Source of the DNA: Gracilariopsis chorda
Lineage: Eukaryota; Rhodophyta; Florideophyceae; Gracilariales; Gracilariaceae
Reading direction: 5' to 3'
Assembly (NCBI GenBank): GCA_003194525.1
Contig: NBIV01000244.1
Coordinates: 51,372 to 115,371 of the forward strand
Length of the DNA: 64,000 bases
This document shows positions 1 through 64,000 of this stretch, in pieces. The notes beneath the pieces are model-generated. The model was not told where the DNA came from and made no database searches. It was given only the letters and a program-made list of their open reading frames with translations. Numbering within the stretch: position 1 is the stretch's first letter; every line of letters starts with the position of its first letter. The translations under genes and the position numbers were made by a program.

Positions 1-1990
1 CCGGATACCCCAGCTCACTCCGCTCTAGGAAACCCGTCCACCACCCTACTCACCCCATATGTCCGCCTAAAGAGAGGGAGGGAGGTGCAACCACTCTCGA
101 TTTACCGGCGTTGCCAGCGAAAGTTATTCCTGAGCACCAAACAGTTAATTGCACTGTGCGAGAAGTGGACGAGCGATGAGCTGTCCTACATCCACCATGT
201 CTGGAGATACCGGGATTCCAAGGTCCTGGAGTTTATCACGGAACGCTATGACGTGAGATTTTATTACAGCCGGAGGCGGTACGCCTGCTAGGGGTTGCTG
301 CTCACTCATTTGAGGTATGCCGCCCTACCCCTCGAGAGCACCGGATTGTTTGGGTGCCCCAGCGTTGCTCAGATGAAATGAATCCATGACTGGTTCATGG
401 TAGGATCCGCCACTTTCTTTGGCCTCTTCGTCCATTACTGAATCATCTAAGTCGACCGACGGCTCTTAGTAGTCAACAAATACGATTTCTGTTGGACGAA
501 GCGCTTGTATGGTCTGCTGATGACTACAGTGCTCGAGTTCGTTAGCACAGGACACCGTTTCACCCAGATAGTGGTCTTAATAAACGAAATCCGCAGCAAT
601 TGGATGCTGGCAACCCGGAGAGTTGTTACGAGGGTTTCTTTATCTCTGACCACGGTTATCCCACGGAACAGTATACCAGTTGACCTATTCGATCACATCC
701 ATGATGTATAAGACATCGCCCTCGTTGTCTTGGCACCCAATGGGATTAACATGTGGAGATGTTTGATGATGTTCTTACCCATTGGCGGTATGAATTAAAG
801 ACGATAGTTGTCATCCACTTTCCAGAGAAAAAGACAGCTACGCCGGTAGCCCACTCTCCGGCACTAAGTGACCAATATCCTTATTTCGGAACACCAATGA
901 TGTGTTAACTTATATTAGTTAAAAAGAGAGAAAAGCCCGGGAAACACCCCTTGGGTACCTCAGCCTGATGCTATCACCGCAGTAAAAGTGCAACAAAACC
1001 CTTAAACCTTGCGGGAGAAACCTTTCGGTTTAGATACGGTTGTATGGAATCAGATACACATGTCGAGAACTCTGCTTGCGCTCAAACCAAATCTTCTCAG
1101 AGAATGTCGCTTGCGATTTACAACGTCGGATGAACCGAAACTGCGCAGGGCTGATTGGTCTTGTCCAACAGAGCATATCGGACTCGATGCTTACCGTTGC
1201 AGTTTCGAAGTGTGCCATGCAGACCTGGGCCAGGTTACCCCCGTAGCCTATCTCGGGCATAGGTGCAATAGCTCGATACGTCTGGGTCGTATTCACTGGA
1301 AATCAGATGATGACTTGGAGTAAACATGAGCCACTTATACGCAAGTCGAGTCATTTCTTCACGGGCCCTATCCAGGTTCTCTCCAAGGCGGAGGTCTAGC
1401 CTTATGAGGCTAAGATCTAGCACAATGCATCCTCGCCAGTCGCGTGAAGTGACCACGTCCAATAGAAGGCGACGAGGGAGAACTCCATTTTGTGCGTGGG
1501 ACTGGATCAGTGGATGGTTGAAAACCTTAGATGTGTGAAACCAAGGAGCTCGGGCATAAATCGAATGATTTTGTAACGGATCCCGTGGTTCCAGCGTTAC
1601 CATGTGGCCTACCCTAATTTATTTACGACGACCAGAGTACCCTGATAGGAGTGCCACGTGCGGAGCTGTACCGGAACGGTTATGGGAACGTTGCGCTGAG
1701 GCAATGAAGCCGTAGGAAACCAGCTTAGTCTGGAAGATGAAGGACCTATCCTCCGAGACTGGGAAGCACTTGCTCCGGGCTGGGGTTGGTTGGGATTGTG
1801 GGAGTTCATTGGTGAAGGTGAAAACTTGGATTCGAACCTGTCGCTATTAGCTTGTCGCATTATGCGAGGAACCGGAGGAATGTCGGTATTACCCATGAAA
1901 AGTTGGATTCTTTATACCCTTTTTCGCCTGCGATCGTCTCGCTTTTGTTGCGATGTTTTCTGGTCTAAGAAGGGGGGTTTGTTGAGTATT
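1..1990. other. Unassigned sequence, no convincing gene
   Basis: Short open frames occur on both strands (for example 85-291 and 1009-1323 on +, 1235-1603 on -). None shows a recognisable domain, and overlapping frames on opposite strands are equally long. Base composition resembles the neighbouring retroelement debris. It may be remnant of an unrecognised element; I see no promoter, RNA gene or repeat boundary I can support. Confidence 0.4.
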
Positions 1991-2930
1991 GCACATGCGC
2001 ATACCCTCTAGACGAGGTGGACGATGGGAGATTCAGTACCGATGTGAGATGGGTTCCACTCAGGTATGAGTGGAGCTTTGGAATTTTTGGGTGAAGTTTG
2101 AAATGAATCATATTTGGTATTTCGGAGCCTTCCTGGGTCATTTCTTGGATATCTAGAACAGAAGGACGCGTGGTAAGCGTATGGACATCATACAGGGTTG
2201 GCATGATTTAGACGTGTCGTGTTGCACCGTGGCCGTCCATACCACTCATTGACAGGACCTGTGCACAACACGTGTGGCACACGACATTAGTACTATTTTT
2301 AGTTATGTTATGACCACATAGTACTTAACGAAGTACGGCCCTGCCGTTTCAACCTGAAGTAAAGTTAAGCTGTGACTCGGCTTTGAGTTTATCGCCTGTG
2401 CGAATTCACTATCCCCTTCCTGGAATTTAACGGCTTTCGGTCTCGTTATACACACTCGTACAGTGTCAAGGAGGACCGCTGATCTGTCTTACCCCGTGCA
2501 TTTGCCCGATATTCACTGTTTTCATCGGATTGGTTACTTTTTGTTGTGAGAACAGATAGCTGTTTGACTCAGTATTGAGTCTTGCCGTGCTGGCTGAATA
2601 AACAACACCCCTACTGCTGGGCCCCTTTTGGCTTTCTGCACCACGCATCAGGTTGTACCCTTTTCCTTGGTTTTTCCCCCTTCTTCCATTCTTCCCTTTG
2701 GATTCGTCATGGACCGGAACACCGCCTAAACGGACCTGTGCGATACGTTGAAGAGCTGATAACCCGATGTTCGGAAACAACTCGGTGGGTATAGCCGGAA
2801 TCCACCTTGGTTTTACACCCGAACACCATGTGGTATGGACGGCCCTGTCGCTGTGCCTATCTGGAAATACCGCAGGATTGCGAACACCTTAGGATGATGT
2901 CCCGCATATTAGCATTGCTCCGCAGCCAAG
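1991..2930 (+). repeat. Family-A LTR copy 1 (solo or orphan LTR)
   Basis: This stretch aligns by eye over its whole length with 38735-39680, sharing many blocks: a CCTC..GAGG hairpin near the start (2005-2017), the GGAATTTTTGGGTG-like block, AAAGTTAAGCT, GGTTACTTT, CTGGCTGAATAAACAACAC and TTTTCCTTGG. Parts also match the start of the Ty3 element at 56.06 kb. No gag or pol belonging to it follows, so it is probably a solo LTR or an orphaned LTR. Exact ends and target duplication were not resolved. Orientation follows the A2 element. Confidence 0.75.
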
Positions 2931-2933
2931 ACG

Positions 2934-3553
2934 ATGTTGAAAGAGAAGAAAAACACTGCAGCAGTGATGGTTGAAAATCAAAAGAGAAAATCCGTCGAAA
3001 GCAGAAACCTTCAATGCAACAGGGCTGTCAAACAAAGTTATAAAAAAGAGAAAGACGCCATTGCCAGACCTAAAACGCAGAAGACAATTGTTTTTATCAC
3101 TTTTCCCAAACTAACCATGCAAGCTGAGAAGAACGTCGTACCAGATCTGGTTTCCAAAAATGTCATCAAAACCTTAGTTACCGAAGATTTCAACACAAAC
3201 AGTCAAAAAACGATGGTTTGAGTAGTGTGGTAGAACATTTCGACAAACTGAAGACATTTCTGTATTGAATAGGACAAGCACAGAAACTAGCAAAGGTAAT
3301 GGTAGCGGAAAATGACAAGAGCGGGGAATATGCCCATGAAGCAGCGCAAGCGTTGTTGGATATGTATGGGTTAGAATCAAAACTTGCGGAATCACATGAT
3401 TTATTGTTTTATGAATCGGTTGATGATCGAATTTGCCTTGAAAACGTATATTTCAAGCCATTTTGGTTTGTGTGGAAAGACGAAGGCGTTCTAAAGAATT
3501 CTGTAGCAACTTTGGAGGACTATGTGGACGTGAAAGACGGCAAAGAGGTGTAA
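2934..3553 (+). pseudogene. Unknown lysine-rich and acidic ORF remnants
   Basis: Two plus-strand open segments, 2934-3221 (95 codons, lysine-rich, basic) and 3299-3553 (84 codons, with a segment like EYAHEAAQALLDMYGLESK), lie in different frames and are separated by stops. The A-rich composition differs from the C/G-rich LTR just upstream. The amphipathic second segment looks protein-like rather than random, but I do not recognise the family. It may be a broken small gene or the remnant of a DNA transposon. No intron with convincing splice signals was found to join the two. Confidence 0.3.
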
Positions 3554-3559
3554 TTTTGT

Positions 3560-4620
3560 CTTGTAATCGGTATCAGAATTGGAAATGGGTGGTGTTGCAA
3601 GCTTGATTGTGTTGTACAGTTTCAATAAAAAAATGTGCTTAAAATGGGTGGATGTGCGTCTATAGAGCCAATCAAACGGCAAAGATGTTCCTATCGACCC
3701 TTTTGGGGAAGCATATAAAGATACTTGCCAGTCTCAAATGTGGAGTCTTACTCAGGGCCCGTGCGAAGGCGCCCTTCAGGGTTTGCCAACCTTCCAAAAA
3801 CGCAACAAAACACTATGAAACGTTACGGCAGACGAAGGAGCCAAATGTAGATGCGATTAGCTTTTACTGTCTACTCGACCAGCATCATGATCTTATATGA
3901 ATTCAAAGCGCTTACCGAGCCAAATAAACTTAACAAATTGCTTAATGGCGCTAAATAAAGACATTTTCAAATATGATATTTAAACGTGTGCTAAAACCGT
4001 AGTATAGTGCTAGCAGATGTACTTTAAGTAGTTCCTACATTGCTCAAACCGTTACTAGTAACAATTCAGTGGTTGCAAGGGCATATTTGAGCAAATAGAC
4101 CATGAGTTCAAACGTCGCTGCGCTTCTACAAGCTCGAAAAGGTTTCGTGGAGCTCGACTGATTGTAGTAATAAATTTGATCTCAGAACGTGTAAGCACGC
4201 CCACTTAAACAGCAGAAAGTATAAAGTGACGCCTGTTAAATGGGTAGTTTTGACTTGTTTCAAAGTTTATCTGGGAAGGTATACACGAGGATTGAACGAG
4301 TAGAGGACTATGAGAAATTGACCTTTTGTCTTTTTCACGCAAAATAGACTTTCCGTTTACTACTAAAAACGCATTTTGACACACGTCTTGACAGCATACA
4401 GCTATCTAAAGTGGTATGGCACCGTGCTAAACTTCGACATGACTCTTAAAACAATTTCTTCCATTAACAATGGGATATAAATAGACTTAAGGAATTCCTC
4501 CTTTAATGGCAATCTGAAGATAAGAAATTGGACTTCTTATTTCCTTTGCAGACATTAATATTCCTTGGTATAAAGATTTTAGATTACTTCCATTAAGAAT
4601 TTTTCAATTCCTATTTTTCT
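3560..4620. other. AT-rich stretch without a gene
   Basis: About 1 kb of AT-rich sequence between the small ORFs and the piggyBac-like pseudogene. Only one short frame (3652-3900, +) occurs and it has no recognisable content. If the pseudogene was part of a piggyBac element, its 3' terminal sequence would lie here, but I could not identify an inverted repeat or a TTAA duplication. Confidence 0.4.
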
Positions 4621-4623
4621 TCA

Positions 4624-5950
4624 TTAATGAATACAAGCTCCCTCTGGTTGTAGTTGATCTTCTGTTTCTTCCAATTGTTCTGCACTTCTTGCCGTTGAGT
4701 TGATTCTATCGCATGTATTTGCTACTAGCACTTCTGTTAGGTCGCAATAAAAGGTACTTGGAATTTTTAACTGGGTAAGTCCATTTGATGATTTGCAAAT
4801 ATTCCAAGCGCCAACAATAACTATTGCCAATAGAGAGCTGCTGAATCGAAATGAAAATTCTTTTATTTCAATTTTCTTCTCCACCTTAAGATCATCCTGA
4901 CGACAACGATTGTGTCTGTCTATCATTGGATATGTTTTGTAATAATCCTCAAAAACCTCTAAAATTGGGACTTCGAGCTCAACGTTCCTGGAAATATTGC
5001 CTTGTCGTCCCCATCACTCACAAGAATAAGGGTTTCAAGGGGTAACTTTCCACAAGTAGATATCAAGTATCTCTTTTTCCTATTCACCCAAATACCTTCC
5101 ATTAATGTTTACCAATAATGTTTCTTTTTGAGATCATAGAAAAAAAATCACAATAATTTGATAATTTTATCTCAGAAAAGGCTTCATTGGAAACCACGAT
5201 TCTCGTTCTAAATAACTCCAGTAATCCGTAACTCCTTTTCAATACAGCATTTGCCGCTTTTACAGAGGCGGTAAAAGATTCTGCTCAGAAATGTCTCTCA
5301 GATTCAAACCAAGGTTGTCCCAAGCGTAGTGAAGCTGTAGTTCGATTATCTTCATCAACTTCCGGAGCTGAAGCTTGAGAGCCCATTTTAAGCTCGATTT
5401 TAAGCATACGTTAGCGTTTACAACAGCATAATCTCTTCATCTCTAAATCTTTTTCGAGCTTTCCATCCAAAGCACTTCCCTGAGGAAGATCAAAGTCAAT
5501 CCAGTCTTCACCAAGCCCATACCTGCGTGAAATTCTTTTATCAACGCAAAGTGCATGAGAAGGCAAGGCAAACAAATGGCAATGGTCATTAACTTTTTTC
5601 AGTAAATTCTTATCCTATTTATAGCGTGCATTCCCCAGCTCATCGCATGCCCCATTTTCACGGAAGATAGTACAACTTCTCAGTGCTTCAAAACAATTTC
5701 ATGACATTGCGTTAGGAATGCACACTGGAGCTATTAATTGCAACATTGGCTTAGAACTCCATAGAACCCTTCGATTTGAAAACTCAAAGTGGATCATAAG
5801 AATGCGAACTCCGAAGAATCGTGAAATCTCACCACCAGATGTTCTGGATGAATCTCTACTTTCCAGAATCTCATTCGTCTTGGCGGTTATTGCGTCCAGA
5901 CGTGAAGTAGGAAACATCTACATAAATTAGTTGTGGAGCAACGCGTGGCG
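4624..5950 (-). pseudogene. PiggyBac-like (DDE_Tnp_1_7) transposase pseudogene
   Basis: Translating the minus strand gives consecutive fragments in order with the character of the piggyBac-derived DDE_Tnp_1_7 transposases common in protists. 5917-5699 contains FFGVRILMIHFEFSNRRVLW. Around 5680-5640 is EALRSCTIFRENGACDE. Around 5560-5470 is CVDKRISRRYGLGEDWIDF, matching the usual VDE-S-WYGQGG-W block, followed by a DxKLEKDLEMK-like segment. Around 5290 is HFCAESFTASV. The C-terminal ORF 4926-4624 carries the typical HNRCRQDDLKVEKKIEIK block. Frameshifts and stops separate the pieces, and the E of VDE is replaced by K, so this is a dead gene. It reads opposite to both flanking LTRs. Family assignment rests on remembered motif order, not a search. 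Confidence 0.72.
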
Positions 5951-6009
5951 CATACATTGATGAAGATCCTTATCGTAAAATGTACCGATTCATCGGCTCA
6001 ACTTTTCTC

Positions 6010-7110
6010 AGGTTATGACTTTTCCCAACTTTTGTGTTGATATTAAGTCGATTACGGACGGATGTTTACCTGAAAGGTTAGTTTATGAGTGGCCTCATAC
6101 AGGCAAGAAGCGTGGCGCGCGTGTAGGGGAATTGGATCCGATTACGGATATACGACTTGGGCGAGTGGCACCTGTGGACCCTGCCAGTGGGCTCTCCAGG
6201 TGTATGGAACTCGGCAGGTTTGCACTAATTTACTTAATTATTTTAGTTATTTATTGTAGAACCTACTTAGGTGAGGCTGACCTGGCGGGTGCCAGCACTA
6301 CGCAAACTTAGCCGAGGTTTGCACCCTAACTATAGTGTTCGCTCTGGTCACAACTGCCTTCGTAGTTTCACAACACCATCTGGAGAATAACCACGCTTGG
6401 TGGTTTCAGTGCGACTATCCCCTTGGAATCGTTTAGCACATCTGTATGAGTACACTGACCGTGGGTCTAACAGTGTTTGTTTATTTTGTGTATCCTGTTG
6501 CAGGACAGATCTCCGCCCCAGTATTGGTTTGTTTCGTTAGTTTTTATCCTATTTTACCCCTTGGTTCTCGTGTCTGTTTCCGCTGTGAGCACGACCCTCT
6601 CCCCCTCGTTTTCTGGTTCTTTTCCACCTTTTGGGAAACTATACATGCTGTGTACGCTGTCTACTTCCCCTCTCTCGGGTTCTTCTCTGACCTCGTTCCT
6701 CTCAGGAATATTCATATTCACACCTACAGCTTTAGCCGGTATCCACCGTTGCATTTATACCAGACACTCGTGTGGATTAGGGGGATCGTTCACTCAGTCA
6801 ACCATACATAGGTACCAGGGATTTGGACGCCTTTAGAGCTACAAACTTCGCTGGTTTTGCTTGATAAGTGGTCTGTGGACTTAGAACCTACGTTTAAAAT
6901 TTGAGCTGGAACTATTCCTGGTCTCTTGATGGTTTCAACCGTTTTCGAGAGACGTTGTGGAACTTGGAGTAGGGATTGTGAAGAACTCCTTCGTCAAGAT
7001 TGGATGTCAGGGAACCTGCATTGCAGGTCCTGAAAAGGTTCCTTTTTTGTTGCTACTCCGTTTTCCGGAAGTTGTTGAGTTCGTTTATTTAACACAGATT
7101 AGTACCGGTT
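6010..7110 (+). repeat. Probable 5' LTR and leader of A1
   Basis: Position upstream of the A1 gag and scattered similarity to the other family-A LTR copies support this: an AT-rich TTTTAGTTATTTATT block at about 6240, which A2 has at about 56233; the AGCCGGTATCCACC block at about 6733, which copy 1 has at about 2793; and the T/C-rich stretch at 6540-6680. Perfect short hairpins typical of this family occur here, for example 6135-6148 (ATCCG-ATTA-CGGAT) and one around 7014-7031. The boundaries are approximate because divergence is high. Confidence 0.6.
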
Positions 7111-7112
7111 CT

Positions 7113-8886
7113 ATGTCTGCAGTGTGACGCCATCTGCTCCGAAATCTCGTAGTGGATCTGCTTCCGCAGCTGTGCCGGCCCAAAGGGCTCCGCGCTCTAT
7201 ATCTATACTCAAGGATCGAGACAATAACGAAACTGATCCGAACTATCGGAAAGCACCCTCAGTTGCCTCGGCACCACAGAAGGTCGTTGCTGCCAGCCAA
7301 CCCCCCGTAGTTGAGAAACCATTAGCACTCAATCGAGGACTCACTGAGCGTAAAGAAATCGCCGGTTTGGAATTCCGCATGTATATTGCTAACGCTGCTC
7401 ACGTGGACCTCTTGACAGACGTTACCGAACTTCGGCGTATGGTTGAGGACGCCTAAGTTTGGAATATCCCAGAATGGATTCGTCTCTTGAGGCGGGATGT
7501 AAATTCCATCTTGGAAAGCATTGGTGCCCCAGAGGTGTTCGCTCAAGAGTACCGATCCTTTGTGGATGATGTCCGTGTGAATTCAGATCAAATCAAAGCG
7601 CGTTTGGATACCATGGAGGAAATGATCCTTATGGATCACGCAGTAGAATCCAAGGGCGGCGAAAAAGTGTTCTCTGAAGGATCAGCTCACAGGTCCGATA
7701 AACAGATCTCTGCAGACCGAAGAACGATATATACACCGACTCGGATTCATCTGTGTCAGACTCGCCCCATCACTCTTTGAGTTCATTATCCGACTCGTCG
7801 GATAGTGAACACCGTAGCAGACGCCACCATGCCTTGCATTCTAAAGCTACATACACCTCTAAAGGTGCTATCCGCTCACGGAAGAAGGGCCGAAGACGTT
7901 CGGGACTCAAGGACCTGAAACCGACGAGTCCGCTTTTATCGGAAATTGCTTTCGTACCCCTACTATCGGTTAGAAAACTTTACTGGAAATCGTTCTTACC
8001 GAGGAACTGAAAAGGTTGAAGCCTACATTAAGCATGTGGAAATTGCTCTTCAGAAGAGAGAATTTACAGAAGAAGACCCCAGTCTGGTGTTAGAAGTCCT
8101 TACAAGTGTCATATAGAAGGCCGACATACAATCAATGAGTGAAGCACAGGCGTAACTCTCCCTACCCTCGTTCCTCAAGCGAATGGCTGAGGACCAACTT
8201 AACTCCGTCCGCCGATCGTCCAGAGCCTCTAAAATCGCAGTTACGTGCTGGCCCGAAGCCGTTCATTACCTTCTAGGGTCGTATACCACTGGTTATGGAA
8301 TCCAAGAATGGATTCTACCACTACGGGATACGAAGCAAAAACCGATGGAAACCGAAACGGTCTATTCAGGTGTTTGAATAAGGCGTTTCATCGTTGTGGT
8401 AATTTGTACTCCTCGCAGGAAAGGTGCATAATGTTTGGGGATGGATTGCACCCTGCCATAAGATGTTCGATTGCTCGGCATCGGGAAGCGAAACGACATA
8501 TTTCGTACTTGGAACTGGCGCAGTATGCCCAGGCTGAAGGAGATACCCTCCGCACCCGGCAAGGCACCAAACATTGGTCGTCGCAAGCGCGCCTTTTGGA
8601 AGTATCCTACACGTCATTCGTCCTGTTGAAAGGTAATAGCTTCCGCCAGGGACACGATCATATCCAACTTTTGGGAACTAACTACAATTCCCTGGGAACT
8701 ACGGATTTGCAATCGACCTCAGTTCCGACTTCAGCTGGAGACCATGCATTCTGTGCCCATGGCACTTGAGTACCTGCGGCACCGCTCGCTTTCGCAAATA
8801 ATGCTGCTCGCTTCTCACGCCCTGTTTGAAGGAATAAAGCACCGCAAAGAGGGGACGGCCATCCACAGAAAGAACATCACTCGGTC
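7113..8886 (+). pseudogene. A1 gag, N-terminal and central part
   Basis: Fragments in shifting frames match A2 Gag in order. 7487-7700 (RRDVNSILESIGAP, then KARLDTMEEMILMD) corresponds to A2 RSDVNSVLESLGQP and HARLETLEQFVLMD. 7753-8010 holds the Ser/Asp tract and GRRRSGLKDLKPT. 8183-8377 reads EDQLNSVRRSSRASK then TCWPEAVHYLLGSY. 8380-8570 reads NKAFHRCGNLYSSQER then YLELAQYAQAEGD. Gag is the structural protein that packages element RNA. At least four frame breaks and several stops make it non-functional. It is cut at 8891 by insertion of element B and resumes at 15636 with the zinc knuckle. Confidence 0.88.
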
Positions 8887-8891
8887 ATATG
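8887..8891. repeat. Target-site duplication ATATG, left copy
   Basis: ATATG abuts the 5' LTR of element B (which begins TGTCGGT at 8892) and is repeated at 15636-15640 directly after the 3' LTR (which ends CACA). Five bp is the normal duplication length for Ty3 integrases. Confidence 0.92.
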
Positions 8892-9957
8892 TGTCGGTCG
8901 CGAAATTGGTAGAATGTTCCAGCACTGCTGGAACACACGTGTAGAGTGCTCCCTCAGTGTCTGGAGCATTCTAAGCTTCGCTGGCCCAGCATTACCACTG
9001 TATTTCGGTGATGGAGGCGCCAGGTGCTAAATTACTATTGGTTATTGTGCAGCTCCAGAGGCTTCTGGAAGCCAGTGGCGTAACCTAGACGCACACATGA
9101 GCAAGTACAAAGTAGTAATACGTTTCTGTGTTGTTTTGCGTGCTTTTCGACTATATGAAAGGGCGAGTTGAGTCTCAGACTTCGGTCTGGACTCATCTGA
9201 AGAACGACATCTCAACGTTCTCACCCCCTACAACTGTCTCAAATTTTTATATCAACCATCAACTCTCCACCGCACTTAGTGAGGGGCTTACCGCTTTGTG
9301 CATACTTGGGGTGGGGCATTACCGTCACTGAGACCGGTTGAACCGCCTTTGGCGTGCACCGGAGACGGGTAGTGTGTACCAAAGGCGCTTCTGTCATCTG
9401 TGAGCCCCCACCGGAGCTTTGCTCGGATAACGGTGACGCTCGAAAGACCTGGTTGTTTCTGGACGGAGGTGCTTGACGGGGAGCTGCCCGCAGGCGACGT
9501 GCCGTGCCACCTCTCCTGCAAAGGGCCAGATTGGGTATAGAATGAAAGCATATCTTGCTGTTAGTAGCTCTCCTTTGGAAGCACTGTAAGGATTGTACGC
9601 ACCGGCTTCTGGTTGGTGCAGAAGTGGATAGGCTGCAGAAATCACTTCACATCCGGAGTGTCTTACCGGAAGCCGGGAGTCTGACTCCTAGTGACCCTTG
9701 AAATAAATCTCGGGTTGTGCGCCGTTTCAAGAAGTATCAAGAAGATTGTATTTGGATTGAGCCTTGTGCTCTCCTTTTTTTAGTTGTTGTTATCGTTGCA
9801 GGTTGAGTCCTTTTGGTACCTGCATTGGTTGTTCGTTTGATCTTTTGTTCGTGTGGTTTCATTTTGTTGGGGCTTCGAGCTACCAGGAAATCCCTTTTTA
9901 GGCTAATTTGTCATCTATTTTGGCCCCCTGCGTCACTGTCTCGTGATGGCGCCCACA
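8892..9957 (+). repeat. 5' LTR of element B
   Basis: 1066 bp, paired with 14571-15635. It starts TGTCGGTCGCGAAATT and ends GGCGCCCACA. It contains tandem dyads just inside the left edge (8915-8933, GTTCCAGC-ACT-GCTGGAAC), a UUCG-capped stem at 9169-9195, and the gag start codon ATG at 9946, so gag translation begins inside the LTR. Confidence 0.95.
9169..9195 (+). promoter_or_regulatory. UUCG-capped stem-loop in 5' LTR of B
   Basis: TGAGTC (9169-9174) pairs with GACTCA (9190-9195), and CAGAC (9176-9180) pairs with GTCTG (9185-9189) around the loop TTCG, with one bulged T. This gives 11 pairs closed by a C(UUCG)G tetraloop, a very stable RNA cap. The 3' LTR keeps it at 14848-14874 with one A-T pair changed to a G-T wobble. 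A role in RNA processing, packaging or polyadenylation is possible but not shown. Confidence 0.6.
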
Positions 9958-11370
9958 TGGTACTCTCGAGAAGGGTGTTCCTCTGATTCAAGCCCTACAA
10001 TTACTTCTTTTGATGGATTGTCTGTAGAAGTTGTGAAGTTTTTCTACTACCTTGACAATGTTGCTATGAGAGGAAAGACCGAAGATGATATGGCGTTTGA
10101 GCTTCTCGGCTTTCTAGAGAAGAAAGCCTTCGAGTTTTATTATGATACTTACGACACTAGTGGTTCCCTCTCCGAAGAAGCAAAAGATTATCAATCCGTG
10201 AAAAAAGCTTTTATCAATCGCTTTGGAAAAGTCTAAGAACCTGAAGAGGATATTCGCCTGGCAATATCGGCTAAACTGGATTATGGAGATTTGGTTCGTT
10301 CCTTGAGTCATATGGACAACCTCTTCTAGAAAGCTGGATTCAATTGCAAGGCCAAATTCGGCCTGTTAAGAAAAGCGGTGATGGAATACGCTGATTTAGC
10401 TCAGTTTATCGTCTTTCGTCGTGCAGAAGATTATGAAGAGTTGAAGGTTCAAGTGAAATCTTTCGATGCTGCCAAGAAAGCGATGGGTTCGCATGTTTCA
10501 TTCATGGGCCCACCGAAGCGTATTGTCCAAAACCACAGGCCATTGGATCATTCTTCTCACCAGGGTTTGGAGTCCAAGGTTTACAAATTATCCGAACAGT
10601 TTGCAGTGCTTACTCTCATGGTTAAGAAGTCACAGGCAGAGCGCAGAGATTACGAGAAAACATGCACCTACTGTAAGAAGACCGGTCACTACGCGTCTCA
10701 GTGTGATGCCAACCCACACCGCAATAGCAGGTGTGCTAGGTGTGGAAAGCTTGGGAACTCTGAGATTGCTTGTTGGAGACGTATCAGGCCCGAAGAGACT
10801 CGAAAGGTGTCGGAAAGCAGAGAGGAACGGAGAGATTTTTCGTCGGGCGCACAGACGAGGTCTGACACCGTTTCCATCGTGACTGAGAACCCTCAGAGTG
10901 CTGAAGTTGTCGCTAGGACCAAGAGAAGTGCCGATGGTGAAGCGCTCCCAAAGCAGCGCCATTCGGATGGAAAAGCGCCTATCCCTTCCTTTTCAAATCC
11001 ACCTGGCTATGAAGAGAGAATTCTCCGTGCAAAGGGTCATGAGCAGAAGCAAAAGAAACAAAAACAGAGATATTTCAGGAAAGAGAGCATACAGGATCAT
11101 GCAAGCAAGTATAATGTTCTAACGGACCTGGCTCATGCCTCATGTGGGCTCAAGTTTGGGCAATTAATCCGTGGAGACGCTGATGATGCTAAGAAAGAGA
11201 TTCGAAAGTTCATTAGCCGAAAAAGAAATGTCCGGCGCTCTTTTGTTGGTCCTGTTGGCAGACAGCCTAGATGTCTGAAAGCGGTTCCTGTAAGGATATA
11301 TGGAACTGAAACTGAAGCTTTGCTTGATTCTGGTGCGTCCCTAACCTCATGTCTACTAAGCTGTGCATGA
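9946..11370 (+). pseudogene. Element B gag, running into protease
   Basis: The frame starts at the ATG at 9946 inside the LTR. It continues with in-frame stops after codon 96 (TAA, 10234-10236) and at 10327-10329 (TAG), then open to 11370. The early part is a retrotransposon capsid-like helical region (FDGLSVEVVKFFYYLDNVAMR). Around 10660-10750 is a zinc knuckle CTYCKKTGHYASQC (C-x2-C-x4-H-x4-C) followed by a second partial one, CARCGKLGNSEIAC, in which the His is missing. A basic, lysine-rich stretch follows (10900-11070). The aspartic-protease active site LLDSGAS lies at the end, with Asp-Ser-Gly at 11326-11334, just before the frame changes to pol. Confidence 0.9.
9958..9975 (+). other. 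Candidate primer-binding site of B
   Basis: TGGTACTCTCGAGAAGGG starts immediately after the CA end of the left LTR. The initial TGG would pair with a tRNA CCA tail, as at most LTR-element primer sites. The tRNA is not identified: it is not the usual initiator-Met pattern TGGTATCAGAGC. The site lies within the gag coding sequence. Confidence 0.55.
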
Positions 11371-14300
11371 AACTATCGTTGGACCCCGAACCTACCTCAA
11401 AGACGATCACGATTGCTAATGAAACAAGCGCTGTATGCAAGAGTATACTTCATGATGTGCCCATTTCGTTCGGAGGCATTTCAATTCCATTGGATTTCCT
11501 TGTAATCGAAGGGCCTCCATTCGATATTATTGTTAGGTGTCCCACATTTGAGACGCTTCAGGCCTGCCTAGACCTTGGCAATCAACAAGTTAAGATGAAC
11601 ATAGCTGGCAAGAAAGTGACACTTGTGTTTGACTATGCTCGCGTTGAAGTATCAGAAGGGAATTAAGGTGACACGGATAGCGGGGATTTTACGTCTGATT
11701 CCGACGCTACTTGTGACGAGAGCGATTCCGAGGAGGATGATGAACTGGTCGTCGCTTTGACAGGCAATATTCAAGACGAAAGTAATGGCATGATACCAGA
11801 GTTGTACATCACTACTAAGGATCAGCGTGATGAGTTTTTGTTCTCAAAGCTCTCTCATGTACCAGAGAAAGAACAAAAAAAGATGAGCTCATGTCTGAAA
11901 GAAGCTAATGTAGTCGCATGGTCACTAACAGATCGGCGCCATGCCGATGTCCCCGTCTCACATTCCTCCGAGCTCACCGTTGATAAGCCAATATATTTCC
12001 AGGCAAGAAGAATTTCCCCAAAACACAATGAGTTCATTCGAAAGGAAATAGATCTCCTACTTGAAGCCCGTATTGTTACCTCTTCTTCGTCAGCCTGGTC
12101 GTTTCCAGTGGTCATAGCTTCTAAGAAAGATGGATCTACAAGGTTCTTTGTGGACTACCGAGAACTCAATAGGGTCATGAAAGCCGATCGCTGGCCGGTA
12201 CCTCGAATGTAGGAAATCTCTGACGACCTTGGCGGGTGTTGCGTGTTCACTACGCTCGATCTGTTTTCTGGATACTGGCAAGTGAGAATGTCTAAAGAAT
12301 CCAAAGAGATGACCACTTTTGTTTGCAGGTATGGGACGTTCATGTTCGAAGTCATGCCTTTTGGTCTAATGAATGCTCCCTCTACCTTTCAGCGGATGAT
12401 GGACCATGTTATCAGAGATCTGCCGTTTGTGAGAGTCTATATTGATGACGTTGTTATATTATCTAAGAGCCTGGAAGATCATGCTGTTCATCTGAAGGTA
12501 GTGCTGGAACGCATTAGTAAGCACGGCCTTAAGCTTAAGTTGTCAAAGTGTTTCTTTGCACTCCCGAGAATATCTCTTCTTGGACATGTCATTGCTTCCA
12601 GTGGGTTATCTGCAGACTAGTCAAAAATTGAGAAGATACAGGACGCCCCAATCCCCAGAACTTCGACAGAGCTAAGGTCTTTTCTTGGATTCGCAGGATA
12701 CTATCGCTGATTCATCAGAAACTTTGCAGAGCCATCTTCAGCTCTTCACAGTGCTACATCTGGGACCAGGACCCTGAAATGGACGGTTGAGATGCTTGAT
12801 GCCTTTCAAAGTTTGAGGAAGAAGCTGACAAAGCCCTCATTGTTATCATTTCCAGACTTTGAGAAGCCTTTCATTGTGGAGACCGAGGCTTCCAGTGTTT
12901 CTCTTGGCGCAGTGTTATCGCAGAAGATAGAGGATGGAGATAATCACCCGCTGCAATTTGCCAGCCATACCATGACTGCAGCAGAGGAAAATTACTCTGC
13001 ATGCAAAAGAGAAGCTTTGGCGGTCATATTTGCTCTTAAGAAATTCAGGGTGTATCTTCGTTCGTCCATTCCATTCAAGGTTATCACTGATCACAGGGCT
13101 CTGCGTTATGCATTCCAGAAGCGAGATATACATGGACGCTTGGCACGCTGGCTCGATGTCCTGGCTGAATACGACTTCGAGATTGAGTACCGCGCAGGCA
13201 AGGATAATGATGCTGCCGATTATCTCTCTAGCGTTGCTCATGGAAGTGAAGTTGAAGTGCATGAAAACGAACGGGATTTGGTTTTTCTGGCCTCTGACGC
13301 CGTACAGTTTTCTGGACTGGAACCGTACTATGCTAATATTGCTCGCTACCTTTCTGGGTTGCCTTCTGATGAGGAAGATGCCTACATCCGTCAGGCGATC
13401 TGACGAAACGCTAAGCGGTTCTTTTTATGGGAAGGGAAGCCCTTCAGAAGAATGGTGAATCCCCTACGAGTTGTTCCGGACATCAAACTGAGACAAAACA
13501 TCATCAAGTCGTTTCATGATGAGATCGGGCATTGGGACGTAAAGGCTACAAGGAAGATGATCACTGAGAGGTTCTGGTGGCCCAATATATACCAAGAAAT
13601 AGGGGAATATGTCAAGAGTTGCGACGAATGTCCGAGAATGGCCCCATTGCCCAAGTACTACAGCAACATGCATGATCCCATGTCCTCTATTTTTGATGTA
13701 TACTCGATTGACTTCGCAGGCCCATTCCCAAAAAGCAAGTCCGGGCACAGGTTTCTTCTGGTTTATGTGAAGCACTTGACTGGCTGGCCTTTTTCTTTTC
13801 CCACCAAAACATCTACGTCACAAGTGGTTATTGAGTTTGTGAAAAAGAGGATCATTTCTCCTTTCGGGCTGCCTAGGATCATTGTGTCAGACAACGCGAC
13901 TTACTTCAATTTTAACTCACTTTCAGCTTTCATGGAAGAAAATGGTATCAAGTGGAAGACAGTCCTGGCTTACGCTCCCATGTCAAATGGTAGAGCTGAG
14001 AGAATGGTTGCTACACTTAAGAGGTCTCTTGGAAAGATGGTGCTTGCAAACCGTTCTAGTTGGGATGATGAGCTCTCTTCTGTACCGTATGGATACCGTC
14101 GCAGACACCTAGCCAGTGAAATCTCGCCTTTCGAGCTACTTTATGGCGTGAAGCCGCGCATGGCCCGAGAGGAGGATGGCGTGGTTACTGGAAGGACGAA
14201 TTCTACGGACACATTCAGAGCAGACGAAGCTTTAGCCGCATCTAACCCCAGGGAGGAGCGTTCTGCGCTCAGACGCAGGCAAAGTATTGACGAGAAAAAG

Positions 14301-14495
14301 ATACAGAAGTTTCAAGTTTGCAATCTGGTTTTGGTTGCAAAGGGAAAGGCCTTGAATACAACGATTAAGTGGCTTGCATTCTCTTCGAAGTTCTTTGGCC
14401 CATGTCGTGTTGTGAGAGCCATGCACCCCCTCTACACATTGGTTTCCCCACAAAATCGCTATACCAGACATTGCATACACGCTCGTCGCTTGTAG
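11349..14495 (+). pseudogene. Element B pol: protease, RT, RNase H, integrase
   Basis: One frame spans the region with in-frame stops at 11664, 12210, 12618, 12708 and 13401 and no further frameshift. The rest of the protease comes first (11349-11660). RT follows (about 12000-12620): TRFFVDYRELNRV, TTLDLFSGYWQVRM, FEVMPFGLMNAPSTFQRMM and the catalytic YIDDV at 12438-12452. RNase H follows (about 12790-13230) with the pattern FIVETEASSVSLGAVL, YSACKREALAVIFALKKF and VITDHRALRYAF. Integrase follows (13452-14495) with an HHCC finger (GHWDVKATRK to CDEC), then Asp in YSIDFAGPF, Asp in IVSDNATYF and Glu in GRAERM, so all three DDE residues are present. The frame ends near the 3' LTR. The copy is non-autonomous because of the stops, but every catalytic core is readable. 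Confidence 0.95.
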
Positions 14496-14570
14496 ATGTT
14501 CTTTCTGCGTCCCAATGGAGTTTAGATTTTCAAGGTTGCCGCGGCGTAGCAACCTTTGGGGCCAGGATTG

Positions 14571-15635
14571 TGTCGGTGGCGAAATTCGTAGAATGTTCCA
14601 GCACTGCTGGAACACACGTGTAGAGTGCTCCAGCAGTGTCTGGAGCATTCCAAGGTTCGCTGGCCCAGCATTACCACTGTATTTCGGTGATGGAGGCACC
14701 AGTTGCTAAATTACTATTGGTTATTGTGCAGCTCCAGAGGCTTCTGGAAGCCAGTGGCGTAACCTAGACGCACACATGAGCAAGTACAAAGTAGTAATAC
14801 GTTTCTGTGTTGTTTTGCGTGCTTTTCGACTCTCTAAAAGGGCGAGTTGAGTCTCGGACTTCGGTCTGGACTCATCTGAAGAACGACATCTCAACGTTCT
14901 CACCCCCTACAACTGTCTCAAATTTTTATATCAGCCATCAACTCTCCACCGCACTTAGTGAGGGGCTTACCGCTTTGTGCATACTTGGGGTGGGGCATTA
15001 CCGTCACTGAGACCGGTTGAAGCGCCTTTGGCGTGCACGGGAGACGGGTAGTGTGTACCAAAGGCGCTTCTGTCGTCTGTGAGCCCCCACCGGAGCTTTG
15101 CTAGGATAACGGTAACGCTCAAAATACCTGGTGGTTTCTGGACGGAGGTGCTTGACGGGGAGCTGCCTGCAGGCGACGTGCCGTGCAACCTCTCCTGCAA
15201 AGGGCCAGATTGGGTATAGAATGAAAGCATATCTTGCTGTTAGTAGCTCTCCTTTGGAAGCACTGTAAGGATTGTACGCACCTGCTTCTGGTTGATGCAG
15301 AAGTGGGTAGGCTGCAGAAATCACTTCACATCCGGATTGTCTTACCGGAAGCTGGGAGTCTTACTCCTAGTGACCCTTGAAATAATTCTTGGTTTGTCCG
15401 CCGTTTCAAGAAGTATCAAGAAGATTGTATTTGGATTGAGCCTTGTGCTCTCCTTTTTTATTTGTTGTTAACGTTGCAGGCTGAGTGCTTTTGGTACCTG
15501 CATTGGGTGTTTGTTTGATCTTTTATTCGTGTCATTTCATTTTTTTGGGACTTCGAGCTAAGAGGAACACCCTTTTTAGGCTAATTTGTCATTTATTTTG
15601 ACCCCCTGCGTCACTGTCTCGTGATGGCGCACACA
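14571..15635 (+). repeat. 3' LTR of element B
   Basis: 1065 bp, starts TGTCGGTGGCGAAATT and ends GGCGCACACA. A classical purine-only tract directly upstream is not evident (the sequence there is GGGGCCAGGATTG). Near the left edge two dyads stand in tandem: GTTCCAGC-ACT-GCTGGAAC, and about 18 nt later TGCTCCAG-CAGTGT-CTGGAGCA. In the 5' LTR the second dyad has lost two pairs. Confidence 0.95.
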
Positions 15636-15640
15636 ATATG
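15636..15640. repeat. Target-site duplication ATATG, right copy
   Basis: Direct repeat of 8887-8891 immediately after the right LTR of B. Reading across ATATG restores A1 codons (V-I-C-Y-L-C-Y), homologous to A2 L-I-C-H-L-C-Y. Confidence 0.92.
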
Positions 15641-15905
15641 TTATCTTTGCTACTTTTCTGGTCACATGGCACCGAGGTGCACTTTCCCTCTTAGAGAAGG
15701 AGCAAAACTCCCCGCCCACTACGGCGCCGTAACGCTGAGACAGAAACATCTGGTTTGTAGCAGCTACTATGAGAAACAAAATCTGTTACAATCTCATCTT
15801 GACAACTCTTGTAAGAAGGAATTACCCGTGATTGGGGAAAATGCACTTACGCACGGAGAGGTTGGCTCACCGAATCCGGTGGACTTTGCTTCCACAACCT
15901 AAGCT
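15636..15905 (+). pseudogene. A1 gag, zinc-knuckle part
   Basis: It continues the A1 gag after element B. CYLCYFSGHMAPRC (C-x2-C-x4-H-x4-C) matches A2 CHLCYTHGHTSPQC. The following HYGAVTLRQKHLVCSSYY matches A2 NYEAVTPEEKRSVPTASY. The frame stops near 15900. The knuckle binds element RNA in functional relatives. Confidence 0.88.
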
Positions 15906-16039
15906 TGGGAGTCTCTCCTATGGGAGGGGCGTCTTCTATGTTCAGGTTAAAGGCGCCCGGGGCGCCGCAGCTTCGCTCCTGAGCTGTAAAACTTCTTTCG
16001 AAAGAAGTAGCTGACACAGAAGTCAACTCGGAACAATTC

Positions 16040-16578
16040 GATGCGTTGCGTCGCCAGTGGATACGGTCCCATAATTCGCGTATCCTGAACGGGGTTTTGG
16101 GTACGGCCAAGCGATACTCTACAGTTTACGTCGATCTGGGCATTTCTAACCAATATGTGGTTCGACAGTTATCTATCTTGGACACAGGAGTTGCCCCAAA
16201 CCTGATCCACCAGCATTTGAGACCCAGAGACTGCTGCAGGAACACGTTTGTTACGGTCCAAACTTGGATATTGAGGACGCCAATAAGAACCCTGTGCATG
16301 AGGTTGGTTATACCTCACTCCTTGTAAGGTTGGGAACCTTCATGGTACGATTATACTTATTAATCTGCGAGTCGCTCGCTGCACCCATTATACTCGGTTG
16401 TGATTTTTGCGACCGCTTCGTCGAGGCAATACGCTCTACGGCAAAGACCTTCGAAATGGAAAGCGTTTGTTCAGTCCTGAATGTTTGGAGACTCTTAAAG
16501 AGCGCGACGCGTAATGGTATTCCATTACCCGTCGCACAGGAAGTTCACAACACGGATCCCATCTCGACAAAGCTTTGA
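16040..16578 (+). pseudogene. A1 protease region
   Basis: 16046-16327 and 16264-16578 overlap in different frames. The first reads RQWIRSHNSRILNGVLGTAK then LSILDTGVAPNLI, the aspartic protease Asp-Thr-Gly site, matching A2 RPWIRSKNPRIPGRVLVLAK and LTVLDTGAGPNFV. The second reads ANKNPVHEV, LVRLGTFMVRLYLLICESLA and ILGCDFCDRFVEAIR, matching A2 VRLGTSVVKLDFIVCRSLA and ILGCDYCDRFVDAIR. One frameshift separates the two halves, so no intact protease is possible. Confidence 0.88.
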
Positions 16579-18600
16579 GTAGCTAAATTCGTCAGTATCC
16601 CACCCAAAACTCAGATATGGGTCTCATTGAGTACCAAACAGACTGCTGTACATTTTGGTCTACCGCTTGCCGCTTTCTATGAGCTGCGCCAACTGGCTCT
16701 CGCAAATGGAGTTATTTCCGTGGAACCCAACAAACCTTTCAAGGTCCTGGTAGCCCTTATGGCAACACCACACTGTAGTTAGTCAAAAACAAGATACGTG
16801 GCTCGGTTCTACCTCACCCTATGTCAATCGTCCCAAGGACAATACCTGTTGCTCAAGTTTTAAGGATTACATACCCAAAAGAGGGGAAAGAACTCATAGA
16901 CACGAGGCGAGAGAACACCGAAGGTGTATCAAGCGCAGGAAATACTGCACTATTGGAACATGTAGTCATGCATCCAGGTACGTAGCAATTAGATTCTGTC
17001 GAAGAATCAGAGAAGTTGAACTTGGACCACCTCCCAGAATCCCATCGTGAGAAATAACGTGATATTTTACGGGAATTCAATCCCATTTGTGATGGTTCCC
17101 TGGAGACAATAGTAATTACAGAAAATCGAGTGGATATGCTTCCGAAAATTTGACCAATCGGGCAACAACCTTATTGGTCTGGCCCGGAGGCACGGGAATT
17201 AGAAAAATCTCAAGTCGAGAAGATGCTACGCTCGGGCGTTACTGAGCCTGCGCAGTCATGTTGGGCGTCACCAGTGGCGTTGGTTCTAAGAGCGTATAAA
17301 TCCTGGCACTTTTGCATTGACTACAGCCGTTTAAACGCGGTCACAATAAAATTTGTATATCGGATACTCTGGATGGATGAGTATATCGACTCATTCGAGA
17401 ATGGTTTACAGGTTTCGATGCGAGCTGGGGTTACTGGCAAGTTCGTATCCGCCACGAAGACAAAGAGAAACGTCTTTCGCGTCGCATCAAGAACTATACC
17501 GTTTTCTGCATATGCCTTTTACGCTAACGAATGCTCCAGCAACCTTTCAAAGGGCGATTTACATTCTGGTAGCCCGCTTTAAATGGAGAACCTGCTTGGT
17601 GTGAATGGAGGACATCATCGTCTTCTCCAATAATTTGGATGACCACTTAGGCCACGTGAGGGACGTTATTCTAGTACGCCACGATGCCAGAATCACCTTG
17701 AAACTCAAGATGTGTGAGTTCATAACTGACTCGGTGAGTTACTTAAAAACATATAGTCCGTCTGGGACAGCTATTCATCGAGGAGGTGCGAGTCAAATCT
17801 TTACAGGACGCCAAGCACCCTACGACCCAAACAGCTTTTCGCTTCTTTTTAGGATTGTGCAACGTGTATCTCCTCTTCGTCCCGAACTTCACGGAAATTG
17901 CTAGCCCCCTCAAAAAGCTCCTGAACAATGGGCAATCAGTCAACCTGGAACCATTCTGCAACGCAGAAGTGTCTGCCTTTACGGCTTTGATGAAAGCCGT
18001 AACATCTACGCCTATTTTGGCACTCCCCCACCCTGGGTTACCTTTCGAGGTCAACACCGACGCACGTGCAAACCAGGGTGCTTTTGCGCTGTTCGAGGTA
18101 TCAGAAGATCCCGTACGACACCGCTAAGGTTTTGGTCGAGATTCATGAACGTACACGAGCGTATCTGCTCGGTATCCAAGAAAGATTGCCTGGCAGTAGT
18201 GTGGGCCTCGTCCACACTTACAACCTCCTTGATGGGTACCCACTTCAAAGGGCATACGGACCACTTGTGCTTTCGCTGGCTACTAGAAATTTCCGAACCT
18301 TCGGGAACGTTGATGCGCTGGAGTCTCCGACTTTTGGAATTCGATTTTGATGCCCTGTACAAAAAGGGAGCCCTTAACACTCAGGCCGATGCTTTATCCC
18401 GTCTGAGAACAACAGCCAAAGCAGAATATACTGAAGATCTCGATATTCCCTGCTTCATGGTTGCCGACATTTACGATGGTGCTGAAATCCTGCCGGATGA
18501 CTTGTGCGATGAAATCCTCACCGCCAAACCTTCAGAAGTGCCTGCCGGTTTTTTTGTACAGATTTATCCTAAGAAAATCATACGATAACAATAATCAGAT
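16578..18600 (+). pseudogene. A1 reverse transcriptase and RNase H
   Basis: Several frames match A2 in order. 16600-17200 is the spacer upstream of RT. 17223-17400 reads MLRSGVTEPAQSCWASPVAL and FCIDYSRLNAVT. Near 17600 is MEDIIVFSNNLDDHLGHVRD, where the YLDDI catalytic block has become MEDI, losing one catalytic Asp. 17786-18127 reads FFLGLCNVYLLFVPNF, the post-RT connection. 18145-18588 reads CLAVVWASSTL and HTDHLCFRWLLEISEPSGTL, the RNase H end, then KGALNTQADALSRL. The copy is catalytically dead. Hairpins typical of the family are still visible, e.g. 17981-18000 (ACGGCTTT-GATG-AAAGCCGT). Confidence 0.88.
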
Positions 18601-19660
18601 TCTTTCTGCACGCTGATTGCTTCCGACTTAACGGTGGACACCAAATACCATTATCGGTTATTGATTAAGGATACCTCGTCAGTCTAGTTGAATCTTGACC
18701 CCAAATTGTGGTGGCTCACCGGTTGATACAGCGCATTTTACTTCTATCACACTTTGTGAAAGTTGGAGCCCACACTGGAGGAAGGAAGTTGTACCTCACA
18801 CTGAGGCGAGATTTATGTTGGCCCTATATGGCGTTTGACTGCTATGCAGTTCGGCACTCGTGCACGTAATATGCTAAAAATGACTTCAAGTTGCGTAAGT
18901 ACTCCAAACGAGTGACACTGTTCCCGGCGCGGGCACTTTTACAATTTGTCGCAATCGATATCCTAGAGGAACTTGTTTACAGTCCCCAAGGTCATCTGTA
19001 TCTACTCATAATAACCGATCGGTTTTTAAAACTCGTAAGAACGATTCCGTTGAAACGGATTACCGCTAGTGTGGTGGCGCGAGCCTTCTTCACCCACTGA
19101 ATCTTTGTCTACGGCCCACTGGTACAGTCACTCTCCAATAACGGATCGCAGTTCATCTAAAAGTTTTTTAAACCTGTATGCCGTATCCTGGATATCGAGA
19201 ACCTGTTTGTCACTACGTACCACCCTCAGGGTAATGGTTCGGTAGAACGCTTTAACCGTACAATGCTTAACGCATTACGATCCTATGTCGCAGATCACCT
19301 CAAGGAATGGTTTCTCTACACAGACGCTATAATCTACGCATCCAACACCCAGGTACACAGAATAACATCGCTATCACCCTTTGAGTTGGTTCTCTCACAG
19401 AAACGGCTTCCAGTTGCCATCGAGGCTCTATCAACTCTCTCCAGTTACCCCTCGCCGGGTCTATACCGCGAGGCGTGGAAAAAGTGGCTTACCATGATGC
19501 TTCCAGTCGCTCTCAAGGCAATGGAGAAAGCACAAAAAGCTTACAAGCGTAACTTCGACAGAAAGGTCAAACGGCGGCTACTGCAAGTGCGTTCAAATGG
19601 TTACGTGTTCCTCCAAAAGGAGTGTTAACTCCGAGAAAAAACATGAGCATAAGCTTTCCT
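18600..19660 (+). pseudogene. A1 integrase
   Basis: The HHCC finger is readable around 18750-18870 (HTGGRKLYLTLRRDLCWPYM). The core follows in several frames: RVTLFPARALLQFVAIDIL contains the first Asp at about 18957; LSNNGSQFI has Asn in place of the second catalytic Asp at about 19140; GSVERFNRTMLNALRSYV holds the catalytic Glu at about 19243. 19263-19628 carries the C-terminal part through SPFELVLSQKR and AQKAYKRNFDRKV. Stops interrupt the core, and the D-to-N change alone would inactivate it. Confidence 0.88.
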
Positions 19661-20420
19661 CTATCGTGGATGGACCCTACCGCGTGGTTTCGGTTAACTC
19701 TCACAGCGTAGTGTTGGATATAAATAACTAGCATGAGCGGATCTCACGTAATCGCGAAACACTAGCACCGAATCCAAACCTGGACCTTTTCACCTCACCA
19801 AATCCCCTCCCACAGGTGTTATATACATCGGAAATGGAAGACCCACCCACAACGTAGTCGAGACCCGCAATACTTCTCCACCCAGACCCCGAGTTAGCTG
19901 ATCAGCCAATCATACCCGATACTCGGAACACTGAGTCTGTTCAAACCTCAGAGGATCAGAATACGAACTCTACAAGAGTTGCCGCCCTACCTGAGGTCCT
20001 CATACCTCACTTGGCTTCGCCTAAGGGGGTGGAGGGCGATAAGAACACCGCTGTGGTTGCCCAGGCGTCGCCCGGTAAGCCACTCAGTGAAAACTTTCAA
20101 ACGGATGAGACGGTCATACGCCAACCTACCACAGAAACGGGTTACGGTCCTGAAATGGGCGCAACCGAGTCTCCGGCATAATCAAAAGAAAACCACACAA
20201 AATGAAAACCATGTTAATAAGCCTCTGACGCCGTTGGGAAGTTCGTCGGAACCCGTGCAGGTCAGCAGCAGTATACACGCACCCTCACGGGTCGGGAAGA
20301 CTTTATTCGCGGACCCGGACATGATTTCCAACCTTTTCACGGAAATTGAGGACGCACTACCGTCTGCAAAGAGTATCGACCACGTTTGTGTCGTTGAAAT
20401 ATTGTTGAACTCCTAGGGAG
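19660..20420 (+). pseudogene. A1 Pol C-terminal tail
   Basis: It begins with a chromatin-binding-like continuation (SIVDGPYRVVSVNSHSVVL, matching A2 SPVADGPFKVISVNTDTVVV). A long low-complexity, Pro/Ser/Thr/Glu-rich extension follows to the stop near 20416, containing 19979-20416 in one frame. A2 has an equivalent but more C/G-rich extension at 63.1-63.9 kb. The function of this extension is unknown; it is much longer than the usual post-integrase end of Ty3 elements. Confidence 0.65.
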
Positions 20421-21820
20421 ACGCTTGAGAACCCTATGCAAGGGACGCCGCTCGCATTTGGACCTACTTTGGAATGGTGAAACGGAGTCGTGCCCTGTGG
20501 TGTGCCATCGCAAGTGGTGAAAATGAGGCGAACCACCGTGACATCCCTTACGGAATCGTAAACCGCACCGTCAAGCTGAAGGTGACAGGCGTCAAACCTG
20601 TGGCCCACAGGCTCTATCTCTGAAGTACTTGGAAGCCAATCAGCAGCCCATACTGGAGTTGGCGCCACCACGGCGCAGAGAGTGCAGTAGGCGGCTGCTC
20701 TGTCGCAACGAAACTCCATACCGAACCTGGTGCACCTCTCGAACTTCCAAAACTATTTTTCGTTGGTTTCTATTCTATTCTTGGAGAACAAACACTCTTT
20801 GAATTTGTAAAGTAGAGCTCGTCCACCTAAGCCCACTCAAGACGAGTTCCAACTCCCCAAGCGTAAACAGTCAAACGTCCAACTATTATGGATAATACTG
20901 AAACAGCGTGGTGCGTTTGAGCACTACGAAGACGGATTCCCCTCCCTGAGGTGCGTTCATTTTATAATCGAACCCATTGACCGGATAGCCACCACCAAAA
21001 ATGGCCACGGAAACCAAGAAACCGGAATTGCACCCTCAGGAGTCCGAAATCGAACACATTGTACGTCACGTTCACACCCTCAAAGTGGAATTGCGCTACC
21101 AGATCCACTGTTATTGATACACCCCCGTGGAGGATACAATTGAACCCACCGAACACCTTCCTGGGTCTAAGGCCATTTCATACCATCGAAGGGCTCGCTT
21201 GCCGCTACCTCCAAACTTGGATAATGCCCAAGTCGGGTAATCTTACCATGGTTCGGTGCAATGTGAACGTCCCCGCAATTTGAATGGCCCTAGGACTCGA
21301 AGGAGTTAAGAATGGATATCACTTATGGAAAGAAGGGAAGTAGTCACGAATTACTGCATTGACAGTTCTTCTACAATACCGATTTATGGTTTATGAAGTA
21401 ATCTAAGAAGATGGTTTATACCGCAAAGTTCAGAAGAAAGAGATCCGTAGATAGGGAGAAGACTAGAAGGAACAAGACCAATAGGTTGGTCTATTGAAGC
21501 TATCAGAAGACTAACCAATAGTGCCAGAGTGGACCGCAAGCCCACCGTGGTAACCAAGCAAATCCCTCGGAGTGACCTCTACCAGCATCCTGGTTCTGCT
21601 GCTAGGCCGCAAAGGACAGTATTTGGCTGAAATATTTCATATAAGCAAAGATCAGAAAGCCGAGACGGAGAAGTTTCTGTCACGAACCAGCTGCTTGGAG
21701 CGTTAGCGCCGGACATTGAGGGGTATTTACATTCCACCCCGCGGGAGCGAATGGACTGGCACCGGCAACGGGTTGGTCACCACCACCTGAGGGCGGAACA
21801 ATACTAGAAGCAATGTTAGG
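20420..21820. other. Unassigned A1-flanking region
   Basis: 1.4 kb without a recognisable gene. A short clean frame, 21000-21119 (MATETKKPELHPQESEIEHI..., 39 codons), followed by another open piece with similar acidic/proline content, suggests that family A1 may carry more coding sequence beyond the Pol tail. I found no 3' LTR similar to 1991-2930, 38.7 kb or 56.06 kb here. Confidence 0.35.
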
Positions 21821-21823
21821 ACC

Positions 21824-22120
21824 TCAAGGATCGAGCAAGGCAGGGATGCCAACCGTCTTGCCCGTCAAGGCGCAGCAAAAGCGCTATCAGTGGTTGTTGA
21901 CTGCCTCGGTACAAAGATATCGCCGCATGAAGATTATGTGTATCACGCACTACTATGTGTAGCCGATGTTTTCGCGGCTATTCCAGGGCAATTAATGCCA
22001 ATGATCGTGTCAGGCCTTGTTTCACTACCCTCAAGGATCCAGCAAGACAGGGTTGCCGACCGGTTTGCTCCTCAGGATGCAGCAAAGGCGCCCTGAGTGG
22101 ATGTTGACTACCTCGGTTCA
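21824..22120 (+). repeat. 207-bp tandem duplication inside the MOT1-like pseudogene
   Basis: TCAAGGATCGAGCAAGGCAG at 21824 recurs as TCAAGGATCCAGCAAGACAG at 22031, and the following ~90 nt also match (Q-G-A-A-K-A-L, V-V-D-C-L-G-T-K-I-S-P versus D-A-A-K-A-P, V-D-Y-L-G-S-N-I-I-P). The offset is 207 nt, exactly 69 codons, so the frame is preserved. It may be two neighbouring HEAT repeats or a later duplication; the high DNA similarity favours duplication. Confidence 0.6.
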
Positions 22121-24181
22121 AACATAATTCCTTACTCAGTGTTTTTCATGGTTTCCATGAGGACTAGAATAGTTGGTGAACATGAGATCGTTCGAAAAGC
22201 AACTGCATGGGGTTTCGGCACGTTGGAACGTCTCATGCATTTGGAAGAAGGCAATCCAGACGATTTCATGAAGAGTGAGTCAATGTCTCGAGAACGAGAA
22301 GAAGTACGGCATTTTCTCAGACTATTATTGGCAACTGAACGTCGCCAACATTATGAGCTGCCTGGGCCTATTGGTGATGACATACGACTGCAAAAGTACC
22401 AGCAAACGTTTTCTGACTGGCTAGCTTTCCTTACAAAATATGGTCTACACGGTGCTTTGTGTGATGATAGGGGGCTTGGAAAGACCTTTATGACACTGTG
22501 CATACTCACAGGCAACTATGCTACAAATATGAACGAAGATAAGAATCTGTCATCTCTACTTGTTTTTGCGAGCATAATCGTGGCTTACTGGACACAAGAA
22601 GTGGACAGATTTTTCTGCCATGTTTTACGAACCGTTGTTCACTACTCTGGGCTTCCTAAAGCACGGGTACGTATACAAAGCTGAAGCTTACTAAGAGATG
22701 GATCTTTAATAGTTACAAACTATGACATTCTGAGCAGTTTTTTACGATACATTGGGCACATAAGCTGGAATTAAGTCGTCTTTGACGAAGGACATTTGAT
22801 CGAGAATGCAAAAAACAAGGCAACCGAAGCAGTTCAAAGCCTATCCTCAAATCACAGATTGATACTCACAAAACATCCTATCCAGAATTCAGTTATCGAA
22901 CGTTGGGCTCTGTTTGATTATCTCATGCCTGTTTTTCCTGTTAGTGACAAGAGCTTCAAGGAAACATATGCAAAATTGATAATGTCTGCAAGAGAACGGA
23001 AATGTAGTGAAGCAGATCAGGAAAGAGGTATGGCAGCAACAGCATCTCTTCATAGGCACGTCTTACCGTTTGTTTTACGACGGTTTAAGGAGGATGTATT
23101 GTTGGAACTGTTACCAAAGACTAGTCAAGACTACTACCGCAACATGACACCAGTTCAGTTGCGACTGTACAACTAATTTGCATCAGATGTCTCTAACATT
23201 TTCGAGGTCCTATTGAACTCGAGAGACAATGACGCTCAGTAGGAACCCAAAAGTCACGTGCTCCAAGCACTATCCTATCTTCGTTGTTTATGAGGTCATC
23301 CAAAGCTTGTCCGTTCTCTGAAACATCCTTTGCATAACTCGGTTCACGACGCCCTGCATCGCCGGGGCTGGTGGAGCGATGATATAAACTTCAGTTCGAA
23401 GCTATTTGGACTCAAAAATATTGTACAGGAGTGCGGTATTGGTTTAGATGAAACGAAGATTAGGTAATTGGGAGAACATGGAGTTTTCATCTCTTCTTAG
23501 CTAAAGCAAATGCTGGAAATCGTTGACAAGGACCTCTTTGTCGTGCACATGCCCAATCTCACCTACATAAGGCTCGACGGTACTGTTTAAGCTAGAAGGA
23601 GAGAGAGTATTGTCACCAGTTTTAGTGCTGACCCTACCATTGACTGCATTTTGCTCACGACTCATGTTCGTGGTCTCATTCTGAACCTCACGGGAGCCAA
23701 TACAATCATCTTCTTGGAACAAGATTTCAATCCAACTAAATACATTCAAGCTATAGATCGGGCACACATATTGGGTCAAAAGTGGACCATTATCGTATAT
23801 AAGCTGATTACTTGCGTAATGTTGGAAGAGAAGAATATGAGTACTCAGAAACTCAAGAGGCATATCGCAAATGCTATTGTGAATCGAAAGAACTCCAATT
23901 TGCATTCCATGATCACGGAAGACTTACTAGACTTGTTCAATGTACATAGTGCTGAGGCCTCATCTGCCAACGACTCATCTCTTGATATCGGTGCCGGAAA
24001 TGGAAAGGTTATGAAGTCTGCTTTGGCAGGACTTAGGCCAGTATGGGAAGAAAAGCAATACGAGGATGAGTACAAAATGGACAATTTTCTTGCTGAGATG
24101 GACAAGTCAGGTAATACGCGATTTATTGATTCGTATCTTTGGTGGAAAAGTGGGCACTTTCTCCAGAAGCGTCCTAATTGA
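21824..24181 (+). pseudogene. MOT1/BTAF1-like SNF2 ATPase pseudogene (C-terminal half)
   Basis: The translated pieces follow the order of Mot1/BTAF1, the Swi2/Snf2 ATPase that removes TBP from DNA. A HEAT-like segment (VDYLGSNIIPYSVFFMV, then LERLMHLEEGNPD) precedes LQKYQQTFSDWLAFLTKYGL and motif I CDDRGLGKT (22460-22486; canonical DDMGLGKT). Motif II DEGH is at 22784-22795. Then come NHRLILTKHPIQNSVIERWA, HRHVLPFVLRRFKEDVLLEL, LTTHVRGLILNLTGANTII and QAIDRAHILGQK, where the motif VI HRIGQ is altered. The MOT1-type ending WEEKQYEDEYKMDNFLAEM closes it. In-frame stops occur at about 22681, 22773, 23174 and 23240, with more before 23620. Homology runs without introns, so it is a retrocopy or a copy of an intronless gene. 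The N-terminal HEAT array is missing. Confidence 0.88.
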
Positions 24182-24526
24182 TTACCTGCTCCTATTTGCA
24201 CGGTGGCTCTTTCGTGTGTAGAAAACATTAAATGCATCAACTACGAAGGTAGTAGTCATACCGTCTACGTTTGTATTTAGTACACAGTAATGGATTCCAT
24301 TGCATGTTGATATTCTAAACAATCTACTTCCTATAGCACTACGATAAAGATTTCGGCCTGTCTCCACCCAGCGCTGAACGTCTCTGCAACTTTGATGAGT
24401 AAGATTACGCCAAGCAGGTATCAAATACATAATACCATTAATTGGCTCCATGCGCCCCTGAATAATTCTGTACGATAGAAATAATGAGAGCAAACTCCGG
24501 AGTCCTTGCTTGTCAATCTTCATCAA
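24182..24526 (-). CDS. Hypothetical reverse-strand ORF
   Basis: 114 codons from ATG at 24526, starting three bases after the MOT1-like frame ends and running antisense to the downstream flank. The segment upstream on the minus strand (about 24590-24530) reads like a short helix (KNAHKELGNIEEQLQIISKA) in the same frame up to a stop just before the ATG. It could therefore be a broken 3' exon of the spliced gene at 24597-25616. I do not recognise it. Confidence 0.3.
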   Translation of the reverse strand: MMKIDKQGLRSLLSLFLSYRIIQGRMEPINGIMYLIPAWRNLTHQSCRDVQRWVETGRNLYRSAIGSRLFRISTCNGIHYCVLNTNVDGMTTTFVVDAFNVFYTRKSHRANRSR

Positions 24527-24596
24527 TTATAGCATTGATGCTTTTGAAATTATTTGGAGCTGTTCCTCTATGTTTCCGAGTTCTTTATGCGCATTT

Positions 24597-25616
24597 TTAA
24601 TAAAAACTCGGTTGTTCGTCTTCTGCGCTTGCTAGTATTCCATGGCACTCTGTTCCAGAAGTTCCATCATCCGGTTTTGGTTTTAGAGTTGTTTTGAGTA
24701 TCATATTCTGGTTATTCTCATCTACTTTGCTCGATCTCTCGTACATTATTTGATACCGCAAAGGTTTTGTTCGAGCCTCCGAAGCAGATCCGAGACGTTC
24801 CAGACCGCTCGAAAGACTACCAACTTCTGATTGTAAATCGCCACCATCCCTTTGCGATAGTCGCCTACGCTTTCCGCTCGATTCCTCGCGTTCCTGACCA
24901 GTTGTTATGCCCTCTTCGTACGCTGCATCAACTTTGCCGATTAGCTTACTGGTCATCCGCAGCATTTTTGTATCTTTATCTTGTGATTCTAGCCTGCAGA
25001 CTGTAAAAAGAACATGAAAATGTTAAGAATTAGCAGATAGATCTCCAATACCTGTATATTGCAGAACATCTGGAACTCGAGAACCATCATTCTGAGCAGA
25101 TGCAGACCATCGCTCGCCGAATATTTTAAACAAGGGCTCAACGTGATTAAACTGGTATTTCAGAACCATAGCAGTTCGATAACAAACTGGGTGCTTGTTC
25201 GAGTCCTTCTCGTCAATTCGACGACGAAAGTTTTCCTTATTGTCCACATTCGCATCATTGAATCGATTCTCAACCACTGCCGTAAATGATTCCCTTGTAA
25301 TACAAACATCTAGCTGCATTCTTGACAGCTCTGCGCTACTTGCGGTAGATGATGTGGAAGGTGCTTGCTCATCGTTCCGGAGCTGTACGCAAAGTCCAGC
25401 AAACTCATTTAAAGCGAATGCAAGATTAGTTGTTTTATTCGTCGCATGTTCGCTATTTTGAATCTGTTTTCCGTGGTTTTTGTGGTAAAGCCGGTGGGGA
25501 GCACTACGTCCGTAAAATAGGACTCTTAGATTCGGCCTAACAGATGGGTTCCATTGGGCGGTGGTCTCTGTAATATACGAATGCCGACCGGAGAAATCCT
25601 GAAAGGAGATCCCCAA
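24597..25616 (-). CDS. Unknown protein with one 51-nt intron
   Basis: Exon 1 runs 25616-25052, the intron is 25051-25001, and exon 2 runs 25000-24597. On the minus strand the donor is CAG|GTATTG and the acceptor TTTTTACAG|TCTGC, with a branch-like TCTTAAC inside. Exon lengths 565 and 404 sum to 969 nt, giving 322 codons plus stop with no internal stop. Without splicing exon 1 stops at 25023. The protein is hydrophilic. The central part VVENRFNDANVDNKENFRRR is acidic/basic, and the C-terminal half is Ser/Glu/Lys-rich with a basic SSGKRRRLSQRD patch that resembles a nuclear localisation signal. No family recognised. The open joined frame and good splice sites make this one of the few possibly intact genes here. 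Confidence 0.55.
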
Positions 25617-26040
25617 GCACCAAGCGGAGAGCGGGGTAGCTGAGCGAACGATAATCTTGCAGGCGCTGCTATGGGACGCGCTGGGTATCAGTGGCTAAGA
25701 AACCACATCTAGAAGATGACCTAATAGATTACCGGAAGATGAGTATCACGACGTTGAACCAGCCCAACTAGAACAAGCCTCAAGGTTGCTTGGTTTAGTT
25801 CCTCGGAGGTGGAGCTTCCAGCGGTGCACTACATAAAGTGCCGCGAGCTGACCTCAACGGAAAAACTCTACTGTAACCGATAAAAATCTAAGTTAGGATT
25901 ATACGTAATTGAAATACAGTCCACTGGAACAATTTCTATGGAGTGGTGCGCCACGTGGCACCAATTAGAAAATACAAGTACTCCAGTAGGAACCTTCCGT
26001 AACAGCCGATCCTTAAAAGCATACATAGTACCCACTGTAT
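25617..26040. other. Short unassigned spacer
   Basis: About 420 nt upstream of the spliced minus-strand gene, where its promoter would lie. No motif I can support and no ORF. Confidence 0.35.
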
Positions 26041-28460
26041 TACATACCCTCTTTCTTAAATTGCACCACCTCCTCGAGTTGCATCACGCTTAAGTGCTCG
26101 TCTCCCTCTGTGATTCTGAGGGTCCACTCGGGGCGCGTCTTACACCGGTGAGACTTGTTACCTCCACCGCAGGTGCTATCCTCGCATACTCTTTCCTTCC
26201 GTGCGGCGTCCACTTGGAACCTTCAATGCGAAAAGTCGGCCCTCACCTCACGCGTATCCACCCATATCCTCTCATACCTCAGGTGTAGCTCCTTTGAGTT
26301 CTCGGGTGCATTTCAGACCCATTTCCCATTCCCTCGTGCGGGTGACTTTCATATCTTCGAGAAACGCCTGAACGTGGAAGTATGAACCAGTTCCCCATTA
26401 TGGGGCAGCGTAAATCTCCTGCATCTTCCAAGGCGTCATCCGCACGAAATCCTATACGGCGTTGCAATAGTCCTGCGATTCCTGAAGGTTATATAAGCGT
26501 TGACACTCCTCTACAGGTAAGTTTGCCCTTTTCTGGTTTTAACACATAACTCTTTCCTGCTCTTCGTGATTTCTTCTTGTCCTTTGGAATGTGTCAGGCT
26601 TAGAAGGATAAATCTTCGCCTCGCGTGGATATTCAGGTGTACCACATCTCTACTAGTGCACCACTCCGGCCTGGAAAGCATCTGGATCATCGCGCCACTC
26701 GGGTATTCGTGCCTTTTCACGATCGGCAGGTCTGCCTACCGTGCTTCGTCGGTGAGTATACTAATCATTTTGTGCGATAACTCCAGGCAGGGCACTTACG
26801 CTCAGCTCCCGAAACTCCCTGGAGTGAGGGCAAACGTAACCATGAGAATTCGTATCGTGTTCACTAGCTTCACATTCCGGTGCGTGGTGATAAAACTCCG
26901 ACAATGGTGGGGTAGTGCGATATTCTCTACCTTAGGTGTACAGAGGATCGCGAAATACAGTCGGACCTGCAAATTTTACTTCAGATGGAATCCATTCACT
27001 ATGCAAAGCGCCGTCGTAACAGCATCTTGAATGGCCATTCTCCTCCGGCATTGTTTTCCTACGACCCTCCCTATAATGGCCTATATTGCTTAAATTGCAG
27101 TAGCGGGTGTACCAAATTCGTGGACGAAACCCGTATCAGGAACTCCTTTGGATCCTTCTTCGGATGACACAACACGGAGTTCCATGATATGCCTTCATGT
27201 CAGCGTCCTAATTACTACATACTCATCGTTAAATCTTGGAGGGACCACTGGGTGTCGCCTGACCTGATCGTGACGAAGCCCCTCGTCTTTGCATATCACA
27301 CCTCCAAGGTACTCGATACCCACGGCCTACTGCGAAGTTTCGTTATCTTGATTGCCTCTACTGAGCTTGCTGTGGAGGCCCTTGTGGCGTATCTTCAGGC
27401 GGGGGACGAGGGTTTCTTCTCCTAGTGCAGAGCTGCAATGGTCGCCTCTACTGGGACTCGTCATACCACCCTACACCAGGGCGTCTACTTCCCCATTTGG
27501 TGGCCATAATATGGTATATCTGCTCTTTGGGTGTCCAAAACATTTTCAGGGGCACCAGGTGGAGTGCGGACGAAGCGGAGGCTCCTCTAGATAACATACT
27601 TCAGGTGGATTGGTCTGAAATCCCCGGGCTCCTGTGGTATGACTATGGAAAAGACAAGTTCTACCCCACCAGGTGAAGTCCGAACAGTTACGATGACGGG
27701 CGCGCATGTGCTGATTTTCCCAGCCTTATTGAATAGAGGACGCCCAAGGTGCCACGAGTTCAGGTCTCCGATGATAATCCTAAAGTGGAGAGTCTGTCGA
27801 TCTGCACGCCAGCTCCTTCGCCAGTTGCAGGAGTAGCTGTCAATCCTGCAGTTAGTGGTGATACTTTTCCTCCTCATGCGGTTGCTTCTGCAGCTCCCAT
27901 TAGTGCCACTTCGGCGTCGGTGCCCGTTGTCCCTGTGGTGGGTATGGATGCTTAGCCCATGGACAAGAACAAGAGCCCTCCTGCCCCAGGGCGTCCAACG
28001 CCCTCGCTTCTTTCGGCTCCTCCGTTGCTTTCGCGTTCGGTGGCTAGACCTGCTTCTCCTATCTAAGCCAGTGCGTCTTCTCCAATAGTGGTACCAGCAG
28101 CTCCTCCGGTGGTTTCTACCGCAGTTGAATCACCAGAAGGTGCGATGGCAGTCGCCTTTCAGGAGTTGGTGCAGGCCTGCCTGGTGGTTGGAATCAGTGC
28201 ACCAGCTTCTCCCGTTGAAGCTATGCGCGAATCTCGCACCTGTGTGCTAGAGCTCTGGAAGGTGCATACTGATAGCGATTTCCTGAGGGCGATTCGTGAA
28301 AGCCTGATGTAGTTCATTGATAACCAAGCCAATGTAGCAAAGGCGCGCTTGGATGCGGAGTATGCGGCGCGCTTTGGTGGAAACCTCTAGGCGGTTGACA
28401 TAGCCTGTACGGATCTAGTTAGCAAATTCAATAAAGTTAGCCATTAGGTGGTACAGCGTT
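26040..28460 (+). mobile_element. LTR-retroelement leader and gag-like remnant
   Basis: C/T-rich leader-like sequence resembles the style of the family-A leaders, including hairpins such as CCCCA-TTA-TGGGG at about 26394-26406. It is followed at 27.6-28.45 kb by a Pro/Ala/Ser/Val-rich open stretch broken by single stops. The piece at 28088-28312 continues past a stop into a helical, coiled-coil-like segment (NQANVAKARLDAEYAARFGG), as expected for the N-terminal half of a Gag. No zinc knuckle or pol follows on this strand, so the element is truncated near 28.46 kb. Family membership is uncertain. Confidence 0.4.
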
Positions 28461-28599
28461 TCCATGTAAGCTTAGTGTTAAATTGGGTTCATTAGTCCCT
28501 ATAGTTGCGAAATGAAACGACAAGAAACCTGTAGGGTAGTGTGAAAATGTGTGTCTCTTGTAGGTGATGAAAGTAAAGATAAACCCTTGCTGGTCTCTC

Positions 28600-29010
28600 C
28601 CCATTTCTCAAACTAAAACGCCTACGAGGAGTTGCGGTTTCGCTGCAATGTGCCGTGCTATCGCCTGAGGAAGATCTCTGGAATGTGGTACAGAGGTTTT
28701 TCTGTATCACCCGCTGAGGTGTAGCCTTACGATTAGACGTTGTACTTGATTCCTGAAGGGGTTTGACCATGCAACACGATGTGTTCCACTCCATATAGAG
28801 TCCCACTCTTAGGTGTCAATAGTACTTCCGGGGTATCCCGAATAGTGTTGCCTAAACGAAGGGCACCCTTATTTATGGAAGAGCATTGCAGATCCAGCGA
28901 TACTACCTTAGGTGAGCAGGCCATGGTTTTTGTTGCTGGTGTCCCCTGCGGTGGAGCATGGGCGATCCGTGGCTGCTGAGCTCGCTTCATTTGGAGAGAC
29001 TCTGGGATTT
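28600..29010. other. Spacer between opposed retroelement fragments
   Basis: It joins the plus-strand gag-like remnant to the minus-strand integrase fragment. No supported feature. Confidence 0.3.
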
Positions 29011-29014
29011 TTTT

Positions 29015-30290
29015 TCACCCAATATGATGAGACATGTCGCGGAGCCCACCTAACTCGATGAATATCGTATCCTTATAGGTGAAGAGTACCTCGTTGGGCC
29101 CTAAAGGGTTTGGCGCCAATTCTTTGTTGACGTCTGGGAGCTCTTTTGACTTCTCCTGGGGTTTGTTGGGAAAGAGTTCATCCCCTTCCTTCAGGTGTGG
29201 GCCTTGCTTCACTTTCAGGTCGAAATCTCAATTTTATCTCCTTTGAAAGACGGTCAGCCTAGCTTTCGCAAGAAGAGTGTGTTCTTATACCACCTGACGG
29301 CTGCCACTTTTGATTGGGCTGCCGTGGGCACCTGAAAACCATCCAAAGCGTGCGCTCTGGCGCTTGCCGCAATTACGACACTTGGTAGGATCCGTGCCAG
29401 CACTAGATTGAATGGTGAGTTCCCTGTACAGTGGTGCAACTGAAGTTTATGGACATACGTGAGCAGGCCCACGTTTGCGTCCCAGTCTTCTTTGGGATCT
29501 GCAATAGAGGGTTTAATCTCAAGGCTATGGAATTGTTGAACCTGAGTGCTTGGTCATTCGTCTGGGGACGATAGGCAGTGCTAAAAAGCTGTTCCCCGCC
29601 CAGCATTCTTGAGATGGCCCCGAAAAGTTTCATTGCGAATTGAGGACCATTATCCGTTAACAGGTAGAGCGGTATCCCGTACGGTTCCATCCAATTCTAC
29701 AGAAAATTGCCAGCAATAACTCCAGCCATGGTGCTCCTCAGAGAAATGGCGTGGGTGAGCTTCGGAAACTGGTCGGTGATAACAAGGATATAATGGTACC
29801 CTCGCTCTGACATAGGTAGAGGGCCCAATATAAACATGAACACAAACTCCAAAAGATCTGATGAAGGAAACAAGGTTAAGGGAGTGCTATGCTTCGTTAT
29901 GGTACCCTTAGTGGAGGCGCATGAATGGCAGTCCGCTACTATTTGGAAAGCATCGTTGGCCGTGTGTGGCCAATAGAACTGTCTCTTCATGTTTGAATAC
30001 ATGACGGTGTTCCCGGGGTGTACTATGAGAAGCAAATAATGCATAAGATACAGAGCTCTAGCCCGCAGGCTGACCAGGATCACCTTTTGGAGTGCGCCGT
30101 CGAGGGGAGCGCGACGCACAAACACGCCTTGCTCCCTGTGGAGGCAAACCCAGTGACACAGCCCTCTATATACCTGTAACACAGGCATAACTCCGTGGGT
30201 ATTTCGGATTGACCAGAGCGGTGGATAAAGAAAGGTGAATTGGAGCCAGAAAGACGGTAAAACCAGAGACCGGTGTGCCACGCGATGCGG
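29015..30290 (-). pseudogene. Ty3 integrase fragment, reverse strand
   Basis: On the minus strand 30281-29697 reads VRRAPLDGALQKVILVSLRA, then a zinc finger HYLLLIVHPGNTVMYSNMKR through CHSCASTKG, then the core LGPLPMSERGYHYILVITDQ. The next frame, 29690-29403, reads YLLTDNGPQFAMKLF then FSTAYRPQTNDQALRFNNSI. The second catalytic Asp (TDNG) survives, the first is replaced (MFILGP for the usual D-I-L-GP), and the Glu of the N-G-Q-x-E block is changed to Ala-Leu. 29472-29015 holds the C-terminal part (NSPFNLVLARILPSVV, then an SH3-like KEGDELFPNKP). RT and gag are not recognisable upstream. A dead fragment of a Ty3 family different from A and B. Confidence 0.82.
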
Positions 30291-30299
30291 CAGTTTAGA

Positions 30300-31050
30300 A
30301 TATACCCGGTGAAAGGTGCCTTCCGAGGACGGGGAAAAACGCCCCGGTGGGTTGTGTGGAGAGCGGAAACAGACCCAACAGATAGTTCATATGCACGGGA
30401 TCTAGCGAACGAATTACCCAATACGAGAGCGATACCAGTGCCACACGGTAGATAATGTCACACGACAATTACAACAGAGAGTATCTTTAGGTTTACCGAG
30501 TTTGTGAATTGAACGAAAGGAATGCGGTGACCCTCCGCCAGGAGTACTATATTGCACAACAACGTCACAATACAGAGCCGGATACCACAGATCAAACTGA
30601 ACAGTTATGAATGAGCGAAATCTTGGGTTAACTTTACTTAGTGCTCGCGACGACGAACTCGCGCTCACCTAAGGAGGTACACTACCGTAATAAATTATAA
30701 TAGTTAAATACAATATTTCACACCTCTTCAGGTCCACACACGTGGCCAGGCCAGTGTCAGGCACCCTGAGGGGTCAACTCAAGTAAAACCATAACACTAC
30801 GGCATGGTGCTGTCACACACTCGCACACGTGCACACGCGCAAACGAGTCTCCTCATCCTGCAGTCCATTTTAGATTCCTACCTTCCTAGGTGAAAATTCG
30901 CACAGTACACCATCCCATTGGCATCACCTCGTATGGTTCCAACTCATATGTGATAGAGCCGTCACGGTAACCGCGTCGCATTCCTATGAGTAGCATCATC
31001 GTGATTTCCACGCATTTCGCGTTGCAACACAGAAGGGTATGTTGTGGTTT
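30300..31050. other. Unassigned sequence
   Basis: No supported gene. A few stops-rich frames may be the decayed RNase H side of the minus-strand Ty3 fragment. A GT/AC-rich patch with repeated CACAC occurs near 30810-30845. Confidence 0.3.
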
Positions 31051-31059
31051 TGCTAGTGG

Positions 31060-31700
31060 GTTTTGTTGCTAACTACGCTGGAGGAACACATACGTGTATG
31101 GACCCTGCAAGGTGATATCCAAGATAGTTGTCGTATATATTGGTGGTACTTTCAGCCTCCACCCGAACCTAATGAAGGTAACTGAGTTACACTCTTCTTC
31201 TACTTCTTCTCGTAGAAGGAGCGTTTTGGGACTAATCAGTAGTACCCGCAAGTGTTCGCCTCCTCAATAGAGTCATAACGCGTATGTTAATCTACAGTTG
31301 TCCACTTATATCACTCAGGAGCTTCTTTTTGTTACACTTACAGTGTGTGTCTCTTGCTTTTATCCCTGTTTATAGGTTAGAACTTCCCCCAAGTATTGGG
31401 TTTGTTACCGATTCGGTCGTGGTCTCTTTTGCCCACCATGTGGCGTCTTTATTTCCCTTTTATGTCAACCTTTCCCGGTGTCTGTTTCTGCTTTATGCAT
31501 GACGCACTGGTTTCTCTTTCCCTTTTCTTTTCCATACTTTCTCTGGGTCCAACCGTGGACAAGGTACTATTTTACATCTTTTACCAAATACCGGTTCCTT
31601 GAACCTTTGTGGAAGGTCCGAAATCCTGACGGGTTTAAGCCCGTCAATAGGTATACGGAGAGCTCTTCTCAGCTGAGCCAGACTCTGAAGAGGACAAGGC
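31060..31700 (+). repeat. LTR-like fragment
   Basis: A T/C-rich stretch with the run CCCAAGTATTGGGTTTGTTAC (31390-31410) resembles CCCCAGTATTGGTTTGTTTC in the A1 LTR (6517-6536). Similar TTTTCCCTTTC-type blocks follow. At about 31625-31645 a perfect dyad TGACGGG-TTTAAG-CCCGTCA occurs. It is probably a diverged LTR/leader piece related to family A, truncated at both ends. Confidence 0.45.
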
Positions 31701-31779
31701 TTGTAGTTGCCTTGAGTGCTTTCCTGTTTCGAGTTTTGCATTACACAAACGACCATCGTTACTAAAACATTGGTTTTGC

Positions 31780-32699
31780 GGTTTTGGTGGTAGCATAGTA
31801 AAGAACTTCTTTGCGTGAGAAAAGATGGTAAACAAGGGCAACGTAGGAGTGAAAAGCTGAGCAAAACTTTGGGAACCACATTTAGAAAGAAATAGGGGAA
31901 GATGTGAATCTATTACTGAAAGAACGACAACCAGAAATGGGCAATATCGTATATGATTTGAACGAACCCTGTAGAGAGACGATTCTGAAGCCAATTCCGT
32001 TGAGTAAGCTCGATTTTAAGGCATGTGTTATACATTAGAGCGAGTGAACAAAGTATTTTTATGAGCTTAGCCACAGCTATGTTCAGAACAGTGGGCTATG
32101 TCTATCCCTAAACATTTGCATGAAGCAATGAGTGTAGTTTTCTGATTCTACTCTGGTTGTAGCCAACATTCTCAACAAATTTATTGAGAGATGTGTATCA
32201 AAGCGTTCAAAGGTGATGTAAAGACCACCTGATGAAAGAATGGAATAGATTCTGGAGTAGATGGAGTATCAGGTGAAGAAGAGGAGCTGAAAAGTATTCC
32301 TATTGGAGAAAGTTGTGAAGTACAGATGTAAAATGACGGATATTCACCAGCTAACAGGATGAGTACTACATAGATACAGGTATACACAGGAGCAAAAGAA
32401 TGTGCAAAGAAGAATGCGGGGCCTTCCGAGGTGAAGCCACAAACTCAACAACCGACTGAAGAGAATAAGAAGGCTTCGGAGGATGGTGTTTGATCTCAGG
32501 AGCTGAAAGAAAATATTAGATCTGTTCTGATGCTCAGATACACGGAAACCCAAACATGGCACTACCGTTAAGTAATATTTCTGAAGAACGAACTACGAAG
32601 ACAGGGTCATTTTCTGAGGTAAGGGCAGACTATCAAGACAGATTTGAAAACATTGGAACGCGTTCAGGGGCTCACGTGATACTTCGGAAGGGTTGTAAT
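31780..32699. other. Unassigned, possibly MULE-derived
   Basis: A/G-rich plus-strand sequence directly upstream of the decayed MULE transposase. It could be the eroded N-terminal part, but no fragment matched clearly. Confidence 0.3.
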
Positions 32700-34880
32700 G
32701 TGAGACAGAACTTGCGGTGTCAAACGAAAGGCCTTTCTCAGCTTTGAATGGTTTATCGGAGTTCATTGACTTCTATGCTCTGGTTGCCTACATCTCTAAG
32801 GCCTTTGGATACCTCTATGGTGTATAATAGCTCTGATCTTTGTAGACGAAGAATTCAAGACCCTCTGTACTACTCGCCAGAACATTGTGACGTCTGCCGC
32901 ACAGCTCGCACATCTGCACTGATACTCCTGCAAAGTTCTACCTGATGGCAAGATTTCGGATAATTTAACAGGACTTGATCCATACGCATGCCTATCAATA
33001 ATTCTCATGCCCCTACGATGTTGTGAGAAGGAGTTCTGATGGCATTCGCTCCTGTTGAGCCTCCTGTCTACAAGAATGATAAAATCACATACACAAAGTG
33101 GAGAATATGTACGTCACTATGCATATTTCGAACCATACCTCTCTTCAAAAGAGATTAGTTCTACAACAGCTCGTCAAGTTTCATCCTAGATAAATCTTAT
33201 TGACCTTTATCATAAAGCAATGCAAACACAGGTAGAGAAGATGATATGGCGTGTGACGACTCCAGTGGTGCTGAGGACTTTTATCGCTTCACTTCTTGTT
33301 TTACATTGCACGAATTGCAATGAGAAGGGGGGCGTATTTGATTGCCATGCTTTGCGAGGGGAAGTGCAAGAACCAAGGCGCGAGCTTTGGAAGCAATAAT
33401 CTTCAGTTTTACAGGAAGGAGATAGACGTGAATCAAATCTACTAAAAACCCTGTGGCACGCACCTATGTCAAAGAAAAGTCTCAGAAAGGGTCTCATGAA
33501 AGATATAAAATGCGCGGCTGGACTACTGACCAGCGCTTTTAACGTCAACATTGGCGTAGGATGCAAGTTTGGCATTCGTTTCTCTTGAAACTGACCCACT
33601 TGATGTTTCTCCTAGCTCATCAATACAATTCGTGGTTACCAAATGTGATTGTGCATTTCCCAGCACTGTGGATGCCGAGAAAGGCTCAAAAAGTATTGAA
33701 AAAAGAGAAAAACTCAACGCAAACGTAGCATATGCACAGCATGTCGCAGATGAGCAATCCATTGAAAACGAAGATGCTTTGCTCATCGATCGGTTCCTAA
33801 AAGACGAAGAGAAGGTTCCGTCATGCATTTTCGAGGATTCTGATAGCATATACAAAATGAAGAAGAACCAGAACCAAGAGAAAGGGATGGATTTTCAGAG
33901 AAGCACGAAGATTACGAGACGGAAAATGGTAGAAGTTTTGAAGACCTAGGAACGCAATCCATGCAGAACATGATACCAAATGAGAGAAGTGAGGAGTGTT
34001 TTAAAGCAGCTGTCTTAACTTATATGGGAACCCTTCTTCTCCATGCGCATGGTGTTACGGCTTTGAAGAAAGTTCTGTTTATCCCGGACTGTTTCCGATA
34101 CAGCTCGTGTGTAAGGACTTCTATACACCTTGGAAAACGAAGGAGATCTGTGGACAAAAATAAGTCTCTGACAAGCAATGGTGCTGAACATGGGAATAGA
34201 AGGGTTGTGAAGAAGTGAATTATAAAGTGCGGTCAATACAAGAAGAAGATGAGACGATGTCTCTTCTTGATAAAGCTTAAGGCATGGGGATTCGTAGCAG
34301 GAGAAGGACAGTGAAATGCTATATATGACTAATTTAAACGTTCGTAGACATGGATATGGCCCCCTCCGGGAGTTCTGGTATTAGAAATTTCGAGCTTTAA
34401 GTTTTCTCTGAAGCAACAAATATGGAGAGAAATTTGCATATGGGCTTTAGAGATACTATTCGACACCTGGAACGCAAATAAAATCAAAAGATATATCCGA
34501 CATTGATGACGAAGAACTTAAGGTATATTTCCTCCGCAAGCAATCCCGTGATTTGGAATATGCCAGTTTGGGTGATCTGCTATTTCCGTTGAGTAGTGAG
34601 CACGCAGATATTAAAGGATTGTTTGCTGTGGACGATCTGGGTAGGATGAAGTAAGCGTGTGGGTCATTTTGAGAATGGATGGAAGACTACCAGCAGTTTG
34701 GCACTGTCGCAGAGATATCTATTGATCTTAAAGCCATAACCATTAGATACGGATTCCATCTCTGAACCATTGGAGTACGAGCCAGTGCTGATCGTCTTTT
34801 GACGTTCATCATGGAGTACATGTGCTCCGAGACAGAAGAGGACTTCGTACGAATACTTTCTTACTTCAAGTCTATTGTAG
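32700..34880 (+). pseudogene. Decayed MULE transposase, relative of the one at 46.7 kb
   Basis: Ordered similarity to the 46708-50817 transposase. Around 32755 FIDFYALVAYISKAFGYLYG matches DDLVGILQSLATTKGWMYG. Around 33785-33850 LIDRFLKDEEKVPSCIFEDS matches LIERFLDDEEELPLDLFHVP. At 33985 EECFKAAVLTYMGTLLLHAHG matches EECFKAAVLVFLQSLPLNSPG. At 34110 SCVRTSIHLG matches IFVRTSIYVG. Around 34720-34870 IDLKAITIRYGFHL, then TFIMEYMCSETEEDFVRILS and YFKSIVAI, match the DDE start of the intact copy. Stops and frameshifts are frequent. The SWIM finger and the C48 protease gene are not recognisable here, so this is an older truncated copy. Confidence 0.8.
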
Positions 34881-36010
34881 CCATCTCACGGGTGTGTTAG
34901 TATGACCATACGGACGTAAGGTACAGGTGAAAGAGACGAACTTCAAGGAGGAGGACGTGAGATGTGAGGAGGGAAAAGGTGAACCGGTGGCGGGAATGTA
35001 TCTGACGGACGATAGGACGGGGAATCTGAGGCAGAAGACACGTATTTGAACGGAAGAGATGGCAAGCGTGAACACACAGCCCAAGGCGCTTTTAATTAAT
35101 ATTCAAAACAAATGCGTGCCCATCTAGGCCAGGTATTTGTATGTATCTCCCGGGGTGGACCGCAACTGAAGTATACTCCATTGTAGTGCAATGTTCTACT
35201 TAGGAGAACAGCTGCTATCCATAGAGCTACCAGAAGGCAAAGACTGGCAAGAGAAGCCTATCTGGCCCAGAATAATTCGGATCTCGAGCTCGGTTCTATG
35301 CTTCCAATGGACGTCCAACTACTGGAGGATGCCGACAGCTTCCAAAGAGACAAGCTTTTAAGAGACGTACGACCAACGTCTAGCGCTCGAAACAAGGCCT
35401 ATTACTTGGCCAGTAACTTTGCGTAGTGATGGAAAACGTATTCAAAGCAACGAGATTGGACCGATGCATGGAAGAAGGCGTACGCCTGCCTAGTGTACGA
35501 CGCTTCGACCGAGCACCCAACGGGTGGCAACGGGAGAGCCGAGTATCCTTCAAATTGTGCCATAGGCTAGACTTTTACCTCTCGTATGGCTGCCTTGTCT
35601 GGCATTCAAAGTGAGCGATGCTCACTAACCGCGGTTCGCGTCCGCATCCAAGACTCGGGGATACAATGGGTAGGCGTTCTACTCAGACGGCAGGGCTGCC
35701 AGTACCCTAACCGGCTAAGCCAAAGCTCAACTCGCACTTCTTGTGTCCGAGGACCGGTAGCGACGAGGATTGAATGGGTAACACCCGGCAGGTGTTAGAC
35801 ACGAGGTGGACGTTGACTATAGTTGCGTGGCCTATAGCCTGTATTGTCGGCGTTGATACGGCGGTAAGTCCGTGAAGCCTTGTTTTGCAATACTATAACT
35901 GGAGTTCTGAAGCCACAAACACTCCGGCTGGCCTTACCTAGAAGTTGGAGCGAGATTGCGGCATACTAATATGGATGGACCCTACAAAAGCTGTCAAAAC
36001 GTTAGTCTAC
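34881..36010. other. Unassigned sequence with one protein-like stretch
   Basis: Near 35215-35405 an open frame reads REAYLAQNNSDLELGSMLPM followed by an acidic stretch and NKAYYLASNFA, then stops. It looks like coding sequence but I do not recognise it. The rest shows nothing supported. Confidence 0.3.
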
Positions 36011-36129
36011 TCTAATTAATATAGTACATAAATCGACAAGTGTACACGCGCCCGCACGTTGCAGTCGGCAAAAGGCTGGTGCCACACCTGGATACGCTGC
36101 GCCCTAGCACTTCCTCCACATACGCGATC

Positions 36130-38500
36130 CTCACGCAAAACTTGAAGCAACGACTTTGCAACTCCAGGAAACGGAAATCCTGGTGCATCGCACAGTCATG
36201 GCGAATCGTCGCAACCAGGAACGCACGCGGGAATCCCCCGAACCCTTGTACGGCAGAGCTCTGCCACACGTGAGCTGGGCGTCCGATACGATTATGTTGG
36301 TCCCCGCAGCCACTAACTTACTGAAGGAGACAGCCACCTGGCTGAGGAAGGTCATCGAACTACTAGATTGTCTTGACTCTTACAGCAGAAAAGAGTTCAT
36401 GAAAAACCCTTCGTTGTGGTTCACGATCTACGGTCGCCGCCATCTGGCGCGTTTTCTCTTCTACAGGTGTGAGCACTTGGCGTACGTCAATCTCGAAGTC
36501 TCGAATGAGTTCGCCCACCAAGACGACATCGAAATATTTCACAACCATGGGGACAAGACCTATCTATCATACACGCTAGGCAAAAGCTTCATGTCATTGT
36601 TGACATATTGGGGTGAAAAAAACACCAGCGTAGACAGGATATGTGTCTCCTTTTTGCACTTATGCGAATTGGAACAGGTAAGGTCCTGGACGGCGACCCT
36701 CGAAGACGTGCAAGATGGTATAAATGCAGACCAAATCTAGCGAGTAATACGCGCTCCTCTCACGTTTCACTTGATTCTCCCGACCGTAGTTCTCGAAGAG
36801 AAGAAGCCTTGGGGGCTTAACCGACGCAGGCGCAATGCGCAAAGAGCCTTCGTCGTGAGGGAACTCCCTCGTCATAACGCTTCTCGTGAGCAGATCATGT
36901 TGCACACAACAATCTCCTGGCGCTAACTCGAGCACATGCGCCGGCAAAATTTCCAGCTTGTGGTACGTTCCCACCAAGTCCAGATTGAATGCTTCTTCTG
37001 CGATGTCGTCCCTGACATATAACCACGCCTCCCACTATGGTGGCACGAAGTAGAGGTACTGCATGAGTTCTTCAACGAAATGCCACCAGTGGTGGCCTAC
37101 CGGGGGTATTACTCACGCAAGTGTCAGGGCCACGACACCGTGCTCCCACCTGTGTGGGCTTACACGATGGCTAGCCACCTCACAGACGAAGCCCAAGCAG
37201 GCCATCTCTAGTGTATTCCACCGGCTGTCCGCGAGAAAATCAGATCTATCGGGCTTACTTCAACTCATATCGAGGCTGATCTAAGGTGTCACATTGACTT
37301 CCAGAGGCTGACGACTCTGTTCGAAACCATTGACAAGCTCTGGCGGTCTTCTCTTCCTTGCAGTAGAATACTACGTCCTTTGGCTAGCTAGAGTAGTAGA
37401 CTACTGAGGGATAGTAACGGCAGAGAGCCAGCCACTAGGGTGACAGTCTACTGGGTCTACTGGTGACACGGACACCAACTCACAGCGAGGTGCAATGAGC
37501 GAGCTCTATCTTAATTACCTACGGGTCTGGAGAATTATAGCAATGGTTTAAAGGCCTTTGGCGCTTACTAGCTGCATACAGTAGTAAGAAGACTGAAATG
37601 GTGCTTTTGTTTACTCCTCGGAGGTCGCCAGCACTGGAGCCAACCTATATGGTGGAAAAGGCGCTGGGACCTCCGGGAACTACCGTAAAGGGTAGTTAAA
37701 ATTACTACATTAACAAACCTGAGATCACAGTAACTTGGAACTTGGCCGGACCCCTGATATCTCCTTCAACAGCACCCCACCTGGCCATAAGGAGCAGAGG
37801 AGCCAGCAGTTATCCGACAACAGTTAGATCAGGCCTCTGGGTCCCCCGCATTACCTCATTGCCCACTGGCCATTCTCCTACATTACTCGAGACAGGGTAT
37901 ACCCCGGGTTTCCAGCAAGTCCAGGAGTCAAGATATGCGCTCTGCGCCCTGGGACCAAAGAAGGATGCACGCCTGTGCATCTGGGATGTGACTGGGTAGT
38001 TCTCAACGCTGTCCGATGGACATTAGAAATACCTGAAAGGCATATAGTTCGCACGGACAAAGAACGGAAGTCCCTCATCGAAGATCTGCGCCCGGATTAA
38101 ATCACGCCGGTGTCCAATGGACGTACGGCCAGTAAATCGTCGCCCTCGACGAATGCTCTGCACTTGACTCCCTAGGCGCGCCAAAAGTTAGCAAAGCTGA
38201 CAACCGGAGTTGACGATGCCCCCATGGAGGATACTTCCCCGGCCAAAATGCCCAAGCTTCGCACGGAGCCTGCAACGCTACCTAAGGAAGGAGCCAGCTG
38301 CTCCATCGCACTTCTGGATGCCTTCAAGGCACTTGGAGTGACCAACGTCGCTCAACTTCAGGCCCAGTGTGGCTCTTCATCCTCGGCGTTTGCCAACTAC
38401 TACGGTGCAGCAAGGCGATTCTGCCTCAGAGGAACCACCTGTTTCTTCAAGTGGCCATCCCGCCTCCGGTGGGCCAAGGTCGGTCCCTCACCATGATCTC
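36130..38500 (+). pseudogene. Gag/protease-like remnant of an unidentified retroelement
   Basis: 36156-36740 is a long clean frame (194 codons) with helical character (LLKETATWLRKVIELLDCLD, then FLFYRCEHLAYVNLEVSNEF). It is followed by broken frames containing CFFCD and RKCQGHD, possibly a ruined knuckle (about 36990-37130). At about 37877-37906 LLETGYTPGF resembles an aspartic-protease site (normally L-L-D-T-G), and downstream in another frame HLGCDWVVLNAVRWTLEIPE resembles the closing part of such a protease. An open tail runs to 38496. The order capsid-like, knuckle-like, protease-like suggests gag-pro of a retroelement. No RT follows. Confidence 0.42.
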
Positions 38501-38734
38501 ATTGATATGGATGAGAACATCAGCATGTAGTAATAAGAAGAATGCTATTTTAGTAAAGTACTTTTGCCTTCGAAACGTTTTATTGCATTTAGAATAGCAT
38601 GAGTATGCGCAATGCGCACTTTATGCCCAGAAACACACAACCAACCTTACGAATTTGTCAAAATTAGACATAGTCTCCCACCGACCGAGGTGGGCCAAAA
38701 CGTTTTTGCCGCACGCGTAGTGTTGAATGTAGAG

Positions 38735-39680
38735 CCAAGCGTATGAGCATGACCTCTTGGCGAGGTGGATGATGAATGATTCAGTAGCGACGTGGCATCA
38801 GTTCAACTGAGGTATCAGTGGACCCTTGGAAATTTTTGGGTGGAATTCGATATGAATTTTATCTGGTATTATTGGAACCTTCTTGTTTGATTTCTATGAC
38901 ATCTGGAATACATAGACGCGTGGAATGCGTACGGACATTGTTCATGGGTGTCATTATACACACGTGGCGTGTCACACCGTGCCCGGCCATGCCATCGAAT
39001 GACACAAATGTGTAGACCACAAGTGTGGCAGAATTCAGTAGTAGTATTCTTAGTTTTATTTTGACCCAATAGTACTTCACAGAGGATGGCACTGCCAATT
39101 CACCCTGGAATAAAGTTAAGCTATGAATCGGCTCTGAGTTAATCGCCTGCCCGAGGTGGCCAACTCCTCCTCGGGTTTCACCGCGTTTGGTCCCGTTGTA
39201 CTCACCCGCATAGTAACAACTAGACCCGCCGATCTGTGCTACAACGTGGGCTCGCCCAGTTTTCAATGTGTTTACCGTATTGGTTACTTTCTATTGTAGC
39301 AACCGATAGCCGTTCGAATCAGTATTGAGTTTTGACCTGCTGGCTGAATAAACAACACTCCTACCGCCGGATGACTTTCGACTTTCCGTACAATCTGCCC
39401 GGTTGTACCTTTTCCTTGGTTTCTTCCCTCTTTTCCCTCTTTACTTTTGGATTCCACATGGATCGGAACACCGCTCACACAAACCTGTGCACTACGATGA
39501 ACAGCTAGTATCCCTACCCTCAGTAGCATATCCGTCGGTATAGCCGGACGCAACCTCGATTTTACACCCGAAGAACGTGTGCTACAGAAAGATATTTCGC
39601 TGCGCCTATCTCGCAGGAGAACAAGGCCGCGAACCCTTTGAGAGTAGCTCCTGCCTAGAGATATTGCTGCACAAAAATGG
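38735..39680 (+). repeat. Family-A LTR copy 2
   Basis: Aligns with 1991-2930 throughout and partly with the start of A2 (for example GGCTCTGAGTTAATCGCCT here and GGCTCTGAGCTTTACCGCC at about 56351). Near the start it has the CCTC-TTGGC-GAGG dyad (38753-38765), in the position of CCTC-TAGAC-GAGG in copy 1 and CCCTC-AGG-GAGGG in A2. Immediately downstream is an RT fragment that belongs to a B-like family, not family A, so this is a solo LTR or the edge of a truncated element. Confidence 0.75.
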
Positions 39681-39689
39681 CCGAATATT

Positions 39690-40440
39690 GACAACAGAAA
39701 CCGAGTTTGGTTTGCAGATATGGTACCTACCAATGTGAAAACATGCCGCTTGGACTTATGAATGCCCCTGTTGGTTTTTAAAGACAAATGAATATTGTCT
39801 AGAAAGCACCAGAATTTGCTATGGTATATGTCGATGATGTTCTAATACACTCGAAGAACCTCAAAGAACATTTTATTCATTTCTTAGAAGTTTTTAGCTG
39901 AATTGCATCTTATGAATTGCAGGACAAGGTTACGAAATGCAGCTCTACTCAGTTCACATTGCAATTTCTCAGCCACACTGTTGATGGCAGTGGAAATAAA
40001 GTAGATTCATAGATGAATATAGTGTTACAGAAAGCATCTGAGCCATGCAAAGCATCTGTTGTAAGAAGATTTCTGGACCTAGCCTAGTGATATTGTCGTT
40101 TGATATCACTCTTCGCAGAAACGTCAGCAGTTCTTCATGAAGCTACATCTGAAAAGAAGAATGCAATTGGGTCCCGGATATGCGCAATGCATTTGAAGAA
40201 CTGGAGTTGAATTCGATTAAAACAACCGTTCTTGTATTTCCTGGCGTTGAATCTCCCTTTGTTGTAGAGAAAGATGCTTCTTCTGTTTTGATTGGTGCTA
40301 TTTGTTCTCAGAGAAAGGAGGATTACAAGCTGCACCCTATACAGTATGCCAATCGAAATATGAAATCGACAGAACGAAATTATTCGGCATGCAAACGTGA
40401 AGCACTTGCAGTTATATTTTCACTGAAAGCGTTGCGGTAA
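39690..40440 (+). pseudogene. Ty3 RT/RNase H fragment, B-like
   Basis: Starts inside RT: CRYGTYQCENMPLGLMNAPV, then catalytic YVDDVLIHSKNLKEHF (about 39829). It continues to RNase H at 40180-40440 (FVVEKDASSVLIGAICSQ, then NYSACKREALAVIFSLKALR). These match element B closely (YSACKREALAVIFALKKFR). Both ends are abrupt and there are several stops, so it is a truncated pseudogene with no integrase. Confidence 0.85.
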
Positions 40441-41177
40441 AACGATTTGAGTATCTAATAACAGCGGAGAAGTCTGTCTGGATAATATTTGGCGGGAGGG
40501 CGACGAGGGCTCAACCTGAACGCTGGGAGTTCGAAAACTGAAAGGGGTGGCAGCACCAAACCTCTTGGGGTTGAGAGCCAGGTGCACCAACCGTAACCAA
40601 TTGGTAGTGTTGTTCGTACATCGCAAACGTGCTAATAGAGCCTGAATATTCTTAGCGGAACCAGAACGTTGACTGTAAAAAGCAAATGGTATCAGATTTA
40701 GCCAAGAGGTGCTTACCTTTGCCATTTTCGGAAAAGGAGCGCTGTACACACCTGGGGGTGAGTGAGGCTCAACGTCTGATGCACTGTGCTACGTGCCATA
40801 CGTACGGGCCAGATTAGTGGCATGGTACCCAGCACAGTAGCAGAGGATCTCTTCCAATCTAAAAAATTAAAGATATTAGTACTCTATCTAAATAACCGTT
40901 TTCAAACACCTTTCGTAGAAACAACTTTGTACAGCGCGTGTTGTACTACCAACCTGATTAGATTACACTGTATTATACATCTGGGGAACTTAGATGCCAG
41001 GGTGCTGAACCCTGCGGTAAGCTGGAGACTGGGTAATATTTTACAGACATTGACAGACCTCCAGTCGGTTTCTCCGGCCTTAAAAATAGATAAAGCGAAA
41101 ACGGAAAGCGTTAAAAATTTATATGATGGAGGTTTGTAGACGTTTCCGCAGTTAAGGGATCGTTTGAAAAGAAACGC
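40441..41177. other. Spacer without a gene
   Basis: It separates the Ty3 fragment from the truncated end of copia element 1. Reverse-strand frame 40749-40420 is open but has no recognisable content. Confidence 0.35.
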
Positions 41178-43628
41178 TCATAATGAGCATTGTACGCAAC
41201 TGGAGAATGCAGTTGTATTACTATTGCATAGGTAAAGCCACGAAATAAGGATAAGAACAGACTCTCCGAGACCATATGCATGCTTGAGAAGTTTCCAGAC
41301 TTCATCGGCGTGAGTTGTCCAACCAAGAGGCGGACGCATGTAGATATCGCGCTTCAGAAACCCAGCGTGTAGATATGCGCGGGATATGTCGATACTTCCC
41401 AGGTTGAAGTGGAACAGTGTTGCCAGGGACAATAACAATCGGATGCAGGTAAATTGTGCAGTTGAAGAATCGGAGCGAATCAAATCTTTCTCTGCGTCTT
41501 GATCTCCATGCGGAATGAGTCGGCACTTGAGTCTGAGCTTTTCACTTTGACCATGGTACTTTAGGACAAAAAAGTGGTGTGATGAGACGAGGTTTGCATT
41601 CCGAGGTAGGTCCCGAATAGAAACAGGTTTGTATGCATCTGCCTCTATGTAGTTTTGCTTTTCAGCATCAATAGCCTTCCTGATTATCCATCTCGGGGCA
41701 AAATGCAGTTTTGATTGTGAAACGGATTGGTCTCCAGTAACGGATTTTATGTCTCGAAGGATCGTTTGCTCAGTAGATTGAAGTCTTTCGCCATTTGGTG
41801 GAAAACGAAGCGAAGTAGTTCCAATATTCTTCTGAAGCAAGCTATCCCCAACATCTAAAGAGGGAACGTCGATAGGGAGAGCATTGTGTGCAAAGGATGA
41901 TGAAGGTAGGGGATGGAGTGACCCCATGGGTTCATCGAGGACTTGTGGATCAAATCCAAGAGTATTTGATATATTGGATGGGTCAGGAATGAGATCTGGG
42001 GTTGGGAGAGAAGTACAAGGGACTTGGTCGTTAAATTCAAGGTTTGTTTCCACTGGTTCAACACTTTCATTGTTTGCTTGAGAATTGGGGAAGGAATCCC
42101 AGCCAAGTTCTTGCTTGTCTAGCTCGGCGAGTAGAGAAGACTCAACGACGAGCCGAATATCCTCATAAGCAATATGCAAGCGAACTCCTTGAAGGTTCTT
42201 TCTGTGGGAAACGACCACCACATGATAGGTGGTATGGACCACATACCCCTTGCACCAGAAACCGTACTTTCCTTGTTTCTTGTAGAATTATATAGGCGTG
42301 GTAGCAGGCAATAGATGCTGCAATACCGTATGAACAGGTCGAGAGTGCAGCAGAGTGTGCATAGCTCTTGGACAAACTTGTTCATGATAAGAAGACAAAA
42401 CGTCAAGTGACACCGGACGTTTACGAAGAACAGCAATCGAGGGTGTGTAGCCGTAAGCCTGTTCAAAACTACTGACAGATTTGCTTCCGTGCAGCACATT
42501 CTTTAAAAATGTGGAACTGGAGAGGATCTTGAAGTCCATTCGGAATAGCTGGCGAGTTTGACGGAAGTGGGGCTTGTCTGATAGAAGGGTTTTTACCAGT
42601 CTTCGTATTGTCGCGTTGTCCGATTCAACACTGCCGATTTTATTATGCCTTCTTACAGGACGAGGGTCGAATTTTGTGTGGAACTGAGCACACATTCCGG
42701 TGATAATGCTGTTGTCAAACTCGGGGTCAGCAGAAAGCTTCAATGGAGGTCCATAGATGTCAAACCATTTGACTGTTCTCATTCGGGTAGCAGCGCTCAT
42801 GTCACTTGAAGTCATCAAAGAGGTGGAAGAAAGCCCAGTAGCAACGTCTTTCATGTAAAGTATCGGTAAGTTGCCGAGCTCACGAATGAAAAGAAAGTCC
42901 ACTTGAAGATGCTCGTTAAACTCTGCAAGTATTCGGTTTAACGATACTTTGCGCGAGTGCAGTGGTCTCCCAGACGTATGGCACGAGTGGAAAGAGTTAC
43001 TAGCTTTCTGGAGTTCCTTCAACAGGTTCTCATTAGAATTCCACCACGGCGGCACAGCGTCTTCATGTCACGAAGATTAAAGTGAAATTGCACTTGGAGT
43101 TTAGTTGCAAAGCGCTTTGCTTCCTTAAACGACTGTTCTTGAATTTGTGTGTTCGAGGGAAAAGTTTTATGAGCTGTGAAGAAAGAGTTGAATGACTTGG
43201 TCACCGCAGGTACAATGGCTAGATGTATGCGTCGATTGTTTTCATCACCTAGGGTGTACGTGAGTAGTCTGGCATCGCGCTCAAATAGTCCGAGCGATGA
43301 CGAAATCACCAAAGCATTGCCCGAACCGAGCAAGTTTGAATGCGAGACCATATCACTACCTAGTAGAAGGGGATCGTTTCCTTCAGTAATGTAGAACTGT
43401 AGCGTAACATTCTTTTCATTAGAAGACGTCACGCAGAGCTTCCACACGGCAAATATAAGCTTGGGGCTCTCAAATTTAGGACCAAAGCCATGATAGAACG
43501 GCTGACATTCGAGTTCGCTGATTACCAGCATTATCCCCATAGTGATCACCAACTTGGCCGCAGAGAGTATTCCAACAACACTTCGCAGGCAGCCAAAATC
43601 AATGATGGGGTTAGGATCTAGTGAGCCT
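41178..43628 (-). pseudogene. Copia 1 pol: protease, integrase, partial RT
   Basis: The protease begins PNPIIDFGCLRSVVGI (43610-43560) with Asp-Phe-Gly where Asp-Ser/Thr-Gly is usual, and continues in 43552-43019 (GNDPLLLGSDMVSHSNL). Integrase follows in 43055-42288, with Asp in LQVDFLFIRE, Asp in KLSADPEFDN and Glu in KIGSVESDNA: all three acidic residues are visible. The next frame, 42242-41178, holds the connection (AYEDIRLVVESSLLAELD) and RT up to DISRAYLHAGFLKRDIYMRP and VWKLLKHAYGLGE. Catalytic RT Asp residues beyond that are missing. Each domain sits in its own frame segment, so this copy is inactive. Confidence 0.85.
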
Positions 43629-43629
43629 T

Positions 43630-45010
43630 CTACAACATCAGAGGGCGCCCCAAACCATGCTTTTGGGCCTGTTTGTGTTTGTATGGGCCGGCGCCTGTCT
43701 GAAAACCCGAAGAGCGATCACCGTTATTATTCCGTGACCCATCTTGGTTCGTCGATGGCTGAGTGACGGTCTTGTTGACCTGAGATGAGCCCTGGCTGAG
43801 AGAATGGCGCTCCATTTTCCTCTTCTTCGTTAAAAAGAACAGGGACTGGCAAGCATTATTTCCTGCTAAATGAGTAGGATACCCACAATCAAAACAGAAA
43901 GGATACTCATCTCTTCTCTTCTTGCCGGCCGTTCTCTTTCGAGAGGAGCGGGGCTTAGAAGCTGACGATGAGGGTTTTGCAGTGCGTTCACCAATGCCAG
44001 AGAACACGCTGCCTACGTTTCTCTGAGATATGGCATATAAGGCGGTTTGTACCTCTTGGCCAACGATATTTTTCAGATCAGCCTTATTGGCTTGAGATGA
44101 AGAACTGCCAGGAGTGAAGGAAAGATTCTTCATGAAGGTCACAGCGTCATCCAAGTTGAGTCGACAACGTGGAGATGTCTTCAAAATGCTAGAGCCTTGC
44201 GTGTGAAGCGTGTTTGTGTCTTCACTTAAGTTCGGAAGACTTTCCAGCGCATTTGCGACTTCTGAAATCCTTTTCTTACTGTATAGCAACTTTAATTTTG
44301 TTAGAGCATGGTCGTTACGCTTAAGAAGTCTAAGATGCGGTTTATTAACCTTTTTTTGCAATTCTTCCACGGAATTTCCAAAAGCAGATTTGTCGAAAAG
44401 GAGTTTCTCAGAGCCTAAAGATTCTTCTTTTTCCATGCGGGCCTCAGCAAGAGCGATAAGTTGGAGCTTTGCATTGGTCAACGTCTCCTCACTAAGCGAA
44501 GAGTTTTTGAGGAAGATAATGGCGAGTACCTCTCTTACTTGCGAGGAAGACGAAAGGCCACCATGCCCAAGGTGATCTGCTGCAAGAACCCAAAAACGGG
44601 AAACGAAGCTAGCCAAGGGCTCATCTTTTCGGTGACGGCAGGTTGTTACGCGATTGAATGATGGTATGAGACGTGTGACAACAGCAATGGGCGGGTCTAG
44701 CGCAAAAAGCTCGACAATTTGACGCAAAAATTTCACTCGGTCGTCTTGATTTAGCTCAATCAAGTCCTAAGCTTGTGCTCCTTCGATAACAGACTTTTGT
44801 GCAGCCGGTAGAGCTCTGTCATAAAGCTAAAGCCCAAGGGTTGCAAAAATTGTTTTATAAAGACTGTGGTTTAATAAGCAGCAATGGAAACGGTATTTAA
44901 CCGACGAGATACATAGCGACGCCACTCTTGCAGATATTTTGTTGGATCAAAGCCCGGAGATTCCGCAGAGTTTTGGAAAGAATGTTGCAGTCCTGGGCCT
45001 ATAACTGAGG
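43630..45010 (-). pseudogene. Copia 1 gag
   Basis: The long frame 44763-43630 (377 codons) follows an N-terminal piece in another frame, about 45005-44770, containing SVIGPGLQHSF then TKYLQEWRRYVSRRL, which resembles the N-terminus of copia 2 Gag. The body is helical (DDRVKFLRQIVELFALDPPI, then LASFVSRFWVLAADHLG). A basic stretch follows (RKRTAGKKRRDE), then a zinc-knuckle-like CFDCGYPTHLAGNNAC. A frameshift or stop near 44765 splits the N-terminus. Gag packages element RNA in intact relatives. Confidence 0.8.
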
Positions 45011-45177
45011 TAGAGGCAGTGCGGAGGAAGCGTCAGCAAGCGCAGGAAAGGGGTAAGGTTCGCGGATACCGAGTTGGGCTCGCGTCGATGAGACCAAGGA
45101 GCGGGAACAAAGTCCCTTCCAAGAGGTTTCCTCCTCCCCTCGGTGAGTGAGAACCGGTTGGGCAGTGGTTTTTACTC

Positions 45178-45186
45178 TGATGGGCG
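45178..45186. repeat. Candidate MULE target duplication, left
   Basis: TGATGGGCG directly precedes the left inverted repeat. CGATGGGCG occurs at 51948-51956, five bases outside the right inverted repeat (8 of 9 positions identical). Nine bp is the usual MULE duplication length. The 5-bp filler on the right makes this a candidate only. Confidence 0.55.
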
Positions 45187-45531
45187 CCAAGGGATAATGT
45201 ACACGGCGTAGCCGGCGTAGGAAGTTGACTGAAAAGGAACAGCTCAGCACGAGCTCTCCAGAAAACTGACCCAGCTCAATGGCCCGCATATGCACATTTT
45301 GCTGCGGCCAATCACAGCCCCTTATTGCCCCAGTAGACCAATAAAACAAAAATGAGCAACTCAAACCAGCAACAACGTACCCCTATGCGCCAAGTGTTCA
45401 GCCATTTTTATCTTTCATCGCTTTAACTGAGGGCACACCAGCCCACGGTCTCTGCTGCCGTCGATTCCCAGATCTCCGGCATGGATTGCCAGATCCCTGG
45501 CGTCGCCGTCACGCACTAATCCTGCTTCTTC
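45187..45531 (+). repeat. MULE left terminal inverted repeat
   Basis: Begins CCAAGGGATAATGTACAC and ends at CTGCTTCTTC. Its reverse complement matches 51598-51942 with only scattered differences (for example TTTTAT versus GTTATA around the GAGCAACTCAAACC block). Confidence 0.92.
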
Positions 45532-45634
45532 TATTCCAAGACCTCATTGCCAATCTGGCATATAGAAACCTACTCTGCATTAGTAGATTGCTGATCTTGG
45601 CGTTATTTCCTTTTAAGGTCTTGCCTCCAAAGCG

Positions 45635-46698
45635 ATGACAAAGCTCAGTACGCATGTTGGTAAGTAGACAATAAACGCAGTTCCGAGAACCGCATTCCAT
45701 TCTAACGCAATGCTTATTCTATAGCTTCCAGCTGTGCGCCCGATACAGCTTCCAACTTGAATTCCAAAGCGCGGCTTGATGCATTAATGACAAGCGATGG
45801 CGATACAAAAGTGAGCAAGATGTGCAAATCTTTTTATCTAGATGTAGAAAGACACACAGGACTGCAAATCACAACTTCCATACCTCGGTTTAGGTTGATA
45901 CACCGTCATGTATACTCAATAGTAGATGCAGAACAGAAAGAAATATATCCTGTGTCTTTTGTTCACAGCTCGAAAATGAAATCTTATCTTTGCAGCGATC
46001 TCATCACTAGCGCCGTTATGGACATGAAACCAAACCAGATTGTATGCTTTTGTCTATGTGATACAGGGTTTTTGCTGTCTGGGTTCTCGAAGCGACAAAA
46101 AAGTTTATCTCAGGAGGAAGAACAATCTTTCTTGTCAATGATGAAGAAGTCGTTTTCTGTTAATGTATCTGGGCATTCCGGTGAGATTCACACGGTACTC
46201 GTTCCTTTGAACCTGCGAAATGAACATTGGGGTTTACTACTAGGAACACGATATATTGATGTTAATGGAAACAAGATAGAGAAGGTAACGGTGTACTTTG
46301 GGGATAGTCTCCGTTTTAAGTGTCCACTGCCTGTCTTGAAGCTTTTTAAGAAAGCATTTGACTACAGCATTCTCCATGAACAAAGTGATGCTATCGTTTC
46401 CCGGAAGAACGTAATACTGGACATCAAGAATTACTACCGTCAAGCGGACAGTTGCAGCTGTGGATGCTACGTAATCTCGTTCTTTACCGAGTTTGCTTCG
46501 GATCAAGGATGCGCTCCGGAGAAAACCTATGCACAGGGATATAGTTATGAGCTCTCCGAGCGATACCGTTGGATGTCGATAAGGAGCCAGCTGGTACATA
46601 CTTTGATGGCTGGTCAGCACTTTGGCACTGAAAAAGTGACAGAAACAAAGGTCAGCGAGTACCGAATTCATCACCGAGAGCACATGTTTGAGACTTGA
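45635..46698 (+). CDS. C48 (Ulp1-like) cysteine protease with a 65-nt intron
   Basis: Model: exon 1 45635-45659 (ATG, 25 nt), intron 45660-45724 (donor TTG|GTAAGT, branch TTCTAAC, acceptor CTATAG|C), exon 2 45725-46698; 332 codons with no stop. Unspliced, no ATG precedes the conserved body in frame. The C-terminal half has the Ulp1 pattern: His in NLRNEHWGLLLG (about codon 172), Asp in VYFGDSLRF, an upstream Gln in YRQADS, and the nucleophile Cys in SCSCGCYVISFF. In Ulp/SENP enzymes this triad cleaves SUMO-like conjugates; in MULEs the role is unknown. The TGA stop is followed nine bases later by the transposase ATG in the same frame, so a fused product or readthrough is conceivable. It appears intact. 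Confidence 0.82.
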
Positions 46699-46707
46699 GC
46701 TCGCGGT

Positions 46708-49700
46708 TTGTCGCGAATGAAAGAAATTCATAGTCAGGCCAGCCAGCAAAACAGAAATTTGAGTCCAGGGTACGAAGTGGCGTATAAAGATGCCACATTC
46801 AAAGGACAGAAGGCACAAACGCCAAAGCGTTCGAAACCTACGAATGGGAGCACTTCTGGGCGCAGAGAAATGGTAGAAGAGCCGGACAATTCTACAGAAT
46901 TCGGCACATTGGAATCTCATAGAAGTGAGTCAGGCACTGGGAACGGCAAAATCGACAGCTACAAGGTTTACACCGAGACGCCTGACAAAATATATATAGA
47001 AAGGAGAGAGGAGAAACAGTCGAGAAGGGAAGCTCGTCTTGAGAAAATTGAGCTGCTGAATAGACGTCTCTCCACGCTGTCTATGAAGCTTGTACCTCGG
47101 AAGATATGCTTTGAAGATAGCTATAATGCAGTTTCTTCCGTAGTTCAAGACCTACTTCTCACAGTTTTCAGTAATGCTGATAACAGTTCTGTGCCGCAGC
47201 TGCAGTTGCTAAATGAAGTGGATCATGTGGACGATCTAGTAGGAATCCTACAGTCACTGGCAACAACGAAAGGTTGGATGTATGGTGTTCACTACTTTCG
47301 AACAGTTTGCAGGAGAGTTAAGGGAAACGATAGGGCTGCTACGGGAAGGATGCCCTGTATTAATTCGAGTTGTCCTTCGAAGATCTCTTTCAACCTCATC
47401 AGACATAAAAAGAAATGGGAGATATCTTATTTTCTGAATCACAACCATAACCCTCTATCAAACATCAGAAAGAAGATTGACAAGCGAGTTGAGATTGTTA
47501 GGCGATCTCTTATCTCGTGCTTTAAGAACTGGAGAAAGGATGGAGTAACAGGGATGACTGAGCCAGATTGGAAGATGTTGGAACAAAGTTTGCTGCCGAG
47601 GAGAGGGTGTCAATTACCAGAAAGACCTTCGAATTGGGATGATGGACGACTGGAAAGAGTGTCTCATGGGAAATCTCTTGAACCAGGTTCAAACAAAGGT
47701 CTGATGTCTAAATTTGCAGTAAACCCACCTCCTTTATCCCATGCGAAGCGCTTTCATCGCGACTCTGAGCAATTGACATCGCTCCAGAATACCAATAAAG
47801 GCTCTATAGATATAAATCTCGGTATTGGAGAATGTGGAGAAGATCCTATCGGGCCTGATGTAGGAGACGTGAGAAGGATTGATGACAATGCTCTCATTGT
47901 AAGAGACGTAGTGGACCAGGGACATAATTCAGGTGTTGTAGAGGACGTATCTGGCTCCAAAAATCCCTCTGCTGTTTTGACGAATGGGAAGGAGCCTTTT
48001 GAGAGTGGCAAAGGATCGCCCGCAGACGACAGACCTGGGCTTTTGGAGAAGCGTGAAGAATTCCATCTGGAAACTTCACTAGAGAACTTGGAGTTGATTG
48101 TAGCAATGGCAACTGAAGTACCTACAGACAAGGTTCCCTTGGAAGAGGATGGGTCGCTTTCCACACGCAGTATTAAATTGGGTGAAGAAAGAAGTTCGGA
48201 AGGTGGTGAAGATCCAATTGAGCTTATAGAACGCTTTCTTGACGACGAAGAAGAGCTCCCTCTCGACTTATTTCATGTCCCTATAGTAGAATTGAACGAC
48301 AATAGTAGAGCTACTGGCCAGATTGACATTCTGGAATTTGACGGGGAGGATATTAAACAGGATGACGACAACAGCCAGACTGGTGAGTAATATCAGAACG
48401 AGGATATAGAAGAGTGCTTTAAGGCTGCTGTTCTTGTATTTCTTCAATCACTCCCTTTGAATTCCCCTGGCCATGATGTTCTGGAGGAGGTTCAACATAT
48501 TGCCGACTGTATGGGATTCTACATATTTGTGAGAACTTCTATCTACGTTGGTTTGAAGGAGAACGAAAGAAAATGTAACGGAGTTGCTGGAGATCAGCGA
48601 GTTCTACAAAAAGGAATTTTGAAGTGCCAGAAGTACAACGATAAGAAAGAGCGTTGTTCTTTTTCGATGACAATCAAGACGGTTTCGGATAGTACTTGTG
48701 GACGAAGCTACGTCGCTGACTTCACAGTGGCGAGGCATACACACCCGTCAACCCAACACGGAGCTGTGAAGTATTTGGCTCCGAAAATGAGAGCCGAGGC
48801 AATTCACATGACGGGAAAGCTACACATGTCTTTCCATGACACAATAAGGTACCTTGAAGACAAGTACAAGAAGCCTATCAATCCCATATCTGCGCGAAAG
48901 CAACTAGGATATGCAGGGTCAGTGAGTAACCCGAAGGACTTGGAGTGCATGCGGTTGAGCGAGATTCTTATTGAGCTCAATAGAGGCGATCCAAGAAACA
49001 AATTTTTCTTTAAGTGTGACTCCGCGGGACGAATGAGGCTGGCTTGCTGGTCATTGAAAGAGTGGTTGGAGGACTACGAACGTTTTGGGATTGTACCTGG
49101 TGTATCAGTTGATTGAAAAGCCATAGCAAATCGATATGGGTATCCACTCTTCACTTTGAATGGAAGAGCAAACGATGGATTCACCTTAACTTTCTTTATG
49201 GGTTTCATTTCAGGAGAAACGACAGCTGACTTCGTTGAGATGCTGTCCTGCTTTAGGTCTATCATTCCAATGTCACCGGCAATGATAACCACGGACCAAA
49301 GCATTCCATGCATCAACGCTGTGGAGCAGGTGTTTGATAGGTCATTTGTGTCTTTAGATGAATGGCATCTTAACCAGAACCAGATGCGCAACGTGACATC
49401 ACGGTGCGCTCATATAAAACGCCAGTCTTGGTGTGACGATATGTCTAGGGACTTGTTCGCTGTGCGAAGATCACGAACCGCACAAAACTTTATGAGACGC
49501 AGGGAGTCTTTTCAAAGGAAGTATTTTGAACATTTCGGGGAAAGACCTCCAGTTTGGTATCGATACCTTTACTTGAAGAAGCCGCACATGGTCTTGAGCT
49601 GTTTTAAAGACCTAGCAGTGCCTAAGAGGTACCTTTTCCAAGGTACTGGCTACACGGAGGCATCCAACTTCGGGTATAAGGCGTACATTCTCTCTAAGAA

Positions 49701-50817
49701 GGTTCCGTTCTCTCATATTCCCTACGAGATGCGTCGACAAACGTTGAAAAGAAAGGACAGGCGCCAGGAAGCTCGCACAAAGTCAGTATCTTCTTTGAGT
49801 AGTAGATTTCAATCTCTACGAGATTGCCAGCTACAGTTACCCAACGAAGTTCTGAACTACCTTCTAGTAGAGTACAACACGTACTCTCTCACTAATTTCA
49901 AAGAGCTGAGCATCGAAAGCGCGAAAAACTTTGCGGTTATCTCAACATCTGTGATCGAGTATGACACCGAGACCTGTTCCGGACTGGTTTTAGAACACGG
50001 GAGCTCAATTGGCCCAGTCGCGCGATTCGAACTGCAACAACGAAGACCCCGGACCTCTTCATCCGCGATCTCGCAGCAACAGTCAAGACCAGCTGTCGTT
50101 TTGTTTGCAACTACGGTCACTCCTACGGATAATGGCCCAGAAAGCGGTCTTCTTGCATCATGCACCTGTCACATGTCACTAACAATGGTGTTTCCATGTA
50201 GACACATTGTGAGATGTGCATATGTATACCCAGAAGAACTTCTAAGACTACCAGATCTAAGTCACGTTTTGGATGACTGCATCCCCATTCATCACCTTTT
50301 TGATAGTTACTGGAAAGCATCTGGTCGCGGAATCTCTGTTGAAGATACAAGCGAAGTACGAAAGCAGGCAGGAGTGTATAAAGGAGAAGAGTTAGAACAG
50401 CTGCTGCACAAATCCGCTACAAATGAAACTGATATTGATTTCGATGACATACTGTGCAAAAAGGAAGACGCTGAGGTGCAGAACTACGTTACCAGAGCAG
50501 CTGGAATCGCGCTATTTGATCAATGCCACAGACTTGCATCAAGCATGACTATGAATGCGGTCGAGCGCGTTCACCAGCTCTTGGAAAAAGTCCGGGACGT
50601 ACTATCTCAAGGATCGCTACCACCACTTTCTTTAGTCTCAGACTTAGAGAGCCTTCCTGGTTTGCAAAGAGAATTCGTTGTGACTTCCGGTTCTGGACCT
50701 GAAAAACACACGATGATCAAACCACCGAATAAAGGTTATGTTAGAATGAAACGCAGAATTAAAGGATATACGGAGAGTTTCAACTCAAAGAGGAAACGCA
50801 CGTCTTCTTCATCTTAG
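46708..50817 (+). pseudogene. FAR1/MULE-type transposase with SWIM finger, two nonsense codons
   Basis: A single frame of 1369 codons plus stop, interrupted only by TAA (48388-48390) and TGA (49114-49116). In order: a coiled-coil (RREARLEKIELLNRRLSTLS), a FAR1/WRKY-GCM1-type zinc domain (VCRRVKGNDR, then CINSSCPSK and FLNHNHNP), a long acidic linker, a second zinc domain (VRTSIYVGLKENERKCNG, then CSFSM and ARHTHPS), then the MULE DDE core. The first Asp at 49111-49113 is followed directly by the TGA, where relatives often have Trp. The second Asp is in AMITTDQSIPC, then DEWHLNQNQ. A SWIM finger CTCHMSLTMVFPCRHIV (C-x-C-xn-C-x-H) and a basic tail (KRKRTSSSS) close it. Only these two point mutations separate it from an open frame. 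Confidence 0.88.
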
Positions 50818-51597
50818 GAGCTTAGAGAGGCATCTCAGGAATCATCGCAACCGCAATCGATTCCTTCTTCTGCTGATATAGACAGAGCACAGCGAAAGGC
50901 TTTGAGCATAGTTGAAAATATTTCAAGATAGTAGAAGTTGTTAGTAGTTGGATCTAAGTAAATTATTTTTGCAATAGCTTTCAAGTAGAGTATGTGAAAC
51001 AAATTTGACAGGAGTGAGGCGTACGAACATGCGAAGGGCTGCGGAAACGCATCTTAGTAGAAAGAACAGTAAGGCAGCGCTGTTACCATACGCGGATGTG
51101 TGCGGTAGTGAAGAAGAAAGAGCGAAAGGTGGATTGCGAGAAAACAATGACATGCACAGACGCGTCAATGTAAAAAATAGCGTAGAGCGCCGCTTTTCCA
51201 GTACGTAGCTGTAGACAATAGTGCGTGAAAGATACAAAGAAGAAGATGAATTGTATGATAAACGAGAGACCTTGAATTTGCCTTGCGTAGATGCAGCAAA
51301 TGAATTTTTCTTTCCGCCATACTGGAAGGACAGTAGAAGGAGCAATCAAGCACCTCACAGAAGAAAGGTGAAAGAAAAGTGTAGAAGTTACAAAAGCAAG
51401 ATTGTAAGACGACGGAAGACGCAAAAAGACCAGTGCAAATCTCACAGAAACATAAAGCAGATACGAAAGTAGTTTGGGTAAAGAGTAATACGGAATTAGT
51501 TGTATATAAATGCAAGAACACCTTTGACAACAGGAAATAGTAACAGTGGTCTGTAGGAATCTGATAGGAATGAAAATGGTGAGGGAAATGGGTGAAG
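50818..51597. other. MULE 3' subterminal region
   Basis: Between the transposase stop and the right inverted repeat. Open frames on the minus strand (51850-51083) extend into the repeat and show no domain. I see no further gene. Confidence 0.4.
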
Positions 51598-51942
51598 GAA
51601 GAAGCAGGATTAGTGCGTGACGGTGACGCCAGGGATCTGGCAATCCATGCCGGAGATCTGGGAATCGACAGCGGCAGTAACCGTGGGCTGGTGTGCTCTC
51701 AGTTAACGCGATGAAAGATAAAGATGGCTGAGCACTTGGCGCATAGGGGTACGTTGTTGCTGGTTTGAGTTGCTCATTTTTGTTATATTGGTCTACTGGG
51801 GCAATAAGGGGCTGTGATTGGCCGCAGCAAAATGTGCATATGCGGGCCATTGAGCTGTATCAGTTTTCTGGAGAGCTCGTGCTGAGCTGTTCCTTTTCAG
51901 TCAACTTCTTACGCCGGCTACGCCGTGTAGATTATCCCTTGG
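51598..51942 (-). repeat. MULE right terminal inverted repeat
   Basis: Inverted copy of 45187-45531, ending in TTATCCCTTGG at 51942. Open frames that look like matching proteins at both ends (MSCSFLFYWSTGAIRG and MSCSFLLYWSTGAIRG) are only this repeat translated. Confidence 0.92.
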
Positions 51943-51947
51943 CCCTC

Positions 51948-51956
51948 CGATGGGCG
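51948..51956. repeat. Candidate MULE target duplication, right
   Basis: CGATGGGCG, matching TGATGGGCG at 45178-45186, but separated from the right repeat by CCCTC (51943-51947). Confidence 0.5.
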
Positions 51957-52233
51957 TGTGATAAGTTGTGCACGTGTCTAATTGACAGAAGACGTTGTAA
52001 TTGAACATGAGCGCAGATCCGAATTGATCATAGCACGACGCGATAGCTGACAACGTGAAAGGTCAGACAGAAGACGCTTATGCGATGAAAGAAAGGGCGC
52101 GTGCATATGATATAAGAGGAGCAGAGATGCGCGACGTAAAGAAAGGAGAGGGCCAAGAGAGAAAGAGGGCGTACTCCGAGCATTTGTGCTTTCTACAGTG
52201 TCCTTAGATTAAATATTCTCCCGAGCAATTGAA
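51957..52233 (+). promoter_or_regulatory. Leader or LTR remnant upstream of copia 2 gag
   Basis: 277 bp between the MULE and the copia 2 gag ATG, purine-rich towards the 3' end, with a TATA-like ATGATATAAGAGG near 52108. It probably holds the transcription start and untranslated leader of copia 2. If the element had a 5' LTR, its left part was displaced by or lost with the MULE insertion; no repeat partner was found after 56.05 kb. Confidence 0.35.
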
Positions 52234-53450
52234 ATGACGACTTTACAAACCACAGTTATGGGCCCAGCGCCACAATCATCAGCAAACCTGCTTGAGCCAC
52301 CGCGACTGGAATCTACGACTGACAAATATCTATGGCGACAAGGTGTGAGAATATGGGCAAAGAGAGTACTTGGTTACGCTGAAGGAGGAGATAATCGAGC
52401 TAAAGGAGTTTCCAACACGTTATGTCTAACTTTATACTCGTGCATGAACTACGGATATCAGCAACTCATAAACAGGTCTGTAGATGCAGGGGAAATATGC
52501 ATGCAAACAAACAACAATACACCGAATGTAGAAAGACTCGCAGAGCTGGAAAAGGTTATCTGCTTAGTTGCTAAGGACTCGGTATCAGATTCTGTGAGGC
52601 GCAAGGTCAAGATGGTCAGGACGATTCATAACTGCATAAGAGGGAATAAGGAAAGCTTCAGTAGATATGCAGACCGTTTCTACGGTCATGCACAGGCATA
52701 CCTCAATCTATCTGGAGGGAGAGATGATGGTCAGGATAGTCAAACCTTTGCGATGGTACTATTGGAGAATGCGAACCTCTCAACAGTCACTTTCAATAAC
52801 GTAGTATCTACGCTAATCGCAGCTGCAAGAGTCAACCCCAACCCTACTGAAAAGTACCACTGTATATCAGCCACAACGCTCAGTCTACTGAAAAAGATCT
52901 TAACAAAGATCGTAGATCCTACCAGTCAACAAATCCAGACGGAAACTAACTTAACCCAAGAAACGGTACCAGAAAAACTCAATTCCCAAGAAGTCAGAGA
53001 ATGCCACCGAACCATCGAGAATATTATGAACCCAAACAAGTTTTGTATGACGGAAAAATCAGAGGTATCCTTTATACGCCTTAAGGATGCAGTAACAATC
53101 ATAAAAGATCTACAAACGGAATGCAGTGAAGACGATAATGCGATTCCTGATTCAGCAGAAGAAGCGAAACTCGTGAAGACAATGATTGCAGGAAGAGGGT
53201 ACCAGACATCCGGATTTCATCAAAAACGCGGACCTTTTCGGAAGAAAGGAAATTGTTGGGCATGCGGTAAGCCAGACCATCAATGGAAAGATCGGAAATG
53301 TTAGATGCATCCACTAAATAGAAAGAGGCCAAACAACGAACCAGATGATCAGAAGTGGAATAAGAAGCATAAGACAGACGATGAACCGGATGATGCTGAC
53401 AGAACCGAAGCAAAAAAGCCGCAACAGAAGCAGTATTTTCAGTAAGTAGG
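52234..53450 (+). pseudogene. Copia 2 gag
   Basis: From ATG 52234 the frame runs 356 codons to TAG at 53302-53304, then stays open in the same frame to TAA near 53443. The N-terminus is MTTLQTTVMGPAPQSSAN. The middle is helical (VRTIHNCIRGNKESFSRYAD). A zinc knuckle CWACGKPDHQWKDRKC (C-x2-C-x4-H-x5-C) lies immediately before the TAG, followed by a basic, Lys/Asp-rich tail (RKRPNNEPDDQKWNKKHK). It could give a functional Gag up to the knuckle if the TAG is the true end. The pol frame starts 10-20 nt later in a different frame. Confidence 0.85.
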
Positions 53451-53453
53451 ATC

Positions 53454-56054
53454 GGTAAGCCCCAACCAGATCCTAACCCAATCTTAGACGAAGGGGCTCC
53501 AATATCAACAGGGGGTATAGTCACCGCGGCCCGTATCTGCGACATACTTGGGATAAGACTGAACCTCGACCCACCGCGAGAAGAATACTTACAAGGATGG
53601 GGTCCGAACGGCATAAACGCTAAACCAATTAAATGCTCCTGGACGCTCACCGTCAATGACGAAGCATCCAAAACTTTGGCACTGACATTTGACCTAACTG
53701 ACGGCGATGATCCACTTATTGTCGGTCTGGACATCAAATAGCACTCAGATACAATCAACAGGGGGGCATACCGAAAACTCATCATCGAAAGACCGGAAGA
53801 CAAAGGACCGCGCATCTTACCAACATACATATATATCATCGGATGCGATAAACGACTGAGGGTACTCATCGTCCCACAACCGAACACAATGAGAATGTCC
53901 AAGATGTTACTAACTAGTTCCAACCCGAATCGTGCACGAGCTATGAAGACGCTTGCGAAACGCATACACAGATACACTCATGCACCGGCACACGAGATAA
54001 AGAGTATCTGTAAGGACGCGGGAATCCTCGATAAACCGCTGAAACAAGCAATAGAAGAAACATCAAACGCATGCGACATATGTGCACAATCCGGACAACC
54101 ACCACGAACCAGGAAAATATCATTGACCCACGTGAACGAAGAGTTCAATCAGGAAGTACAGATCGACTTTTTCTTCGTACAGATCAACAATGAGCAGCGG
54201 AATGTGATCCACATCACAGACACAGGCACGGGATACTCGGAAACCACTATCGTAACGAACAGATCCGCAGTCACTATCCTCAAGGAAATAGAATCCATAT
54301 GGATATGCCGACATGGATGCCCACTAAGACTATCAGCCGACGACGAATACAACTCACCAGCACTCAGAGCATTCTGCATAAGTAACAACATCCAATACCG
54401 ACCACGACCAGCTAGAAGGCATAACAAATTGGGAATAGTTGAACGGAAAAACCAATCGATTAAGAGAATCATCGAGAAGATCAACAAAGAGGAATCTCAA
54501 GATGATCACCGCACAATCCTTACCAGGGCCACATTTCTATCGAACATATTCTCCGGTTCAACCATTCTAAGCTCCTTTGAACTCGTGAAAGGCTACAGCC
54601 CGTCACTTCTCGGAATACCAACCAAGGTTATATCACAGGAAATCCTCAACGCACATAAAGAACAAGTAGCAAACAGAGCGATACACAGACTTCTGAAGAC
54701 ACGATCCCCGATTACTACCACCGCTCACATGCTACCTCAAGGAAGACTGATCTACGCTTTCATCAGACCATCACGCGGCACATAATATTGGGTGAAAGCT
54801 GAAGTAATCGATCCCAGGGATCATTACGTTGTGGCAAGGAGGACGAGACAGGGTAAACCAATGAAGATTGCATATGAAGACATTCGACTAGTACCAGAGA
54901 ATTCTCTGGCAGCCGAACTGATGCAAGACACATTGGAAGACGCCCTCGGATACAACAATGAATCACCGAAAGCAGGGGGGAGAGAAGAGATCTCGGAGAC
55001 CGACCAAGAACACGAAGTGCTTTCGGTGAACACTCATTTGATATCATCACGAAGGACCGGCGATGAGTCTGAGCACCGGGATATTGGCATACACGCTAAA
55101 AGGAGAACAGAACAGAAAGTACCAACAGAAAATGAGTTGAGCTCCGAAAAACAGAGAGTACTGACAAACATATTCGAACATGTTGGAACTAAACAACTCA
55201 ACAGGAACGACCTGTCATTCGCACCACCCTGGATTCTCGACGATGCATTCGAAAAAGAACACAACAACAACTGGGTAAACGCTTACACACCAATACCAGA
55301 AAGTGAGGTAGAAAAGAACGCAAACGTAATTACATCTCATGTCGTATACAAAGTGAAGACGGACGAAGACGGCCAGCGCATGATGAAGGCGAGGATAGTA
55401 CCACACGGCAACAGGGACAAGGAAAAGGACGAGATCCGTAAAGATTCGGCCACTGTGCAGCTAGACATCGTTCGACTTCTTCTCTCACTCACAACGTTCT
55501 TGGGCTTTAGACTCCCAGCGATTGATATCACGGGGGCCTACCTTCAGAGCGGCCCAATCAGGAGAGATATATTTGTTCGTCCACCGAGAGAATGGAACGG
55601 AGCACGAGGGATATTATGGAAGCTTATTAAGCTACTGTACGGCATCGTTGAGGCAGGAAGACAATGGATGAAGGTCGTAGAGCACTGGATGCTAACACAT
55701 GGCGGCCTCGAACGCGTACTAGGCATTGTGCAATTATACGTTAAACGTAGGGAGGGCAAGATTATACTCATTATCGCCAAACTCACCGACGATTTTCTCA
55801 TTTCTGGTAACATCGGAGATTCGAAACAATTCATCACGAGCATAGGGAAGAGATTCGTGATCGGAAAGACAGTAATCGATGGGAAAATATTAATCAGCGG
55901 GTGTGAGATAAAACAAGACAGGCTAGGAACAATAACGATGTCAATGCACAGGTACATGAAAAGACTGAAGCTTATACATCTTGAGAGAAAGAGAAGGAAA
56001 GAAGTACACTCCATAGTGACAGAAAGCGAGAAGAAGATGTTTAGATCTCTTTGA
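53454..56054 (+). pseudogene. Copia 2 pol: protease, integrase, RT
   Basis: One frame with two nonsense codons (TAG at 53739, TAA at 54783). The protease is PNPILDEGAPISTGG, then GDDPLIVGLDIK. The integrase finger is HAPAHEIKSICK through CDICAQSG, with core Asp in EVQIDFFFVQ, Asp in LSADDEYNSP and Glu in LGIVERKNQS, so the DDE triad is intact. After the connection (AYEDIRLVPENSLAAEL) RT follows (55200-56000): AIDITGAYLQSGPIRRDIFV, then IIAKLTDDFLISGN at about 55783, where the usual Y-V-D-D is T-D-D. The frame ends at 56054 in SEKKMFRSL; the RNase H region beyond is missing because the family-A element starts there. Confidence 0.88.
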
Positions 56055-56056
56055 AG

Positions 56057-56870
56057 TGCAACGCCCTCAGGGAGGGATTCTGGGTACTTGAACGCTTTCC
56101 CGATATTATCGGTTGTGTAGTGTGTATATGAACTACGCCCCACAATGGTGGGTATGGACACGTGGGACACGGTTTTGGGTCAATTGGCGGTTGGCCACAG
56201 TAGTGGATGTTGCCACGGAATGTGGAGTATTTTAGTTAATTTTATTTATTATTTTCACACCCATTTCTGGGAAGCTAGTACTTAGTGCGACGGCGCACTG
56301 CCGTCGCACCAGTAAACCTTCCCCAACAAGGGACCCCAACCTGGGGAATTGGCTCTGAGCTTTACCGCCTCCGCGTGTTCCCAACTCCTCCTTGGAGGGA
56401 AGCACCGTAGTGTACGGAAGTTCACCCCCCTTGCACATCTAAAGGAGACCCATCATTGGGAGTACTAATTGTTCCAATCATATTGGTGTTTCGCCCTGTA
56501 TAGGGAGCCCTGTCCACCGGCATTGCCGTATCTACTCGTCGCTCTCGCGACCCACCTCGTCCTTCCTCTTTCCCCTTTTTAGGGTAGCACCTCCCGCTAT
56601 CCGCGGCCCTCGTGTGCGCATCCGCTCACACACCCCCACTTACGTGGAAACATACCTCTACTGAGGATCACACCCCGCTCACGCGGATACCGATTCTTCG
56701 CCTTCACCTCCCTGCGCGAGTCGCGACCGGTGTCCCTGGTCTTACAAACCGGCTTCGCCGTGACACCTCTGGGAGGGCTCTACCCAACTGGGTTCACCTC
56801 GTGAGAGGAAGATCCCGGACGTCTTTCGGTGTTTTTCCCCTTTGGGGCATTGCACCACAAAGTGGTCTCC
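56057..56870 (+). repeat. 5' LTR and leader of A2
   Basis: It begins near TGCAACGCCCTCAGGGAGGG, directly after the broken end of copia 2. It shares blocks with the two orphan LTRs (AT-rich TTTTAGTTAATTTTATTTATT at 56232; GGCTCTGAGCTTTACCGCC; CCCAACTCCTCC). The LTR end is not fixed: TGGTCTCCCAACC at 56863 could be a primer-binding site. Perfect hairpins occur roughly every 30-40 nt, among them 56064-56076, 56285-56309, 56334-56346, 56405-56417, 56538-56551 and 56854-56866. Confidence 0.65.
56285..56309 (+). promoter_or_regulatory. 10-bp perfect stem-loop in the A2 LTR
   Basis: GTGCGACGGC (56285-56294) pairs perfectly with GCCGTCGCAC (56300-56309) around GCACT. It lies just downstream of the AT-rich promoter-like block, so it would sit near the 5' end of the element RNA. 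The function is unknown; an RNA packaging or translation-control stem is possible. Confidence 0.55.
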
Positions 56871-56964
56871 CAACCTAGAATCGGTTTTTGTTTTCCCTCT
56901 TACGAGGTTTGTTTTTATTTACCGGAAGTTCCGTGATCGTTTCCCGTCGTAACGGTATTTTCTC

Positions 56965-58629
56965 ATGTCGAGAAATCCCTCCGACGCGGAGCCAGTGGTT
57001 ACGCGTAGTCGCTCCCGCGACAACGCGGACACTTCCGAAGTTCGGTTCGTATCCCGTATCCCTATACGGACAAGTTCCAGCCGTGCTGGCGCCGCTTCAT
57101 CGCGGAATGATACCCCCGACCGGGAACCCCGGAACCTCCTTTTGCCCTCGTTATCACCCCCGCAGGGGAATGCAGCATCGGCTCCGGCTGTTGCCGCAGT
57201 GCCCCAGGCACCCCGGCCTGCTCCCGCTGTCGCGGCTTCAAGCCCCCGTGGAACGGGCGATAACACCCCCCATGGGACTTCCCTGGAATCCCAGGTCCGC
57301 GCTCTGTGGACCGCCCATGACACCCTTGTAGGGGAACTAAAATCCCTCCAAGAGGTGGTCTCGGCAACCCCCGTAAAGGAGGTCGCCGAGGAGCTCCGTA
57401 TTTTACGGTCTGACGTCAACTCCGTGTTGGAGAGTTTGGGACAACCCGCCGCCTTCATCGAAGCAGTTGAAGCCCGATTTGATCGGATTCATGCCCGCCT
57501 GGAGACGCTGGAGCAGTTCGTCCTCATGGACAAACCATCCCCGGGTGATCCGGTCAACGAGGCATCGCACAACGACCAGCTTGCTGGGAAGAAGAAACGC
57601 CGTCACCGACGGAAACATCACCGAAAATATCCGGACTCCGATTCTTCGACATCGTCGGACTCACCCCGAAATCATTCGGTTAGGTCGAGCTCCTCGGACT
57701 CCGACTCGGAGGACGAGAAGCGAGGCTACTCCTCCCACTCGAAGCGGTCATCGGCCACTGAAGGTGTGGTCCGAACCCGCCAGAAGGGGAGAAGACACCC
57801 CGGTCTCCGGGAATTGAAACCGACAAACCCGGATTACCGGAAGCTTTTATCATACCGGTACTACCGGCTTGAAGATTCGTCACTTGGACGTACGCCCCGT
57901 GGTACGGGAAAAGTGCGAGAATGCATTAAGCGAATGCAGCTCTCGCTCCGCATCCAGTATTTTACTGGAGAGGACCCAGTCCTAGTACTGGATTTCCTAT
58001 CCCGCTTTGTAGCGGAGGCCGATATCCTCGGTATGAATGAGGGACAAGCCTATTTGGCTTTACCGTATTTCTTACGGGGAGTGGCGGAGGACCAATACAC
58101 CTCTGTCAGAGGATCTTCTCGCGCCTCCGAGGGAGGAGTTACTTGCTGGCCGGAGGCTGTGCAGTATCTTCTGCGCTCCTACGCCACCAACACCGCTATT
58201 CAGCAGGCTATCCTCGCTTTGCGAGATACACGCCAGCGTGCTGGAGAGACCGAGACCGATTACTCGGTGCGCCTTAACAAGGCTTTCCACAGATGTGGTA
58301 ACGTATACCCCGCTGGGGAGCGCAGTACCATGTTCATTGATGGTCTTGACCCGGCAATCCGGAGTTTAGTTACCCGTTATCGGGAGGACAAGCGAAGGAT
58401 CACCTACCTCGAGCTGGTCCAACACGCTCGAGCGGAAGGGGATGCACTTCGTGCAAGAACTCCGAACAATCGGTCTAAATCCGCCAAGGCGTTGTTGCTG
58501 GAAAGCGAAGCTTCCTCTCTCCCGCTCACCGCGGATGGGAACCCTGGACAGGGATTTGATACCGTGCATCTAGCGCAGGGGATGGTGTGTCGATACCCAC
58601 CAGTGATTTGCCGTCAACGACAGAGATGA
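56965..58629 (+). pseudogene. A2 Gag, main frame
   Basis: 554 codons from ATG. Order: an Arg/Ser-rich N-terminus, a Pro/Ala-rich linker (57130-57280), a coiled-coil (LESQVRALWTAHDTLVGELK, then RSDVNSVLESLGQPAAFIEA), a His/Lys/Arg and Ser/Asp tract (KKKRRHRRKHHRKY, SSSSDSDSEDEK), then the capsid region (ITYLELVQHARAEGDALRAR near the end). It assembles the particle in functional relatives. The frame leaves the conserved path near 58.59 kb, where the zinc-knuckle part continues in another frame. An upstream start is unlikely, because this ATG precedes the first conserved residues and the leader before it is hairpin-rich and stop-containing. Confidence 0.82.
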
Positions 58630-59138
58630 CTCGTGATACGGGAACGGAAGACCCCGTTTTGTACAGTGGTAACAGTCGGCTTCAACCTCAACGACTCCCG
58701 TTTTCAAACGGTCAATCCCGTTATCAACTGCCTGGATGGACTGACACCCGCCCTGCGGTTCGCTTCTCCGATACTCGGAATAATAATCCACGTGTCGCGG
58801 TGTTGGCTCTCATATGCCACCTGTGTTATACCCATGGCCATACCTCACCCCAGTGTATTTGTTCACTGAAGGATATGGCCAAGGTGGTGGCAAATTATGA
58901 GGCCGTCACTCCAGAGGAGAAACGTTCCGTCCCGACGGCTTCCTACCTCCGTGCTAAAACGGACTTTTCCCACGCCCTACCACAGACCCCGCGTGCGCGG
59001 CAAGCTTCATACACCCCGATTCGGGAGATCACGCAACCATCCGTTGCAACCCCCGCTTATGCGGATAGAAACCCCCGTCAACGGGATGAAGCACTCGTTG
59101 TCGAGGAAACCAACCCACCGCCGAAGGCGGAAAACTAA
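58587..59138 (+). pseudogene. A2 Gag, zinc-knuckle frame
   Basis: A continuation in a different frame, overlapping the end of the main Gag frame by about 40 nt. It carries CHLCYTHGHTSPQC (C-x2-C-x4-H-x4-C) and NYEAVTPEEKRSVPTASY, matching A1 at 15.65 kb. Whether this is a programmed frameshift or a mutation cannot be told from one copy. A1 is no help because it is interrupted near the same place by element B. Confidence 0.75.
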
Positions 59139-59155
59139 CTGAGGGAGTCTCCCCT

Positions 59156-60501
59156 TTGGGAGAGGCGTCCTCAAGAACGAAGCTGTTGGCGCCCGAGGCG
59201 TCCTCGCCTCGCTCCCCGGTGAAAGTCCTCTCGAGGAAAGACACCGCTGACGCGGACTCTGCGCACCTCGGTGTGTTGCGTCGCCCGTGGATACGGAGTA
59301 AAAATCCCCGGATTCCCGGTAGAGTCTTGGTCTTGGCCAAGCGCAATTATAAGGTCTATGCCGACCTTGGCCTTGACCCCCAGTTTATGGTGAGGTTTCT
59401 CACCGTCCTGGATACAGGTGCAGGCCCCAACTTCGTTGTGGAATCATTGTTACCCCCGCTTGTGCGGTCTCGTATCCGCTCTGACGCGGTCCCCGACATT
59501 TCGGATGCGAATAACAACCCGTTACAAACGGTGGCACAGTGGACCTCGTCGTGAGACTTGGTACCTCCGTGGTGAAGTTGGACTTCATCGTTTGCCGTTC
59601 ATTGGCAGCACCAGTCATACTGGGATGTGATTACTGCGACAGATTTGTCGACGCAATCAGGCCCCGCCTCAGGCGTGTAGAACTTGACGACGGATCGTCG
59701 GTTCCGATTGTTCGCCGCCCGCTAAAGTGGTCCTTTCGGAAACAAGTTCCGCTCCCTGCTGCGCAGGAACCACCGCCCGCGTCCCGCGAGTCCACCAAGC
59801 TCCGCGTCGCTGCCTCGGTTTCTATACCGGCTGAGTCCCAAGTCTGGGTGCAGGTAAATTCCCGTCAACACGGTCTTCGGGTTATACAACCCCTCGCCTC
59901 GTTGTACGAGAAATCCCAGCTGGCGCTGGCTAATGGAATTGTCCCCATTTCCCCGGATGTCCCTTTCCGGATATTGGTTGCCAACGTTGGCAAACACCCC
60001 CAGTATCTGGTCAAACACCAAGTAATTGGGAGTGTAACCCCCCATCCTATGGGAATGCTGCCAACAAAGATGACAGCCGCCGATGTACTCGGAGTTACCA
60101 CCTCTTCTGAGGAGTTCGCCCCGCCGTCCGAAGACGTCAAGTCTAAGGAGGGGGAGGAAACCGCTACTTCAGCGCCGAACATACCGAGTAACTCGGAATT
60201 GCGAACCACACCTGTTCCACAGGACAATGCTCCATCGAGCAATGACCGGATTGATCCGGAAAAAGCACTTGAAGCGCTGGACTTCAGCCACGTGCCAGAG
60301 TCGCACCGCGACAAACTCCGTACTATGTTACGGGAATTCACCACAATGTGGGATGGCTCGCTTGGCGAGATTAATGCAACGGAACACCGGATCGATTTAA
60401 TCCCCGGTGCGCGACCGGTTGCACAACCCCTTACAGGGCAGGTCCGAAAGCTCGGGAAGAGGAGCAGTCCCAGGTGGACAAGATGCTCCGCGCAGGTGTG
60501 A
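59156..60501 (+). pseudogene. A2 protease and spacer
   Basis: Two frames. 59156-59554 has RPWIRSKNPRIPGRVLVLAK and the aspartic protease site LTVLDTGAGPNFV (Asp-Thr-Gly at about 59411). 59539-60501 has VRLGTSVVKLDFIVCRSLA, ILGCDYCDRFVDAIR and a long spacer rich in Pro/Ser/Glu before the RT (HIDL-type EHRIDLIPGARPVAQPL at the end). A frame change near 59540 splits the protease; another near 60450 separates the spacer from RT. Confidence 0.85.
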
Positions 60502-61660
60502 TTGAGCCCGCTCAATCACCCTGGGCATCCCCAGTTGTACTGGCTTTAAAGGCCGACGGAACCTGGAGGTTCTGTGTCGACTACCGCCGGCTCAATGCCG
60601 TGACTGTTAGGGACACGTACCCCATCCCTCGTATGGACGAGTGCATTGACTCCCTTGGAGACGCCACCGTGTTCACGGCCCTTGATGCCAATTGGGGATA
60701 TTGGCAAGTACCTGTCAGACAGGAGGATCGCGACAAAACCGCATTCACCTGCCATGCAGGAACGTACCGCTTCAAGCGGATGCCATTTGGGTTAACCAAC
60801 GCCCTCGCCACCTTTCAGCGTGCAGTAGATATTCTACTCAACCGCTTTAAGTGGCGGAGTTGTCTGGTCTACCTTGATGATATCATCATCTTCTCCAACT
60901 CGTTGGACGACCATCTCACTCACGTCCGAGACGTGCTCACCGTACTCCGCGATGCGGGAATTACCCTCAAGTTGAGGAAATGCGAGTTTTTCACAGATAC
61001 TGTGAAGTATCTGGGTCACATTATCCGTCCTGGACGGTTAGCGATCGAGAAAGCTCGAGTCAAATCCCTCTTTGAGGCGAAAGAACCCCGTACTCAAACG
61101 GAACTGCGCTCCTTTCTGGGACTGGTCAACGTCTATCGACGGTTTATCCCGAACTTTTCGGATACTGCAGCGCCCCTGAACGCGTTGTTGCGAAAGGGGA
61201 ACCCCCAAAACTGGAACATTTACGCCCGAGCAATCGGAAGCTTTTAACTCCTTAAAGGAGGCTGTCACATCAGCACAATCCTACATCTCCCAAAACTTGG
61301 GTTGCCATACTCCGTAGATACGGACTCGAGCGACTACCAAGTCGGGTGTGCTCTTTTTCAAACCACCCCCGAGGGGGAACGGCATCCAATTGGTTATTGG
61401 TCACGTTCGCTCAATGTTCATGAGCGGAACTACTCCGTAATCGGAGAAAGAGTGCCTCGCCGTCGTATGGGCGATGACCACTCTGCGCCCCTACCTTATG
61501 GAATTCACTTCACCGTGTACACGGATCATTCCTCATTGAGGTGGTTGATGAATATCTCCGACCCGTCGGGACGCCTCATGCGCTGGAGACTCCGCCTCGC
61601 GGAATATGACTTTTCAAGTCATTTATAAAAAGGGTGCGCAGAACACCCAGGCCGACGCTT
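60474..61660 (+). pseudogene. A2 reverse transcriptase and RNase H
   Basis: 60474-61247 is an almost complete RT: AGVIEPAQSPWASPVVLALK, RFCVDYRRLNAVTVRDTYPI, FTALDANWGYWQVPVRQED, RMPFGLTNALATFQRA, catalytic YLDDI at 60870-60884, and FLGLVNVYRRFIPNF. It leaves the frame at about 61240. RNase H continues in 61302-61628: VDTDSSDYQVGCALFQ, NVHERNYSVIGE, VYTDHSSLRWLMN. Then KGAQNTQADALSRL follows in yet another frame. Key Asp residues of both domains are visible. It is broken only by frame changes, so it is recent. Confidence 0.9.
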
Positions 61661-62700
61661 TATCGCGGTTACCCACAAGTGGGAAGCACTCCCAATGGAG
61701 GATGATGAAGTCCATGCTTCATGGCTATAGACCCGGGTGATCCGGAACATGCCGTCGAGGCTAGGCCAGAAACCTGGGACGAGGATGCTGATTTTGACGA
61801 ACTACTCGCATCGCGAGATAAATCTGAGAACCCGTTACCGGGAAACTTTTGTACCGGTATCACCGGAAGAAATGATCCGAGAACAATTCGGCGACCCATT
61901 CTGTACGAGAATTCGTGCCCGTATCAACGGTGGTGAAGATCTCTCTTTCGGGGTAAACGACAAAGGCTACCTCGTAAGAAAGGTCGAAGCCCGCCCACAG
62001 ATTGTGGTACCACATTCCCTGCAATCGCGGGTGTTACATCTATCACACTACGCCCCAATTGGAGGTCACCCAGGTGGGAGGAAACTCTACCTAACCCTGC
62101 GAAGGATTTCTATTGGCCCGCAATGGCGGTGGATTGCTACGCAACTGTGCGGTTTTGTAGCGAATGCGCGAAGAATCGCGTCAAACTCCGCAAAAATGCG
62201 AAAGAAATGAAACTATTCCCCGCAAGGGCGCCCCTCGAGTTTATTGCGATCGATATTCTCGGACATTACTCACCACGAAACGTGGAAACAAGTTTCTACT
62301 TGTCATTACCGACCGCTTTTCTAAGCTGGTAACGGACTGTCCTCTTCGGAGGATAACCGCTCTCACGGTGGCCCAGGCTCTGGTGACGCACTGGATTTTT
62401 GTCTACGGTCCCCCTGTAGAGGTGCTCTCTGACAACGGGAAGCAGTTCGTGAGCAAGTTCTTCCAGGATGTTTGTCGCATCCTGGATGTCAAGAACTTGT
62501 TCACGACTACCTACCACCCCAGTGTAATGGGCAAGTTGAACGGTTTAACCGGACGTTACTCGCGGCGTTACGTTCCTACGTCGCTGACCACCCAACGAAT
62601 TGGGATCTCTACGCTGATGCGGTAACCTACGCGTACAATACGCAGGTACACCGGACTACGAGTTTCGCCATTCGAGTTAGTTCTATCTAGAACACCCCCG
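61660..62700 (+). pseudogene. A2 integrase
   Basis: Read through three to four frames: zinc finger HYAPIGGHPGGRKLYLTLRR and FCSECAKNRVKLRKN (about 62045-62200), core Asp in FIAIDILGHYS, Asp in EVLSDNGKQFVSKFF at about 62430, and Glu in NGQVERFNRTLLAALRSYV (about 62540), so the DDE triad is present. It continues to NTQVHRTTSF. The element inserts itself by this enzyme in functional copies. Single-base frame changes around 62280 and 62530 break it. Confidence 0.87.
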
Positions 62701-64000
62701 CCCTGTGGCGCTGGAACCCCAAGCTACCTTGGACAATTTCCCATCTGTGGGTATCTACCGGCAGCAATGGAAGCAATGGCTTTCCAAGCTGGTCCCCGCT
62801 GCGCGGAAGTCTATGCACGGGCCCAAGCCGCTTACAAGCGGGATTTTGACGCTCGCTTGCGAGGAAAACCGTCCCCGATTCGGGCAAATAACTACGTCTT
62901 CATCAGGAAAGGAATACTACAACCCGGAACGGGAGAAGCGTCACAAACTCTCGCCTGTGGCGGATGGACCCTTCAAGGTCATCTCTGTTAACACCGACAC
63001 TGTCGTGGTAGAGATGGGGACACGCACGAACGGATTTCCCGTGATCGTGTTGTCCTTGCCCCTCCTCCCTCGTCAGAGGTAGTCCTGGATCCAGGCAACC
63101 CCGTTTCTACGGACTCCGCTACACCGGAACAATCCGGGAGTACTAGACCTACGGTACTACCACACCCCAGCCGGGGACTCTCAGACCTACCGACTCTGTC
63201 GGACTCACCGGCTCAGCCGGGTAATTCGGGCCCCTCAGCGCCCGCCCTACCACTGCCCCACTGGCGCGCATTATACCCGCCAGGCGGGGAATGTTATCCC
63301 TTATCCCGCCGCTCCGTCTAAGGAGGGGGAGGAGAACACTCGTTTTCGAGGAACGATATCACCCGTCGCAACGGGAAACACACCGTAACATACGGAACAC
63401 TGACCGTGGAGCACGGAGTATGTCACGCGACACTAATCCCCCGTTCCCGGGCAGTGCTGTGCAACAGGAACCAGACGCGCAGGCCCCGCAAAAGCGGCAA
63501 TACACCGTTTGTCACGGGAAAAACGAGAAGCCTCACTCCAATACCGCAGCAGCGGAAAGGCAATCGCCCGATGCCTCGAAGCCGCCGTTGGCGGAAGTCC
63601 CCGAAGCGGTTCAATCAGGTCGATCAGACCCGCGCCCTGCGGAGAAGGGGCGCCCAGATACGCCGGCCTCACAGGGGAATACCCACACCCCTCTTGGGGA
63701 AAAAGGCGCCAAGCTGCAGTCGAAGCTTTAAGCCCTGGCTCGCAAGCACCGGAAACGCCTCCCGTCGTTGACGGAATCAAAGCCCCCGCTACGGGGAATA
63801 ATTTGCGCCAACCCCGCATCGCTGCGGCGAAGAACCGAGGAACTCGGGAAATAACGCGCGCCATCGCACGCTCGAAACCGGTCGTACCGGACGCTGCTCC
63901 TCCTCACGGAGATGGTGCACTGCGCTCAGCGGCAATTCCCCTGAAAAGGGTGTCATCGGCACCTGCCCGAACCCCCCAAAGGGGAATTTTGACCAAAATA
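62700..64000 (+). pseudogene. A2 Pol C-terminal tail
   Basis: 62705-63082 and overlapping frames contain the post-integrase segment (AQAAYKRDFDARLRGKPSPI in one frame, SPVADGPFKVISVNTDTVVV in another). A C/G-rich extension follows to the end of the window. It is Pro/Arg/Ala-rich in every frame and no domain is recognisable. Between 63180 and 63900 ten perfect 5-bp stems with 3-4 nt loops can be counted, the highest density seen. The tail corresponds to A1 19.66-20.42 kb. Confidence 0.6.

What the first reader, a model, noticed from the sequence alone, without database searches (positions are those of the whole stretch)
56057..64000. A Ty3 retrotransposon saturated with tiny perfect hairpins
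Throughout A2 short perfect inverted repeats recur, mostly CC-NNN-loop(3-4)-N'N'N'-GG, with a different stem each time. Between 63180 and 63900 I count ten perfect 5-bp stems with 3-4 nt loops: starts 63208 (CCGGC-TCA-GCCGG), 63276, 63362, 63383, 63404, 63582 (CCGCC-GTT-GGCGG), 63784 (CCCCG-CTA-CGGGG), 63814, 63835, 63878. Equal base use predicts about 1.4 (one per 512 nt). In gag there are 57008, 57054 (6 bp), 57245, 57396, 57666, 57699, 57896, 58012, 58213 and 58255. The leader and LTR also carry many. Stem sequences vary while pairing is kept, so pairing rather than a protein-binding motif is what recurs. It crosses coding frames and untranslated parts alike. This could be genome-wide ordered RNA structure, protection from silencing, a reverse-transcription aid, or the product of hairpin-templated mutation. 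I know of no described retrotransposon family with this property.
Basis: partly seen in the sequence, partly recalled or inferred. Interest (0 to 1): 0.92.

Follow-up and report, generated by a model that had tools for sequence, protein, structure and literature searches.

The report
Algal retrotransposons packed with mini-hairpins
A group of jumping genes in a red alga carries tiny, exactly matching hairpins of about 13 bases every few dozen bases, and in the family studied closest the variants that spread between copies have mostly left these hairpins intact, which points to an unrecognised signal written along the element.

Summary
A2 (56052-64000, cut by its contig end) has 114 perfect 5-bp stems with 3-4-nt loops; 1000 dinucleotide shuffles gave mean 17, maximum 30. 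It survives synonymous-codon shuffles. Copias, MULE, element B, three other distant Ty3 lineages and one host gene are near background.

Six families of one Ty3 clade share it. The enriched object is narrow: mostly 5 bp + 3 nt or 4 bp + 4 nt, outer CC...GG. In four families CC-NNN-loop3-N'N'N'-GG occurs 76 times against 2.0 expected.

Stems are strictly Watson-Crick: perfect stems 3.4-fold, one internal G-U 0.94, A-C 1.01, other mismatch 1.04. RNA stability alone does not predict this.

In family A, singleton variants break hairpins as random mutation would; variants shared between copies rarely do (2 CC..GG losses against 21.9 expected at third-codon and noncoding sites). Derived changes lie in both arms. 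I read this as selection, not hairpin-templated mutation. Hairpin positions turn over; compensation between families is weak.

Best guess, unproven: docking sites for an element-specific protein that reads DNA hairpins.

The parts
56052..64000 (+). Element A2, Ty3-like retrotransposon of family A, 5' end to the contig end; 3' part and 3' LTR lie beyond the contig
   Evidence: 19 aligned copies start at 56050-56052 or are cut by their contig; contig length 115371 = window end
56052..56859 (+). 5' LTR (808 bp by inspection: TG...CA ends); carries CC..GG hairpins, e.g. 56100, 56213, 56405, 56474, 56594
   Evidence: LTR repeat of at least 781 bp seen in copies L017 and L020; ends read; hairpin list
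56863..56880 (+). Candidate primer binding site (begins TGG, 3 nt after the LTR); by inspection only
   Evidence: sequence; tRNA match not tested
56965..58629 (+). gag frame (554 aa in A2; 724 aa in copy L020), 26 stem-5 loop 3-4 hairpins vs 3.85
   Evidence: no Pfam match
60474..61247 (+). Reverse transcriptase
   Evidence: PF00078, E 4.5e-36
61302..61628 (+). RNase H
   Evidence: PF17917, E 1.9e-23
61737..62625 (+). Integrase zinc-binding and core pieces, in two overlapping frames in A2
   Evidence: PF17921 E 0.00043 (below its cut-off) and PF00665 E 3.5e-12
63180..63900 (+).

Best explanation
SHOWN: a clade of Ty3 elements in this genome carries a high density of perfectly Watson-Crick mini-hairpins, mostly 12-14 nt (5 bp + 3 nt, 4 bp + 4 nt, 5 bp + 4 nt, 4 bp + 5 nt), preferring outer CC...GG; in family A this holds along the whole length, and hairpin centres are mostly at least 16 nt apart. 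In family A, variants that are shared between copies break them far less often than chance. INFERRED: each hairpin is a docking site, free of position and reading frame, for a protein specific to the element (Gag/nucleocapsid or a piece of Pol). The protein needs the short stem-loop shape and touches the outer C-G pairs. Because wobble pairs earn nothing, I think it reads DNA hairpins (single-stranded cDNA in the particle, or both strands) rather than the sense RNA alone. Selection acts on how many sites the molecule carries, so single sites come and go.
For: Size cap and CC..GG bias (0 GG..CC of the 5/3 kind vs 1.9 expected, 76 CC..GG vs 2.0) that stability does not explain: computed RNA energy favours GG outside (-6.31 vs -5.58), DNA is neutral (-3.97 vs -3.92). 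Watson-Crick strictness: computed RNA would tolerate G-U (5/3 hairpin -5.37 to -4.38; A-C -2.50), DNA would treat G-T and A-C nearly alike (-3.88 to -2.08 and -1.52). Present in six sister families, near background in four distant Ty3 lineages of the same host, which points to an element-specific factor. Preferred shape and outer pairs differ between families (A 5+3 73 vs 6.9; F5 4+4 46 vs 9.8 but 5+3 5 vs 2.5; F2 prefers TC, CC, AC). Shared variants spare hairpins, singletons do not.
Against: No protein, binding or probing data. Sense-strand flanks lean to A in family A (3' flank, all six families pooled: 48% vs 38% after other GG), which hints at the sense RNA. GG-outer hairpins of all shapes together are somewhat enriched too (17 vs 10.4 in A, 9 vs 2.7 in F2). 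Individual hairpins are poorly kept between families: 1050 of 1290 comparisons broken, and unchanged stem pairs are only slightly commoner than matched controls (47.4% vs 45.0%). The shared-variant result rests on one family.
Confidence: 0.38

Rival explanations
1. Dispersed RNA packaging or compaction signals: the hairpins form in the sense genomic RNA and bind Gag, as proposed for many RNA viruses.
For: All parts of the element are in the genomic RNA; uniform density; local folding of A is stronger than shuffled (mean z -1.38 sense, -1.10 antisense); A-leaning sense flanks. The packaging-signal model has motifs varying around a shared recognition feature (PMC6281560, passages).
Against: One internal G-U is no more frequent than in shuffles (260 vs 275.8), and between families G-U is not favoured over A-C in stems (449 vs 508; outside 2441 vs 2326). 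Larger, more stable RNA hairpins are little enriched.
Confidence: 0.22
2. Evasion of silencing or antisense pairing: hairpins in both strands make the transcript and any antisense or small RNA fold on themselves.
For: A need in both strands would explain Watson-Crick strictness. The genome has two near-full Piwi-domain genes. 38% of 21-nt windows in A hold a whole hairpin vs 11% shuffled; small RNAs of 22 and 21 nt are commonest in Chondrus crispus (PMC4872230, passage).
Against: Longer stems or loops should serve as well but are little enriched; the CC..GG orientation is unexplained; most 21-nt windows hold no hairpin.
Confidence: 0.14
3. Hairpin-templated mutation or correction during reverse transcription writes and restores the palindromes without selection.
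For: Uniform over coding and noncoding parts; a correction step in each cycle would also remove shared breaks; 12 of 16 hairpins with two strictly derived changes have both in one arm (no matched control); four Watson-Crick double-change events among young copies against six other double changes.
Against: Singletons gain hairpins at the null rate (44 vs 46.0; 57 vs 58.3). With matched controls, hairpins with two derived changes are not one-armed (13 one-arm, 15 split, CC..GG set) and with three or more none of 20 is one-armed (tests share data). Double changes in stem pairs are hardly commoner than in control Watson-Crick pairs (12.1% vs 11.6%). Distant Ty3 and copia elements of the same host lack it.
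Confidence: 0.12
4. A DNA-level role of the integrated element: mini-hairpins extruded in double-stranded DNA affect chromatin or transcription.
For: Watson-Crick strictness and near-equal DNA energy of both orientations. N4 virion RNA polymerase promoters show that short DNA hairpins with fixed and free stem bases can be read by a protein (PMC4496689, passages).
Against: Confined to one element clade; sense-strand A flanks are not strand-symmetric; theory was said to predict that short hairpins extrude only at unphysiological supercoiling, although N4 hairpins do extrude (same passages).
Confidence: 0.1

Closest known systems
Genome-scale ordered RNA structure (GORS) of RNA viruses (titles and abstract starts seen)
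   Same: Genome-wide excess of internal pairing across coding sequence
   Different: Here the excess is in 12-14-nt Watson-Crick hairpins of capped size; folding energy is only modestly lowered and does not single out the clade: a hairpin-poor element (L039) has the same energy difference, 13.4% vs 13.1% in A
Dispersed packaging signals, MS2 as model (PMC6281560, passages seen)
   Same: Many dispersed stem-loops that vary around shared recognition features
   Different: About 180 non-redundant CC..GG hairpins in 8.9 kb, no G-U tolerance, no known binding protein
Bacteriophage N4 early promoters (PMC4496689, passages seen)
   Same: Short DNA hairpin with a 3-base loop, some stem bases fixed and others free as long as the hairpin is kept
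   Different: Only three promoters are spoken of in the passages; here the hairpins fill an element
Yeast Ty3 genomic RNA structure (PMC11381356, abstract and section list seen)
   Same: RNA of a Ty3-type element with structure
   Different: The abstract reports a folded core, cis-elements and 5' dimer palindromes; it mentions no hairpin array of this kind
Chromoviruses (abstract start of PMC3605345 seen in a listing: present also in red algae)
   Same: Family A is Ty3-like with a C-terminal chromodomain
   Different: No hairpin array is mentioned in that abstract start

Membership tests
Chromovirus (Ty3 with chromodomain) | Ty3-type RT, RNase H, then integrase | tested here: met
   for A2 (domain order); RT tree
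Chromovirus (Ty3 with chromodomain) | chromodomain C-terminal to the integrase | tested here: met
   PF00385, 4.4e-10, in L020; beyond the contig end for A2, not tested in F1-F5
GORS | genome-wide lowered folding energy against shuffles | tested here: inconclusive
   A 13.1% sense, 9.8% antisense; F1-F5 3.5-8.6% sense; hairpin-poor L039 13.4%
RNA structure under selection for stability | G-U pairs tolerated in stems | tested here: not met
   internal G-U 260 vs 275.8
Dispersed packaging signals | many variable hairpins with a shared recognition feature | tested here: met
   outer CC..GG with free inner pairs
Dispersed packaging signals | binding by the coat or Gag protein drives packaging | not testable with these tools
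   needs binding and packaging assays
Hairpin-templated mutation | new mutations create hairpins above chance | tested here: not met
   44 vs 46.0 for 637 singletons (L011's dropped)
Hairpin-templated mutation | changes that make a hairpin lie in one arm | tested here: inconclusive
   not met with matched controls; others (12 of 16, strict rule, no matched control; 4 Watson-Crick doubles) point the other way
N4-like DNA hairpin recognition | protein binds the single-stranded DNA hairpin | not testable with these tools
   needs binding assays

The most novel reading that the evidence does not exclude
A whole retrotransposon genome is overwritten with a second, position-free code: hundreds of Watson-Crick-perfect hairpins of about 13 nt under ongoing purifying selection, read in DNA (or needed in both strands) by an element-specific protein whose preferences differ between sister families, and laid over protein-coding sequence through synonymous choice.
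Probability: 0.36. Interest if true: 0.95.

Novelty: categorically new. Interest (0 to 1): 0.86.

Why it matters
If the hairpins are docking sites, this clade evolved a dense element-wide signal that is neither a local cis-element nor ordinary RNA structure, and it would be a natural system for asking how a genome carries hundreds of protein-binding hairpins on top of its genes. The differing preferences of sister families offer ready partners for swap tests of the binding part in vitro. The contrast between singleton and shared variants among copies is also a simple way to measure selection on nucleic-acid structure in transposons.

Tried and rejected
Composition or codon bias: rejected by dinucleotide and synonymous-codon shuffles. 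A host-wide property: not seen in 13 flanks of A copies (54 vs 47.6, sd 7.6), one host gene (31 vs 30.1), the MULE and copia stretches or element B. Simple stability: size cap, orientation and wobble tests speak against it. Strict periodicity: centres in A peak at 18-24 nt with few under 16, but a hard-core-plus-exponential model is not rejected (KS p 0.06), and pair distances agree with gap-permuted controls; I claim no period. The first covariation test used slid partners as control (24-28% Watson-Crick among double changes against 273 of 604); double transitions keep any Watson-Crick pair Watson-Crick, so that control was too lenient. Against Watson-Crick pairs outside stems the excess shrinks to 44.7% vs 36.3% in four families and 40.8% vs 35.3% in six. 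The wobble test on shared variants was uninformative (G-U 12, A-C 13).

DNA of related elements elsewhere: none in viral contigs; in genome contigs two Ty3 loci in bacterial symbiont assemblies of molluscs, with a mild stem-4 excess (z 2.5 and 3.9) and no CC..GG excess (1 vs 1.8, 3 vs 3.1). An exact 13-mer count led nowhere. Seven paper searches listed no paper whose title or shown abstract start reports such an array; they cover only the held open-access library.
Full report
WHAT IT IS. The window is C244:51372-115371 of a contig of 115371 bases, so A2 is cut at 64000. A2 starts at 56052. Its last kilobase matches 39 other places of the 91.3-Mb genome at 97-98%; only 40 of 665 candidates were scored. 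Twenty loci were fetched and compared; 19 of them plus A2 were aligned (L019 left out). LTR-to-LTR distance is about 8.92 kb; the two LTRs match over 716 bp (L020) and 781 bp (L017), both cut by the fetched end, at 99.86-99.87%. RT and RNase H and integrase pieces are Ty3-like. Copy L020 has open gag (724 aa) and pol (1853 aa) frames and a C-terminal chromodomain. Among the 120 listed RT relatives, those carrying an organism name are red algae, Agarophyton chilense and Chondrus crispus. The organism itself is not named by the tools.

THE EXCESS. In A2, perfect 5-bp stems count 70, 44 and 18 at loops 3, 4 and 5 against 8.6, 8.7 and 8.0 in shuffles. Maximal hairpins over A2, L030, L034 and L035: 5+3 115 vs 14.1, 4+4 184 vs 57.6, 5+4 53 vs 15.3, 4+5 98 vs 43.4, 4+3 132 vs 56.8, 5+5 16 vs 10.6, 6+3 9 vs 3.8, 3-bp stems at 1.0-1.1. 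By my arithmetic 13 of 128 loop-3 stems of 5 bp or more go beyond 5 bp, where chance extension would give about a quarter, so size is capped. The excess holds in LTR, gag, pol and the 3' part and against synonymous shuffles.

WHO HAS IT. Loci around other RT genes (chosen from the 150 best-scoring Pfam hits and the list, so not a random sample) fall into further families: F1 (L029, L030, L032, L033), F2 (L031, L034, L036), F3 (L035, L037, L040, L041, L044), F4 (L045), F5 (L048); pol identity between families is 57-72%. All 14 of these loci are enriched. Maximal CC..GG hairpins, each counted once: A 180 vs 10.6, F1 43 vs 2.3, F2 18 vs 3.5, F3 28 vs 2.6, F4 14 vs 2.2, F5 13 vs 2.2. In the CC..GG tally, which counts a 5/3 hairpin twice, B shows 8 vs 2.8; six of the eight entries are two LTR hairpins seen in both LTRs. 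The six rich families lie on one side of a branch with support 99/97, with eight proteins from the database and an old F2-like copy among them. Milder excess elsewhere in the window (1-50000, stem 5 loop 3: 84 vs 51; 1-8889 z 4.6 and 15636-41000 z 8.0 for stem 4) is partly due to an old F2-like copy at about 15907-19559 and an A-like gag relic at 7367-8616; I did not account for all of it.

WATSON-CRICK ONLY. With outer CC..GG and loop 3, three inner Watson-Crick pairs occur 76 times against 2.0; with one inner G-U 8 vs 3.0, A-C 9 vs 2.8, other 31 vs 12.0. Over six families and any outer pair, perfect 920 vs 273.1; one internal G-U 260 vs 275.8, A-C 311 vs 306.4, other 1212 vs 1162.7. Between families, single changes in stems give G-U 449 and A-C 508, against 2441 and 2326 outside. 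Computed energies say that RNA would tolerate G-U and that DNA would treat G-T and A-C alike. This is why I favour DNA, or a need in both strands. Against it stand the A-leaning sense flanks, clear in A and present in small samples of F3 and F4 but not in F1.

SELECTION. Among A2 and 19 copies, 637 singleton variants (those of L011, the most divergent copy, dropped) lose 274 and gain 44 stem-4 hairpins against 268.4 and 46.0 for changes matched by trinucleotide and codon position. The 167 shared variants lose 33 against 62.9 (sd 7.3; 0 of 150 nulls as low) and gain 21 against 13.8 (13 of 150 as high). At third-codon and noncoding sites, 115 shared variants cost 2 CC..GG hairpins against 21.9 (0 of 150; double counting of 5/3 hairpins applies to both sides). 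All; the simpler version with L011 kept agrees. A correction step in each reverse-transcription cycle would also deplete shared breaks and is not fully excluded.

ORIGIN AND TURNOVER. Of 1290 hairpin comparisons between four families, 131 were kept identical, 55 kept with compensating changes, 1050 broken, 54 gapped. With a fair control, double changes in stem pairs are Watson-Crick in 44.7% against 36.3% (692 and 11514 double changes), and 40.8% against 35.3% in six families; rows are related, so the p values (1e-5, 2e-6) are too small. Density, not place, is what persists. Derived changes in CC..GG hairpins fall in both arms; a strict rule without matched control gave 12 of 16 two-change hairpins in one arm, and four Watson-Crick double-change events exist among young copies against six others. 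In A, centre distances peak at 18-24 nt and are seldom under 16; I claim no period.

MECHANISM. A size-capped, orientation-biased, Watson-Crick-strict unit whose preferred shape and outer pairs differ between sister families, found only in one of the element clades tested, looks like the target of an element-specific protein. It would work like N4 hairpin promoters or dispersed packaging signals; membership in either is untested on the protein side, and plain RNA-structure selection fails the G-U test. Gag or nucleocapsid is my guess only; no tool result singles it out.

LIMITS. One genome; most tests use one locus per family and, for F1-F5, about 3.5 kb of pol; one host gene as control; controls are shuffles and matched sites. 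That paired letters mean a physical hairpin is inference. The odds of the best reading and the novel case were lowered slightly after the fairer covariation control.

Noticed in passing
own genome: contigs C483, C648, C777, C944, C317, C345, C626, C785, C882, C143 and others: Besides two near-full Piwi-domain genes there are 44 short Piwi matches, 30 of them with stops, many in opposed pairs a few hundred bases apart and repeated about every 8.0 kb in C483, C648, C777 and C944. This looks like a multicopy repeat carrying Argonaute-derived inverted repeats, possibly a source of hairpin RNA aimed at host Argonaute.
   Followed up: no
   Followed up: no
window 15907-19559 and 7367-8616: Old relatives of the hairpin-rich clade: an F2-like pol at 64-66% nt identity and an A-like gag relic found by translated comparison.
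   Followed up: partly
L046 and L047: Ty3-type RT loci (42-45% aa identity) sit in genome assemblies of bacterial gill symbionts of molluscs, probably host contamination; both have a mild stem-4 hairpin excess without CC..GG.
   Followed up: partly
L020:975-3038 (minus strand): Family A pol has a long low-complexity, proline- and serine-rich stretch between the integrase and the terminal chromodomain.
   Followed up: no
   Followed up: no
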